NCBI RefSeq assembly: GCF_020906515.1 | Contig: NC_085850.1 | Coordinates: 186,001-250,000 of the forward strand | Direction of reading: 5' to 3' | Source of the DNA: Vanrija pseudolonga | Lineage: Eukaryota; Basidiomycota; Tremellomycetes; Trichosporonales; Trichosporonaceae | DNA: 64,000 nucleotides | Shown: positions 1 to 64,000 of the stretch, one piece after another | How the letters are laid out: each line of letters starts with the position of its first letter | Numbering within the stretch: position 1 is the stretch's first letter | Made by a program: the position numbers and the translations under genes | The notes under the pieces: model-generated | The model's input: the letters and a program-made list of their open reading frames with translations, nothing else | The model's database searches: none | What the model was told of the DNA's origin: nothing

Positions 1-846
1 ATACACGCAGTTGATCTTCAGAAACTCGTCGGCCATGACCACGGCCAGCTCGTACGGCGGCCAGGCAGCCACGGCCGTCTGGTTGACCGCCGCGTCGTCG
101 TCTGACGCCGAGCCTTGCGCTGGCGGGAGTGCGGCGGTGTCGGGCACCTCGGCGTCCCCTGCTCCGCCAGCCGCAGCCTCCGCCTCGCCCAGGTGCGAGC
201 GGATGATGCGCACGATCGGGGGCTGGGTGACGTGTCGCCGTGACAAGTCGAGGGCTTGCAGGCCGTCGAGGATACTCTGTGCCAGCGCTGGCGCGAGCGG
301 CTCATCGGCGAGAGTGAGCGCCACTGCTCCACCTCCGCCATCGAACGCCTCGTCGACTTCGAGAGCGCCAACGTAGCTGCGCGGAATGTCCTCGGTCGAT
401 AAGGACGCGATGTGCGCCAGGCCCGGCATGCCGCCCCGCACGAGCGCCTCGAGGGCCTGTACTCTCCTCTCCTTCTCCTCGAGCGACGCGAGCAGGTTGG
501 TGAGGTAACTTGGGTCAGCACAGCGACATCTCGCAGCTGACCCACTTTGGATGCGTCCGCTCCGTGATCTTGAGCTCGAAGGTGCACTTCGTTCCCCGCG
601 CCACACAGTTCCCACACTGCGGTCTCACACGATCGCACTGGTGTCAGCTCTGCTCCGTCTCGTGCCGCTTACTTTGCGCTTACGCTGCTGGCACGACTGG
701 CACGCCTGGGGCTTGGCAACGTTCGCCTGCCGCGCCAGGCGGACGGTGGAGCGTGCTGCCTCCGACACGGGCTGCAGCGGCCGCTTGAAGGGCGAGAGGG
801 GCAGGAGGTCAAGGTCGCGATATACGCTCTCTGGCACTGTCGGCAT
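1..846 (-). CDS. Zn(II)2Cys6 transcription factor, N-terminal part (runs off the window)
   Basis: Fungal binuclear zinc-cluster regulator, expected in the nucleus. From ATG at 846 the first exon (673-846) encodes 58 residues ending in the first half of the cluster, CQSCQQRKRK. After a 35-nt intron (638-672) the second exon continues with CDRVRPQCGNC and a final Cys, giving C-x2-C-x6-C-x6-C-x2-C-x6-C at residues 49-76. A 37-nt intron (509-545) leads to YLTNLLASLEEKE, the short coiled-coil dimerisation element that normally follows the cluster. The rest of the exon, to base 1, is acidic and alanine-rich and leads toward the usual fungal TF middle region, which is outside the window. An ATG at 891 is possible but I prefer 846. 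Its own promoter carries a CGG-N8-CCG palindrome pair also found between the next two genes, so it is a good candidate regulator of them and of itself. Confidence 0.85.
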
Positions 847-928
847 TGCTTGAGGGTGAGTACAATGCAACGCTGAGATGCTTGTGGACATGTCTCCGCA
901 AGATGGAAACCTCGCCGCGGATAAGGGA

Positions 929-966
929 CGGAGCAGTGTCCGCCATGACCGGCGGAGACTGCTCCG
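929..966. promoter_or_regulatory. Paired CGG-N8-CCG palindromes upstream of the Zn2Cys6 gene
   Basis: Two head-to-head copies of a 14-bp site: CGGAGCAGTGTCCG at 929-942 and, on the other strand, CGGAGCAGTCTCCG at 953-966. Flanking bases extend this to a 16-bp inverted repeat with one mismatch. It lies 83-120 bp upstream of the regulator's ATG. Inverted CGG triplets at fixed spacing are the classical target of Zn2Cys6 dimers, so autoregulation is inferred. Confidence 0.6.
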
Positions 967-1002
967 CAGTGGCGCTCGTTCAGGTCACAGGTACATCGTT
1001 CG

Positions 1003-2603
1003 CTAACAACCCCCACGCGTTCCGGTCCACCCGGCACGCCCGCTGCCCACTGCGTCCATCGTAGCGTCGGCCACGCGTCCCATGTCGACGTACCAGTCGC
1101 TCGCGAGTGGTGCGTCTGTGGCCGAAGCGTATGGGGTGAGAACAGACTCAAAGAGCGCCGCGAGGCCGCCCCTCAGCGTGGCCTTGGCGCCGAGTGCCGC
1201 GCCGTACGCTTGTGCCGCTTGCCCGAACTGCGGGACGAGGGTGAGGGTGTATCCCAGTGCTCCAAGCGTCTGAGGCAGGCTTGCCAGCTCGTCGTCGGAC
1301 ACTTGTATCAGCACAGCCCAAAGCCCACACACTCACATGCCACATGCGCTCGCCGCGCATGGCTCGTGTTGAACATGAGGTACTTGAGTGGGAATTTCTC
1401 CTTGACCGCCGAAGCGTACCGCCGCGCAAGGGTCAAGTCGAGCTGGAAGGTACATGCCCAGAGGACGTCGACGAGGGGGGCGGCGTGGACGCTGCGGACG
1501 ATAGCGGCGTCCACGCCGCCGCGGTAAGCGTACCATCCTTGCGTCGTCCGCGCGACCTCGGGATCCCACTCAAGCCGCGGCAGGCCAGCAGCGGCCAGAA
1601 GGTCGTCTGCGACGCGTTTCGCGTCGGAGACGCTCACCCCGATCGAGGCGACGGTGAAGCTCGAGCGGAGGTGCAGGGCGGCAGCGGCGAACGCCTCGTC
1701 GAGGGTACACAAGCCCGCTTGGGCGACCCACGCCGCCCCGTCCTCGGCCGACGCGTGGGGATCCGCCTCAGACGGGGACACAAACGCCGCGTAGCTCGTC
1801 CCGAGGCGCACCGTCGCGCCGAGGATGAACGGCCTGTCGACGGGGTCGACGCTGCTGGTTATATGCGTCGCGTCGACCGCGTCCGTGCGGCCGATGAGCA
1901 CGGCCTCGGAGCGCATAATGTCCAGCTGGAGCTTGGCGGCGCTCAGGCGCTGCGAGTACTCTGCGAACGGGACGAGCACGGCGCCGCGGCCGTGGGCGTG
2001 GTCGAACCGCTTGGAGCCGGGCAGCAGGTCGTCGAGGTGGAACCCTGCCACGCCGGCGTCGACGAGCCCGCGCGTCGCCTTCATGACAGTGCTGAAGAGC
2101 CCGAAGCCCGAGTCAGCGTCAGCGATGAGAGGGATCGCGGGGCGAGGGGACCCGAGGGCGCTGCCCAGCGTCGCATGGAAGCTCTGCGCCGAGGTGAGCA
2201 GCGCCACGCGCTTAGATACCGTGTCATACGGGTAGTCGCTCAGGTCGGCGCCGGGGTCAGCGCAGTCGGCAAAGCTCAGCGCCGCGCCGGACACGTAGCC
2301 GACCTGCGCGCCGGCCTTGGTGACCGCGTCGAGGGAGACGGCGTCGGCCGTGCCTAGCACCTGGGCGGTGGTGAAGGCCACCCGGTGCGCCTCGAGCGTG
2401 GCGCGGAGCGCGAGTGGCATGGTGTTCGGAGCTGGTCGCGCGAGAGCCGGCGAGAGACGGTCTACCTGCTCTGGCGTGTAGGGGCGCGCGATGTCGGCCT
2501 GGGTTGCGGAGGCCATGAAGGCTGCGGCCGTCTGGCCGACAGCGTCGCCGTTGGTGAGCGCGGCGAGGGTCATGGCGATAGTGGTGGCCTCGTTCGGTGT
2601 CAT
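1003..2603 (-). CDS. Isocitrate lyase-like protein with altered catalytic motif
   Basis: 521-residue member of the isocitrate lyase/PEP mutase superfamily; one 35-nt intron (1302-1336). Family hallmarks are DADSGFG, the segment ITSSVDPVDRPFILGAT (close to the ITSTIDPRDHPFILGAT region of fungal isocitrate and methylisocitrate lyases), and the C-terminal LGALGYTLTLVP, which matches the GFxWQFITLAG helix. Length is a little below the usual 530-560. The active-site loop that reads KKCGH in true lyases reads KRFDH here, so the catalytic Cys is a Phe and the Gly an Asp; the upstream IED motif reads LDD. Cleavage of isocitrate by the standard mechanism is therefore doubtful. It may be a divergent C-C lyase or hydrolase for another 2-hydroxy acid. 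It is divergent from the MFS carrier downstream of it and shares that gene's palindromic promoter sites. Confidence 0.85.
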
Positions 2604-2731
2604 TCGACGCTGTTATCATAAGGTCGCCGTGTGTGCTCACGACGCCGCCACGCCACGGACGTGTTTCCCCTCCTTGCTTGTCGGCCACTCCGCACCGGGA
2701 ACTGCCCCGCATAGCCGACGCCGACTCGGTG

Positions 2732-2790
2732 CGGACCAGTCTCCGCGGAGCAGTTTCCGCGGCTCAGGGTGGCGGTCGGAAACTGCTCCA
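2732..2790. promoter_or_regulatory. Cluster of three CGG-N8-CCG sites in the divergent promoter
   Basis: Sites: CGGACCAGTCTCCG (2732-2745), CGGAGCAGTTTCCG (2746-2759) and, on the minus strand, TGGAGCAGTTTCCG (2777-2790). They match the pair at 929-966 in spacing and in the AGCAGT core. They lie 129-187 bp from the lyase-like ATG and about 255-313 bp from the MFS ATG, so one cluster could serve both genes. Confidence 0.6.
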
Positions 2791-2962
2791 CTCGGCGCCA
2801 AGATGCACTCCTTCTACTTTCTTCGCCGTCAACATGCCTTAGCTGCTGCAATCGCCTATCTCTGCACTATCGGCCGGCTGCGGGGCTCATCGGGGTGGTT
2901 GCCACCGCTGTGCTCGGGCGCATATAACGGCCGTTGATGTTGTGGGGTTGGCCCCGCAGCAG

Positions 2963-2994
2963 CTTATCAGTCCCGACAGGACAGAGGATATAAG
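2963..2994 (+). promoter_or_regulatory. GATA-type site and TATA box of the MFS gene
   Basis: CTTATCAG (2963-2970) contains a GATAAG core on the minus strand, the target of fungal nitrogen-regulating GATA factors. ATATAAG (2988-2994) is a TATA-like box about 55 bp before the ATG at 3045. Control of Dal5-type carriers by GATA factors is known in yeasts; here it is inferred. Confidence 0.4.
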
Positions 2995-3044
2995 GCGGCG
3001 AGCAACACACGGACGAGCAAGGCATACCAACTCCCCTCGGCAAC

Positions 3045-4760
3045 ATGACCCTCGAGACCGACCCCCACGCACGCACCCCGCCCAGCCGCGCCGCGACCCG
3101 CAAGGAACGCTTCGTGTCCTTCATCTGGGACTCGGACTACTACACCAAGTCGGAAGCCGAGCGCTGGCTCGTCTTCAAGCTCGACTGCGTTATCCTCCCC
3201 GTCGTCTGCCTCGGATGGCTCATGAAGTACATTGACCAGAGCAACATCACGAACGCGTACGTGAGCGGCATGAAGGAGGAGCTGGGTATCCACGCGAACG
3301 GTGAGCTTACTGATACGCCCTGCGAGCTGACACGGAGAGTACACGTACATGATTCTCTGTTACAATGTCGCCGCGGTGCTCATGATGCTGCCCGGCAACC
3401 TGATCGCGCTGAAGATGCGCCCGTCGTACCTCCTCGCCGGGTGCGAGGTGCTCTGGATGGTCTTCACGTAAGTCGCGACGCGTCGCCACAACTGACACCA
3501 CCCAGCTTCGCACAGGCCGGAGCACGCAGCTCGACCGACCTGTACGTGTTCCGCTTCTTCGTTGGCCTCTTCGAGGCGTCCTTCGCCCCCGTGGTCCTCT
3601 TCCTCCTCGGGTCATGGTACACGTCTGCCGAGCTCGCTAAGCGCACGTCTATCTGGTTCATCGCCGGAAACGCGGGGCAGGCGTTCTCGGGATACATGCA
3701 GGCTGCGATCTACACGACGCTGAACGGCAAGCTCGGCATGGCCGGGGTGAGTGACCTTGCCACGATCCAACTAACACACCCAGTGGCGCTGGCTGTACAT
3801 CATCTGCGGGATCATGACCTTCCCGACCGCCATGCTCGTCCTCTTCCTGCTGCCCGACTTCCCGCACAACTGCCGCAGCCGGTACATCACCCCTGCGGAG
3901 CGCGAGATGGCGCGTGCGCGGTGTGCGCGCAACGGTACCGCCGAGATCACGGGCAAGATCGGCTTTGGCCTCCTCAAGCGCGTGCTGGGTAACTGGCGCT
4001 GGTGGATCATTGTGCCTACGTACATTGTGTACGCTACCGCGTGCCAGGACTACAACTACTTTGCTATCTGTGAGTGCGGCGATGGCGGAGCGCATCGCTG
4101 ACGACTAGGGCTCAAAGGCCACGGATCTGGTGTCGTCAAGGCAAACATCTGGTCCTCGGGGCTCTTCCTGACCGGTATCCCGTTCGCCGTGGGCTACGCA
4201 TACCTCGCCGACCTGCTGCGTAACCGCTTCATCGTGTGTTTCTGTGCGCTCTGCTGGGCGTGCGTGCCGACGGGAATCATTGCGGTTCACCCGCTTCACA
4301 TCTGGAACCTGATGAGTACGTCAAAGCCACCACCACCTCCTCTAACCCCCAGTCTTCGCCTTCTTCACCTGCTACACCTTCTTCATCACGCCCGTCCTCT
4401 TCTCATGGTTCAACGAGATCGCCCACGGCAACGCCGAGGAGCGCGCAGTCATCATTGCGAGCGCCAACACCGGCTTCGCCGTCTTCAACTGCTGGCTTCC
4501 GACCATCATCTTCAAGCAGACGGACGGGCCGCGGTTCAGTGAGTTGTGTGCTGTATGCCATCCGACTGACCCCCGCAGAAAAGGGCTTCGCCACGACGTT
4601 CAGCTGTGCCGCCGCATCGCCCTTCCTCTTCCTCCTCCTCAAGCTGATGCACGACAGGCAGAAGCGGCGCGAGAAGGCCGAGCGCGATGCCCTCGAGGAC
4701 ATCGAGGCGCGCGAGGACAAGGAGAAGGAGGCGGGCATGGACCGCGTCGTGACTGCGTAG
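3045..4760 (+). CDS. MFS transporter, anion:cation symporter (Dal5/allantoate permease) family
   Basis: Plasma-membrane carrier of the ACS family of the major facilitator superfamily (allantoate, pantothenate, nicotinate and similar organic anions). The first exon has the family start: a cytosolic leader, then LVFKLDCVILPVVCL in TM1 and the signature YIDQSNITNAYVSGMKEEL. Later exons give FRFFVGLFEASFAP, the loop [33 protein letters not shown] and the late-TM element FKQTDGPRF. At least six short introns interrupt it, for example after 3300 and 3469 and near 3747, 4071, 4312 and 4539; each was placed at GT/AG so that the family sequence stays in frame. The C-terminus is charged and cytosolic. 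It shares a divergent promoter with the lyase-like gene, so its substrate may be the acid handled by that enzyme. Confidence 0.85.
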
Positions 4761-4834
4761 TTGGGGCAGGCAGGGGCGCAAGTGTCGTAGTTGTTTAAGA
4801 GCGAACAGAAGGGATGGATCAATCTATGTAGTGT

Positions 4835-5532
4835 CTACTTGGCAAACCCGGCGTCCCCCTCGGCCAACCGCCTCCGCTCGCCAGCATGCAGACTCTCGAC
4901 GTCGAGCTCGATCCGCGGCCCAAGCCACGTAGCGCGCACAGAGTGGTCGCCGGGCGCGTCGCCCGTGTTCGGGTGGATGAGCACACTTAAAGGGCCCTTA
5001 TTCTCGACGAGGTACGACAGCGCCGCGCCGAGCTGCTCGGTGCTGAACACGTCCACCTCGAACATGGGCAGCGGGTGCGGGCCGATGGGCACGTCCCAGA
5101 ATCGGTAGACTTTCAGCTCGGGGAACTCGCGCCGGATGGCCGAGTGCAGAGCGCGCGCGTACTCCTTCTCGCCAAGGTTGTTAGGCTGTCGTGCGTCAGT
5201 GCCGCCAGAAGGCGATTGCGCACCTTGTAGTAGATGTGGATGTCCCAGTTGGCCCTGCCCTGCCCCGTTGTGCCTGCGTACAGCGGCCCATACGACGGCG
5301 AGAGCGCGCCGTCCGGCCGCCGGGGGTTGGTGTGCGATCCCCTGCCGGTCGGGTTGGGCGACACGGTGCCAGACAGCGCAGGGAGCCCCGCGGCGTCGTA
5401 CGACACCCGAGGGGTACCATAGTCGCGGAGGTACGGCTTGATGGCGTACACGGCGGGGTTGGGGTTGGGCACCTCCTCGCCGTTGTTGATGATCGTGGGC
5501 GGCACCGCCGGCTGACTCGGGTCGACTGTCAT
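4835..5532 (-). CDS. DOPA 4,5-dioxygenase family protein
   Basis: 219 residues with one 38-nt intron (5186-5223). The second half matches the DOPA 4,5-dioxygenase family (extradiol cleavage of catechols such as DOPA): NWDIHIYYK, then REFPELKVYRFWD, PIGPHPLPMFEVDVF, GPLSVLIHPNTGD and DHSVRATWLGP. The His residues of DIHIYY and LIHPNT are the expected metal ligands. The N-terminal 75 residues are proline-rich and not conserved. I chose ATG at 5532. An in-frame ATG at 5640 would add 36 Ser/Thr/Arg-rich residues, which could be an organelle presequence or simply leader; a (CAT)n run lies just before 5532. In fungi this family is linked to aromatic or pigment metabolism; the true substrate here is unknown. 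Confidence 0.85.
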
Positions 5533-5947
5533 GGTTGATGATGATGATGGTGATGTTGCAGAATGAGCTGTTGCGTCGCGCTTGGTAAATGAGGAAGCAG
5601 CAGACCGGGCCGATGTTGTTATCACGCCATCCGCCACCATTCGCGGCGCCGAGGTCGAAGTGGCGGATCTGGCTGACGGACGGCAATCGCCGAGGCTACT
5701 AGTGGCATATCAGCCGTGCCACCAGCACTAGACTATCCGTGTCGGACACGAGAGCTCGCGATGTATCTGGAATGTGGTGGCTATCTGCAACATGAGCGGC
5801 GGGGAGCACGGCATGCATGGTGGGGCGCGGCGATTGTGGTCTACTGCTCGCCATGTAGGCGCAGCACGCAAAGTGGCAACGCCAAGAGCCGTAGTCTAAA
5901 AGGATGCTCGCCAAGACTGATGCGTCGGTCTTCACAGCCCAATCGCG
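5533..5947. other. Intergenic region between dioxygenase and MFS gene
   Basis: Divergent promoter region. It holds a (CAT)n-like run at about 5532-5556 and a 21-bp segment (5621-5641) that recurs exactly at 63392-63412 upstream of the ketopantoate reductase gene. No further gene seen. Confidence 0.5.
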
Positions 5948-7861
5948 ATGTCTGTCCCTATCGCACTCGACACCAAGGGACATACCCAACCGCCACCGGA
6001 CACCTTCGAGGAGAAAGACGACGAGGAGAAGGCCCTCCCCTCGCCGACCTCCAAGGCCAGCATCTTGCCCTGGGCACACTATACCCCGCCGTCGACGTAC
6101 GAGTCGGCGCATCGCTGGGACCCAGAGTTCACATGGACAGATGACGAGGAGAGGAAGCTGTACCGCCGGCTCGGTGCGTAGCATGTCCGACGCAGCTCAC
6201 CCCACCTCAGATCTGCGCGTCACGCTGTTCGCGTGTATCTGTTTCGGCGCGCTGTGTCTCGACCGGTCCAACGTAGGTTCTGATCCCCGGCTGCGCTGAC
6301 GCTAGATTGGCAATGCGACGAGCGATAACTTCCTCAAGGACCTGCACATGACCACTGCGGACTGTGGGTGATGGTAGGGGAGGGCGCTGATGGCAGATAA
6401 CCTCGGCCAGACGATCTTCTACATCTCGTTCCTGCTCGCCGAAATCCCTTCACAGCTCGGTATGTATGAGGCGTCTGAGCACGGTTAACCTGGTGCCAGT
6501 ATCCAAGAAGCTCGGGAGCGACGTGTGGATCCCGATCCAGATGATGGCGTGGTCGGCCGTCACGTTAGGCCAGCGATGGCTCGTTGGCCGGTCGGGCTTC
6601 TTCGCGACGCGTGCCCTGTTGGGGCTCTTCGAGGGCGGGTTCATCGCCGACACGGTGCTGTACCTGTCCTACTACTTCAGTGAGCCCCGCCCTCGATTCG
6701 CACTAACCCCAGCCGCGGCAGAGCTCACGATCCGGCTCTCGTGGTTCTACGTCGCCCTCACCACCACAGGGATAGTCGGCTCGTTCCTCGCCGCCGGGCT
6801 GCTGCAGCTGTGCCACCATACCTCCTGGACGGGGTGGCAGTTCCTCTTTCTCATCGAAGGCATTCTCACCTTCCTCATTGGCGCGTTCGCATTCTTCTAC
6901 CTCCCCCCTGGGCCGACGCAGACGGCGGGTGGGTTCCTCGGCGTGCGCGGGAACGGCTGGTTCACGGAGCACGAGGAGAAGATCATCGTCAATAAGGTAC
7001 TCCGGGATGATCCTACCAAGTCGGACAGTGAGTCGTGGTGATGCGATCAGCAGTGCTGAGTGCCAGTGCACAACCGTGAGGGGCTGTCGCTACTCCAGAT
7101 CTGGCGGGCGTTCGCCGACTGGGACCTCCTGCCCATGTACCTCGTCGGGTTTCTCTTCAACATGCCCATCGCCACAGTGACGCAGTACTTCTCACTCACC
7201 CTCAAGTCGCTGTAAGTCGACCGCTGTTCCACGCTGACCCTCCTCTCAGCGGCTATACGACCTTCCAGACAAACATGCTGCAGATCCCCTACCAGGTTTT
7301 GCACATCGCCAACAACTTGACGCTATCGTACACGTCGCGGCGGGTACGCGAACGCTTCCTCATCGGCTCGATCGGCTCGACCTGCCTCCTGGTCCTCTTC
7401 ACGGCGCTCGTCACAATCCCGGACAGCACGAGCAAGTGGGCCAAGTGGGCCCTCCTCTCGCTGATAATGGGCGCACCCTTCTGCCACCCGATCATGGTGT
7501 CGACCATCAGTGCCAACTCGGGCTCCGTACGCACGCGCACCGTCTCAAGCGCGGTGTACAATGCCGCCGGGCAGCTGGGCACGATCGTCGCGTCGAACAT
7601 TTACCAGCCGCACGACGCGCCGTTCTACCACCGGGGCAATCGCGCCCTCATCGGCTTTGTGGTCGCCAACCTTATCGCCATGTGGTTCTGCAAGGCGTAC
7701 TATGTGTGGCGGAACCGCCAGAAGGAGCGCACCTGGGACGCCATGTCGGATGAGGAGCGCGAGAGATACCTTGCCAATGCGAAGGATCTGGGGAACAAGA
7801 GGTGAGTGGGTAGTGGGAGGCGACGCTGATGGCCAGTCTCGACTTCAGATTTGTCCACTAG
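5948..7861 (+). CDS. MFS transporter, ACS family (vitamin/organic acid type)
   Basis: Twelve-TM carrier of the anion:cation symporter family. The first exon is hydrophilic and ends with DDEERKLYRRL, the element before TM1 in this family. After short introns follow the TM1 end CLDRSNIGNA, the TM2 element IFYISFLLAEIPSQL, ALLGLFEGGFIADT, LSWFYVALTTTGIVGSFLAAG and WQFLFLIEGILTF, then a central loop with HEEKIIVNKVLRDDP. The C-terminal half has SANSGSVRTRTVSSA and IVASNIYQPHDAP. The last exon ends in LDFRFVH, a common end for this subfamily, with TAG at 7859-7861. About eight short introns. Vitamin H, nicotinate and pantothenate carriers look like this, so the substrate cannot be fixed. It sits tail-to-tail with the next MFS gene, 83 bp apart. 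Confidence 0.85.
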
Positions 7862-7944
7862 GCGAAGTCTGAATGAGTATCAACGAGGGTGATGTCGGTG
7901 ATAGAAAGGAAAGAATGCATTAGGAGAATGGATACCAGCCTTGT

Positions 7945-9679
7945 TTACAGCCGTTCACCGTCGGCATCACTGTAGCCCGAATACTCGTCGATGGTCTGCT
8001 TATCGCCCGCCTCGAGGCCCTCGGCTTGCGCGAGACGCTTACGCTTGTGGTCACGCTTGGAGAAGTAGAGAATACCCAGCACGGAGAGGATCTCGGTGGC
8101 GATGAAGGACGCGGCAGCGATGTTGCCGTTACGTACCCACGGCTGGTCGGTCTGCTTGAAGAAGATGACTAGAAGGTCAGGTTGCACGTCCCTACTGGGG
8201 TCGACTTACGCGGGAGCCAAGCCGTGAAGCTGAAGGCGACAGAGTTGAAAGTGCCCATGACAATCGCGCGCTTCTCGGCACTGTCCGAGATGATCTCGCT
8301 GCACCACGCGTACAGCAGCCCGGGAGTACAGTACACCAGCCCAGTGAGGTAATACAGCGCCCAGCGCGAGCTCCGGTGCTCGCCGTACGGCGACCATGCG
8401 GCAAGCAGCGAGCAATTGATGCACTGCCACACTGCCGTCGCGATGATGAATGGCCACCTCGCGCCGCCGAGCACCGAGTCGGAAAGCCACGCGAAGACGA
8501 CGCACGAGAAGATGTCGACGGCGTACATCCCACACGGATAGTAGTTGATCTGCTCGACCGTGTACTTCGGCACCTTGGAGTTCTTGAGCCAGAAAGCAAA
8601 GCTGCTCTGCGGCTGGAGGTTGAACATGAAAAGAATGTACGTGATAGTGAAGAGCTGGTGCGTCAGCGACATGCGGCAGTGGCGCGACCCACGTAGATCT
8701 CCCACGACTTGAGAACGTTGAGGACGGCCTTGACGCTGAGCCCGTCCTTGCTGGTTCCCTTTCGGCCGATATCCGCCAGCCGCTTACGCGCGAGCGCGAT
8801 ATCCTTCTCTTTCAAAAGCCAGCTGGGCTTGATCTTGTCCGGCAGGTCGGGGATGAAGAAAAAGGCGCAGATGGCGACGGGGAACGAGACGACAAAGTCG
8901 ATGATGAAGATCCAGCGCCAGCCCGGCCGGCCGAGCTTGCCATTCAGCGTCTTGTGGATACCGCCCTGCATGACCGAGTTAAGCAAAGTGCCGACGGCCG
9001 TCGCGGCCTGGAACAGCGTCGTGCGCTTGCCGAGCTCGTCGGGCGTGTACCAGTTGCCCAGGAGGAACTGGAGCCCAGGGTAGTACGGCGCCTCGAACAC
9101 GCCGACCATGAAGCGGATGAACAGCAGCTGCTGCCAGTTCTTCACCCACGTCGTGGACAGCGTCATGATGCTCCAGCCGGCTTCGCACACGAAGATGACG
9201 TAGTGCGGCGAGACGCGGTTCAGGAGGACGGTGCCGGGGATCTGGCCGACGCAGTAGCCGCTGGCGTGGATGAGCACGACACGCATTGTGCCACTTACAC
9301 AGTCCACGCGGTGATCACGTAGTTGTACTGCAGACCGAACATGTGCAGGTCCTCCCTAGATGTCAGCTGGCGCGCTCACGCGTGCGACCTACTTTATTCC
9401 CGAGACGACTGATTGTCAGCCACAGCTCATTCGACGCAACTCACATGCCGTGGAGATGTTTGCCTGGTCAATGTATCGCATGATCAACCCCAGCACCGAG
9501 AAGACGAGCATCGACGCGTCGAGCTTGAACAGGAGCTTGCGCTCCGGTGCGGGCTTGCCGAACGAGTCCCAGAGGTAGTAGTACCATGGTTTCTTGTGCT
9601 TGGCCACCGAGGATTGCTGCGACGCCGAGTCGGCCGCGTAGACATCGGCGTCGGTGTGTAGGTCTTGATTCTTTGCCAT
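7945..9679 (-). CDS. MFS transporter, pantothenate/Dal5-like
   Basis: Minus-strand MFS carrier from ATG at 9679 to TAA at 7945-7947. The first exon ends in RKLLFKLDASMLVFSVLGLIMRYIDQANIS, split here by the family TM1 pattern; the next exons give EDLHMFGLQYNYVITAW, GYCVGQIPGTVLLNRVSP and FMVGVFEAPYYPGLQ, then LLGNWYTPDELGKRTTLF, GWRWIFIIDFVVSFP, the YPCGMYAVDI region and VIFFKQTDQPW. The DLHMFGLQYN element is characteristic of the Fen2/Liz1 pantothenate-transporter branch. At least five short introns. The tail is charged. Its 3' end faces that of the previous carrier. The pantothenate assignment is by resemblance only. Confidence 0.82.
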
Positions 9680-10228
9680 TTTGCTTTGGGGGCAACTTTT
9701 CTCCTCACTGCTCGACTTTATGCTTCAGACTCGGCACTCAGTGCCACCCTCGGCAGCTCATACTTGTCCGCAATGGCGTGCTCGACGTTTGAGGTATCCA
9801 AGACCCGTCCGTGGACGCTCCAGACGCGATACGCTGACTGCGGGTGAGGGGTAGCAGTCGGCCCGAGCGTTATCGCTCGACCAACCTCGCGTCGTGAAAC
9901 CGTTTCAGCTGAGAGCCCTCCGCCATCAGTGAGTGAGTATGGCAACATATCACGACTCAGCCCCGAGCACACGGCGATGCGAAAGTCCCACTGTGGGTTC
10001 GACGGGCATGTGTTGGTCAGTGCCGCCGCACGGACGGACTACCGCCGGCATGTCGATTCCACCGAGGGGTGCGTGGGCCAAACCCGCGGAAAAGGTGCAA
10101 GAGCTGCGGGCAAAGTCATTGCACGGTGTGCTTGCTGTATTATAGTGCATCGAGCATTGTGTATCAGTGTCCAGACGAGTTCCGGCTTGTCCATTCCGAG
10201 CCGGCTTCCACTCTGCCGCCCAAGGCTG
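9680..10228. other. Intergenic region, 549 bp
   Basis: Promoter side of the MFS gene ending at 9679 and 3' flank of the esterase gene. No gene, repeat or clear regulatory motif recognised. Confidence 0.4.
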
Positions 10229-12357
10229 TCATTGTCCCAAAGGTCGAATCATCTCCGGCAGCAAGAAGGTGTCGATCTGCTCCTCGCGATAGTCGTCCTG
10301 AATGATGGTTATGTTACCCGGGCTGAACAGCAGCGTGTCCTTGTTCTTGGGGAAGCTGTGGACCGGCCAGAAGGGGAACACGGCGGTGGTGTTGGGGTGA
10401 TCGACACCAGGCGGGGGCTCGAACGTGTTGGAGCGTCTTCTGCTGTCCTTTCCGTTCGGGTCGAGGTAGTAAGCAAAGTTGATCCTGGAAGTCAGCCCCG
10501 GCATGGTTGACAACGCACCAGTAGTTCATGATGGCCTCCGAGACCTCTACCTCTTCCGCAGTGTAGTTCGCCGTGACGTTGACTTGCCCAAACATGTAGG
10601 AAACGTCGTCGGCGTGAGCGACTGGGCGAGTGAGCCGTTGCTCCACAGTGGCGACCTACACCCATACATAGCCGGGGTAGTGGGGTTCTTTGTCTTCCAC
10701 AAGTAGGACCAGGTGTTGCAGTTGCCGTGTTTATTGGCGCTGCGGTGGAACCACCTACGTTTGCTCTCAAATGGCATATCGCCAAAGATCGCAGTCGTCT
10801 GCTTCCAGGCTGGCGGCTCCCCAAAGGTCTCGTTTCCTGTGCCAAAGGGCCTGGAGTGAGTTACATCTATATACACTGGAGGACTCACGATCCCACGGCC
10901 GGGTCATTGGGGTACATCTTGATGATCTTGTCCAGGAGCGGGTCAGGCAGCCCGTGGGGAAACATGCCTTTGATGAACTGTCTCGTGCCGTTCTCGTCCT
11001 TGGGGATTAGTGGATCAAAGACGAACACTGTGCCCCTGGCTGGTTAGCAAGGGGCCGATGCAGCGCGCCACTCACTCGTCGGCAACCGTACCGGAAATGA
11101 AGGGGATGTTGGCGACGTTCCCACGCTTGATAAGGTCGTACGGATGGTCGGGGAGGATCTCGCCATCAATGCTCGGAGCGTTGAAGTACGGCGCCATCCA
11201 GGTCAGGTTATTGTGGATGGCAATACTCGCGTTCCATACTTGCGGGCCCGGGAGAGCCTTCAAGCACGCCCATCGCGTCGTGTTGACTGGTGCAGCACAG
11301 CCTGCAAGTCGGGCAAACTCGTCGTAGGGCTCCTGCCAGGCCTCGTCGACGCGGTAGACCCCAGTCGCGGACGCAGGGCCCGACTGCATGATCTGACATC
11401 AGCCCCGAGTCACTGGTGCCAGCCGCGACTCACTGCGCCGCGGAACAGCTTCTGCTTCTTGTCAAGCATCATGATTGACACGGAGATCGCGCCAGCCGAG
11501 AGACCGAATACCGTGACCTAAACAGCAATCCGTGTCAGCTCGCTCGCTTGGTCGACCGGCGCGACTACCTTCTTGGGATCACCACCAAACCCTGCAATGT
11601 TGTCGCGCGCCCATTCGAGCGCCAGGATCTGGTCACGAAGCCCAAGGTTCCCTGCATTGTTCTTTGCAAAGTCGTCGCCGTACGGCCAGCCAAGGTATCC
11701 CAGTCGGTGGTTGGCCGTGACGAGGACGAACGGCCGGCCCTGTGATCTGTCAGAGGGCATTCGGCCACCTACGTGCTTGTGCTCACCGTGGCCGCTCCGT
11801 AGTTGACCAGATACGGAGAAGTGTACTTTGCGCTGTTGCCGCCGACAAAGCCGCCGCCATAGCTAGTGGCATGAGTGATACCCCCAGGGCCAAACTCACA
11901 TCCAGAACAGGACAGGGAGCTTGTCTTTGGGACTCGTGCCCACCGGCCGCTGGACATTGAGGTTCAAGCAGTCCTCGCTCATGTTATACGCGATCGCACT
12001 GTATGTAAGGTCCTGGGGGCATATGTCGCCCAGCTGGGTCGCGTCGACCGCGGCGCCGTACTCGGCCGGCAGGGGGTGCGCCCAGCGGAGATCGCCAGTG
12101 GCTGGTGTACCTCGTCAGCTCGTGAATCAAGCGTAGCGTAGGTTCTTACGGGGCTGGGCAAACGGGATCCCCCCGAACAGCTCGGCGCCGTTGAGCACCT
12201 TGCCAACGACAGCAACCTTGTTACCCCTCTGTTTGGTGGTCGCTGTGATCTTGCCATCGGGCGGCGTAGTGGTCGTTGGGCAGGGCTTGCCGCGCGGTAC
12301 GGCGGCGCTGAGCGCCGACGCGGCGCTGAGCACGAGGATGATGGTGCGCAGGAGCAT
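10229..12357 (-). CDS. Secreted carboxylesterase type B / lipase
   Basis: Alpha/beta-hydrolase of the carboxylesterase-B (cholinesterase-like) family, probably secreted: the protein starts with a signal peptide (MLLRTIILVLSAASALSAAVP). Visible landmarks in order: GKVLNGAELFGGIPFAQP, then AISAG-type core start, SEDCLNLNVQRP, VLVTANHRLGYLGWP, NLGLRDQILALEWARDNI with GGDP, and the nucleophile elbow FGLSAGA. A MQSGPAS strand, the substrate-lid region, SGTVADEGTVF and the catalytic-His segment AHADDVSYMFG follow. The elbow is GLSAG rather than the usual GESAG. Many N-x-S/T sequons fit secretion. About eight short introns; the stop (TGA) is at 10229-10231 after IRPLGQ. Substrates could be lipids or aromatic esters; not determinable here. 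Confidence 0.85.
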
Positions 12358-12877
12358 GGCCTCGAGCGGGTGGGGAAGATGAAGACACCGGCGACCTCGA
12401 CGACCGCTTTATGAACCTTTGGACCTCCGTAGCATCGGGTAGCTAGCTTGTCAGCTGCAATGAACACTAGTGACGTCAAGGTGGACATGGTAACGAGGTT
12501 GAAGCTCTGGACGGTGAAACAGCTCATGGCGAGGCATGTGACGGCAGCGTCGGCAAGTCCGAACATTGGTGGAAGGAACGCGGCACCATGGTGCAGCTCC
12601 TGCGCTGGTAAGTAGTTAAGCTCAGGTTGGATCGTTGTACGGGTAGAGTAGGTTTGCTGGGCCATGCCATGCCATGTCATGGGCGGCACGCCATGGTGGT
12701 GCTTCGTGCTCTGTCACCGTGGACCATGAGTTGATCCCTGCGAGCTTACAGATTCTGCTTCATACAGCTATCATAGTCCTGATGGCCTCACGATCCTTCA
12801 CGGTCAGCCGTCTCGCGGGGAACGTCGCCGCCCCCGCACCGACCGGCGCAACCATGTCCCTATACACCCCCTCGCTC
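12358..12877. other. Intergenic region, 520 bp
   Basis: Promoter of the esterase and 3' flank of the methyltransferase. The reading frames here are shadows. Nothing else recognised. Confidence 0.4.
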
Positions 12878-13811
12878 CTACTTGGTCAAGACGCCATACG
12901 CATGCGGCGTGCAGACGGCCCACTGCTCGTCGACGGGCGCAGCGAGGTCGACGCTCGTCCACGGCCCGGCCTTGAGCAGCGTCGCCTGGGTGTCGCGGCG
13001 GAGCTGGCATCCGCCCATGCATGTCGGCCAGAAGAGGTTGACGAAGGCTTGGACATGTCAGCAATGTGATCCGGCACTCCCACTCACCTTGGTACAGCGC
13101 CATGAACGTCCCCTGCTTCTTGTAGCACACGACGTGCTCGTACACGAACCACTTGCCCCCGGGCTTGAGGTACGTGTACAGCTCGGCGACGTTCTTCTCC
13201 GGCTCGGGGATGGAGCAGAGGCACATGATGGTCGCGATGCAGTCGATGCTCCCCTTCGCGATGCCCGTCTTGCCCATGTCCTGGATGCCGTAGGGCACGA
13301 TCTCGTACACGCCGTCCATGCCGGCCTCGGTGATGGCCTTGGCGAGGCCGTCGTGCTGGTCGGGGTTCGGCTCGACGCCGTACACCTTGGTGACGCCAGC
13401 GTGGGGCTTGCGCTGGCGAAGTCCGTCCGCGGTGTCGGCGTTGCCGCTGCTGCTGCTGCCGCGGCCGAGGTACTCCTCGGTGAAGATGGACACCCAGTTG
13501 CCCTGCCCCGGGCCAACTTCAACGACGTTGCCGTACACCCCGCCTTCAGCTTCGCTCTCTGGCAGGATGGCGCCGGCCTTGACGCGGCCCTGGAGGAGGG
13601 GGATCACGCGCGCTTCAGACGCCTTGCGCACCTCCGGTCCGGCCCACGACCAGAGGTTACCGAACCATCTGTCCTGGAACGTCGACCAGGTGAAGAGGGA
13701 GGCCCAGTCGCCGGCGCGGACGAGCGTGAAGATGGTCGTGGGGAGCTGCTTGAGCGACAGCGACAGGAAGACCCATGGCTCTGCGAGCAGTTCGAACGTG
13801 CTTGGAGCCAT
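12878..13811 (-). CDS. SAM-dependent methyltransferase (METTL7/TMT1-like)
   Basis: 297 residues, one 40-nt intron (13048-13087). Class I methyltransferase: motif I is VVEVGPGQGNWV at about residues 96-107, followed by the acidic strand YGVEPNP, the segment IDCIATIMCLCSIPEP (post-motif acidic Asp), and YLKPGGKWFVYEHV, typical of the METTL7/UbiE-like branch. The second exon has FVNLFWPTCMGGCQLRRDT, which matches the C-terminal WxxxxxGC-LxRDT element of METTL7-like proteins. The N-terminus holds a hydrophobic helix (about residues 13-30), so it may sit on the ER or lipid-droplet surface as METTL7 proteins do. The natural substrate of fungal members is unknown; thiol or lipid methylation is possible. 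Confidence 0.8.
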
Positions 13812-14316
13812 GGTGGGCTCGATGGTTCGAATGAGTGGGAAATGAAGAGGATGCAAGAGGCAAGGATCTTGGAATGCGATCTCTTGTACAGAATGACGCA
13901 TCAGAGATGAGGCCAGGCCAGGGTGCGGCAACGTCGGGCCATTGCCGACCCGAAGGGAGGATGCCAAGGCCAAAGTGCCACCCTTCCCTCCCCTCCCCTC
14001 CTTCGCCCTGCCCGCCCTGGTGTCTGCTTCGGTTACTCTCTCGGTTGCCCCGCCAGCCTGCCAGATGCCAGATGCACCAGATCTCGATCGATCGTTGCTA
14101 CTCGTTCAACTCCTGGTGCATGAACCTTCGTACTGTTTCAACTACTCTCCTCGCGCTATAAGCATCTAAATGAGTGTGGGGGGAATGTAGTCGACTTGTC
14201 TCTTCTTCACGGGCCAGTGGGTTAAAGCGAATGTGGGTAATGTTCCGTCCGAGTCTGTTATGATCTTGATCTTGATCTTGTTCTCTAATCTAAATGGGTC
14301 TTGTCACAGGTAAAAG
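13812..14316. other. Intergenic region with short (GATCTT)n
   Basis: Promoter of the methyltransferase and 3' flank of the giant gene. About three copies of GATCTT lie at 14262-14280. A pyrimidine-rich stretch lies near 13975-14050. No gene seen. Confidence 0.4.
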
Positions 14317-17300
14317 TTACGCCTTTGAATACGTGAGGATCTCAAACGAGGACGCGGTGACATCGCGGCCGTCTTGGGCAATGTTGGCATGCTCGTCGGT
14401 GACAATGAGCTCTGAGGCCAGAGTCAGCAACGGCAGGCGAAGGAGCATCGCGTCACGACTCACTGCCGGGGATGACGCCTTGGCTCTCGAGCTCGGCGCG
14501 CACGACGAGGATGGCGCGACCATCACGCTCGCGACCACCCTCGACGGGCTTGAAGCCGCCAGTGTTGGCACCGTAGCCGGGGCGGCTGGGAATCCACTGC
14601 ACCGCAGCCGAGGATCCACAGAGGACCTCGAACGCGGCCGAGGGGACCTCCTGGCCCTTGAACGCGACGCTGCTGCGCTCCGCGAGGTGGCGTCCGGCCC
14701 TGGCGACGTGTTAGCGCTGCTCCCATGTCCTATGACACAGCTACTCACTTGCCGACCTGGACACCACCGCTCAGGAAGAAGCGGGCAGCGTACAGCGTCC
14801 TCTTCCTGCCGTCGGCGTCGACGTCGTAGCCGGCCGGGATGGCGTCGAGCGGGAACGCGCCACCCTCGACCAGGTGCCAGCGCACAGCGGGCAGGACCTC
14901 GCCCTGCAGCTGGGCAGTCACGTATCCGTTGGTGCGGCCACGGGCAGCGACGAGCCATGTCTCGCGGAAATAGCCGTACTGTTGATAGAAGTTGGCGAGG
15001 GCCACCTGGCGGACGACCTCGTCCTCGACGTTGTCAGAGTACGGCAGGACACCGACGCCGCTCGTGCGGTAGCGGTGGCGGCCGAGGAGCTCGTCGTGAA
15101 TGATGCTGGGGGTACGCGAGTGGTGCGACTCTTCGTGGGCAATGTCGGCGTTCGACTCGCCGCTGAGGGCGCCGAGCCTCTTCCAAGCCGTTGACCGGGA
15201 TGGAGCCTGCGGGGCGTCAGCCACAGCTCGTTAGGTGCCACTTACATCATCGCCAGAGTGGGACGTGGTCGCCTCGTACTGCGAACCAGAGTACCTCACA
15301 ATGTCGCCGGCGTCGTAGTGGACGTTCCTCCTCCAGATCTGGGGGAGGAGGGGCGACCGCTCGGCGACAGGCGTCTGAGGCGCGGACTGGGGGGCAGACT
15401 GGGGTTGCTCGCCGAAGTACTTGGGCTCGGGGTGGGGCGATGCGGGCACAAACTCAAAGTCGTCGTCGGTGTTCTGGCTCGCGGGGGCAGGAGCCTCGAC
15501 AACCTCGGCGGACTCGGGGGTAGATGGGTCACTGACGGCGACCCACTGGTCGTCGTCACTGGTGGAGTCGTCGGAGACGGCCTTCCAGTAGGCGGCGGCA
15601 ACGTCGTTTCCGTCGGCGGGGGCCTGGGTAGTCAGCGGATGCCAACAGGGCTCCACTCACAGTGCTACCGCTGACATGCTCGACAGCAGCGCGCCACTTC
15701 TTGTCACCGGCAGACACGACAGCCCGGACCTCGTAGTCGACATCGGGTGCCCAGGTAACCGGGTGCTCGAGCGACTCCTCGGCCGAGATGATGCGCGTGG
15801 CGGCCTTGTGGACCGTCTCGAGCTGGAGTCCATCGCTGTCGTCGTCGGTCGCCTCGGTAATGATGACAGCCGCAATGTCGTCGTTATTGTCCTCATTGTT
15901 GTTGTTGATATCCTTGTTGTCTTCAAAGTTGTTCTCCTTCTGAATCTTCTTCTCGTTCTCGCTCTCGCTCTCGTTCTGAATCTTCTCCTTCTCAATCTCC
16001 TTGCTCTCTTCAACCTTGGTACTCTCTCCGTCCTTGCTCTCATCCAACTCCGTCTGCGTACCGCGGTTAATCTCCATAGCAAGTCATAGAATCCGGCAGG
16101 TGCCAGGACGACTCGCCTCCGACTTCTTCTTGTCGTGCTTTACCTTGCCGTTATTGCCAACCTTGGGCGCGTCCCCCTCGGAGGCGGGCTCGGTGGCCTC
16201 AGCCTCGGGAGCGACCTCGCTCAGGGTAGCGGTGAAGACCGCAGCCTCCTCAGCGGTGATGTTGACGTCTTGGGTGACAGGGGCGTCGGCCTTGGGCTCT
16301 TCGACCGGAACAACTTCCTCAACCGTAGGCTCTTCGGCCTCTTGGACGGCGGGGGCGGGGGCGGGGGCGACGACTTGGGGCTCGGGAACAACTTCAGCCG
16401 CAACAGCAACCTCTTCAGCTTGGGGAACAGGTGGGGCAGGTGCATCTGTAGCAGGCTGGTGCGGTCAGCCTGTGGGATAAATGAGGGGGACTTACAGCAT
16501 GCGACTCCTCGATAGCCTGAGCAATCGCGGACTCGACGGTGACGTCGGCCTCGGCAGTCTTGGGGACCTCCTTGGCGGCGACCTCCTTGGGGGCTTCAGT
16601 AGCGACAACAGGCTCGACGGCGGGAGTCACGGCCGGCTCGACGACGGGCTCGGCCACAGCCTCAACAACGGGAGCAGCGACGGGCTCAATGACGGGGGCG
16701 GCGACGGGCTCCGGGATGGCCTGGACGACAGGGGCGACGGCGGACTCAACAGCCACAGGAGCGACCTCCTCGACGACCTTCACGATGGGCTCAGCGGCCT
16801 TCTCGACAATGGGCGCGGCGACCTCGACGACGGGCTCTGGGACCTCGGGGGCCTCAGCAACAGGAGCAGCGACAGGCTCCTGAACGGCCTCGACGACAGG
16901 CTCCGGGACAGCGACGTTGACCTCCTCGACAGGCTCGGGGACAGCAGCCACCACCACGGGCTCGGTGGCGGGGATCACGGGCTCCTCGACGGCCGCCTTG
17001 ACAATAGGCTCCTCGACGACGGTCTCCTTGACAGCGACCTCCTTGGCGGGCTCCTCGGCGGCAACGACGACGGGGACGACGACGGCAGGCTCCTCGGTGG
17101 TGGAGGAGACGACGGGCTCCTCAACCTTGACGGGCTCATCGACAACAACCTCCTTGACGGGCTCGGCCACAGCGACGGGCTCGACGACGGCGGCGACGGC
17201 GACGGGCTCTTCAACGGCAGCGACGGGCTCCTCGACCACAGCGACCTTGACGGCCTCTTCGGCGACGACCTTGATGGGCTCCTCGGCAACGACCTTGACG

Positions 17301-20300
17301 GGCTCCTGAGCGCCGACAGGCTCCTGAGCGGCGACAGGCTCCTGAGCGGCCTCGGCGACGACAGCCTCCTGAACGGCAGCGACAACGACGGCCTCCTCAG
17401 AAGGGGCAACCTTCACGGGCTCCTCCGCGACGACCTCCTTGGTCACAACCTCGGGAGCGGGCTGAGCCTCCTCGACCTTCACGACGGGCTCATCGACCAT
17501 GATGGTGGCGGCAATCTCCTCGACGACATTGTCAACAGGCTCCTCGATGACAACGGCGGCAGGTTCAGTGGCTGCAACTTCCGGGACGACCTCCTTGGCG
17601 GCTGGGGTGTCGACAACGGCGGGGACAACAACCTCCGCCACAACGACTGGCGCCTCGGCGACAGGCTGCTCGGCGACAGCGACGGGGGCCTCGACCTTGA
17701 CGGGAACCTCCTCGACCTTGGCAGGAACCTCCTCGACCTTGGCAGGAGCGACCTCCTCCTTCACAGGAGCGACCTCTTCCACCTTGACAGGAGCGGCCTC
17801 TTGAACGACAGGCTCCTGGACGATGGGCTCGATGGGGGTGACCTCGACAGGGGCGACCTCAACAGGGGCGACCTCGACAGCGGCGACCTCAACGGGGATC
17901 TCCTTGACAGGCGCCTTCTCGACAATGGGCTGCTCGACGACCGGCTCTGGGGTAGTGGGCTCGGGGGCAGCGACGGCCTCCGGAACAGCCTCCTTGACCT
18001 GCTCGACGACGGGCTCGGCGATAGGCTCGACAGGCGCCTCAACAACAGCCTCGACAGCAGCAGCGATAACGACGGGAGCGGCGACCTCGACAGCGACCGG
18101 GGCGGCGGCCTCGACAGCGACCGGAACGATCTCGACCACGGTCATCTCGACCATGGTCTCAGCAACCGGGGCAGGCGCCTCGACGACGACAGCCTTGACA
18201 ACGGGCTCCTCCACAACCTCAGCAACAACCACGGGGGCAGTCACCTTAGGAGCGGCCTCCTTCACGGTCTCTTGAACGACCTCGGTGGGGGCAGCAGCCG
18301 GGGCAACGGCCTCCTCGACGACCTCCTTCACCTCAGCGGCGACGGGGGCGGCGGCGGCGGCCTGGATCTGCTCGGCAGCGGCCTCCGCCTTGATGAACTC
18401 GGGGATGGCGGTGTTGGGCGGGGTCTGGGTCGTGTTCTCCGGCTCCTTGATCTCGGCAACGGGGGCGGTGGCCTCGGCGACAACCTCCTTCACCTGCTCA
18501 ACCACAGGCTCTGGAACAGTGGCAGCCTCCACAGGGGCAACGACGTCGGCCGCGGCAGACTCAGCAACAGGAGCGGTGTCCTGGGCCGGAGCGGCCTCGA
18601 CAACAGGAGCAACCTCGGTGGCAGGAGCGGCCTCGACGACAGGCGTGGCTTCGACAACAGGAGCAGCCTCGGCGACAACTTCCTTGACCTCAACGACCTG
18701 AATGGTCAGCAGGTGATCCGAAGGTACTAGCTTACCTCTGCAACGACAGGAGCCGAAGCCTTGACAGTCTTGACCTCCTCAACGGGCGCGATAACCTCGG
18801 AAACGGTCTCCACGGGGGTGGTGATCTCCTCGACCTCGACCTCGGCGATGGTGCTGATCTGCTGGGGCTCCTCGACCTCCTTGTCGTCAGCGATGAGGGA
18901 CTCCTGGACGATATTGGCGACCGGCTCATCGACAGCAACCTCCTGAGGCACCTCCTGGACGGGAAGGTCCTCAACGGTCTCCGCGACGGTGGCCTCCTCA
19001 ACGACCTCAGGGACGGCGACGGCCTCCGCGACAGTCGCAACCTCGGCGACGGGGGCAGGGGTGGCGACAACAGGCTCCTCCACGGCGACGGGCTCGGTGT
19101 CGACAACAACAGAGGCCTCGACGACAACCGGGGGCTCGACGGGGGCAACCTCAGCCTCAACCATCGCAGGGGCAGGAGTAGCGACCTCAGCCTCCTTTAC
19201 GGGAACGGGGGCGATGACCTCCGCCTCAACAACAGCCGGGGCCTCGGTGATAACCTCCTTCTCGACAACAACGGGAGCCGGGGCGATGACCTCAGCCTCA
19301 ACGACGGCGGGAGTCTCGACAGCGACGGGAGCCTCAGTGACGGTGATGGCCTCCACGACAGCGGGGGCGACAGCGACAACCTCAGCGACGGCAGCCACAG
19401 GGACCACCTCCGCCTCAACAGCGGCGGGGGCGGAGGCAGGCTCGGCCTTCACCACAGGCTCCTCAACAACGGCGACGGCCTCAGCCACCTGTCTGATTAG
19501 TTGTTGTTCTCGTATGAAGACTCACCTTCTCCTCGGCAACCACGGCTGGCGCGGGGGCGGCTATCTCCTCCGTAGCGACCGCCTTGGGGGTCACCTCCTT
19601 AGGGGTAACCTCAACAACCTCCTCCTTGGTGTCAACAGGGGCGGCGACGACGACAAGCTCCGCAACAGGCTCGGGGACAGCAACAGTCTCCACGGCAGCC
19701 GGAGCCTCAACGACAACCTCGGCGACAGTCTGAACGGTCTCGACAACGGGGGCCGGGGTAACGTCCTCGACCTCGGCAGCAGGAGCAGTGACGGCCTCCT
19801 CGACCACGGCAGGGACCTCAGGCTGGAGAATGTCAGTAAGAGATATCGCTTGAACGCAACGAACCTTAACCTCGTCCTTGATCTCCTCCTTGACCTCTTC
19901 CTTGATCTCCTCTTTGACGACTTCGTTGACCTCCTCCTTGATCTCCTCCGCAACCTCCTTGGGAGCCTCGACAACCGGCTCGGTAGTGGCAATGGTCACC
20001 TCCTCGATAGGGGCCTGCTCAACCTGAGCAGGAGCAGCGGCGACCTCCTCAACAGCAGCAACCTCCTGAACGGGAGCAGCAGCGGGAGTCTCGGCGATGA
20101 CTTCAGCAACGACCGCGGTCTCAGCCTCGGCAACGACAGGGACGGTCTCGGCAACCGGCTTGACCTCCTCAACTGTGGCGGGAACAGCGATCTCGGCGGC
20201 AGGGGTAGCGACCTCAGCGGCGGGAGTAGCGACTTCGACGGCGGGAGTGGCGACCTCGACGGCGGTGGTAGCGACCTCCACGCCAGGAGTCTCGGTCACA

Positions 20301-23300
20301 GCAGGAGCAGGGACAACAGGAGCGTCCACAACAGGAACAGTCTCGACGGCAGGAGCAGCCTCAACGACGGGGGCAGCCTGGACGGGAGCGACCACGGCGA
20401 CAGGTGCGGCCTCGACAACGGGGGCCACGGGCTCGGCAGTGGGAGCGGGAGTAACCTCAGCCTCGACGTTGGCCTCAGGGGTAACAGCCTCGACGACAGG
20501 AACCTCCTTGGTCTCGAGAACGGGGACCTCGGGCTCGGCGGCGGGGACAACGACCTCGGCGACGGTGGCGACAGGCTCGGCGACGGTGGCGACAGGCTCG
20601 GCGGGGGCAGTGACGGGCTCGGCAAGGGCAGCGACGGGCTCGGCGACGGTAACGGCAGGCTCGGAAGCAGCGACAACAGGCCCAGCAGCAGTGGCAGCGG
20701 GCTCAGCTGGGGCGGCCACAACGGGCTCGGCGATAGCCTCGACCTTGGGCTCATCGATCACCCCAGCAGGGGCAATCTCGGGCTTGGCCTCCTCGACAAC
20801 GGTGGAAGTGGCAATCTCGGGCTGGACAGGGACGGCGACGACCTCCACCACCGGCTCCTGAACAGCGACCGGAGCAGGCTGAACCTCTGCCTCGACAACG
20901 GGGGCAGGAGTGGCTTCAACAGATGCGGGCGTCGATTCGACGGGAGCGGCGACAGGGGTTGCGGCGACAGCCTCAGCAACGGTAGCGGCCACCTCGGCGG
21001 TTTCCACACTGGGGGCGACCTCGACAACGGGGGCGACCTCCGCGACGGGAGCGACCTCGACAACGGGGGCGGCCTCAACGACAGGGGCGGCGACCTCAAC
21101 GACAGGGACAGCGGCCTCGACGACAGGGGCCGCGGTCTCGGCCACGGGCGTTGGCTCGGCGATAGGAGTGGCCTCCACGACGGCGACGGGCTCCGGAACG
21201 GCCTCGAGGACGGGAGTAGCCACGATGACAACCTCTGCCGCGGGGGCAGTGTCAATCACGGGCTCAACCTCGGCGACGGGGCCCTCCACCACGGGCTGCT
21301 GAACCTCCACAATCGACTCCGCTGCGCGAGCAACCTCGACATCGATGGGGGTCTCAGCGATCACAGCCTCGGCGACAGGGGTGGCGGGTGTCTCCACCTT
21401 GACCTCGACAATCTCTTGAGCGGCAGCCTCTTGCTTGGGCTCCTCGACCTTGACGACCTTCTCAGTGACGAGAGCAGCTTCCTCCGAGGCGGGGGCAGGA
21501 GCGACCTCCTCAACGGTAGGAGCGACCTCCTCAACGACGGCGACTTCCGCGACGGGCGTGGCCTCCACAACAGCGGGGGCGACGACAGCCTTCTCGAGAA
21601 CAGCCGGGGCGGTCTCAACGATGGGGGTGGTCTCAACTTCGACGGCCTTGGGGGCCTCGACGGCAGGGACGGCATCGGCGATCACTGGTTTCTCGACCTC
21701 GACCTCCTTGGGAGCGGGGGTAGACTCGACCACCGCCTCCGTGGCGGGGGCCGGGGCAGGGACCTTGGCGGGCTTCTCCACCTCAGTAACAGCCTTTACC
21801 TCCTCGACGACCTCGGCGACAACCTCCACGGGCGTCTGAGTCTCGGCGACAGGAGCCTCAGACTTGACCTCAGCAACGGGCTCGGGCGCCGCCACAACGG
21901 CCTCCGGAACAGGGGCCGGAGCAGCCTCCACGACGGACTCCGTCGAAACGACGGCGGCCTTAGCAGGGGCCTCAACGGTGGGTGCGGGGGCCTCAACGGG
22001 AGCGGCAGTCTCGACGACGGGGGCGACGGCCTCAACAACGGGGGCGATGACCTCAGCGACAGGTGCGGGGGCAGGGGTGGCGGCCTCCGCCACGGGAGCG
22101 ACGACCGCTTCCACGGGAGCGGCGGCCTCCGCAACAGCGGCGGGAGTCTCAACTGGAGTGGTAGTTTCAACGGCAGGAGTGGCGACCTCGACGACCGGAG
22201 CAACAGGCTCGGCGATGGCGACCTCGACCTCGGCCACGGGCTTGGCAGCCTCGACCACCTCAGGCACGGCTGGGGCCTCGACAGTCACTTCGACGGCAGC
22301 AACAGCCTCGATGGCCACAGGAGTGGGCTCGACCTCGACCACAGCGACAGGAGCCGAGACCTCAACGGCGACCGGGACCTCGGTAACGGCCTCAGGGATA
22401 GGCTCAGCGTCGGCGACGACGGCCACAACCTCGATGGGAGCGGCAGTCACGGGCTCCGCCTCAATGGGAGCGACTTCGACAGCAGCGGGAACAGGGGCGA
22501 CCACCTCAGCGGTAGAGGCGATGACCTGCTCGGCGATAGGCTCAGCGACCACAACGGGCGCCTCCTTCGTAGCCTCCTCTTGAGCGGGCGAAACCTCGGC
22601 GATAGTCTCGACCTTGGTCTCCTCGACAGGCGCCTTCACCTCCACGGTGTCGACGACGGGCACGGCCTCGGTGACGGAAACGGCCTCGGCGACCACCTCC
22701 ACGACGGGGGCGGTCTCGACGACGGGGACGGTCTCGACAACGGGGCTGGCCTCGATGATGGGAGTGACCTCAACGACGGGGGTGGCCTCGACGATGGGGG
22801 CGGCCTCGACAGCGGGGACGACGGCGGGGCTGACCTCAATAGGCACAACCTCGACGGGAGCGGCGACGACAGGAGTGATCTCCACGACCTCGACCTTGGC
22901 GGGCTCGGCAACCACGATGGCCTCGACAACGGGCGCAGCCTCAACGACCGGGGCAGCATCAGCAACCACAGCCTTGACAACGGCAGTGACAACCTCGGCG
23001 GCGGGGGCAGGCGTCTCGTTGACGACGGTGGGCTGAACCTCGACGATGGCGACGGGCTCGACGTCGAGGACGGCGGGGACCTCGACGGTCTCCACAGGGG
23101 TGGCGGCCTCCTCGACAGGAACAGCGACTTCCTCGACGGGGACAACCATCTCCTCAACCGTGGCGGCCGAGGTAGTCTCAGTGGGTGCAGCCTTAGCAGC
23201 CTCAACCTCAGCCACGGGAGCGACCTCGGCAGGGGCGACCGGGGCGACTTCAGGAACGACCTGGGGCTCGACGGGGGCAACCACGGCCTCGGCCTCAGCC

Positions 23301-26300
23301 TCAACCTTGGGGAGGTCCTTGGCGACAACAGGCTCTGCGGGGGCAGCGACGGTGTCAACAGGGATGGCGACAGTCTCAACAGGGGCCGGGGCGACTTCGA
23401 CTTCGGTCTTGACGGTCTCCACAGGGGCAGTGACCACCTCCACGGGGACAGCGACAGCCTCGACAGGGACGGGAAGGGCCTTCACCTCCGCCTCGATGGT
23501 CTCAGTGGCGGCAGCAGGCACCTCCACGGGGGCAGGAGCAGCCTCCTCGGCCGCGACCTCCTGAACAACAACCGTCGTCTCAGTGGGGGCAGGAGCCTCA
23601 ATCTTGATGGCCTCAGGCTCGGCAACGACGGGGGCGGCGGGGGCGACAGGGGCAGCCTCCTCCTTGACGGGCGCGGGCCCCTCAGGGGCAACAGTCTTGG
23701 CCTCCTCAACGACGGCGGGGGTGGCGGCAGGGGTCTCCACAACGGCAGGGGTTTCGACGACGACGGGGGCCTCGACGGCGGCGGGGGCCTCAACGGCAAC
23801 GGCGACCTCGGTCTCAACGGGGACAGGGGCGGCAACGACCTCCGCAGGGGCCTCCACAACAACCTTGTCAGCGACAACCTCGGCCTGGACGACGGGTGCA
23901 ACCTCAGCCTCGACTGGGGCCTCGACGGCGACAGCCTCAGCAGCGGGGGCCGAGACCTCGGGGACTTGAGCGGCCTCGACAACAGGGGTGACGGATTCGA
24001 CAATCTTGACGGCCTCAACCTCAGCAGCAGGGGCCTCCTCGACGACAGGAGTGGCCTCGACGGGGGGAGGCTCAACGGCGGCGACTTCGACGGGAGCGAC
24101 AACTGCGATCTCAGCAACGACGGGGGTCTCGACAGCCTCGACGGAGGCCTCGACAACAGGGGCAACGGGGGCGACCTCAACAGCCTCCACCACCGCAGGC
24201 TCCTGGACGGCGGCAGGGGCGGGGGTGATCCCAGCTTTGATGACTTCGGGAACGACCTCCGTCTCGGCCTTAGGAGCGACATCAACTTCGACCGCAGGGG
24301 CAACGGGCGTCTCAACGGCGATCACCGGGTCAACGACAGCTGGGGTCTCCACGGCAGCCGGGGTCTCGGCAACAACCGCGGCCTCAACGATATGAGCAGG
24401 TGCTTCAACAACAGCCGGAGTCTCGATAGCCGCAGGAGCATCGACGACAGTAGGGGAGGCCTCCGCAGCGATGGCGGTCTCGACCACAGCGGGAGCCTCA
24501 ACAACCACAGGGGCCTCAACGACAACGGGGGCTTCGACGGCGACGGGGGCTTCGACGGCGACGGGGGCTTCGACGGCGACGGGGGCCTCGACCGCAACGG
24601 GGGCCTCGATGGTGACGGGGACCTCGACGGCGACAGGGACCTCCACAACTTCCACCGTCTCGGCCACAATGGGGGACTCGACAGCGGCGGGAACCTCGAC
24701 GGGGGTATCAGCGACGGGTGCGGGAGCCTCGACAACAACAGCGGTCTCGACAGCGATGGGGGTCTCGACGACGACGGCAGCGGGGGTCTCGACAACGGCG
24801 GGAGCGACCTCAGTGACGATAGGAGCCTCGACAGCGGCAGCGGGAGCCTCGACGACAACAGCCTTCTCGACAGCGACGGGGGTCTCGACGACAGCAGCCG
24901 GAGTCTCAGCAACGGCGTGAGTGTCGACGACAGCGGCGGGGGCCTCCACAGCCTCGACCTTCTCGACCTTCTCGACGACGGTGGGAGCCTCGACCACGGC
25001 AGGGGTCTCGACCGCAGGGGTCTCGACGACAGCAGGGGCGTCGACGATGGCAGGGGCCTCAACGGCGGGGGCAGTCTCGACGACGGCGGGGGCGGCAGTC
25101 TCGACGACGGCGGGGGCGGGGGCCTCGACGACGGCGGCGACAGGGGTGACGGGAGCGATAGGTGCGGCCTCGACGATGGTCTCGGCAACCACAACCTCAG
25201 CAGGCGCAGGGGTGGCAGCGATCTTGGCGACCTCCTCGACGGCAGGGGCGGCCTCCACGATCTCGACAGGAGCTGGCGTGGCCACAGCGACGACAGGCTC
25301 CACTTCGACGACCTCCTTGGCGGTAGCCGCAGCAGGAGTAATCTCCTCGACAACAGCGTCGGCAGGGGCGACCTCGAGGCCGATGACCTCAACGGGCTCC
25401 GTGATAGTGGCGACAACGGGAGCCTCAGCCTCCGGAACGACCTCCGGCTTGATGATGACCTCGACGGGGGCGACCGTCTCGGTCTTAGGGGCGACCTCCT
25501 CAACGGCAGGAACGGCCTCGACGGCGGCAGGAGTAGCCTCGACAGGGGCGGGAGTGGCCTCGACAGCGGCCGGGGTGGCCTCGACAGGGGCAGGAGCGGC
25601 CTCGACGGTGGCAGGGGTAGCCTCGACAGTGGCAGGAGCGGCCTCAACGGGCGCGGGAGAGGCCTCGACCACAGTCTCGGCGGGGGCGACGGCCTCGACC
25701 TTGGGGGCGACCTCCTCAGCGGCAGCGACGACCTCCACAGCCTCCGCGGCGACGGTCGCCTCGACGGCAGCAGGCGTGGCCTCGACCACAACCTCCTCCG
25801 CCCTGGGTGCGGCCTCCTCGACAGGGGCCACAGCGGGAACAATCTCCTCGACAGCGGTACCGGCGGGAACAACGACGAGACCCCTGATGATGAGGGGATC
25901 CTTATCAACGATAGTGACGGGGACCTCGCCCTGGGGAGCGACCTCGACCTGGGGAATGACCTCAGCCTCGACGACAGTCTCAGTGGGGGCGATCGCCTCG
26001 GCGACGGGCTCGGGGACGGCCGCGACGACCTCGGGGACCACGGCCTTGGTCTCCTCAACGGGCAGCACCTCGACGGGGGCGGCCTCGACAGGAACGACCT
26101 CGACAGGAGAGGTCGCGACAGGAGCGGCCTCGACAAGAGCGGCCTCGACAGGAGCGGCCTCAACGGCAGCAATCTCGACCGGAGCGGCCTCGACCTTAGC
26201 CTCCACAACAGGCACGACCTCGACGGGGGCGACCTCGGCGGGGGCGACCTCGGCGGGGGCGACCTCGGCGGGGGCGACCTCGGCGGGGGCGACCTCGGCG

Positions 26301-27354
26301 GGGGCGACCTCGGCGGGGGTGACAACAGGGGCGACCTCAACAGGGGCGACCTCGACCACAGGAGCGGTCTCGATCAGGGGAGCGGTCTCAACGACGGTCG
26401 TGGCCTCGACGACTGGGGCCTCAGCAACAGGGGCGACCTCGATCGGAGTGACCTCGGCCGGGGCCGCAACGACAGGCTCAGGGGTAGCGACCGGAGCCTC
26501 AACAACCGCGGCCTCGGCAGCAGTCTGGGGCTCAGCAACAACCTCAGCGGGCTCCGCAACGACAGCGGGAGAGGTCTCAGGCTCGGCGACCACCTCAGGC
26601 TCGGTGGTGATCGGGGCCTCGGTAACGACTGGGGCCTCCTCAACCTTGCGCTCCCAGAGGTCGGTTTGGTCGGCAAAGTTGGTGGCAACGTGGTCCTGGA
26701 GGTTCACGTACGGGCTGCCGTGGTAGAAGACGACGGCGCCCTGGGGGTACGGGGTGCCGCGGGTCCAGCGGACGAGGTCGTCCTCGGGCTCCTCCACGTC
26801 CTCGGGAGCCTCAGCAAACTTGAAGTGAGTAGTGGTGTAAGTGCTAAAGTGGAGGCGCTGCCAGTAGTCACGGTTCTTGACGGTCTGTGTGGCGCGTCAG
26901 TCTTGTTCACGGTCACGATCGCCCACGCGACCGGGGGCCCGCTCGCACTTACAATGTCGTGCGAGCCAGTGTGCGACTGCTTGGCACGGTAGGCGCGGCC
27001 CTTGTGCCAGACGACCTCGCCGGCGTGGAACTCGGTTCCCTTGCGCCAGTGGATGGCCTCGTCGTCATTGGCGGTCGAGTCCTCCGAGTCGCCCTCCGAG
27101 GTAGCCTCCGAGTAGCGGCTGCGACGGCGGCGGCCATAGCCACGGAGTCCGTGCCACTCGGGAATCTTGGTGAGAGAAGGGGTGGGGGAGGCGGTGATGG
27201 AAGAAGGGGTCTGCGAGGCGACCTCGTCAGCCGGGGCAGCGGCAGTGACGGGGGCCTTGACGGCGTCTCCGCCCTCGACGGGGAGGGCGGAGACGGGGGC
27301 AGTGTGCTCGATAGTGGACTCGGGCTTGTTGTCGATGATGAGCTGGTTAGGCAT
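14317..27354 (-). CDS. Giant Pro/Ala/Val/Glu-rich protein with carbohydrate-binding-like modules and a DM9/DUF3421 domain
   Basis: One gene of 13 kb. Introns placed at 26885-26952, 19823-19864, 19489-19525, 18698-18735, 16456-16495, 16072-16116 (GC-AG), 15624-15660, 15207-15245, 14700-14748 and 14412-14463 total 447 nt, leaving 12,591 nt: exactly 4,196 codons plus stop. Domains: two CBM5/12-like modules at about 102-142 (WRKGTEFHAGEVVWHKG) and 173-213 (WTRGTPYPQGAVVFYHG); 215-3671 almost only Pro, Ala, Val and Glu, strongly acidic, with a Lys-rich patch near 2440-2476; a charged Asn-rich linker 3672-3752; two weaker modules at 3776-3808 and 3903-3934 (WRRNVHYDAGDIVRYSG); and at about 4035-4196 two DM9 repeats (LPAVRWHLVEGG, PAGYDVD, LYAARFF, QWIPSRPGYGANTGGF, ending FEILTYSKA). 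No signal peptide or TM segment; RRRRSR at 75-80 could be a nuclear signal. Function unknown; an intracellular elastic tether or lectin-like scaffold is conceivable. Confidence 0.8.
15831..16071 (-). other. Charged, Asn-rich, lower-GC linker inside the giant protein
   Basis: Encodes residues 3672-3752, rich in Asn, Asp, Glu and Lys (for example NNFEDNKDINNNNEDNND), quite unlike the V/A/P/E region before it. Base composition drops to AT-rich codons. It is bounded on its 5' side by the proposed GC-AG intron. Confidence 0.55.
24533..24604 (-). repeat. 18-bp tandem repeat in the V/A/P/E region
   Basis: Three perfect 18-bp copies (24533-24586) and a degenerate fourth encode VAVEAP hexapeptides. 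The period is a multiple of three, so copy-number change would not break the frame. Confidence 0.85.
26231..26320 (-). repeat. 15-bp tandem repeat, six copies
   Basis: Six copies of a 15-bp unit (plus strand GACCTCGGCGGGGGC, last base T in the sixth) encode AEVAP pentapeptides. Near identity of the copies points to recent expansion within the giant gene. Confidence 0.9.
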
Positions 27355-29054
27355 GTGTAGAAAGGGCGGGTGGTGACTGTAGTCGTTGTAGGGGTTGGTC
27401 TTGGTGTTGACGATGCAGTGGGTACTGTCTACGCCGAACAGGGGGGTCTGGGTGCTGTTGGTACAGAACCGGGGGGGTTGAGTTGTTCAGTAGGTGAAAG
27501 AGAAGACGAGATGCAGTCAGAGACGCGGGTATTAGCTGGTCCAGGCATGCCCAGGCAGTCAGTGGGCGCGACGCGCGTGGGGTGCAGCAGCAGCAGCAAC
27601 AGCACGCGTGCGATGGGGGGTTGGGGTCAGCCAGGTTTGGCGTTTCGAACCACCTGGAGGCCTTGGCTGAGTGCGAGGTGCGAGAATGGTGACCACGATG
27701 AGAAAAATGTTGAGCTCGACGCCGATGGCGTTACGCCGTAGAAGGTGGTGAAACGTCGAGATCCTGAGCACGGTCAGTGACGCGAGCTGCTGCGACACGT
27801 CGTCGCGAGACGTCGTCCCCAGCAGTACCGGCAGATGCCTTTGGCCATGGAATGGCCGTGGAGTGCCGGCTGCCTCGTCGTGCCGGCCTGCCGCATTCGA
27901 CCGTTCGCACCCAGCACAGGCCGGCCGGCGACGTCGGTTGGCTCCAAGGAGCTCCGCTCGCTCGTTCGCTCGCGAACAGGCGTGTGGGTCGTGGATGCGA
28001 AAGGACACGCGCAGGAGTGGGTGGTCGTGACGGGCGGTCCGGGTTACGAGGTCCAAGAGGCTGGGGAAAGGGGTTGACACGACGGACGAGGCCCCGAGCG
28101 CCGGCGCTATGGGCGAGTCTCGCATTCGAGGTGCGTCGTGTGTCCTGACAGACTGGCAGGAAGAAGACGAGCTCTGGTATACGTTGGCCAGCTGATCGTT
28201 GATCGTGTGCTGATCATGTTGTTGTCGACCGTAATCGCCTCCGAAAGCCCGTCACGTCGGCGGCTGTGGATGGATCGATCGGCGTGATGTTGGTCCACCA
28301 CATGTTCGGCACCTGGCCCGCTTGGCTCGTGCTGCGGCGTCGACGCCGGCCCGTTTCTTCCTGAGCATGCTGTGCTGTGACAAGTGAAACTGCCCTGTCG
28401 TCTCCACGTCGCCCACAGCAGAGGCGTTCCATGTTACGCGCACTCACGCCCGCCAAGGCGGGGTCGAAGGCCCAAGCCAAGTGGGTGGGCGCATGGATCG
28501 TCAGCAGCATGGGGGGGTGAGGTCAGAGCCGCGGCATTCGGAGTCTCCTGCCGTTCAGTGGGTATCGCGCTGGGTGATGCGTGGGTTGCTGAGCATGCGG
28601 AGCGGACTTTGAGTGTGGACGCATGGCGAATGAGGTGGATGGAGAGGTTGACCGAGGTGGGTCGAGTTGCGGGCACCCGTTGTAAGGTGTCGGACCGATG
28701 GTTACCGATGTCGTCTTTGACCCCGGACTGACAACTATAAATGGTCACCGCCAAGGCTGCACGCCCCATTGTTGTTCAAGGTAGGCAGTATACGGACATG
28801 GGGTAAGGAGATACAGCGAGGAGTAGGTGACGGATTGGTATACACACCGCGAGGTGGGATGTGTGTGCATGTATCGTTGTCCATGCGTCGTTGGGCAAAG
28901 CCGCCATGCCACACACTCAAACCCCATCCCGCAGTGTTCAAAATACCAAGATAACCAGATCCTGCAGAGCGACGACCCGGATGACGGATGACACTGATGC
29001 ATACTACTCCAAGATATGACGGCCAACACAGCCGCTCGGACACACGTCCGCTCG
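27355..29054. other. Gene-poor stretch, 1.7 kb
   Basis: Promoter of the giant gene and 3' flank of CCM-1. Short open frames on both strands lack family resemblance or plausible splice structure. A G/T-rich leader lies at about 27360-27480. No RNA gene or repeat recognised. Confidence 0.4.
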
Positions 29055-29468
29055 CTAGAGCGCCACGAGCGAAGCAGCGACAAAGGCACAGGCGAGGAGC
29101 GTGCCAACCTTCCCAAGCCGTGGGAAGCCAGTGCTATGCGCGGAAGGCGACGCCGACACCTCAGACGACGGGGCAATCGGCATCACCGAGAAGCACCACA
29201 CGCGGCTGAGGTTGCTCGTGGGCCCGTGGGACACGTCCTCGTAGGTGCAGTTGACAAAGTTGCCCGTGTAGTTCCAGTTGGGGATGGTGCAGGTGTGCAC
29301 CACGGCCCCGGTGACGCTCTGCGGGGCCGACGTGAGGTTCGGGTGCGCGTGGAAGAACTGGCCCCACGGCACGTCGGCGTAGCTCGCGTTGTTGGCCGTC
29401 GTGCAGCATGACTGGAGCGACGTGTTGCTCAGCGCCGTGTAGCAGTAGCCAGAGTAGTCAATGGGCAT
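29055..29468 (-). CDS. CCM-1: small six-cysteine protein with GPI-like tail
   Basis: 137 residues, single exon. First of ten related minus-strand genes. The module begins almost at the N-terminus: YCYTALSNTSLQSCC, then spaced single Cys in HTCTIP, VNCTYED and VWCFSV, giving the family pattern C-x(n)-CC-x(n)-C-x(n)-C-x(n)-C. At least five N-x-S/T sequons. It ends in LGKVGTLLACAFVAASLVAL, a small-residue plus hydrophobic tail of the GPI-signal or tail-anchor type. No N-terminal signal peptide is visible. I do not recognise the family; it does not fit hydrophobins (two CC doublets, eight Cys) or CFEM domains. Extracellular, disulfide-bonded and surface-anchored is the most natural reading but conflicts with the missing signal peptide. 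Confidence 0.65.
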   Translation of the reverse strand: MPIDYSGYCYTALSNTSLQSCCTTANNASYADVPWGQFFHAHPNLTSAPQSVTGAVVHTCTIPNWNYTGNFVNCTYEDVSHGPTSNLSRVWCFSVMPIAPSSEVSASPSAHSTGFPRLGKVGTLLACAFVAASLVAL

Positions 29469-30601
29469 TGTCAGTGTTGTGAGTCGGGTGTGAGGTGGCC
29501 ATCGACGCCTCGGTGCCGGCTTAAGTAGCCGTCGTAACCACTTGCCCGCAACCTCGTCGCGTATCTGTCCGCGCCGAGAGTCCCGAGGTTTGATCGCTCG
29601 GATCGTCCGAATGGGCCGGAAGGGCAGGTGTATGAGCATGTGACTGCCGTTGCTGTGCTGCACGTGCGGGCCTAGAGCCCAAGCATAGACGCGGCAAAGA
29701 AATACACCGAGGACGAGGGCGCCGACCTTGCCGAGCGAGCGGGCACCATTGTGCACAAGGCGTGGGCGTGGGCGTTGGCGTCGATGTTGACTTGGCGTTG
29801 GCGCAGCTGTAGTTGTGTGGTGTTGAGTTCCGTGAGGCAGGAGCTTGAGATGGGGGGATGGTGTTGTGTCGAGGTGGTTGGCGGGAGCCATGGTCCAGCC
29901 TGCCTGCTATCCGCCTCTTCTCGTCCTCCCTCGCTCATCGCCACCGCGTCTCCAGCATCATCGGAAACACCGCCCAGTGCCAAGATGCGGTGGTCCGGGT
30001 GTTGATCGCTCGGGATGTGTGCATCCTGCGACAGCACCCCAGAGGCTGCACGGTGGCTGCGGATAAGGGTGGTGTTCCGGCAATGGGAAATGGGTCGGCC
30101 AGGGTGGTATTCCGGTGTCGTGACCGCGCGGTGCTGCCACCAATACCGATGCTCCGCCCATCTACCTGAGTCGTCCGTATGCACCGTCCTCGACTCGAGG
30201 CGCAGTGTTGCGGCTGTTCACGGCCGGATGTGTCGGTACCTGGTGTCACTGCTCCACTGCTGCGGATGGATGAGTTTCCGAGGGTCAGGTCTCAGGCGTC
30301 AGGCATCCATCCAGGTGCCCCGGATCCTCCCTCCCATCCGACGTCCTCCGGCGACTGCATCCATCGCGAGGGCGAGGCAGCGCCGCCGACATCTTGCGTC
30401 CTCTGCGTTCAGCAGGCGGTCAGTGCGTACCTGTATTATATGCATGCTCAATTATCTGCCATGTCGGGGAGGATGTCGGCCTGTCGGTCCGAGACTGCCC
30501 CCAACGCCCTAGTTGTTGCCGCCGTATCTTGTATCCTGGCGCATCGTCCCTCGCTCGTATCGTGTGTCGTCGTGTCTAAGCTCCTCTCTGTCGTCGTCGT
30601 C
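29469..30601. other. Intergenic region with a likely family relic
   Basis: 1.1 kb between CCM-1 and CCM-2. Apart from the possible tail fragment at 29672-29756, no gene is supported. Confidence 0.4.
29672..29756 (-). pseudogene. Possible remnant of a CCM gene (C-terminal tail only)
   Basis: The minus strand reads SLGKVGALVLGVFLC, close to the tail of CCM-1 (RLGKVGTLLACAFVA). No CC module, start or stop in a matching arrangement lies around it. It looks like the decayed 3' end of a duplicated family member. The match is short, so chance cannot be excluded. Confidence 0.35.
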
Positions 30602-30970
30602 TCACAGCGCCAGGACGGTACCGGCGACCAGCCCCAATAATGTGAGGAGCAGCGGTGTGGATAGCCGTCGGTCGGCGGCCGAGACGACAGTCGACGAGCA
30701 CTTGAAGTTGTGCTCGTCGCTAATGTTGCCCTTTACGCAGTTGAGCAGCACCGGCGCGCTCGTCGTGTACGCTACGCAGCTGCCAATGTCTGCGCCGACC
30801 GTCGTCCCGTTGGCCGAGAACCACGCATAGCCCTGCGGGTTGGTCGCGCGGAACGTGCTCGCGTTCTGGTTGAGGAAGAGGCCGTTCGCGCCCGCGCAGC
30901 ACGACTCGATCTGCTGCACGCTGGAAGAGTAGCACGCCGCATTCGAGTATTGTGGTGGTCCTTTGCCCAT
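30602..30970 (-). CDS. CCM-2: small six-cysteine protein with GPI-like tail
   Basis: 122 residues, single exon. Module: ACYSSSVQQIESCC, then GSCVAY, LLNCVKG and FKCSST, the same six-Cys order as CCM-1. Sequons at NAS, NGT and NIS. The C-terminus LLLTLLGLVAGTVLAL is the hydrophobic tail. The N-terminus (MGKGPPQYSNAAC) is short and polar, not a signal peptide; MGKGP has an N-terminal Gly but no good myristoylation context. A TATA-like box (GCTATATATG, 31041-31050) lies about 75 bp upstream of the ATG. Function unknown. Confidence 0.65.
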   Translation of the reverse strand: MGKGPPQYSNAACYSSSVQQIESCCAGANGLFLNQNASTFRATNPQGYAWFSANGTTVGADIGSCVAYTTSAPVLLNCVKGNISDEHNFKCSSTVVSAADRRLSTPLLLTLLGLVAGTVLAL

Positions 30971-31522
30971 CGTCGGTGTGTAGGTGGTGGATGCGATGCT
31001 GGGCAGAGCGGGGGCTCGCGGCGGGCAAGCCGGCCCACTCGCTATATATGGGGAATGCAGCCCAGCAGTAGCAGCAGCTCACAAGCAGCCAGGCAAGTCA
31101 CCTCTTAGCGATTGCAGCATGGGTGTGAAGGGAAAGTCACATGACGTGCCGGCGGCCATCGGCGCAGCACCTGCAAGGCGGCAAGAGACATCCAAGCCTT
31201 GTCGCGCACCTTAGCAGAGTAAATCATATTCATGTGTGAGATGGCTGACCCTTAGACTGCCTTGCCTTGAGGACGAGGTGCCACACCCGAGGCAGTCGAG
31301 GCAGAGGTCGATCATGGGCGTGCCTAAGTTTCATGACGTGCAATCGAGAGGCAGGCAGGTCGCCTCTCGACATGCTCAACCTCGCTAGCCAAAGCAGGGA
31401 ACTCGAGCTCTTGGCATCCAAATCCGTCGGACGCAAACTAACCAAGCAAGCTGTTGTTGACAGTGCTTAAATCCGGTGCTTTGGCTTTTCCGGCTTTGTC
31501 GTATCTCTGAGCTCGAGCGTGC
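30971..31522. other. Intergenic region, 552 bp
   Basis: Promoter of CCM-2 with a TATA-like box at 31041-31050, then the 3' flank of CCM-3. Nothing else recognised. Confidence 0.4.
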
Positions 31523-31864
31523 CTATAAAGCCAAGAGCGTCGAGGCGACCACCAACGCGAGGAGCAGCAATGCAGGCGTGGACACGACGTGCCGCGCGCC
31601 CGAGGCATAGGTGCACCAGACCTTGAGGTCGCCGGCTCGCTGCTTCAGGCAGTCGGACATCCGGTTGCCGTTGTCGTCAAAGTCGCACCGCCCAATATAA
31701 GACGAGGTGTTGGCATCCGCCGCGGACAGCGCCCCGGGATAGGTCGTGTTGTAGTCGGCGTAGGTTTGATTCGTGAAGGTCCCCAGGGTGAGGGTACAGC
31801 ATGCGTCGAGGGTGTCGAGCGCGGTCGAGGTGTAGCAGTCGCCCGAGGTGAGTGTGCCGCTCAT
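31523..31864 (-). CDS. CCM-3: small six-cysteine protein with GPI-like tail
   Basis: 113 residues, the shortest member. Module: DCYTSTALDTLDACC, NQTYADYNTTYP, then GRCDF, MSDCLKQ and VWCTYASG. Three sequons, two of them at positions shared with CCM-4 and CCM-5. Tail: TPALLLLALVVASTLLAL. The Met is ten residues before the first Cys and no signal peptide fits. Tandem with CCM-4, same strand, 304 bp apart. Function unknown. Confidence 0.68.
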   Translation of the reverse strand: MSGTLTSGDCYTSTALDTLDACCTLTLGTFTNQTYADYNTTYPGALSAADANTSSYIGRCDFDDNGNRMSDCLKQRAGDLKVWCTYASGARHVVSTPALLLLALVVASTLLAL

Positions 31865-32168
31865 GGTACTTGGTGTCGGTTGCGATGGACACGCTGAGAA
31901 GGTTCAAGTCACACTCGCTTACATATGCTCTGTCAACAGAGCCCCGGCTGAACGCTGTGTGGTGCGAAGTTTAAGAAGCAACAACATGGCATCGCATCGC
32001 AGACCTTGGAAGTCGGCGCACCGTGCTGTTATGTGACGCTGAGGCGGCCGTACCAGCCTGGGCTGAGATGGTGCGACGCGGAAGCTCCCTCGGGAAGGCA
32101 CATACACAGAGATATACATAGGGAAGCAACGGCCCTCAGCAACAGCGACATCTATCTTATCGACGACC

Positions 32169-32537
32169 TTACAACGACAAGACAGCCCCCGCCACCAAGC
32201 CGACAAACACCACCCACACGGCAGCACCCACGCCCCGCTCGGCCCGCGAGGTCTTGTAGGTGTAATCGCATACGCCGTGTATGCCCGACGCCTTGGCCTT
32301 GTCGAAACAATCGCTAAGCGGGCGGGGTGCCGAGCTTGAATGGCACCCGCCCACAAGCGGCGGGCTGAGCGCTTCGTTGGTCCCGGCGGTCGCGTTGACA
32401 ATGTTCGGGTGCGTGGCGTTGAACTCGGCAAACGTGACGTTGGTGTACGTGCCCATTGCGGACGCGCAGCATGCTTGCATGGCCACGAAGCCGTTCGACG
32501 TGTAGCAGTCTACGCTGGTGAGGCCGGCGGATACCAT
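32169..32537 (-). CDS. CCM-4: small six-cysteine protein with GPI-like tail
   Basis: 122 residues from ATG at 32537. Module: DCYTSNGFVAMQACC, NVTFAEFNATHP, then GGCHSS, LSDCFDK and GVCDYTYK. Tail: SRAERGVGAAVWVVFVGLVAGAVLSL, written here in full only as its ends SRAER and GLVAGAVLSL because its sister CCM-5 has SRAER and GLVAGTVVAL at the same places; the two are a recent pair. TATA-type box (GTTTATACCC on plus, 32601-32610) about 65 bp upstream of ATG leaves no room for an upstream exon. An in-frame upstream ATG near 32580 would add only proline-rich residues, not a signal peptide. Confidence 0.68.
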   Translation of the reverse strand: MVSAGLTSVDCYTSNGFVAMQACCASAMGTYTNVTFAEFNATHPNIVNATAGTNEALSPPLVGGCHSSSAPRPLSDCFDKAKASGIHGVCDYTYKTSRAERGVGAAVWVVFVGLVAGAVLSL

Positions 32538-32950
32538 TGTGTTGGGTGTTGGCGGAGGTGGCGGGTGGCGGAGGGCGGGGCTCATGTCGTCGCCGCCCTT
32601 GTTTATACCCCTGTGCCGGCGACGCCTTCCTATCCGCCTCATCGCCCCCATCGTGTGCTAGAACATCAGGTGGCACGCATACCGTGATGTGGTGAGGCTA
32701 GCTGCCAGCGTACGTCCCGCCGTCGCTGTCCCGTCGTCGCCGAGTGAGCTCCGGGCGGTGTTGTTGGTCGCGTGCCTAGCTCCCGAGATAGACTCACATG
32801 CCGACTCGCGTTCCGCATCGCGACTCCAGCAATGTCATCAGCGCAACGAACGAGGGACGAAGCTATGCAACACTGCCCGGGAGGCGATAACGTGCTGCAT
32901 CGGCCCCACAGCGCTCTGTGTCCCCGGCGGAAGCCTGCATCTGATGCTAG

Positions 32951-33313
32951 TTACAGCGCCACAACGGTCCCCGCCACGAGGCCCACCAAGGCGACCCACG
33001 CCGCCTTTGACACGCGGCGCTCGGCGCGCGACATATAAAAGTTGCAGCGGCCCTGCACCCCCGTGTCCTTCCATGCGGCGTTCAGGCAGTCGGCGAGGGT
33101 CTGCGCCCCACCAGAGTAACTGTTACACCCGCCGACGTAAGCCCCGCTCACGGTGCCATTCTGGGTGAGGTAGCCCACTACCCCGGTGTACGTCGCGTTG
33201 AACTGGGCGAAAGTCTGGTTGGAGAAAGCGCCGCTGGCCGCCGTGCAGCATGTCTTGATGGCGGTCGTGTTGAACGAGTAACACGAGGCCCCGGTGACCT
33301 TTTCGCCTGCCAT
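32951..33313 (-). CDS. CCM-5: small six-cysteine protein with GPI-like tail
   Basis: 120 residues. Module: SCYSFNTTAIKTCC, NQTFAQFNATYTG, then GGCNSY, LADCLNA and GRCNFYMS. Four sequons. Tail ends in LVGLVAGTVVAL after SRAERR. TATA box at 33371-33380 (CCTTTATACC on plus), about 60 bp upstream of the ATG, with GCCAAG (a PacC/Rim101-type core) beside it at 33365-33370. No signal peptide. Nearest relative is CCM-4, its downstream neighbour in the array. Confidence 0.68.
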   Translation of the reverse strand: MAGEKVTGASCYSFNTTAIKTCCTAASGAFSNQTFAQFNATYTGVVGYLTQNGTVSGAYVGGCNSYSGGAQTLADCLNAAWKDTGVQGRCNFYMSRAERRVSKAAWVALVGLVAGTVVAL

Positions 33314-34058
33314 GGTGTGTGGGTGTGGGTGTTGGTGGGGATGGGGCGGAGGCGGAGGTTCAGCGCCAAGCCTTTATACCTCTGGACTGTCGGCTCTTCG
33401 TATCCAGGCGAGCAAGGCCAAGTCTTCAGTACCGGCTAGCACGTACGCAGCGCCGTCATGGATCACCGCGGCAAGGCTGCAGATGCCCGTCGTCGCCGCC
33501 GTGCCGCTCGCCGTGCCTATGTTCGAGACCCGGATCTCAAACACGGTGCCAAGAACTACATAAGGCGCGCTGAAGTAAGTACCCCACAATTTGAAGCCTC
33601 TGGACTGTGTTCGCTCTACAGGCAGGAGCTGCACAGGCGCGTGCATCGGCGAGACCATATCGAGAGCATAGCGGCTGAAGTGATAGAAGTCATCTGTGGG
33701 TGTTGCTGGTCACTGCCCACAACCCCTCATCTCCCGTGCCGGCGGCAATGGCATGGATGTCCTGACGGCGTGGTCTGGTCGGCCGAGACATGTGTTCCGG
33801 TCGTATGTCGGCGAGGCTCCACGTTACTGTCACCACGGCGACTGGTCGGCCTCTAGTCCGTCACGACGAGAACGTGCACCGCCGTCACGCCGCCGTCATC
33901 GCCTCGGCCGTCGGCGCAAGCTTGCTTGCCTTGCCACTGGCGAGCACGCTCTCTCACCCCCGTTCCTGGCCACTCCTGCCCCCAGGCCCACGCCAAACAC
34001 CGCCCCATCAACGACGAATGCAGAGTCACCTCCATCACCTACACCTACACAATGCGAA
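33314..34058. other. Intergenic region with an unassigned 94-codon frame
   Basis: Contains CCM-5 promoter elements and a minus-strand frame (33374-33658) with a hydrophobic middle (VIHDGAAYVLAGTEDLALLAW). The frame matches no family I know and overlaps the CCM-5 TATA box, so I do not call it a gene. Confidence 0.3.
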
Positions 34059-34595
34059 TTATACAGCCATGACAGTAGCCGCCGCGAGCCCAACGAGCGC
34101 GACGACGCCGAAGCGTGCGGGGGCCGCGCCGGCGGCCGAGCTCGCGTGCGCACTGGGACTTGTCGTTGCCCCCGAGGCCGAGGGCGTCGACCCCGAGGCA
34201 CCAGCGGCACCAGCCCCTCGCGCAGGGTACGTCGTGAGCTCCTTCTCGCTCGTCTCGGCGAGCACGGTGCCGTTCGCGAGCGTGACCGTCAGGCCGACCC
34301 ACATGTCCTCGTCTGCCACGACGTCGGCGAACACGCATGCGGCGGACTTGGCCGCGCGGTCGTCCTGGAGCGGCGAGTCGATATGGCATCTTGTGGTCGT
34401 CTGCGCGGATATCGCTGCTGGCAACGTGAAGCCCTCGGGGACTGCGGCGGCGAACTGGGTGCTGGTGAGGTTGCTTATCTGCCCCGAGCCGTCGGCGCAG
34501 CAGCTGGCCAGGTCGGCCGCCCGGATGCCGGTGTAGTAGTCGAGCGCGACGGGGTCGCCGTGCGCTTGTAGCCCGTCGCCGAAGATGGCGGCCAT
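34059..34595 (-). CDS. CCM-6: four-cysteine CCM protein with Ser/Ala stalk
   Basis: 178 residues from ATG at 34595. Module of the second subtype: DYYTGIRAADLASCC, ISNLTSTQFAAAVPEGF, TRCHIDS, SAACVFAD, then MWVGLTVTLANGT. Cys1 and Cys6 of the small members are replaced (Y and V). A Gly/Ser/Ala stalk of about 35 residues follows, then the tail FGVVALVGLAAATVMAV. Such a stalk before a hydrophobic end is typical of fungal GPI proteins. No signal peptide. An (AAG)n run lies in the leader (34620-34642) and GCCAAG lies upstream at 34682-34687. Function unknown. Confidence 0.65.
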   Translation of the reverse strand: MAAIFGDGLQAHGDPVALDYYTGIRAADLASCCADGSGQISNLTSTQFAAAVPEGFTLPAAISAQTTTRCHIDSPLQDDRAAKSAACVFADVVADEDMWVGLTVTLANGTVLAETSEKELTTYPARGAGAAGASGSTPSASGATTSPSAHASSAAGAAPARFGVVALVGLAAATVMAV

Positions 34596-35151
34596 GGTCG
34601 TGCAGTTGTGGTGGCGAGAGTGAAGAAGAAGAAGAAGAAGAGGGTGTTGTGCAGACGAGCAAGACAAGTCGTGGGAGACATGCCAAGCCCTTGCATTCAT
34701 GCTGCTGCAGGGTGCGTGCCTGTAACAACTTGCGACGAACGAACGCATCTGGTGACGCAGACCCTAGGCGCGTGTCTCACTTAGCAAACAGGCTCAGAAT
34801 GTAGTGCAATTCGAGTTCCAGTTCGGCTCAGTTCGGCGAGGTGCTGCACGCTGAGCTGGTCAAGACATCGGGGGAGGACGCCGAGGTTGGCAAAGCCACA
34901 CGAGGGCGCCGCGCTGTCGGGCGCCGTGCGGTCGACGCTGCCTCACACGACGCAAACGACGCACACGACCTCACTGTTGTTGTACTCAAAAGCACCGTGC
35001 GCCGCTGCATTCCGTGTTGCGTAGTGGACGTCACCATGCGCTTGCTTGGTGCGCACTGGCGCGGTCGGTTGTCTTGGCTCCCGATTGCAGCAGGGATGCG
35101 TGGGCCGCAACCAGGTGCATAGTGGGTATGGATAAGTCTACAACAATGACC
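34596..35151. other. Intergenic region, 556 bp
   Basis: Leader and promoter of CCM-6 with the (AAG)n run and a GCCAAG core, then the 3' flank of the CRAL-TRIO gene. No gene seen. Confidence 0.4.
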
Positions 35152-36593
35152 CTATGCAGTAGCCGCCACGGCCTCAACGGCAGCCGGCGCAACAACCTCA
35201 GGCTCGGCCGTCGCCTCCTTCGTCCCGTTCGCCGTGCCCGCCAGCGTCGACTCCTCGCTCTCGACGCCCAGCTGGTCGACGGCATGCTTGATCCCCAAGC
35301 CGGTCGGCGCGACCCACGGCCTGCCTTGCAGGTCGAGCCTGCCGCCGTCTGGCGCGAGCCTGCAAAATCTGGTGGGTCAGACGCACTCATAACATTTCAC
35401 CCACTCGCTCAGCTCCTTCCAGTACACGCCGTGGTCGTACTTGAAGTTGACCTGCCCGCCGTAGTCGCTCTCGAGCTGGTCGGCGGCGATCAGCTCGTCG
35501 AGGTTGGGGTTGAAGCGGACCTATGTAGCGGCGTCAGCGGCTGGACGAAGAAGGTCAGGCGCACCTTGTCCCGCGACACGGGGTCGATGAAGGCCGAGAT
35601 GGCAGAGTAGAACGCGCCGAAGAACCACGGAGCGTTGACGATGATACCCCGCCCGAGACCTGCCGTCGGTCAGCAATCATGTCCCCGACGTCGCACCCAC
35701 GCTCGACGTAGTGGTTCGCCATAATGTGCAGCACGGTGCGCGACATGTGCATGCTCGTGCGCTCCGAGAACGAGATGGACGCGTACTGCCGTCGGTCAGT
35801 GAGGAACTAGCCGCTGGCCCACGTACATCAAGGAAGATGACGAGCTGTTCTTGGCCGGGCGGACACAGATCAATACAGCGCTCGAGGAACCACACGGTGT
35901 ACCGGACCATCCGGGGCGACTCCTTTGTGTTCTGTCGTCCCGGGCGCATGATGAGGAGAGGTCTTCCTTGTCTGTCAAACCCGGAGAGGACGCTGCGGAG
36001 TAGTGTCAGTCGACTTGCTCTTCCCCTCCTTCACCACGCACATCTTGCCCGTCTCGTTCTCGGGCTCCACCTCGCCCGGCTCGATCAAATCCGGCCGATA
36101 CTCCCTCCTCCACTCGATCGTCGCCTTGATGCGCTTCTTCGCGTCCGCCATGTGCCACTTCGCCGCGCGCATATAGCGCGCATGCACGCCGGGATCGGAG
36201 AGGAAGCGCCGCTCCCAGGGATAGTACTCGTCGTCTTCGGGCAGGATGAGCTCGTCGGTGTACTCGCGCAGGTCGTCGATCTGGCGCCGGCGTCAGTTCA
36301 GCTGGCTTGTGCTGTACAGTATGTAGCTTGCTTACGTCGGCGAGCTGGCTGTCGGTGTACTCCCGCACCGGGATCTCCGAGTCCTCCGGCGCGACAGCGG
36401 TGATAGAGTACGTGACGGGCAGCTCGTTGCTCGGTTCGGGGACGACGGGGAGCTTGGGCTCGACGACCGAGTCGGCCGTCACACCCTCCGCGGCGGTGGA
36501 GGACGCCGACCGCACAGGCAGCGGGACGGCCAGCCCGCCGTCAGCCTTGGAAGGCTCCGCAGCTGTGCTCGATGCCGATCTGAAGAAACCCAT
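35152..36593 (-). CDS. CRAL-TRIO (Sec14-like) lipid-binding protein
   Basis: Sec14-family phospholipid or sterol-type transfer protein, cytosolic or membrane-peripheral. From ATG at 36593 a low-complexity leader of about 80 residues is followed by LREYTDELILPEDD and the CRAL-TRIO-N helices (FLSDPGVHARYMRAAKWHMADAKKRIKATIEWR, quoted only by its landmarks ARYMRAAKWHM and IEWRREYRPD). The lipid-binding lobe reads FDRQGRPLLIMRPGRQN, YTVWFLERCIDLCPPGQEQ, VIFLD, then YASISFSERTSMHMSRTVLHIMANHYVER and GRGIIVNAPWFFGAFYSAISAFIDPVSRDKVRF, again matched by landmarks such as VNAPWFFGAFY and FIDPVSRDKVRF. About six short introns. It interrupts the CCM array on the same strand; no functional link is evident. 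Confidence 0.82.
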
Positions 36594-37140
36594 GCTCGTG
36601 GCAGCGGTGGTGAGATGTGCGATGATGAGACGATGTTGATGCAGTTGATTTCGCTTGCCGACCGACGGCCCCACGCCGCGGCCAGGTGAGCGAGCCGCGC
36701 GCGTCGGCACTGACACGGGTTTCCCGTGACGCCTCGCGACCCTGCTGGCTGTCGCCTTTGCCTCTGCCTTTCTGGCGCTCGCGGAATGCATACGCCGCGA
36801 GTGACAACCTGACGCGTACGTATACGAGATGCGCGTCGCGTGTCTCGGAACATGGGTGACTCGAGCGACACACCCAGACTCGTTACAGCTACAGCCTTTG
36901 CGGCCTTGGACCGACGCCTCGTCTCGGACTTGGCCGCACCACCCGGGATCCCCACTCTGCCCGACTCGGCCCCACGGGTCATTGCTATTTGATGCTTGTG
37001 CCGCCGCCATCATGGAACCGAGTGGACAAGTACACCAGCAATCCCACTCTATGCGTCCTCCGCACTAGCCGGTGTGGCGGATCTGCGGCATGCTCGGCGC
37101 CAATCGTGCCGGACCGACAGGAACATTGATCTGCAACGGC
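36594..37140. other. Intergenic region, 547 bp
   Basis: Promoter of the CRAL-TRIO gene and 3' flank of CCM-7. The sequence GTGGCGGATCTG near 37074 also occurs near 5655. No gene recognised. Confidence 0.4.
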
Positions 37141-37800
37141 TTATAGTACAAACATGACACCGGCGCACAACCCAAAAATGGCAAGAAGCCCGAACCCTAC
37201 CTGCACGCGTGTGGAAGACGACGCCGGGGCGTGTGCTGCGCTGGGACTTGGGCTGGGGGAGGAGACGACGCTCGTCCCAGCCACCGTCGGCGCAGCGGCA
37301 TTCGCGCGCGTGCTCGAACTCGAACTCGTCACCATGAACGCCGGAACCTCTTCGCCCTTCGAATTGGTCGCCATCGGTCCATGGTACGTGGACACAGCCG
37401 ACACCTGTGGATCAGGCAACCCAACCACAGTCCCGTTGGGCAGAGCAACCGTGATCTGGCACCATACCTCCCAGATCTGCGGGTCGGGGACGGCGTGCAG
37501 CGCGTTACCGAGCATGTGGTACTTGTCCGTCGGGGTGTAGCTGTCGGCCGCGCTGACGTTGAACGGGATGCGGCAGTGCGTTATGGTCGCCGAAGTGAGG
37601 TTCTGGGGTAGTCGGAAAGGGGAGGGCGCTGCGCCGTCGTACTCTGCCTGCGTGAGATTTGTCGCTGTGCCGTTCCACACCTTGCAGACCTGGTCAAGCA
37701 CGCCGAGGTGGATGCCCGACCAAATGTCGACGGGGATGGTGTTGTTTAGCGCCAGCGCCGCCGCGGCGGGCTGTAGTGGCCCGAGAGGTGCAACGGACAT
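37141..37800 (-). CDS. CCM-7: divergent CCM protein with reduced cysteines
   Basis: 219 residues from ATG at 37800. Module: DIWSGIHLGVLDQVCKVWNG, then NLTQAEYDGAAPSPF, THCRIPF and VWCQITVALPNGTVVG. The CC doublet is reduced to VC, Cys1 and Cys5 are absent and Cys6 is kept, so it is the most diverged member. It has six or more sequons. A long Ser/Ala/Pro stalk leads to a tail ending FGLCAGVMFVL. The N-terminus (MSVAPLGPLQPAAAALALNN) is the most hydrophobic of the family but lacks a basic n-region and a convincing cleavage site. Function unknown. Confidence 0.6.
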   Translation of the reverse strand: MSVAPLGPLQPAAAALALNNTIPVDIWSGIHLGVLDQVCKVWNGTATNLTQAEYDGAAPSPFRLPQNLTSATITHCRIPFNVSAADSYTPTDKYHMLGNALHAVPDPQIWEVWCQITVALPNGTVVGLPDPQVSAVSTYHGPMATNSKGEEVPAFMVTSSSSSTRANAAAPTVAGTSVVSSPSPSPSAAHAPASSSTRVQVGFGLLAIFGLCAGVMFVL

Positions 37801-38247
37801 GATGAGCGTGGTGTGTGGAGGGGTGAGTGCGAGGACGGGTCCGCGGCGCCGTCTTATGGCCAACATGGTTGCTGGAAACAACAGATCTGGGCCATGTGCC
37901 TGGAGGCATTGCCTTACACCGTTCCGCCACCGTCCCGCAACCACTCTTTGAACAGCTTGGGGTGTGCCTAGTGGAGGACGTTGGCTGCCTCCTACTCCTT
38001 GTGGTGCACCCACACCCCGTCTCAGCAAGGGGGAGGCCCAGTTCTGTGCCCTCACGACAACAGTGGACAGCGCGAGTTGGTCGATGACGCACATGACATT
38101 GCCTCCCTGCCAAGCTTCCTGATTTCACTCCGAAGTTGGAACATTTGTACCTGGTATCAACGACCGGTTAGCAGCTCTTGACGTGCACATTGAGTCTTCT
38201 GTATGCATTCACCCCTTGCGAATCCTACTCTGCCCACTTATCCCCCA
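37801..38247. other. Divergent promoter, CCM-7 and SIMPL gene
   Basis: A 447-bp head-to-head intergenic region. A weak TATA-like CCATAAGAC (minus) lies about 55 bp before the CCM-7 ATG. No shared CCM upstream element was found here. Confidence 0.35.
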
Positions 38248-39009
38248 ATGGCTGCTCAGGTATCCCAAACGCTGGCCCCAATCGGCACGGGCACACAGAT
38301 CACAGTGGCAGGCTCACACAGCGTCGAGCGGACCCCCGAGCTCGCGGATGTGACGATCCGCGTGGCGGCCGACGGGACCGACAAGGCCAAGGTGCTCAAG
38401 GTGTTCAAGGCCTCGGCCAACGACGTCGCGGGGATGATTTCGCGCATCGCGCCAGCGAAGCAAAGTGGCGGAGGGGCCGCCGTGCACGCCGAGTGGCCGG
38501 TCTGCGACGCGTCCAAGCCCGTCGTGCGGTGGCACACGGGGCGGCTGGCGACATGGTGGTGGGGGCCAGAGGCAACCCGGTACCGCGCGGAGCAGGACTA
38601 CACAGTCACGGTCCACGACTTCTCCGCACTCGAAGTGTTCGTCAGCACCGTAGCGGTGCGTGAAAGCGAGGCAGGGCGGGGCTGATGACAGATGGAGAAG
38701 AACGTGGACTTCAGCAACATCACCTGGCGGGTGTCCCTCCCGACCCGCGACGCCCTCGAGGCCGAAGTGTACGGCGGCGCGGTTCTCGACGCCAAGCGCC
38801 GGGCGCTCATCTTACTCGCACCCATAATGGACGCGCCGAGCCTCACGCCCCTCGAGATTGTGGAGAAGGCCGCCGATATCAACGTTTCGCTTCCTCGGCG
38901 TATGGGGCGCAGCGGTGGGTCGATAGGAGAGGACCCGCTTATCCGCTTTGAGCCTGCACCTATTAGGCACACGGTCAAGGTGGACACAAAGTGGGCTGTG
39001 GTCAACTAG
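38248..39009 (+). CDS. SIMPL-domain (DUF541) protein
   Basis: 241 residues, one 36-nt intron (38656-38691). The N-terminal half matches the SIMPL/DUF541 fold: GTQITVAGSHSVERTPELADVTIRV, seen through its landmarks ITVAGSHSVER and ELADVTIRVAADG, then KVLKVFKASANDVAGMI. It continues with YRAEQDYTVTVHDFSALEVFV and the C-terminal DALEAEVYGGAVLDAKRRA segment typical of the second repeat. SIMPL proteins are mostly bacterial periplasmic or poorly characterised; fungal copies are soluble. ATG at 38203 is in frame and possible; I chose 38248 because conservation starts soon after. It is the only plus-strand gene within the CCM array. Confidence 0.72.
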
Positions 39010-39191
39010 GGAAAGTTGTAGCGGCCATCCCCAGCTGTATGTTGTATGTAAGGCGCGCGGGCTGCCCAAGTGGCGCACGGTTGCGGGAACGAACACGTCT
39101 CTCACCGCCACATGGCTAAGACTTGAGTAGCAATGATGAGTTGTACATCCAACTGAGTACATAGTGCTTCAAGATGTAGAAATGGTGAATC

Positions 39192-40154
39192 TTAGAACAG
39201 TACAACCGCCGCTGCTGCAATGCCTATAAGCGATATCAACCCCAACTTGGCATGGCTCGAGCCTGCGGCAGACCTGGTGGCCGGGGCAGTAGGCGTCGTG
39301 GCCGCTGTGGGCGTGAGTGTGGCGATGATGCCGCCACCGGTGATCGACACAGGCCCGGTGGGATCGAGCCATGGCGTGGACGTGACAGTGAGACCGGGCT
39401 TGATCCAGACCCATATGGTGCCCCAAGCGTCTGTCTGCGTGGCGATGAACCACATGGGTACGGTATGTACCTCGTCGAGGCAGCTGGCGAGCTGGTCCCC
39501 GCGCACACTGGGGATGCGGCAGTGGCCCACGTTGCTCGAGCTGAGATCTGTGGGCAGGTCGAGCCCGATCGGCGCGGTCAAGTTATACGCCTCGACCGAG
39601 GTGAACTTGAGCGTGCCGTTCAGTCGGTCGCAGCACGAAGACATCTGGTTGAAGTAGAGGCCCGAGTAGAAGTCGGCATATTCGGCCCTGAACTTGTCGC
39701 CGACCTGGACAGAGTAGCTGTTCGTGTCGGTGGGCGCGGCGATCGTTCCACGGCCCGTGACGAGGGTGACCATCTTCCAGCCGTCCGCGTCGGGCAAGTA
39801 CCACACGGTTCCGTCATCAGCGTTCATGACCTCGGCGTACCACATTACCACGTCCGCGGGCGCCTTGGAACCGGGGTGCAGGCAGGTCTTGTAGGACATG
39901 TAGTTGCCCCGGCCCGGGCCAACGAGGTCGAGGTGGCAGCGGCCGATGACAGCGGACGAGATGTTCGGCGCGAGGACGAGCCCGGGCGGAGCGGTCGCAT
40001 TGAACTGGTCCAGCGTGAGGTTGTTGTACTGCCCGGAATATGTCGCACAGCACTGCGAGTGCAGTTGGGGTTGAAGACCAGAGTAGGTGTCGGCCGAGAG
40101 GCCGGTGGGGCCAGGTGGCGGAGTAAGTGTCGCGATTGTGAGCGTCCCGGACAT
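39192..40154 (-). CDS. CCM-8: double-module CCM protein
   Basis: 320 residues, single exon, two CCM modules. Module 1: DTYSGLQPQLHSQCC, NLTLDQFNATAPPGL, GRCHLDL, KTCLHPG, MWYAEVMNADDGT. Module 2 (from about residue 135): DFYSGLYFNQMSSCC, YNLTAPIGL, GHCRIPS, ASCLDEV, MWFIATQTDAWGT. Both are four-Cys modules. A Thr/Ala/Pro stalk precedes the tail LGLISLIGIAAAAVVLF, which is nearly identical in CCM-9 and CCM-10. No signal peptide. A TATA box is 59 bp upstream of the ATG, and the promoter shares three elements with CCM-9 and CCM-10. Function unknown; a surface protein is inferred. Confidence 0.68.
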   Translation of the reverse strand: MSGTLTIATLTPPPGPTGLSADTYSGLQPQLHSQCCATYSGQYNNLTLDQFNATAPPGLVLAPNISSAVIGRCHLDLVGPGRGNYMSYKTCLHPGSKAPADVVMWYAEVMNADDGTVWYLPDADGWKMVTLVTGRGTIAAPTDTNSYSVQVGDKFRAEYADFYSGLYFNQMSSCCDRLNGTLKFTSVEAYNLTAPIGLDLPTDLSSSNVGHCRIPSVRGDQLASCLDEVHTVPMWFIATQTDAWGTIWVWIKPGLTVTSTPWLDPTGPVSITGGGIIATLTPTAATTPTAPATRSAAGSSHAKLGLISLIGIAAAAVVLF

Positions 40155-40210
40155 GGCTAGTGGAGCGGTATGTATGCAAAGACTGGGAGCTGTTCTACTC
40201 TACTGTCCTC

Positions 40211-40311
40211 CTTTATACCCCTCCTGCCATCTCTGCCAAGCCTGAAGCCAGGTCTGGTCGAGAAGTCGAGAGGACATGGTGCAGGACATTGCCAGTGCCT
40301 GGACGTTTCAC
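40211..40311 (-). promoter_or_regulatory. CCM-8 promoter: TATA, GCTTGGC and 19-bp upstream element
   Basis: On the minus strand, reading toward the gene: a 19-bp element at 40293-40311 (plus strand CAGTGCCTGGACGTTTCAC), GCTTGGC at 40235-40241 (plus GCCAAGC, a PacC/Rim101-type core) and a TATA box at 40211-40220. The same three elements occur at the same distances before CCM-9 and CCM-10. Confidence 0.6.
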
Positions 40312-40401
40312 TTCCACATCTGCGGTCACATGTAAGATCCTCGGGTGCCGAGTTGTGCACTTTGGGTTGGGGACGTGTGCCTGTAGATGCATATACAAAC
40401 A

Positions 40402-40902
40402 CTACAGAGTCACGATCGCGGCCGCTGCCATCGCAAGGAGCGATATCAATCCCAACCTGCCATACGCCGACGTCCCGGAGGACTTGGACGCCGATGTGGC
40501 GGCTGCCGTCGTCGACATCGATGTGGCTGTTGCCGCGCTCGGTTCCTTCGGGAAGCCAAAGACTGTGCCGTTGGGGAAGATGTATGTCACCAGCAAGTGT
40601 GGATCGGTGGTGGCGTCCAACAAACACATCAGGACAATGTCAATCACCTCCCCACCGCCGACGTGGCAGTGTCCGATGGTCGGCGAGCCACCCTGGACAT
40701 CGGGGGGGAGGTAGGTGCCGCTCGGGGCCGTCGCGTTCCACTCGGCCAAGGTCATGTTGTTGGCTGTGCCGTTGCCCTTGGCGCAGCACGGCGCGATCGT
40801 GTGGAGGTTGACGCCGGCCCAGAAGTCTGCCGACGCGGGCTGCATGTCTGCCGGCGTCGAGGCGGGTACTGGAGCCGTTGTCGTGGGTGCTGGTGTGGCC
40901 AT
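40402..40902 (-). CDS. CCM-9: single-module four-cysteine CCM protein
   Basis: 166 residues. A Pro/Thr/Ala leader of about 28 residues, then DFWAGVNLHTIAPCC, NNMTLAEWNATAPSGT, GHCHVGG, LMCLLDA and VTYIFPNGTVFG. Cys1 and Cys6 are absent as in the other four-Cys modules. A Ser/Thr/Ala stalk leads to LGLISLLAMAAAAIVTL. No signal peptide; the leader is polar. Closest to the second module of CCM-10, from which it may derive or which it may have joined. Function unknown. Confidence 0.67.
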   Translation of the reverse strand: MATPAPTTTAPVPASTPADMQPASADFWAGVNLHTIAPCCAKGNGTANNMTLAEWNATAPSGTYLPPDVQGGSPTIGHCHVGGGEVIDIVLMCLLDATTDPHLLVTYIFPNGTVFGFPKEPSAATATSMSTTAAATSASKSSGTSAYGRLGLISLLAMAAAAIVTL

Positions 40903-40960
40903 ATTGTCAATGTGGGTGGGAGGGGGTGCGGCGAGCGCCAGCGCTTCTGCGTATCTTCTC

Positions 40961-41060
40961 TTTTATAGCCAGTCCCCTGATTCTGCCAAGCCCAAGATGG
41001 CGGGTCTTGCTGAGCTCGAGATCGTCGAGGACAACAGGGTGTAGTGCGTGGTCGTTTCAC
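40961..41060 (-). promoter_or_regulatory. CCM-9 promoter: TATA, GCTTGGC and 19-bp upstream element
   Basis: TATA box (plus TTTTATAGCC) at 40961-40970, GCCAAGC (plus) at 40985-40991 and the upstream element TAGTGCGTGGTCGTTTCAC at 41042-41060, two mismatches from the CCM-10 copy. Distances to ATG 40902 are about 60, 83 and 140 bp. Confidence 0.6.
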
Positions 41061-41179
41061 TGCAAGGACTGGACGGCCGTCACAACAACATGCTGGGGTA
41101 CGCGTCCCTGGCCACATGCCGTTGGTGCGTCCCATAAGCGTGCTCGTTTTCTCGTCCCCCATCGATACATAAGACAGCT

Positions 41180-42073
41180 CTAGAGAGAGACTATAGCCGC
41201 CGCAGCCATCCCCAGCAGCGATATCAACCCCAGCTTAACCTGCCCTGCCCCCGGCACCGCCGACGACCTCGCGCCCGTCGTCGCCGACGCGCCGCTCGGC
41301 CGCGCGCTGAACGTCCGCCACGGGTCGGGCACGTTCTCCGTCCAGCCGGTAACGGTCCCGTTGGCATCGGTGCTCGTGCCGACGTACCACGGCGTCGCCT
41401 CCAGTGGCTCGCCCTGCCGGAGACATGTTGCGAGGCTGGGCGACCTGTCGCCCGGCAGACGGCAGTGCGCGACTGTCTCTCCGCTGATGTTCGCGCGGAG
41501 ATAGAACCCCTCCGGCACCGTCGCGTTGAACTCTGCCAGCGTCATGTTGCCCCCCTGCCCCGCGAGGCGCTTGCAGCACGACGCCATCGTGTCCAGATGG
41601 ATGCCGGAGTAGAAGTCTGCCGTCTCGACGTCGTATGTCGTCGTGGAGGGGATCGGCGCCGTCGCAGTTGCGGTGCCAGTGACGTACGTGACGAGCGCGG
41701 TCGCGTTGCCCTCCGAGCCGCCGGCGACGGTGACGTTCCGCATCGTGAGCGTCATCCCGTACCACAGCGGCAGGGGGCTCGCCGTGCCGTTGAACAGGCA
41801 CATCACGAAGTCGCTGAAGCGCGAGCCGGTTCCCACGGACGGGTCGGTCCCGTTCTCGAGGTTGACGTGGCAGTGCCCAATGACCTCCGAGGTCATGTTC
41901 GGCTGGAGGTGGAAGCCCGGCGGCGCGGTCGTGTTGAACTCGGTTTGTGTGAGGTTGGTGTACTGGCCCTCGTTGGAGACGCAGCACTGGTCATGGTGGC
42001 CATGCCAGAGGCCAGAGTACGTGTCCAGCGCGAGGCTGGAGGCGGCTGGTGCTGCTGTTGTGGTTATGGACAT
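41180..42073 (-). CDS. CCM-10: double-module CCM protein
   Basis: 297 residues, single exon, two modules. Module 1: DTYSGLWHGHHDQCC, NLTQTEFNTTAPPGF, GHCHVNL, VMCLFNG, LWYGMTLTMRNVT. Module 2: DFYSGIHLDTMASCC, NMTLAEFNATVPEGF, AHCRLPG, ATCLRQG, PWYVGTSTDANGT. It has the highest sequon count of the family (about ten). A Ser/Ala stalk leads to LGLISLLGMAAAAIVSL. No signal peptide. Same architecture as CCM-8, so the module duplication probably came before the split of these two genes. Function unknown. Confidence 0.68.
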   Translation of the reverse strand: MSITTTAAPAASSLALDTYSGLWHGHHDQCCVSNEGQYTNLTQTEFNTTAPPGFHLQPNMTSEVIGHCHVNLENGTDPSVGTGSRFSDFVMCLFNGTASPLPLWYGMTLTMRNVTVAGGSEGNATALVTYVTGTATATAPIPSTTTYDVETADFYSGIHLDTMASCCKRLAGQGGNMTLAEFNATVPEGFYLRANISGETVAHCRLPGDRSPSLATCLRQGEPLEATPWYVGTSTDANGTVTGWTENVPDPWRTFSARPSGASATTGARSSAVPGAGQVKLGLISLLGMAAAAIVSL

Positions 42074-42125
42074 TGTACAAGCTGTGTTTGGAGAAACGGC
42101 ACAGCGCGCTCGACGCGTTCGCGGT

Positions 42126-42217
42126 TCTTATACCTCCCGAGTTGCGTCGTGCCAAGCATTGAGAAACGCGGCTGTTGTCTTGTCAAGAGGGAGTGGTGCA
42201 GTGCCTGGTCGTTTCAC
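42126..42217 (-). promoter_or_regulatory. CCM-10 promoter: TATA, GCTTGGC and 19-bp upstream element
   Basis: TATA-like CTTATACC (plus) at 42126-42133, GCCAAGC at 42151-42157 and CAGTGCCTGGTCGTTTCAC at 42199-42217. Distances to ATG 42073 are about 55, 78 and 126 bp. Confidence 0.6.
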
Positions 42218-43476
42218 CCTCGAGATCTGACATTATAACAACCTCGTCGGGTGCAGCCCAGGGGGTCATGTAGGGGAAGAGCGGGCCGGCAGCAGCAGCA
42301 GTAGATGCGAGCCATGGTTTGGGTCTTTGGGCTGTGTACGAGTTGCCCAGCGCGAACAGCACACGCGGGGATCAATAGGCAGTGGTGTTACATAGCGAAA
42401 GTAAGCCGACCGCCGCCAGTCCGACTCTGCGCTGCTGTCCCCCACCGGCCAAGATCGCGGACCACCGCTTGTGCAGCAACGCACGCTCGCAGCACCATGA
42501 GGCCGAGCATGCCCCGAGCCCACATCGTCAGCTCGGTGCAGACGAGCACGAGGAGCACCGCGTGATACCCATCGCCCGTCACCGCTCTCCGCCGAAACAT
42601 ACGCTCGTGCACCTCACCCACCGGAGTCCGAAGAGTCACCATACATGACAAGCGGCGAGCTCGCCATCGCCGAGTAGGCAGGAAACGGCGGCGGAGGCGG
42701 AGATGACCCACGACTCGGCCCGCCGCCGACTTGCGTTGACGCACGACAGCTCCTGCACCACATACCACATGGGCTCGCGCCTGCGCTTCCGCGCGCGTAC
42801 CTGGTGCTAACTGGCAGATGTTGCCGTCTACTCCCGACGCTGCCAGACGACGCGACGACTGTCGAGATACCTGCCCTGTGAAGCGCCGTAGGTGTGTGTG
42901 GCGAGGCCACACAGGTGGGTGTGCACGGCGCCGCCGGTCGCCGCCAGTCGCCCAGCCGTCGGCATCTGCATCGTCCTTCCATCTCGCGTCGCAGCGCCAA
43001 GACCGCCAGTCAGTCAGTCACCAGGCGACCGGTAACCCGCCGCAAGCAGCACGCAATACACCGGCGCACTGTTGCCCCGCCGCATCACATCACAGCGCTG
43101 CACGGCACGGCCAAGTCCGTATCGGCCCGTCGCCGCCGCAGCGCCACAAAGTGACGTGCTTGCTCGATGTTTCAGCCACTGCCACCACCACTGCCGCTGC
43201 ATCTTGGCGCCGCAGGCTGCTATTCCTGCTGCGCGCCAAGGCACCTCGCTCGGCTTCCGCGCTCCGAGCTTGCGCGCGATGCTGCAAGCCAAAACCCGAC
43301 TCGTGCAGCAGGACACGCCTTATCGCGCGCGCGATGGCGATATCTGACGTCGTTGCCTGCACAGGCCACCCATCGGCACGGGCCGAACGCGCTAGTGGCG
43401 GAGGTGTTGGCGCTTGCTGGTCTGATTTAAGCCAGGCCGGAGTGCGCGGCAAGCCGTATCGCCCACATCGACCGCC
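42218..43476. other. Gene-poor region, about 1.26 kb
   Basis: Divergent promoter region of CCM-10 and the MFS gene. Minus-strand frames near 42388-42638 include one hydrophobic segment (HAVLLVLVCTELTMWARG), and 42640-42760 has a Pro/Ser-rich frame, but no start, splice and stop set makes a convincing gene. Confidence 0.35.
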
Positions 43477-45215
43477 ATGTCAGACGTGAAAGACAAGGTA
43501 GCGACGACGACCGACACCGACGCCGCTGTCGCGCCGCCGCCGCCGGCGCCGGCGAAACTCTCCCTCAAAGACGCGTTCCTCTCGCACATCTGGGACACAG
43601 ACACGCACCTCAAGTCCCCCGCGGAGCGGCGCCTGCTCTTCAAGCTCGACGTCGCGATGCTCACCTGCTTGTGCTTGGGCTTCTTCAACAAGTATCTCGA
43701 CCAGAGCAATATCTCGAATGCCTACGTGTCGGGGCTTAAGGAGGAGCTCAAGTGGTACGGGAACCAGTATACGTGAGTGCGGGGGCTAGCCGAGCGGCCG
43801 TAGGCCGCGAGGAGTGGCGGCGACTGTCTGCGGGCACGCTGACGCGCGCAGATACGCCCAGTCGCTCTACACCGCCGCGTACGCCATCATGCAAGTGCCG
43901 TCGACGGTAGGCAGGCAAGGAGGGTATGCATGTGCTGACCACCCCGCTAGCTCATAGTCCAAAAGGTCCGCCCGTCGCTCTGGCTCGGCGGTTGCGAGGT
44001 CCTCTGGGCGATCTTCACCTTCGCGCAAGCGGGCGCGCACTCCACGAGCACGATGTACGGCCTGCGCTTCATGGTCGGCGTGACCGAGAGCGCCTTTTTT
44101 CCCGTGGGCCTCTTTCTCCTCGGGTCATGGTACACGCCCACCGAGCTGGCGAAGCGCACGGCCATCTTCCACTTCACCGCGCCGGCCGGGTCAGCGTTCG
44201 CGGGATACCTCCAAGCGGCGGTATACAAGACACTGAACGGGCGCCACGGGCTCGAGGGGTGGCGCTGGCTTTACATCATCTGCGGGGTGATCACGCTGCC
44301 GTGTGGCTTGCTTGTGTGGGGCGTGTTGCCCGACTATCCGTCCACGGGGCGCAAGCGCTGGTGGTTGACGGAGGAAGAGGTCGAGCTCGCGCGCGAGCGC
44401 GTGGCAAGGGCGAAGCGCGCGCAGACGGACGGCAAGCTGTCCTGGCCTATCCTGAAGCGGATCGGATCCAGCTGGCACGTGTACGTGCTTCCTCTCACGT
44501 ACATCTTCTACGGGCTCGCGCTCCAGGACGCGGGGTACTTTGGCATCTGGCTGAGTGAGTGGTGCGGGGGTTGCGGTGGGCTGGGTGGGGGCCACGGCGG
44601 AGCTGACGCCACCTCGCAGAGTCGACAAAGAAATACTCCATCGAAATGGTCAACATCCTGCCGACCTTCACCTCGGTCATCGGCGCCGTGTCCATCCTGC
44701 TCTGGGGCTTCGGGTCAGACTACACCGGCTCCCGGGCGGCCTTCACGCTCGGCCCGCTGGCATGGGGCCTGTTCCCGACCGGCGTGTTGGCGTTCTGGCC
44801 CGCCTCGCTGCGGCTCAAACAGGCCGCGTTCCTCGTCGCCTCGAGCCCGCTCGTCACGGCCGTCGTGTTCAGCTGGTGGAACGAGATCTGCAGTGCCGAC
44901 CCGCTGGAACGCGCGCTCGTGATCTCGCTCTCCAATGGCCTCCAGTACGCCATGAACGCTTGGATCCCGCTGCTTATCTTCAAGCAGACGGACGCGCCGA
45001 GCTTCCGCAAGGGCTTCCCGACGACGTTTGCGTTCAATATTATCGCGCTGGGCCTGTTGACGCTCGTGTTCTTCTTGCATCGGCGTGAGAAGCGTGGGGT
45101 CAAGGCCGACGAGGAGGAGGAGGCTGGGGCAGAGAGCGAGGGCGACGCCAAGGTCAAGGTCGCCGGCGAGGGCATTCCCGTGCTCTCGCACGACGGGGTC
45201 AAGTCGGTTGCTTAG
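43477..45215 (+). CDS. MFS transporter, ACS (Dal5-like) family
   Basis: Plasma-membrane carrier closely similar in layout to the one at 3045-4760. Landmarks: [114 protein letters not shown] and [13 protein letters not shown]. After an intron near 44554-44618 come [15 protein letters not shown] and [17 protein letters not shown]. Four exons; the introns near 43772 and 43907 are short. The C-terminal tail is Glu-rich. The neighbouring acyl-CoA synthetase (tail-to-tail, about 100 bp) might use an acid taken up by this carrier, but that is only suggestive. Confidence 0.86.
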
Positions 45216-45316
45216 TTGGTAGATCAGTGGATGTGAGCCATGCCGTGCAAGATACAATGCAGAAGGCCGACGCTACGCTACAGCTCTAGGCTCCGCTCTA
45301 TGCTCGTGGGCCCGCT

Positions 45317-47773
45317 CTACAGCTTGGCCCTCGGCGCATTCTTCTCCTTCTCCCACGCAGCGATGACAATCTCCTTGCAGTCGGTCTTGATGACCTTGCC
45401 GTTGCCGTTGCGGGCTGCGCGTCAGCATTATTTCCGCCGCGAAGGTACTCACGGATCAGCTCGTTGTGAATCACAACGATGACAGGCCGCGCATGTCGCC
45501 GCAGCTTGTGCGCGACTGCATCACGCAACGACGCGCCTGTAGCCTGCGCCCCGGGGCGCAGGCTCACGAGCGCCGCGACCAGCTCGCCGAGCTTGTCGTC
45601 TGGCACGGGGACCGCCGCGGCCTCGGCGATGCGGTCGTCGAGGTACAGCGCCGACTCGACCTCCACGCTGGAGATGTTCTCACCGCCGCGGATGATGATG
45701 TCCTTCGCCCGGTCGACGATGTACACGAACCCGTTCTCGTCCTGGCGGCCCATGTCGCCCGTGTCGAGCCAGCCGTCGGCGTCGAGGGTTTCCCTGGTGG
45801 CCTCTGGGTTGGGTCAGCTGTGGCATTCGCATCAGGATCATCGCAGCTCGACGCACTCGGGTTGCCCAGATACCTCGTCATGACGTTGGGCCCACGAGCG
45901 AGGAGCACACCAACAGCACCGGGCGCAACCTCCTGCTTGGTCTCCTGGTCGACAATCTTGACCTCGCAGCACGGCACGGGGCGGCCACACGAGTTGGGGT
46001 GCTGCGCGAGGTCGATGCCGCCGAGGGCGGCGTGCAGCGCCGAGGTCTCGGTCATGCCCCAGCCGTTGATCCTGCGGGTGTTAGCGGCTGAACGCGCACC
46101 GAAGGTCGTCGACACCTACACCATCGCGCTGGGCCACTTTTTGTGAATGTCGCCCACGAGGCGGTCGGGCGACGGCGCGCCGCCGTACGAGATTGTCACG
46201 AATTGTTGGGATTTGGGCAGGGACGGGTGGTTGATGATGGCCACGGGGATGGCGGGGACGCTGGGAGCCGAACCGACCGAGCGGAGCGAGGGAGGGAGGT
46301 GAGGTGGGCCGCGGTAACAAGTCAAGATCAACGAAAGACACCGCGACGAGGAGGAGACAGGCGTCAGCAGCTAAACAACGCGCTCTCACCGCTACGTGGT
46401 CCTCGCTCACTCACCCGCCCAACATGTTCACCCCCTCACTCTTAATAACCTCAATAGCGTCCGGCACGCGCCACCTGCCCATGAACACGAGCTTACCGCC
46501 CACGCCGAGCATGCGCATGAGCCACGCCTGCCCGCCCGTCGCGTGGAAGAGGGGCACGACGAGGAGGTTGGAGGGCTGCACGGCCGGTGGGGGGATCTGC
46601 GAGGGGTCGTCGATCTTGCCTTCGCGGAGGAGGGCGCGGGCGCCGCCTGTGCGCGAGCGGAGCGAGAGCGATGCGAGTGCGGAGAAGCGGGTGTGTTTGG
46701 AAGGGAGGAGGTCGCGTCAGCACAACTCGACGACTTGCAAGATGCCCAACGCCGCTCGCACGCTTCGCGTGCTCGCTGCTCGCTACTCACTAGCCATGCC
46801 CGAAATGACATTATGCAGCCCGGCCGTCTGCGTCGAGATCACAGCCTTGGGCAACCCCGTCGTGCCCGACGTGAAGAGGATACAGCCGTCCGACGCCGGT
46901 CCGAGGCCCTCGAGGCCGGCGCCCCAGATGACCGAGTTGAGGAGGGCGGGGGTGAGTTTCGAGTCGTCGATTTGCTAGCGAGGCGTGTTAGCGCCGAGCG
47001 CGTCGTCGACGGGCATGTGCTCGCTGTCGACTCGGGCCAGGACTCACCGGGACGACCTTGCGCACCGCCGGCGACAGCTTCGCGTTGCTCTCCCAGCACC
47101 ACAACTCGCCGACGTAATGCACGCTCAGCTGGTCCCTCACCGGGCCGAACACCTCTGCCGTCTCCGCATCAACCAGCACCAGCTTGGGCTCGGCGAGCGC
47201 CAAACAATGGATGTTCGCCTCGAGCGTCAGCGTCGTGTTGACGTACACGGGCACCGCGCCGAGGTAGTGCAGCGCGACCCAGTTGATGACCCATTGGTTG
47301 CAGTTCTGCCCGGCGAGCGCGACGCGCGTGCCGACGCCGACGTGCTTCGAGCGCAGCCACGCCGCGCGCCGGATCGCGAGGTCGTGCGTTTGCTTGTAGG
47401 TTAGTCTTTGACGACCCGGCCCGTCGTTCGACGAGGAGAGGAAGATGCGCTCGGGGAACTTGTTCAGCTGGGCTTCGAGGAAGGCGCGGTGGTTGGGCGG
47501 GGACTGCGCGAGCGTTAGCGAGCGAGCGGGCGAGGAGCACGCCGTCAGTCAGTCTGGCAGCTGCGAGCGGCGGCCACAGCAGGCAGGCAAGCCCACGCAC
47601 ATGCTTGTAGTTCTTCACCGTCGCGCCGCACGGGTGCTGGAAGGTCGTGAGCTCGAACAGCGATCCGGGGCGGGTGAGGATCGCGTCGACTACAACCGAG
47701 CGTCAGCGAGGTTGCTCGGTGCGAGCGAGCCATGTCGGCACTCACCCTCGTCCATGGTGCGTTTGATCGGCAT
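45317..47773 (-). CDS. AMP-binding acyl-CoA synthetase/ligase
   Basis: ANL-superfamily adenylate-forming ligase with about nine exons. Landmarks from the N-terminus: FPERIFLSSSNDGPG, VALAGQNCNQWVINWVALHYLGAVPV, given here by its landmarks GQNCNQWV and YLGAVPV, then the phosphate-binding loop LFTSGTTGLPKAV, LVVPLFHATGGQAW, VTISYGGAPSP, INGWGMTETSALH (adenine-binding), DGWLDTGDMG (ribose-binding Asp), RAKDIIIRGGENISSVEVE (hinge) and NGNGKVIKTDC with the acylating Lys. All core motifs are intact. It resembles fungal long- or medium-chain acyl-CoA synthetase-like enzymes; the substrate is unknown. No peroxisomal SKL; the protein ends KNAPRAKL, and AKL is an accepted PTS1 variant, so a peroxisomal location is likely. 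Confidence 0.87.
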
Positions 47774-48400
47774 CGTGTGTGCGTGCTTTTGCGTGGTCGT
47801 TGACGTCTAGTCAAGAGAGATGAAGCAACGTCAAGCAAGTAAGGATGTAGCCGTTGTCGTTGTCGTGGGGAGCAAGCAAGCATCAATCATGTGAGTGTGA
47901 GTGAGTCGCCTGGGGCCAGGCTGCTGGCCCGGACGGAGTTGGCCGAAGATGCCGGCCATGTGTCTCGACCCTCGTTGTTCGGCGTTCGCGATAAGTCGTG
48001 GGCTGGTGAGGGAGGAGTGTCAGGGGGGGTCAGCCGGGTCAGCGTGAGACTGCCAACGTCAGACTCGTGACCCACCCACAACCACACGGCAACTTGCGGG
48101 TATTGTGCACCCCACCCACGACAGTACGGCCGCGGACTGGGCTCGACATCGCCCGGGGCCGCGACAATGGCGCGTAAACCCCACACTCGGCACTCGTTTA
48201 ACACACCTTGTGGCTCGTCTCACCTCGAGACCACTCCGTCGGCTGCTCCGCGCCGTCGCTCCGCTCCGGCACCTCGCTCTCGCTTTATTCACAAACTCCA
48301 TGATATGATACAAACAATGCAATGACAGCAGCCACCAGGGTGCAGCGAAAACGCATACACATGAACGCCTCCTTCTCCTAACCTCTCGAATGCCCACGCC
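47774..48400. other. Intergenic region, 627 bp
   Basis: Promoter of the acyl-CoA synthetase and 3' flank of the ferric reductase. No gene or repeat of note. Confidence 0.4.
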
Positions 48401-51396
48401 TTAGAAGCCGAAGAACTCGGCCTCAAAGTCGACACCACCAACTGCCGTGCGCTTCCATGGCGCGACGGAGCGCACCGCATCACGCGAGTCGTTGACGAGG
48501 TGCTCGGGACCGCATGCAGACACAAACACGCCGCTCGGCTCGGTCATGACGCGACCGTGACGACTGATGCTCTCGTCGATCACTGACCCGAGAATGGAAG
48601 CCACCTCGGGACGGCCGCGGTACGCCGTCAGGCTCGACATGGCCTGGTTCGGGTCGGTGCGGCGCGAGCGCAGCATGGCAACCTTGGCAATCGACGCGTT
48701 GCGGACAAGCCAGTCGGCGCGCTCCTTCTCAGCCGCAGTGACGGGGGCGGGAGCGGGGCGAGACGCCGCACCACCAGCAGGCCAGGCCGTCATGTGGTCG
48801 GCGGCGGTCGACGACGGGTTACCAACCTGTCCACGCTGAGCATTCTGGGCCTCAGTGTAAACAACATTGACGTGTCCGTGTCCCTCATCCGACCAGTCCT
48901 CGTAGCGCTCGAGCTCAATGTCGTTGCCGTGGCCGCCGTCCGACGACCCATGGCCGTCGTTGCTGCGCCATGCGTGCGCGTCGACCGTGTGACCGTTGTC
49001 GCTGCTGTGACCGCTGTCGCTGTGTCCATGCGACGATGGAAGCAGCTTTGGTTCCTTCTCACGAGTGGCGCGCTCGTATCCACCGGGAACAAGCGTAAGG
49101 GGCGACGAGTGAGGAACACGGGTGACAAAGATGTGCACGCGCAAAGCGGTGGGCATGGCAACGTCCTTGCGGCGCTTGCGCGCGGCGAGGGCCTTGCGCT
49201 CCCATGCACGGGCTTGAGACACGAGGGCGGTGATGGACGGAAGAATGGCGCGGGCCGTCTGCTCGACGCGCACGACCCAGACGAGATCGACTGTGCGGGC
49301 CGCGACAACACCCGAAGGCGAGCGCTGGATAATGTCCTGGGCGAGGGCGAGCGAGTGCGAGATGCCCGAGCCGCCAGCCATGAGAATGAGCGAGGAGAAT
49401 GAAGTCGGGAGGGTGTGGCCGAGACCGCCGTAAGGACCTTCAATCATGACGGTCGCGCGGCGCTTCCAAACACCCATCTCGGCTTCCGACGTGTCGCGCT
49501 GGGCACCTTCGCCAGAGGCTGCAAGCTCGTACAGCTTCTCGGTCCAGTCACCGACGGCCTTGGCCATGAGGACGAGACCGCCAGAGTCGGGAGCCGATGC
49601 AATGGTGAAGGGGTGCGCCTCAAACACTCTTGACACGCCGATGCCAAAGACACGGAGACGGACGTGCTGTCCCGCGCGCCAGCCAGTGGTGAGCTCGGGG
49701 ATCGTGATAAGGGTGGTGGTGCAGCCGCCAAGAGCGACGAGCTCGGCGCGGGCAAAGCGCGTCTTGCAAGCGGACATGACCATGGAAAAGGCGTAGATGG
49801 CGGCCGAGGCGATCATCCATGGCTTGGCGACGGGGACGTGGAGGCCGAGGCCGACGAGCATGGCGAGAACGCCGATGAAGTGGCAGTTCTGGAAGGTGCC
49901 GTACATGACGCGGCGGAAGACGGGCAGCGACGACACGACCAAGAGGCAGGCGCCGGCGAAGGCGACGTAACCGTAGATCATGATGGGCTGTTGTGAGAGC
50001 TTTGCGAGCTTGCCAATCTTGTAAAACTTGTGCATGTAGAGCACCGTGTGGAGGAGCGAGGCGAGGACGACGACGCGGCCGACGACCTTGTGGAAGATGC
50101 GGAGGCGGTCGTAGCCCTTGCCGATGGTGAGGCCGATAATGTTGCCGCGGACGCCGAGGGCGATGGCGATCGGGATCTGGGACATGGCGACGAGGCCAGA
50201 GCGCTGAAAGTCGCTACCATACCCATGTCCCTTCTTTGGCGGGAGCACACGCGACTGGTAAGCAAGGGCAAAGATGCAGAACAGGAGATAGACGACGATG
50301 ATGGCCATGGTCGCAATGTTTGCGCGGGTGGCGGCAAAGCTCGGGAAGCGGGAGAACGGGGCGGCCTCGAGGAATCTCGCAAACGGCAGGCGGCCCTCCA
50401 TCGCAGCAATGTGCGGCGGGGGCGAGAGCATGACGCTCATTGGAGAGTTTGGGTCGTGGCTTGCCGACGCAAAGGGGTCGAGGTCGTTTTCGCTGGCAAA
50501 CGCAGCGTCCGCGCCGCCGACGTGCGCACGGCGCCCAGCCGAGCCCTTTTTGAGGACCCATCCGCGATCGAGGTCGCCGCCGGCGACGACGCGTTCGCGG
50601 GTTTCCTGGAGCTGGAGCTGCTGGTGGGTCGCGAGCACCTTGGCAGTCTCCATGTCAAAGGCGTAGGCGGGACGCGCGGCGGCCTCTGCGCGCGCCGCCT
50701 TCTTGCGGTGCACGGATGCGAAGAGGCGCGCGAGGAAGCGCGGGTGCGAGAGGAGGATGAGCGCGCCGAGGAGGGCCGTGCAGGCAATGACGAGGTTGCG
50801 CGGGGTGACACCTGCGTGGGTGTTAGTTGGTGCGAGCGCGCGCGCGGAACAAGTGAGCGGAGTGGGTGTGTGCGCCGAGGTGGGTGTGTCGTCCGACGCG
50901 AGATAGGAAATCCCGAAGGCGTTCGACGGCGTGTGCGCGCCGCCGTCGTCACCGACTCGATTGGGTATGTGACCGCCGGTGGCCGTCATCCACACATGCG
51001 ACACCCCCTGCGCCGCACGCCACCAACTCGCCCTGCCTGCTCGCTCCGATGTTGCGTCCCGCGCAGAAACCCGCACTCACTGTCAAGGTATGCCTGGTGC
51101 TGAATCTCGTATGCGGTCTGGTTCCACGCCGTGGCCGTCGGTGCGGCCGCCGACGAGTGGAGGGGCGTGCCGGCGCTCGCGCCGACATTGAGCGGCGTGC
51201 CGACGTTGGGCGTCGGCGCAGCGGGGTTGAGCGGCGTGCCGACCTGCGCGCCGGCGCCAGTGTACGCGACCACGTCCGAGGGGACAGCGCTGAGCGGGAC
51301 GCCGACGGCGCCGGCGCCCGTGGGCGCGAGGTGCAGCGTGCCCTCTGGAGTCTGCTGGCGCTTGACTGCCGAGTCGGGGGTGATGTTGTTTGCCAT
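48401..51396 (-). CDS. Ferric/cupric reductase transmembrane protein with His-rich insert
   Basis: 908 residues, one long intron (50812-51080, 269 nt; frame kept, YLD-S-VTPRNLV). FRE family: moves electrons from NADPH via FAD and two hemes across the membrane to reduce Fe(III) or Cu(II). An N-terminal luminal stretch is followed by a first TM, a 120-residue Ala/charged loop and the ferric-reductase TM core with heme His pairs in RIFHKVVGRVVVLASLLH and FQNCHFIGVLAMLVGLGLH. Then the FAD motif HPFTIAS, GPYGG, the NADPH motif LILMAGGSGISH and the terminal VFVSACGPEHL. Between the NADPH strands (about 48870-49040) lies a Gly/Ser/Asp/His insert with nine His in repeated GH or HGH steps, a possible metal-binding loop. 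No signal peptide is clear; the first TM may serve. Confidence 0.87.
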
Positions 51397-52747
51397 TGTG
51401 CTGGCGTGTGTGTGTTGAGGGATCGTGGGGGGGCCTGCCGGGTGGGTGGGTGTTTGGCGTCCTGCGCCGGGTGGGAGGTTGGAGGAAGACGAGTCGAGGG
51501 GTTGTCGTCGCCGTCGCCGTCGTCGTATTAAGAGGGAGGGGAGGATGCTTCGCCAGCGAAGCGAGGAGCTGTCGTGCAGCTAAAAGGGGTTAGAGAGAGA
51601 GACGAAGAGAGAGAGAGAGACGAAGTGAAGGATTGTGTTGAAGTCGATGTCGACGATGTGCGTGCACTGGCAGGCTCGGGCGACTTGGACGCGCACCGAA
51701 ACAGGGGAAGCGTCACAAATGTTACGGCATGGCAAGGGCTCGGCGCATCCACCCAGCACGCACACACGCCGAGCAAGGGAGTGCGCAGCGCAGTGCACCC
51801 ATGCAGCACACACGATGCACACACACTGCACAGCCAAGATGGAATGTGCAGGACACTGCAGTAAGACAAGAACTCACGGGAGGGCGCGGGTCGCGGGGAG
51901 AGAGAGGCGTCGAGTGACAGCTGAGTGAGTGATCGTCGAAGAAGAAGAGAGTGCCTGCACTCTTGTGTTATGTTGTTGTCGTCGCCAGGACGTGTGCTGC
52001 AAGTGTTTATGCTCGTCGTCGAGGAGAGGCCAGCTCGTCGTCGTCGTCGATAAGAAGAGAGGATGCTTACAGCAAAAGCAGGTGCAAAAGGGGTCGTCGA
52101 AACGCAATGCAGGACGAAAGAGGGCTGCACCCCTCGCCGGCTTAATATCCCTGAGACCAACCCTCTCTCTGCCCACCTCGCGTCTGCTGCCCGATCTCGC
52201 GCCAGTGGCATTTAAACCTGCCCCCGACCTCCAAACTAGGTCTGGCGCGTGCTGCTAGTTGGGTCTACTGACGCGATGGCTGACGGCACAAGGAGGGGAC
52301 GTAGAGGGGTTGACACTGTCGTCGAGGGGGGAGCTAAGGTGGTGCAGGCAGGCAGCCCCTCTCGCCTTCGCTTTGCATGCCTCGCTCGCCCCGACCCAAC
52401 AATGCTCAATCGTTCCTGGGCCATCGACCGAGTATGAGGAGCAGCGACTCACCTGCATACCTCGTGCTGCCGCTGCATTGCCGTGCATGCCGGACTTGTG
52501 GCCTGCTCGCCTGTTTGTGCCAACTAGCTGCTCTACTCGCCGTGGAAAAAGGCGCAGGCACTGCCAGGATGACGACGTGCAACTCCTCACTGGTGCACGC
52601 AGCCAGGCCCTCTTCGGCCGCGACACCTGCCGATCGAAACAACAACCCCCTCCTCATGCATATGCAGATCTCTCTATGCTCCAATGTGTGCCGGCTATGC
52701 CGCCGCTAGTGTCCTTGTCCTCGTCCCCCGGCGCAGTCAGCAGCCAA
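51397..52747. other. Intergenic region, 1.35 kb
   Basis: Promoter of the ferric reductase with a GA-rich run (51592-51621, GAGAGA and GACGAA steps), C/A-rich sequence around 51740-51850, then the 3' flank of the SDR-GT47 gene. No gene supported. Confidence 0.4.
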
Positions 52748-55700
52748 CTACGCCGCAGCCTTCTTAACCTCGGGGTACTTTGTCCTCCAGCGCATCCCGG
52801 CCTCGTGCAGCGCGTAAAAGAGCGGCCCGCGACGCTTGAGCTCCTCCTCGGGGTGCTCGTCACTCGAGTAGATGAAGGCATCGCGCACGGCGACCAAATT
52901 CGCCTGCAGCATCTCGACCCGGTCGATCGGAATCTCCGACAGAATGTTCTCAATCTGGTCCAGCTCGGTCGGGTGCACGCGAACACTGAACTGTGACCAG
53001 TCGAGCATGGACGCAAAGGCATAGTGGCTGCCCTCTTCCAGCAGCACGGGGATGCAGCCGGCAAAGATGGCGTCCGACACGCGCGGCGACCAGCCTGAAA
53101 GGTGTTCTGTCAGTGTCTTGTTTTCGGGGTGATGCCAAGTCCAAGTGGTGCAGTGTGGAGTCTGCGCGGTGCCGTCACGCGACCACTCAACCACCCGACC
53201 CCGATTTCGGCGAGCGGCGTACTCGCTCTCGCCGAGACCTGGAGCCCGACTCCAACCTCCTCGACCTCAACCTCAACACCACTCACCTGCAATGCCCTTG
53301 GGCTGAGGACAGAACCTCGAATTCCCCAGTACCGTCATGTAGTCGCCCTCGCGCTCGAAGAAGCTCTGCGGCCCGCCGCCCTCGATGAGCGGCACGTCGG
53401 CCACGCCGCCACGCTTGCACAACAAACGCATGCGCTGCGACTTGCCTGTACCCCATGGCGTGCCGTTCCAGCTGAGCAGATATGTGCGCTCCCGGGCGGG
53501 GCGCACACTCGCAACGTCGGGGAACGACTTGAGCAGGTCGTTGGAGCGACACGACCGTGCGGGCACCACCACGTCCTGAGGCGGGCGGTAGCACGGCGAG
53601 TCCCAGTCGCCCATGACGGAAAACACGAGCGCGTCGTCAAGAATGTGGTCGGGGTATAGAGCGTGGTCTTGACGTGCGCTCCAAATCTCCCAGCGGAAGC
53701 CGAGACACACGCCCCAGTCGTGCGTGAGCACCAGCGCAGGCATCTTCTTGCCCTCGTTGAAGCCGGGCACCGTCTGCGCGGCAGTATGCCACACGTCATG
53801 CAGCAGGAACGGCTGGTCCTTGCACTGCTGGTAGACGGGCAAGATGATCATCTCGGCCTCCTCAGCCGGCACCGTCATGTGTCGGAGCGCATTGTAGATG
53901 ATCGAGTCGGCGCTGAAGCAGTGCACGTTCTGGAGCTTGTGGCATGGTGCCGACTCGACCTCCTTCTGGTGAGGCCAGCCCTCGACAACATGCACCTTGA
54001 TAAACTCGGGGTGACTGAAGACGTATGACCGCGCCTCGGGGAGGAGCACGTCGCGCCAGTCGACATTCTTGACCATGTCTGAGAGGGTCGAGCTGAACGC
54101 CTTGAACTTGCCCAGCGGGTTCTTCTTCTTGTCGTCCTTCTCGGTCGCGCGGATACCGTGAGCAATGGCGATAAGCGGGTTCTCGCGTCTTCTTGGGCAG
54201 TAGTCGGCCTGCACACAGCGGCAGTTACCAGTCTGCACACAGATGGTCGGGCTCGAACAGTCGTTCCAGCATGGCGGGAGCTCCTTCTTGGCCCAGGCGT
54301 TGGGGTGACGGTTGAGAGGCAACGGCTTCGTCGTGACCTCGGACTTGCCTCCGTCATCGACAATCTTGCGCCACTTCTTCACCTGCGTCTCATAGTACTT
54401 GTACGCGTCATGAACGCGACCACAGAGGTGCAGTCGGCGGGACGAGTTGAAGGGAATGGAGCCAGTGGAGCCAAATGTGACGTCGGCACTCTCGTGGTCG
54501 TCGAGAAGCAGAGGCCAGTCGCCCTCCGACTCGCAGCACACGACCGCCATGCGCATGTCAAATTGGGGCCTGGTCGCAGGGCCAATCTGTTGAATGTTGA
54601 AGATGGACGTGTTGTCGACCTTGCTCACGCCCGCGGCGATCTGGTGACTCGTTCCAGGCAAAAGCACGCGCAAGTGACTCTTGTCGCTCGCGACCTCAAT
54701 GTCAAACTTGTCGAGATACTTGTCCTTGTTCTCGTCGTTGGGGTGGAAGGCATGGAATGCGACCTGGCCGCCCTTGTCGACCTCGGCCTTGTCGAGGCCC
54801 AACCAGCCCCAGTGGTGCTCCTGCTCCTCGAAGCGCACCGTCGTGCGGCCGTTGCTCGTCTTTGGCGCGTCCTTGTCGACGCGCACGTAAAAGTAGCTCT
54901 GGTCCCAGTTGTAGCTGTCGACCTTGGTGTTGTTGGGCGCACACCACCCGCCCTCGTGGCAGCGCATGTGGTGCATCCACCCCTGGTTGTCAAAGCCCAT
55001 GTTGACGACGCACCCGTCGAGCTTGTACAGGTCGTGGTTGCGAATGTCCTCTGGGACGACGGGTGGCGAGTGGCCTAGAAGAGCGGCAATGTCGTCGGTG
55101 GGCTTGCAGTGGTCCTCGAGAAAGTCGAGAGCATGCTCTGCCGCCGACTCGGCGAGGGTCTGCGCCGCCTTCGCCAAGCCAAGGGGAAGACTTGTCGTCG
55201 GGTGCCAGCCGAGCGCTTCCTCAATCTTCTTGTAGCTGTACTGCGGGACCTCTGTCGGCGCCTTGTGGTCGCCGAGGTCGCGCACGGGCGAGTACGAGTC
55301 TGTCTCGGAGCGCACGAGGCCGACGACCTCGTCCTGCGTCCACCGCTTGCCGCCCGACACAATGTTGAACTCGAGCAGGCCGGCGGCCTCCGACTTGCGC
55401 GCTGACAGGTCGACCTGGCGGATCACACGGATGACGCCCTCGACCGCGTCCCCGACCCACAGGAGGTCGACGGGCGCATTGTCCGAGTTGTACTGGATGG
55501 GAAGGGACGTGATGGCATTCGCGAGCATGTGCCTCACAAACGCCGAGGGAATGGCGACGGCCCGGTGGTAGCCGTATACCTCTGGCAGGCGCACAATCGC
55601 GCCGCGCAGCTTGCCCGGCTTTTCTTTCAGCACGCCGGCCTCGGTGTCGATGTGCACGCCGGCCGCACGGGCAAACGCGTCGCGCACGGCCACCTCGGCC

Positions 55701-56455
55701 AGGTCCTTGGTCTTGCCGAGGGCCGTGGTGGGGCGGTGGACCGAGTGCTCGTCAATCACCTCGACGCCGGCCTCGCTCTCGCCGTACACGTCCATCGAGG
55801 ACGCGAACACGACCCACGGGTTGACTGTGCCCTTGCCCTTGCCCTTGGACAAGATACCGACCTTTGGTGCGCGCGCGAGCGCGTGCTCAATCGCCGTCAT
55901 GACGGCAATCGTGCCGCCCTCGTTGACCTCGCGACACTCGTCTTCCTTGGGCTCGCACCACGTGTTCAAGCTCACGGCCGCAAAGTGGATGATGCCGTCG
56001 AATCTGTGCGCGGCGAGCAGGTCCGTCATGGCCGTGCTTGGCGCCATGACCGAGCCGCGGTGGTACTTGACGTCCGAGGGCAGCGTGGCGGGGCGCGCGA
56101 CAATGTCGAGGACGTGCACCGTGTACTTGTGACTCAGGAGCTTGGGAATCAGCGCGTGCCCGAGGGATCCAGCGCCGCCGGTCAGCAAGACGGTGCGCGG
56201 CGGCGAGGACCACGGCGAGCCGAGCTTGCCCAGGCGCGTGAGCCAGCTCTCGTCCTCGTGGTGCAGCTCATCGGGCACGACATTGTCGTCGACCCACTCG
56301 CTGCCTTTGAGGCCGGCGACGGGGTAGTGCGGTTTTGGCTCTGGGCCCTGTACTGGTCTCGTGTTGCTGTGTGCGAAGAACAGCAGCGCGACGAGGGCAA
56401 TGCCCAGGACGAGGAGGCGGTTCCGCCGTAAGAGGTGCGCGAGGCCGCGGACCAT
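52748..56455 (-). CDS. Type II membrane SDR-exostosin (GT47) fusion
   Basis: 1,171 residues, one 192-nt intron (53095-53286; junction KGIAG-WSPRVSDAIFAGC). A single TM anchor at about 12-28 implies a Golgi luminal enzyme. Residues 88-450 form an NAD-binding extended SDR (epimerase/dehydratase) domain: LLTGGAGSLGH at 90-100, IIHFAAVSLNTW, FASSMDVYGE at 218-226 and RLPEVYGYHRA. At the catalytic YxxxK position it reads LGKTK (246-250), so Tyr is Leu. A middle region of unknown fold (about 480-720) contains WDQSYFYVRVD. An EGF-like Cys cluster (CWNDCSS, CVQTGNCRC) lies near 728-753. The rest is a GT47 exostosin domain: YVFSHPEFIKVHVV, LTHDWGVCLGFRWE, SWNGTPWGTGKSQRMRL and GWSPRVSDAIFAGCIPVLLEEG. 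GT47 enzymes add xylose, GlcA, Gal or GlcNAc. It is divergent from a GT71 gene. Confidence 0.85.
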
Positions 56456-57685
56456 GGCGGGGGGTGGGGGGTGGGAGTAGTGTTGATGGGAAGGTAGGTG
56501 GTGTCGCGGGAGGTTAGGCTGGCGTCGCCGCGGTTAAAGAGTTACAACGTCCGTCGTCGTCTACACGCCCTGCTCCGAGGGCAATGCTGGGCGTTGCTGT
56601 TGTCGTCGTGGGCGTAGTGCAAAGTGCAATAGAGTACAAGCAAGAAGAGTGTGGGCAAAAGGACAAGAAGTGAGATGTGAGATGGGAATGTCTGAAAGTG
56701 ACGAAGTTGCGCGCGCGCGCCGCTGCCCCCCCCGTTGGCCGCAATCTGCCTGGCTGTGCTTGGCGCGGCGACTGGCAACCCAGGCTCACAGTCTGCGACA
56801 CTCTTGTCGCCTCTATGCATGCAGCGACCACCCTCAACACTCTCAGCTGATGCATCACGGCGCAAGTACCCAGACCTCGTCGTGTAGGAGCGGCATCCAC
56901 GCTGTGCCGCGACGACACGACGGTACCTAGCAACAACAACGGACGTGTCGCGCGGCGCGGGTGTCGCAGGGCAAGGCCTGCTGCCCACCAGTGTTTGTCT
57001 CACCGTCGTTGCTGCTGTTGCTGTCTCCGTTACTCTCTCCATCGCCGTCGCCGACGCGTCAGCACCAGCATACATACAGCATGCAGCAGCAGGGCCGAGG
57101 CCGCGACTCACTGGGTGGCGACATGAGCCACGCACGGGAAGCGAAAATTACCTTTCGTCTCCCTGACGAGGCTCAATTCAATCGCCTAGCGGGCGCGTAG
57201 ACCTTCCACGTCTTGCTTGCTGGGCAGGCATAGAGCTGTGAGCTGCGATATGTAGAGGATCTGGGACATGGACAAGAGGGAGATCTATCTAGAGCATGCG
57301 CGCATGTCGAGAGAGAGCGTCGGGGCATTGTTTGTTATGCATCGAGCTGTCCAAGGGGGGGGGTGGTGACTTTGCCCTTGAGCGCACGGCTTTCGTCCCG
57401 TCTGTGCATTCGACAACTTTATCATTTCTTGGCGACAACTTTGCACATCTCACAACTCTACACACTTCTACACACTTCGCCGTCAACGTCGCCGTCGCCG
57501 CAGCACCTCACGCCGCTTGCCCGTGCCCTCGTGCCCGCCCGCCCGCACCACCCCGCTGCTGCCCGCCGCTGCCGGCGCACTCGCCGCGCCGCCGCCGCCG
57601 CTGCTGCTGCCCACCTCCACCGCGACGACGCGTCACAACTCCTCGTCCTCCATCGCACCACCACCCAACCACCCCCGCCCCCACG
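56456..57685. other. Divergent promoter between the two glycosyltransferase genes
   Basis: 1.2 kb head-to-head region. A (CGCG)-rich short run at 56708-56722 and a C/T-rich leader before 57686. No gene supported; short frames only. Confidence 0.4.
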
Positions 57686-59711
57686 ATGCCCGGCTACGCA
57701 GGCTACGTCCCGCTCAACGCCGAGGGCGTGCGCAACGTCACGCAGAGCCTGCGGCTGCGTCTCCGGCCGTTACAGGTGCTGATCCTCGCGGTCGTGTTCA
57801 CCGTAATCGGGCTGCCGCTGCTCATTGGCGCCGAGCGGCGCGCAGCAGTAACAGACTACATCTCGACGCATAGCGGGCTCGGCGGGTTCCGCCCGAGCGT
57901 GCTCCACAGACCGGACCACGAGCTCTCGGCGCACATCCCCCCGCCGACGGGCGGCGTCGACCCCGACGAGGTGCCGCTCACGCTCGAGGCCCGCCTCGAG
58001 TGGTTCGTCAACCGCCCCGTGCTCGAGCAGTGGGAGGCCGAGCTGCCCTCCCGCAACCAGTGCCCCATGTACACGTACGCGCGCAACACGTACTTCTTCC
58101 ACACACAGGACGACCGCATCGAGAAGTGGAAGCAGGTGTCCAAGGACACGATCCGCCGCCAACGCCAAAAGGTCCTCGACTACTTCCGCCAGCTCGACCG
58201 CGAGGGCCAGAAGATGGTCTGGACGCCGGCGCTGGAGAAGAACACGCCGAAGGACCAGCGCAGGGGTGTGATTTACACCGGTGGTGACAGTGTGAGTGAG
58301 GCCGGAGGCCGATGTGACAGCATCGGCCTGACCGCGCCGTGGCGCGGCGCGGCGACGATGACAGTTGGCCCCATCGCGGTCGTGGTCCACACGCCGTCGC
58401 GTCTCGCCTCGCCTCGCCTCGCCTCGCCTCGCCTCGCTTCCTTACGCGTACCCCAACTGACGCGCTCAGGCCAAGAACCTCGCCCGCCTCAAGCTCTCTC
58501 TCCACATGCTCCGCAACGTTGTCAACTGCGCCCTCCCGGTCGAGGTGCACCACTACGAGCGCGAGATGAAGGACCAGGCGATCCGATACGAGCTCGAGCA
58601 CAAGTACAATGTGACCCTCGTGCAGAGCAAAGCCGTGTTTACGGACGGGAAGCCATGGCGTGGGTGTCGGGGTGGAGCTGCCAGAACCGCGACAGCCTGG
58701 TGGGCGACGAGAACCCAGCTGATACACCCCAGAGATCAAGAACCGCGCGTTCGTCGACACCAAGTTTACCCAGTTTGTGTACATGGACAGTGTGAGTGTG
58801 GCGGCGTGGAGAGCAGCTTCTGGCGAGGACTCGCCTCCTAGAACTTCACCCAGCGTGTTGTCCTGAAGCCGCCGCTGACACAACACCTAGGACAACCTCC
58901 CCCTGCAGGACCCCGAGGAGCACTTTGACTCTGTCGAGTTCAAGCAGAGCGGCAGTGTCTTCTGGGGCGACCTGAACAAGGACCACCGTGAGTGTCGGGC
59001 AGCCGACAGTGCCACTAACCCAACCCAGCCGACAACGCCATCTATCGCTTCCTTGGCCGCCCCTGCAGCGACGAGCACTGGCCTGCCGAGTCGGGTCAGG
59101 TCGTCTATGACAAGTCTGCCAACGAGGGCCTCAACCTCGCCGTCCTCCACCTGTCCAACCACATGATGGACGACAAGGACTTTTACGGCAACCTGGCGTA
59201 TGGCGACAAGGACACGTACCGCTTCTCGTTCTACGCCCTTGGCCTCGACTACCAGCAGGCGCCGCGCATGTTTGCCAGCGCTGGCGGGTACCAGGACCGC
59301 AATGGTCAGGACCAGAAGGAGTTTTGCGGTCACTCGCTCATGCACTGGGGCCTCACGCCGGAGCGGTACAAGTTTGACCAGGCGTACCACCCCAAGCCTG
59401 CCTTCCTGCACACCATCCTCGGCAAGGTGCGGTACGGCCTCAACCCGGAGAAGGTGTTTTCGCACTTCAAGCGCCCGCGCGAGGACTTTATCAACGACAA
59501 GCGGCTCGTGCGTACCGACTACCAGTACACGGGCGAGTGCTTTGACATTACGCTCAAGGGCCCCGACGGCATGCCCGACTCGCCAAACAGCTACGGAGAC
59601 GGCCAGGGCACGCTCATTCCAGAGATGAAGGAGGGGCTCGACCCCAAGATCTGGGCGGGGCTTCACGCCATGGCGAAGGACTTCGTCGAGCTCAACATTC
59701 CCGGGACTTAG
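57686..59711 (+). CDS. GT71 alpha-mannosyltransferase (Mnn1/Mnn2 family)
   Basis: Golgi type II glycosyltransferase. TM at about residues 30-48 (VLILAVVFTVIGLPLLIG). The catalytic domain matches the Mnn2/Mnn1 (GT71) fold: GVIYTGGDS, LKLSLHMLRNVVNCALPVEVHHY, seen by its landmarks SLHMLRNVVNC and LPVEVHHY, then KNRAFVDTKFTQFVYMDSD with the DxD motif, DNLPLQDPEEHFDS, GSVFWGDL, AIYRFLGRP, ESGQVVYDKS and HSLMHWGL. Four short introns and one of about 180 nt (58291-58470); one intron lies inside the DxD motif, between Ser and the second Asp. It would extend mannan or mannosylated glycans with GDP-mannose; linkage type unknown. Being divergent from the SDR-GT47 gene suggests shared regulation in wall or capsule glycan synthesis. 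Confidence 0.85.
58403..58437 (+). repeat. (CTCGC)7 microsatellite in an intron
   Basis: Seven perfect CTCGC units within the long first intron of the GT71 gene. Confidence 0.95.
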
Positions 59712-60218
59712 AGAGAGTAGTAGGACTTCATCATATGCATCGGTGCACCAGGCAGGCGTCGAGGCAACGCCACGGTCGAGACTGGCGGCGGCGTCGTACG
59801 GCGTTTGGGCGTGTGGCGGATCAGCGTGCTTCCCCACGGGGAAAGTGATCGAGACAGGAGTGACGACAACAACAAAAAAGGGAGAGATGGCGTCGACGGT
59901 GATGGCGGCGGCAGCGGCGATGGGCAGCGCGGCGCAGTGCATGGGCCGGGATCATGAGCCTGCGGTGAGTCCGAGCACGCCGGTGGCCAAAGCGCCCCCG
60001 CGTCGCCGTGTCTCTCTCGCGGCGTGCCAAACTTGGCCAGTGTCGATCCGGACCGCAGCCCGCCCAGCTATAAATACGCACGCCCATCGCGCGCCGCGTC
60101 GTCGTCGCGTTTCTTCTCATTCTCATCTCTCTGTCTCTGTCTCTGTCGCTGTCACCCCCAAGTCCCCCTCCCTCGCTCCATCTCTCTCTCGCTCTCTCTC
60201 TCGACAAGGAGAGCGCCA
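59712..60218 (+). promoter_or_regulatory. Metacaspase promoter with TATA box and pyrimidine tract
   Basis: TATAAATA at 60069-60076, 143 bp upstream of the ATG, followed by a long C/T tract (about 60112-60203) in the presumed leader. Such tracts are common just before starts of strongly expressed fungal genes. The remainder shows nothing. Confidence 0.55.
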
Positions 60219-61834
60219 ATGGCATACTACGCAAACTACCCCCCGCCCCCAGGCGCGCCCCCACCCCCGTCCTATGCCGCGCCGACAGGCCCCCCGCCGC
60301 GCGCGTACTCGCCCCACGAGCCGCGCTTCGCCCCCCCGCCGGGGCAGCCGGCCTTCGCTCCGCCCGCCGCGCCGCCGCCTCTGAGCCATGCGTACGCTGC
60401 GGACGTGCAGCGGCCCATGGGGGAGAGCGGGCCGGGGTTTGCGTTATCCGACTGCAGTGGGACGCGCAAGGCGCTGTTGGTGGGTGCCCCCACCTTCCTC
60501 GGGCCGCTGCTGACGCTTGAGCATAGATTGGGATCAACTACATCGGGAGTAACAATGCGTTGCGCGGGTGCATTAACGACGTGCACAACGTCTCGACCTT
60601 CCTCCAGGGTGAGTCGCAGCAAGGGAGGGGTGCGAGCTCGCGCTGACGCGCTCGCGACACAGAGTTCTACGGCTACGACCCTTCCGACATGGTCATCCTC
60701 ACCGACGACAACGACCCGCGCGGGCGCGCCTTTCCTACGCGCCAGAATATCCTGTATGCCATGCAGTGGCTCGTGGCGGACGCCAAGCCCAACGACGCGT
60801 TGTTCTTCCACTAGTGAGTGGGGCGTGGGTGGGGCTGCAGGTCGGGGAGAGGGGGTGGGGGGGGAGGGGGCCAAGGAAGGGAGGGAGGCACTGACACGCC
60901 CGCAGCTCCGGCCACGGAACCCAGGTCGACTCTGGCGACCATACCAAAGCCGACGAGCTGAGCGAGGCTATCTGCCCTGTTGATTTCCAGGAGAACGGCG
61001 TGATTGTGGACTTTAACAGTGAGCTGGGCGTTTCGCATGCGAAGACACAGCTGACACTGCAGTGTGAATATGGTTGCAGAGAGCTTGCCCCACACCCACT
61101 CACACCTACCCCAGCCACGATTTCCTCGTCAAGAGCCTCCCCGCGGGATGCCGCATGACGGCCATCTTCGACTCGTGCCACAGTGGCACGGTGATGGACC
61201 TGCCCTATGCGGTGAGCTGACAAAATGCGTGCATGGTGCCCAGCTCACTCACTCACACCCACACCCAGTACTCGACCAAGGGCACAGTCAAGGAGCCAAA
61301 CTACGCCGCTGAGGGCGGCATGGGCCTGCTCAAGGCCGGCATGGACTACGCGTCGGGCAACTCGGCCATGGCGCTCGTCGATGCCTTCTCGACCGCGAAG
61401 CACATGTTCCACCTGCACCAGGGGAACAAGGTGCTCCGGGACACGAGGACGGCGCCGGCGGATGTGGTCGCGTGGGGTGGTTGCAAGGATACGCAGACGG
61501 TGAGCGCGAGCGCAGCAGCGAGCAGCGGAGCTGCGAGCGGAGAGCCACGCGGGCGATGGGCATGAAGGGTGTGACAGTGCTGACCACCCCACCAGTCCGC
61601 CGACGCGAGCCAGAACGGCGCGGCCACGGGCGCCATGTCATGGGCGTTTGTCCGCGCCCTCCGCGAGAACCCCAACCTCACGTACCAGCAGCTGCTTGTG
61701 GCGCTGCGCAACCTGATGGTCGAGGGCGGGTACAGCCAGAAGCCGCAGTTGTCGGCGTGCCACCGTGAGTTGCGCGAGCCTCGGCCGGTCCTAACTCCAC
61801 AGCGATCGACGTCAACACGGCGTTCTTTGCCTAG
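60219..61834 (+). CDS. MCA1: Type I metacaspase
   Basis: Caspase-like cysteine protease (clan CD, C14B) cleaving after Arg/Lys, cytosolic or nuclear. A Pro/Ala/Tyr-rich prodomain of about 70 residues ([15 protein letters not shown]) is typical of fungal type I forms. Catalytic core: [20 protein letters not shown], visible as KALLVG and [15 protein letters not shown], then [26 protein letters not shown] with the catalytic His, [13 protein letters not shown] and [17 protein letters not shown] with the catalytic Cys. Later exons give [22 protein letters not shown] and the end [12 protein letters not shown]. About seven short introns. The splice path at about 61019-61112, between VDFN and [11 protein letters not shown], is unclear: no simple GT-AG choice gives the expected short join, so a microexon or a few extra residues are possible. 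Confidence 0.88.
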
Positions 61835-61934
61835 CCCAGCTCAGCCTAGCCTAGCCTAGCCTGCTGCCAGCACATAGCTGTAGATAGCTGTATCATATAA
61901 ATGCCCTATACAAGTCTAGTACCAACTACCGGCC

Positions 61935-63081
61935 CTACACGCCGACGTCCTTCTGCTTGCGCTCGGCGAGGATCCCGTTCTGCACGCCGCGGAGCAGGGA
62001 GTAAGTGTAGGCCAGGAGCGGGGTCTCGATGCCGTGCTGTCTCGCGAGGCGCAGCACCGCACCAGTGATGACCTCGACCTCGATCGGGCGGCGGTTCTCC
62101 ACGTCGACAAGCAAGCTCATCTTGTACCCGCCCCTCGGCCCAACGGGCTGGTTGATCACGCCGTCAAACACGGTCTTGAGCGTCTCGTCGACGGTGCCGA
62201 CCTTGCCGCCGTAGGGGTAGGACGGTGCGCCAGGCACCAGCAGCCCCGTCTCGAACCCGACAGACACGACCTCGCGCGCGAACGCGCGCAGCGGCGCAAG
62301 GTCCTCGGCCGCAAACTCTTTCAGGCCGGGCGTTGGCGTGCCCACCAGGCCCTGTACGCTGCTCCATACCGCGTTCCAGATATTCTTGCCGAAGCGCACC
62401 GAGTCGATGTTGTCGGTGCTGTGGGCGTTGCTCCCTCCGTCCTTGAGCAGGGAAGTCCACAGCTCGAGCGCGGCGCTCTCGGCCGCCGAGTACGCCTTGG
62501 CGGGCGGGTACACGCCCGCAACCAGCGTGTCCTTCTGCCGCCAGGTGACGAGCTTGCCGCCGTCGCTCGTCGTGCTCCCGATCCACGCGACGGACGACAC
62601 GAGCGGCACGCCGAGGGGCTGGAGTGCCGCCGAGAGGTCACCCTCGACGCCGAGCCCGTTCTGGATCAAGGCCCACGCCGCGACCCGCCCGCTCGCGATG
62701 GCCGGCGACAGCAGGTCGGACGAGCGCGTAATGTCCGGCAGGGCCTTCGTCGCGAGCAGGCCGAGGGCGTAGCGCGTCCCGTCGGCGAGGGCTTCCTCCT
62801 GGGACTTGAAGACTGGGGGGTGTCAGCTTTGTTGTGCTCGTCTGAGAAGGCCCACGGCCGCACCCACCCCGGTACGGCTTCCACCCCTCAATGACACCCA
62901 GGGCGTCGCTGTCGATCTTGACGCCTGTCGTGGTGTACAGCTCGTAATTCGACCGCGCGACGGCAGTCACGCGCGCGCGGCCGCTCTTTTCTAGGAGTAG
63001 CGCGTACACTGTGCCGATCGAGCCCAAGCCGACGAGGAGGATGTCGATGGGCGCGGCGGGGGCGTCGGTAGTGGCCGTCAT
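61935..63081 (-). CDS. 2-dehydropantoate 2-reductase (ketopantoate reductase, ApbA/PanE family)
   Basis: 363 residues, one 55-nt intron (62813-62867). NADPH-dependent reductase of ketopantoate to pantoate in CoA synthesis. Rossmann start ILLVGLGSIGTVYALLLEKSG (motif GLGSIG), then VTAVARSNYELY, LGLLATKALPDI, ALIQNGLGVEGDL (the family NG motif) and VSSVAWIGSTT. The C-terminal helical domain has FGKNIWNAVWSSVQGLVG with the catalytic Lys region KNIWN, and YKMSLLVDVENRRPIEVEVITGAVLRLA, matched by its landmarks SLLVDVENRRPIEVE and ITGAVLRLA. Family core intact, about 50 residues longer than bacterial PanE as usual in fungi. Two carriers at the left of the window resemble pantothenate transporters, but they are 50 kb away. 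Confidence 0.85.
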
Positions 63082-63710
63082 GGTGTCGTCGTCGTGGCGT
63101 TGGTATGGGTGGTGCGTGTGCCGGTGTGCGTGTTTCCGTCGATGCGTCCCCGGGGCTAAGTCTCCTAGGCAGCGCTGGCAGGGCATCGAGGTGCCATGTT
63201 GCTTGGGCGCCGGGGCGCTTATGTACCTAGGCGAGCAAGCAAGCAAACAAGCAAGCAAGCAAGCAAGCAAGGACAAGCACGCCACGCCCCGTAATGCATT
63301 CATCCAACTAGTCAGCGGCAGCGCGTGCTGCAGCGGGGTCGGCGTCGGCGATGATCGATGCTGCCCAGCAGCCAACAGCCTGGCGGCAGTCATCACGCCA
63401 TCCGCCACCATTGAGTTTCGGCTTCGCGCGACGGCGGACGCGACGCGGGCCGGCGCGGGGCATGTCATTGGAATGACTACAAGCGGCGGCATGTCTGCCT
63501 TGGCACCACGCACCGGTGCGTGCATGCTGCCAGCTCGAAAGTGTTTATAAGCAAGCAGGACATGCCACAGCATGCCGCGTGGCACATGCACGGACCGCGT
63601 CAAGCAATGCTGCATAATGTGTTTATGTGTGTTTTTGCGACTTCTGCCTGCCTGAATGCCTGAATGCCCGGTCTCTCCCACTCGCCCACTCGCCCGCTAT
63701 GCGGGCTCGC
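63082..63710. other. Intergenic region, 629 bp
   Basis: Promoter of the ketopantoate reductase gene. Holds a CAAG microsatellite and the second copy of the 21-bp segment (63392-63412) shared with 5621-5641. No gene seen. Confidence 0.45.
63234..63271. repeat. (CAAG)n microsatellite
   Basis: About nine CAAG units with one CAAA interruption. Confidence 0.9.
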
Positions 63711-64000
63711 CTAGTACGTCCCCGCCACCTTCTTCACCTCGACAATCTTTCCCGGGTCGAGGCCGAGCGCGGCGCGGCGGCTCACGCCGTTGGGGCTGTT
63801 GAAGGGCACCTCGGCGAGGGACGACACGCGGGTGCCGTGGCGCGGCTCGCCCGAGTCTCCGTAGTCGTACTGCGTGGGGGCGTCAGCGGGGTTTCTTTCA
63901 CGTGCGGCGAGTTTCGGTGGGCAGTGTACTCACAACCGCAGAGTGGATTGACACACGGTTGTCCCACAGCGCCGAAGTGCCCGGGGTCCACTTCCAGCGG
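63711..64000 (-). CDS. TauD/TfdA-type 2-oxoglutarate dioxygenase, C-terminal part
   Basis: End of a gene that continues beyond the window. The exon at the edge reads TPGTSALWDNRVSIHSAV; after a 64-nt intron (63870-63933) follow YDYGDSGEPRHGTRVSSLAEVP and NGVSRRAALGLDPGKIVEV, ending GTY with TAG at 63711-63713. WDNR-x-x-x-H and the EPRHGTRV segment are the C-terminal Fe-ligand His and 2-oxoglutarate-binding Arg region of taurine/sulfonate and related dioxygenases (fungal JLP1 type). The substrate (sulfonate, alkyl sulfate or herbicide-like acid) cannot be told from this part. Confidence 0.8.

Follow-up and report, generated by a model that had tools for sequence, protein, structure and literature searches.

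Several described protein groups can be set beside the gene family of Vanrija pseudolonga considered here, hereafter CCM. Hydrophobins (PF01185, PF06766) are small fungal proteins defined by eight cysteines and two CC doublets, and CFEM (PF05730) is an eight-cysteine domain. GPI-anchored wall proteins, of which the same genome provides a GH72 (Gas1-like) example, carry a hydrophobic C-terminal signal after small residues, sequons and, in some, S/T-rich stalks. The standard anatomy of tail-anchored membrane proteins is the absence of an N-terminal signal together with one C-terminal hydrophobic segment, and KP6-type fungal killer proteins and their relatives use a ferredoxin-like, disulfide-stapled domain. 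The CCM proteins are likewise small and have hydrophobin-like first five cysteines (C-CC-C-C); they have a hydrophobic C-terminal end like that of wall proteins, N-glycosylation sequons and, in some members, similar stalks, as well as the anatomy of tail-anchored proteins (17/17). They differ from GPI-anchored wall proteins in having no N-terminal signal peptide (0/17) and no known enzymatic or adhesin domain, and from tail-anchored proteins in a sequon-rich, cysteine-paired N-domain, which would be unexpected in the cytosol.

The window, the whole stretch of 64,000 nucleotides that was analysed, holds ten minus-strand open reading frames with 12 copies of one module at 29055-42073, as the original prediction had it. 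The family members are as follows.

29055..29468, minus strand: CCM1, 137 aa, one 6-Cys module and GPI-like tail
30602..30970, minus strand: CCM2, 122 aa, 6-Cys module and tail
31523..31864, minus strand: CCM3, 113 aa, 6-Cys module and tail
32169..32537, minus strand: CCM4, 122 aa, 6-Cys module and tail
32951..33313, minus strand: CCM5, 120 aa, 6-Cys module (modelled by AlphaFold2) and tail
34059..34595, minus strand: CCM6, 178 aa, 4-Cys module, S/T/A-rich linker and tail
37141..37800, minus strand: CCM7, 219 aa, 3-Cys module, linker and tail
39192..40154, minus strand: CCM8, 320 aa, two 4-Cys modules (39753-40097, 39372-39686), linker and tail
40402..40902, minus strand: CCM9, 166 aa, 4-Cys module, linker and tail
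41180..42073, minus strand: CCM10, 297 aa, two 4-Cys modules (41675-42034, 41324-41629; the second modelled by AlphaFold2), linker and tail
C2:253747-254193: CCM11, outside the window
C2:321341-327360: CCM12-17, outside the window

The family was thus larger than the ten members first proposed. A profile built from the 12 window modules recovered six open reading frames outside the window (E 1.1e-21 to 6.1e-5, among 3,190 ORFs); a seventh member, CCM16, was missed by the profile and recognised by eye, and it matches CCM17 at E 0.0055. In total, at least 17 intronless genes with 19 modules were counted, all on one contig and inside 112 kb; the count is a minimum because the profile covered C2:120001-360000 and two 10-kb stretches and the remaining genome was searched with four single proteins. 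A tblastn search of C2:120001-360000 at E 0.05 brought up no further degenerate copies. By eye, an additional, degenerate tail had been suspected upstream of CCM1 (around 29700), but DNA comparison gave it no support (best E 2.2).

Lengths of 113-320 residues had been given for the window genes; internal ATGs are now preferred for CCM1, CCM4, CCM6 and CCM7 (137, 122, 178 and 219 aa), on the basis of orthologs for CCM1, CCM6 and CCM7 and of a TATA box and alignment only for CCM4. The CCM1 frame is readable from 29891 (278 aa), and ortholog P0006 begins at the equivalent of 29468; the ATG at 29468, giving 137 aa, is the more likely start.

Could the frames be chance products of GC-rich DNA and no protein family at all? 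At about 63% GC, long antisense frames are common in this region. This explanation is, however, refuted by the out-of-window members found by the profile, by nine orthologs, from Vanrija albida and other contigs, that keep 47/47 cysteines, and by codon usage: in all 17 genes the third codon position has a GC of 0.76-0.88 and the first two have 0.51-0.67, and paralogue differences are commonest at position 3 in the six pairs compared (6/6). The earlier view that these are real, selected proteins is supported.

Regarding relatives, neither the 10 window proteins nor 8 more proteins of the family had a Pfam match above the cut-off, and the PDB searched by sequence gave no significant match (best E 0.17), in agreement with the proposal that the module belongs to no described family. 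Lineage specificity likewise held as far as the protein searches reach, with relatives only in Vanrija and other contigs; these searches reach relatives of limited length that share 5-residue words, the two-module proteins (about 300 aa) being outside or near the length limit, and in part scored the best 8,000 candidates.

The module pattern held in outline and needed correction in detail. Before the tail, six cysteines are found in 11 modules, four in seven and three in one (19 modules). CCM1-5, to which a four-cysteine frame had been assigned, have six, the extra ones lying in the aromatic step and near the module end; the aromatic-Y/W-[ST] step itself reads C-Y-[ST] in these five. The CC doublet, proposed as common to all, is replaced by V-C in CCM7, where the fifth cysteine is changed as well. 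By eye, the N-[LMQV]-T sequon occurs in 9 of the 12 window modules, the N-A-T-x-P step survives as N-x-T-x-P in 7/12, and the C-H/R context in 8/12. The seven 4-Cys modules lack both C1 and C6, and in the CCM5 model C1 (residue 11) is placed in the first strand and C6 (residue 90) in the last. We infer that the disulfides are nested, C1-C6, C2-C5 and C3-C4, with the reservation that CCM7, in which C6 is retained but C1 is gone, departs from strict pairing. The tails of four proteins (CCM1, 7, 11 and 15) contain a further cysteine.

This pairing, if right, equals that of the first three hydrophobin disulfides as given in PMC5445765, and for this reason hydrophobin membership was considered. It was ruled out, in line with the earlier claim, by cysteine number, Pfam and predicted fold: CCM modules have at most six cysteines (6, 4 or 3) and at most one CC doublet, and the proteins lack a signal peptide, carry a tail and are predicted to fold as an alpha/beta domain, not as a small beta-barrel. 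PF01185 and PF06766 were unlisted at E <= 10 for the 10 window proteins and at E <= 1 for the 8 further ones, searches in which HMMER's filters remove the majority of matches with E above about 0.1. A whole-genome search with PF01185 was empty, as were the control genomes, and has no bearing on absence. The modules are not CFEM either, PF05730 being unlisted in the Pfam results and six cysteines the maximum.

AlphaFold2 predicted a ferredoxin-like alpha/beta domain both for the second module of CCM10 (pLDDT 86.9, pTM 0.79) and for that of CCM5 (pLDDT 77.4, pTM 0.60), the two models deriving from the same sequence set. The module is accordingly predicted to be a ferredoxin-like domain and not a hydrophobin barrel. 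Foldseek found no PDB match at E <= 0.001; the best match in a viral structure library was a protein without a name (E 7.5e-3, probability 0.99, TM 0.56). The domain of EF-G/eEF2 and its spliceosomal counterpart, PII/SbtB, CutA1 and designed ferredoxin folds resemble the modelled module in fold only; the module differs from them in one or more additional helices that follow strand 2 and in its cysteine staples, and shares no sequence similarity with them. The predicted architecture of these two models, together with the large divergence between tandem copies, would also suit secreted toxin- or effector-like proteins of the KP6 type, the array being an arsenal used in competition. We regard this as very unlikely. 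Any resemblance to KP6-type proteins is at the level of fold, with no sequence similarity to CCM modules. A literature search on KP6 with ferredoxin-like effectors returned no match. No KP6, SMK or hydrophobin entry was recognised among the matches listed, which is not evidence of absence.

The original prediction named a surface-protein locus as likely, and several features give this indirect support. N-x-T sequons number 59 in the 17 ectodomains versus 13.9 expected (2,000 shuffles, largest 27), whereas 179 other stop-to-stop frames of at least 250 aa in the region, antisense and non-coding frames included, have 54 versus 69.1 expected. Ortholog pairs keep 27/32 module sequons, modestly more than the fraction of about 0.66 that conservation of single residues would predict, with 0/1, 1/2 and 2/4 kept in three of the nine pairs. 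The sequons of paralogues are not independent of one another. A hydrophobic tail resembling a GPI signal closes each of the 17 proteins (Kyte-Doolittle 2.11-2.84 for a stretch of 17 residues in the last 30). In most, by eye, a small-residue triplet comes before it, and the tail is better kept between orthologs (150/198 identities) than the linker (134/221).

The signal peptide, in contrast, was overlooked: it is missing from 17/17 proteins, so that "surface protein", indirectly supported by the surplus of sequons, the cysteine pairs and the GPI-like tail, becomes a deduction. In the first 40 residues the best 11-residue hydropathy is 0.28-1.53 throughout (17/17), and no cleavable N-terminal signal peptide was found in any of the 17 by hydropathy and a strict exon search. 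Read by eye, the GH72 gene encodes both a comparable tail and, at the other end, a canonical signal peptide (hydropathy 2.59).

The missing signal brings forward a tail-anchor reading. On this view GET, or a route like it, would insert the tail in a membrane of the ER, mitochondria or peroxisomes, and the cysteine domain would be left in the cytosol, where its cysteines might bind metal. It would lead one to expect what is seen: in 17/17 proteins the only hydrophobic segment lies at the very C-terminal end, with none at the N-terminus, and in many, basic residues come just ahead of the tail. Against it, the fourfold N-x-T excess fits a glycosylating compartment, the even, pairwise-lost cysteine set of 18/19 modules fits an oxidising one, and S/T-rich stalks are seen by eye in several of CCM6-10. 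On balance we consider it unlikely.

Alternatively, these could be ordinary GPI-anchored wall proteins, all their other features being those of such proteins, with a signal peptide encoded in a missed upstream exon or read from an unusual start. Gene models leave room for this: three of the four public V. pseudolonga family models seen (P0007, P0011 and P0013, P0008 being the exception) are fused to neighbours or lack the tail, LOC62_02G001859 joining CCM4 and CCM5 and LOC62_02G001862 (CCM7) lacking its tail. An exon finder with strict rules (GT-N-[AC]-G donor, [CT]AG acceptor, intron 40-300, hydropathy 2.0), applied to 700 nt upstream of the 17 genes, nevertheless gave 0/17 (shuffled mean 0.6, range 0-3), and it recovers the signal exon of the GH72 gene as positive control. 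Lowering the threshold to 1.8 gave candidates for 2/17 (CCM7, CCM13), and allowing any GT/AG at 2.0 for 3/17 (CCM3, CCM10, CCM15), neither setting being accompanied by shuffles; these were weighed as chance, although they make a missed signal exon slightly more probable. The CCM10 candidate looks signal-like, but would splice out that gene's own promoter element and TATA box. The promoter features concerned are listed here.

31043..31048, minus strand: TATA box of CCM2 (-78)
32602..32607, minus strand: TATA box of CCM4 (-70)
33373..33378, minus strand: TATA box of CCM5 (-65)
40212..40217, minus strand: TATA box of CCM8 (-63)
40295..40310, minus strand: promoter element TGAAACGTCCAGGCAC, starting 156 nt before the CCM8 ATG
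40962..40967, minus strand: TATA box of CCM9 (-65)
41044..41059, minus strand: promoter element TGAAACGACCACGCAC, one mismatch, starting 157 nt before the CCM9 ATG
42127..42132, minus strand: TATA box of CCM10 (-59)
42201..42216, minus strand: promoter element TGAAACGACCAGGCAC, starting 143 nt before the CCM10 ATG

TATA boxes lie 59-84 nt upstream of the ATG in 8/17 genes, the pattern TATAWD at -92 to -45 being present in these numbers against a shuffled mean of 0.16 (max 2); the strict form is absent from 9/17 genes and a relaxed one present in 13/17. The element TGAAACGNCCAGGCAC occurs three times in the genome, each time upstream of a family gene. The promoter word GGCACT is not enriched (6/17; shuffles mean 2.78, max 8). 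Besides these boxes, the short distances from the neighbour's stop to the ATG of CCM8 (247 nt) and CCM9 (277 nt), gaps that already hold a TATA box and promoter element, argue against a missed exon, as do the ortholog starts: in 8/9 the distance between start and module is the same, give or take two residues, and the ortholog P0004 begins 16 residues later than CCM9 and is likewise signal-less. A missed signal peptide is hence distinctly improbable.

We favour, with a probability of about 0.53, GPI-type surface glycoproteins of a Vanrija type that enter the ER through their C-terminal tail. Each single-exon gene, many with their own recognisable TATA promoter, would yield a protein with one ferredoxin-like domain or two, stapled by disulfides, and with a hydrophobic tail of a type that gives way to a GPI anchor; some members also have an S/T-rich stalk. 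Since no N-terminal signal was found, the tail itself may be the ER-targeting signal, recognised post-translationally by an SND- or GET-type route, which is the most inferential step; the ectodomain would then be moved into the lumen. The proteins would thereby enter the ER, be N-glycosylated, receive a GPI anchor and be displayed at the wall. That the whole family is luminal, glycosylated and GPI-type, with the tail as sole targeting signal and the ectodomain pulled into the ER C-terminal side first, is a rather doubtful proposition. We know of no natural protein that combines a GPI-type tail with the lack of a signal peptide, of no description of natural proteins entering the ER by a GPI-attachment tail only, and of no established route by which a C-terminal signal on its own brings an N-terminal domain of 90-290 residues into the ER; a literature search on GPI proteins without signal peptide gave no match.

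The family has no Pfam model and brings a defined cysteine code, a predicted fold and a nearly private promoter element. Either location would be informative: if the proteins are luminal, they would offer 17 natural signal-less substrates on which ER entry by the tail only could be put to a direct test in ordinary yeast, and if they are cytosolic, one would need another explanation for a tail anchor that carries a cysteine domain rich in sequons. Finally, the tandem copies are strongly divergent with their cysteines fixed, which suggests a role where surface variety is useful, as in contact with other cells, microbes or the surroundings.

The ten minus-strand frames with their twelve cysteine modules (CCM1 to CCM10) are present where the original prediction had placed them (window 29055-42073), and the family that they form is real but larger than the ten members described, with 17 genes. 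The twelve window modules were built into a profile, which was applied to 3,190 ORFs from C2:120001-360000 and from two stretches of 10 kb, and the genome (24.87 Mb, 9 contigs) was searched with CCM10, CCM5, CCM17 and CCM12. These searches led to further members beyond the window, which spans C2:186001-250000:

C2:253747-254193, CCM11, adjoining the window (profile and own-genome searches)
C2:321341-327360, second array, CCM12 to CCM17 (profile and own-genome searches, CCM16 by eye)

CCM16, missed by the profile, was spotted in the ORF list and is matched by the CCM17 query at E 0.0055. One contig holds all 17 family genes within ~112 kb; on the other contigs, the own-genome search gave a sole match, on C4 (E 0.085), and the profile there did no better than E 3.4. 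With respect to Pfam and PDB, the family is indeed novel.

All 17 genes have an uninterrupted ATG-to-stop frame with GC3 above GC1 and GC2. A comparison of six paralogue pairs, 35-45% identical, showed most differences at codon position 3 in all six and fewest at position 2 in four. The protein-database matches comprise V. pseudolonga's own proteins (P0002, P0003, P0005, P0007, P0008, P0011, P0013) and the following orthologs:

P0006, P0009, P0001, P0010, P0004: Logan source, longest contig 35,780 bp
P0012: Logan source, contig 6,435 bp
P0014, P0016: Logan source, contig 4,549 bp
P0015: Vanrija albida Q8F55_007265

Across the nine ortholog pairs, cysteines are conserved 47/47, with identities of 91/133 before the module, 635/806 in the module, 134/221 in the linker and 150/198 in the tail. 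Most of the length of CCM5 plus CCM4, of CCM14 and of CCM7 is reproduced by the V. pseudolonga database entries LOC62_02G001859, 001896 and 001862, respectively. Because public models fuse neighbouring genes (CCM5 and CCM4 in LOC62_02G001859, CCM16 and CCM17 in LOC62_02G001898) or lack the tail (CCM7 in LOC62_02G001862), they may conceal the family from automatic clustering.

The most surprising feature of the family is its missing signal peptide. In the first 40 residues, the best 11-residue hydropathy ranges from 0.28 to 1.53 across the 17 proteins, against 2.59 for the single positive control, a Gas1-like GH72 gene of the same genome whose exon was read by eye. An alternative ATG of CCM14, 13 residues upstream and used by the public model P0008, likewise gives no signal peptide (1.41). 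That a signal exon was missed is distinctly improbable: a search with strict splice rules upstream of the genes found one in 0/17, while the same rules recover that of GH72; looser rules gave candidates for 3/17 or 2/17 genes, and for CCM10 the intron would excise the gene's own promoter element and TATA box. With patterns and interval picked after the sequences had been seen, a TATAWD box lies 92-45 nt 5' of the ATG in 8/17 genes (shuffles mean 0.16, maximum 2) and a relaxed form in 13/17 (mean 0.92, maximum 4). The gaps upstream of CCM8 and CCM9 are short (247 and 277 nt). Ortholog starts, as set by gene callers, stand at the same distance from the module within two residues in 8/9 cases; that of P0004 is 16 residues downstream of CCM9's, likewise without a signal. 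Taken together, hydropathy, TATA boxes, short gaps, exon search and ortholog starts make the absence of a signal peptide well supported.

The ectodomains are rich in sequons: 76 N-x-[ST] were observed in the 17 proteins versus 24.1 expected (2,000 shuffles, maximum 39), and 59 N-x-T, which are not independent since members share ancestry, versus 13.9 (sd 3.4, maximum 27). In 179 other regional frames of at least 250 aa, antisense and non-coding included, N-x-T numbered 54 versus 69.1 expected. Module sequons persist in ortholog pairs in 27/32 cases, versus 0.66 predicted from single-residue persistence (N 17/20, S/T 85/110). A hydrophobic C-terminal stretch is found in 17/17, preceded in most by a small-residue triplet (by eye). 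Such a stretch would also suit tail-anchored, cytosolic proteins, a reading that we consider unlikely. At a probability of roughly one half (0.53), we favor luminal CCM proteins, which would be sent to the ER by their C-terminal tail. The surface location originally proposed has gained indirect support but meets the paradox of the absent signal peptide. GPI proteins using the SND route ordinarily carry signal peptides too. According to passages of PMC8998515, this route was identified through yeast work on GPI-anchored proteins, and a title in its reference list has human SND2 serving those GPI proteins whose attachment signals are only weakly hydrophobic; tail-assisted targeting of CCM proteins is therefore conceivable.

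Both arrays also share a promoter element, TGAAACGNCCAGGCAC, whose only exact genomic copies are all 5' of family genes:

C2:226295-226310
C2:228201-228216
C2:323262-323277

With one mismatch allowed, 4/7 sites are family promoters (CCM9 being the fourth; reversed control, 3). TGAAAC-N(0-5)-CCAGGCAC occurs three times genome-wide, 5' of CCM8, CCM10 and CCM14, versus 0 for its reversed control and ~1 match expected (a rough estimate with equal base frequencies). Among words picked after the sequences had been seen, TGAAAC is found no more than 400 nt from the ATG in 8/17 genes (shuffles mean 1.17, maximum 5), CCAGGCAC in 5/17 (0.35, 2) and GCTTGGC in 7/17 (0.89, 3); GGCACT is not enriched (6/17; 2.78, 8). 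TGAAAC is the core of the budding-yeast Ste12-type pheromone response element, here a lead only. It is possible that TGAAACGNCCAGGCAC marks a regulon; duplication could explain the common promoter, yet the proteins of the two arrays are highly diverged.

Other features of the window are as follows:

1308-2603 (-), isocitrate-lyase/PEP-mutase family enzyme (PF00463, E 2e-54)
15556-27354 (-), very long Val/Ala/Pro/Glu-repeat frames (PVVE-type), perhaps one giant protein
26704-27354 (-), their apparent N-terminal part, resembling CBM_5_12 (E 3.1e-5, below the Pfam cut-off)
48401-50989 (-), ferric reductase (Ferric_reduct, FAD_binding_8 and NAD_binding_6 domains)
53273-56455 (-), NAD-dependent epimerase and exostosin GT47 domain in a single 1060-aa frame

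Finally, for the model of CCM10 module 2 (m33b970a555d3, window 41324-41629), the top match in a viral structure library is A0A6G5YCC9, a protein without a name (E 7.5e-3, probability 0.99, TM 0.56).
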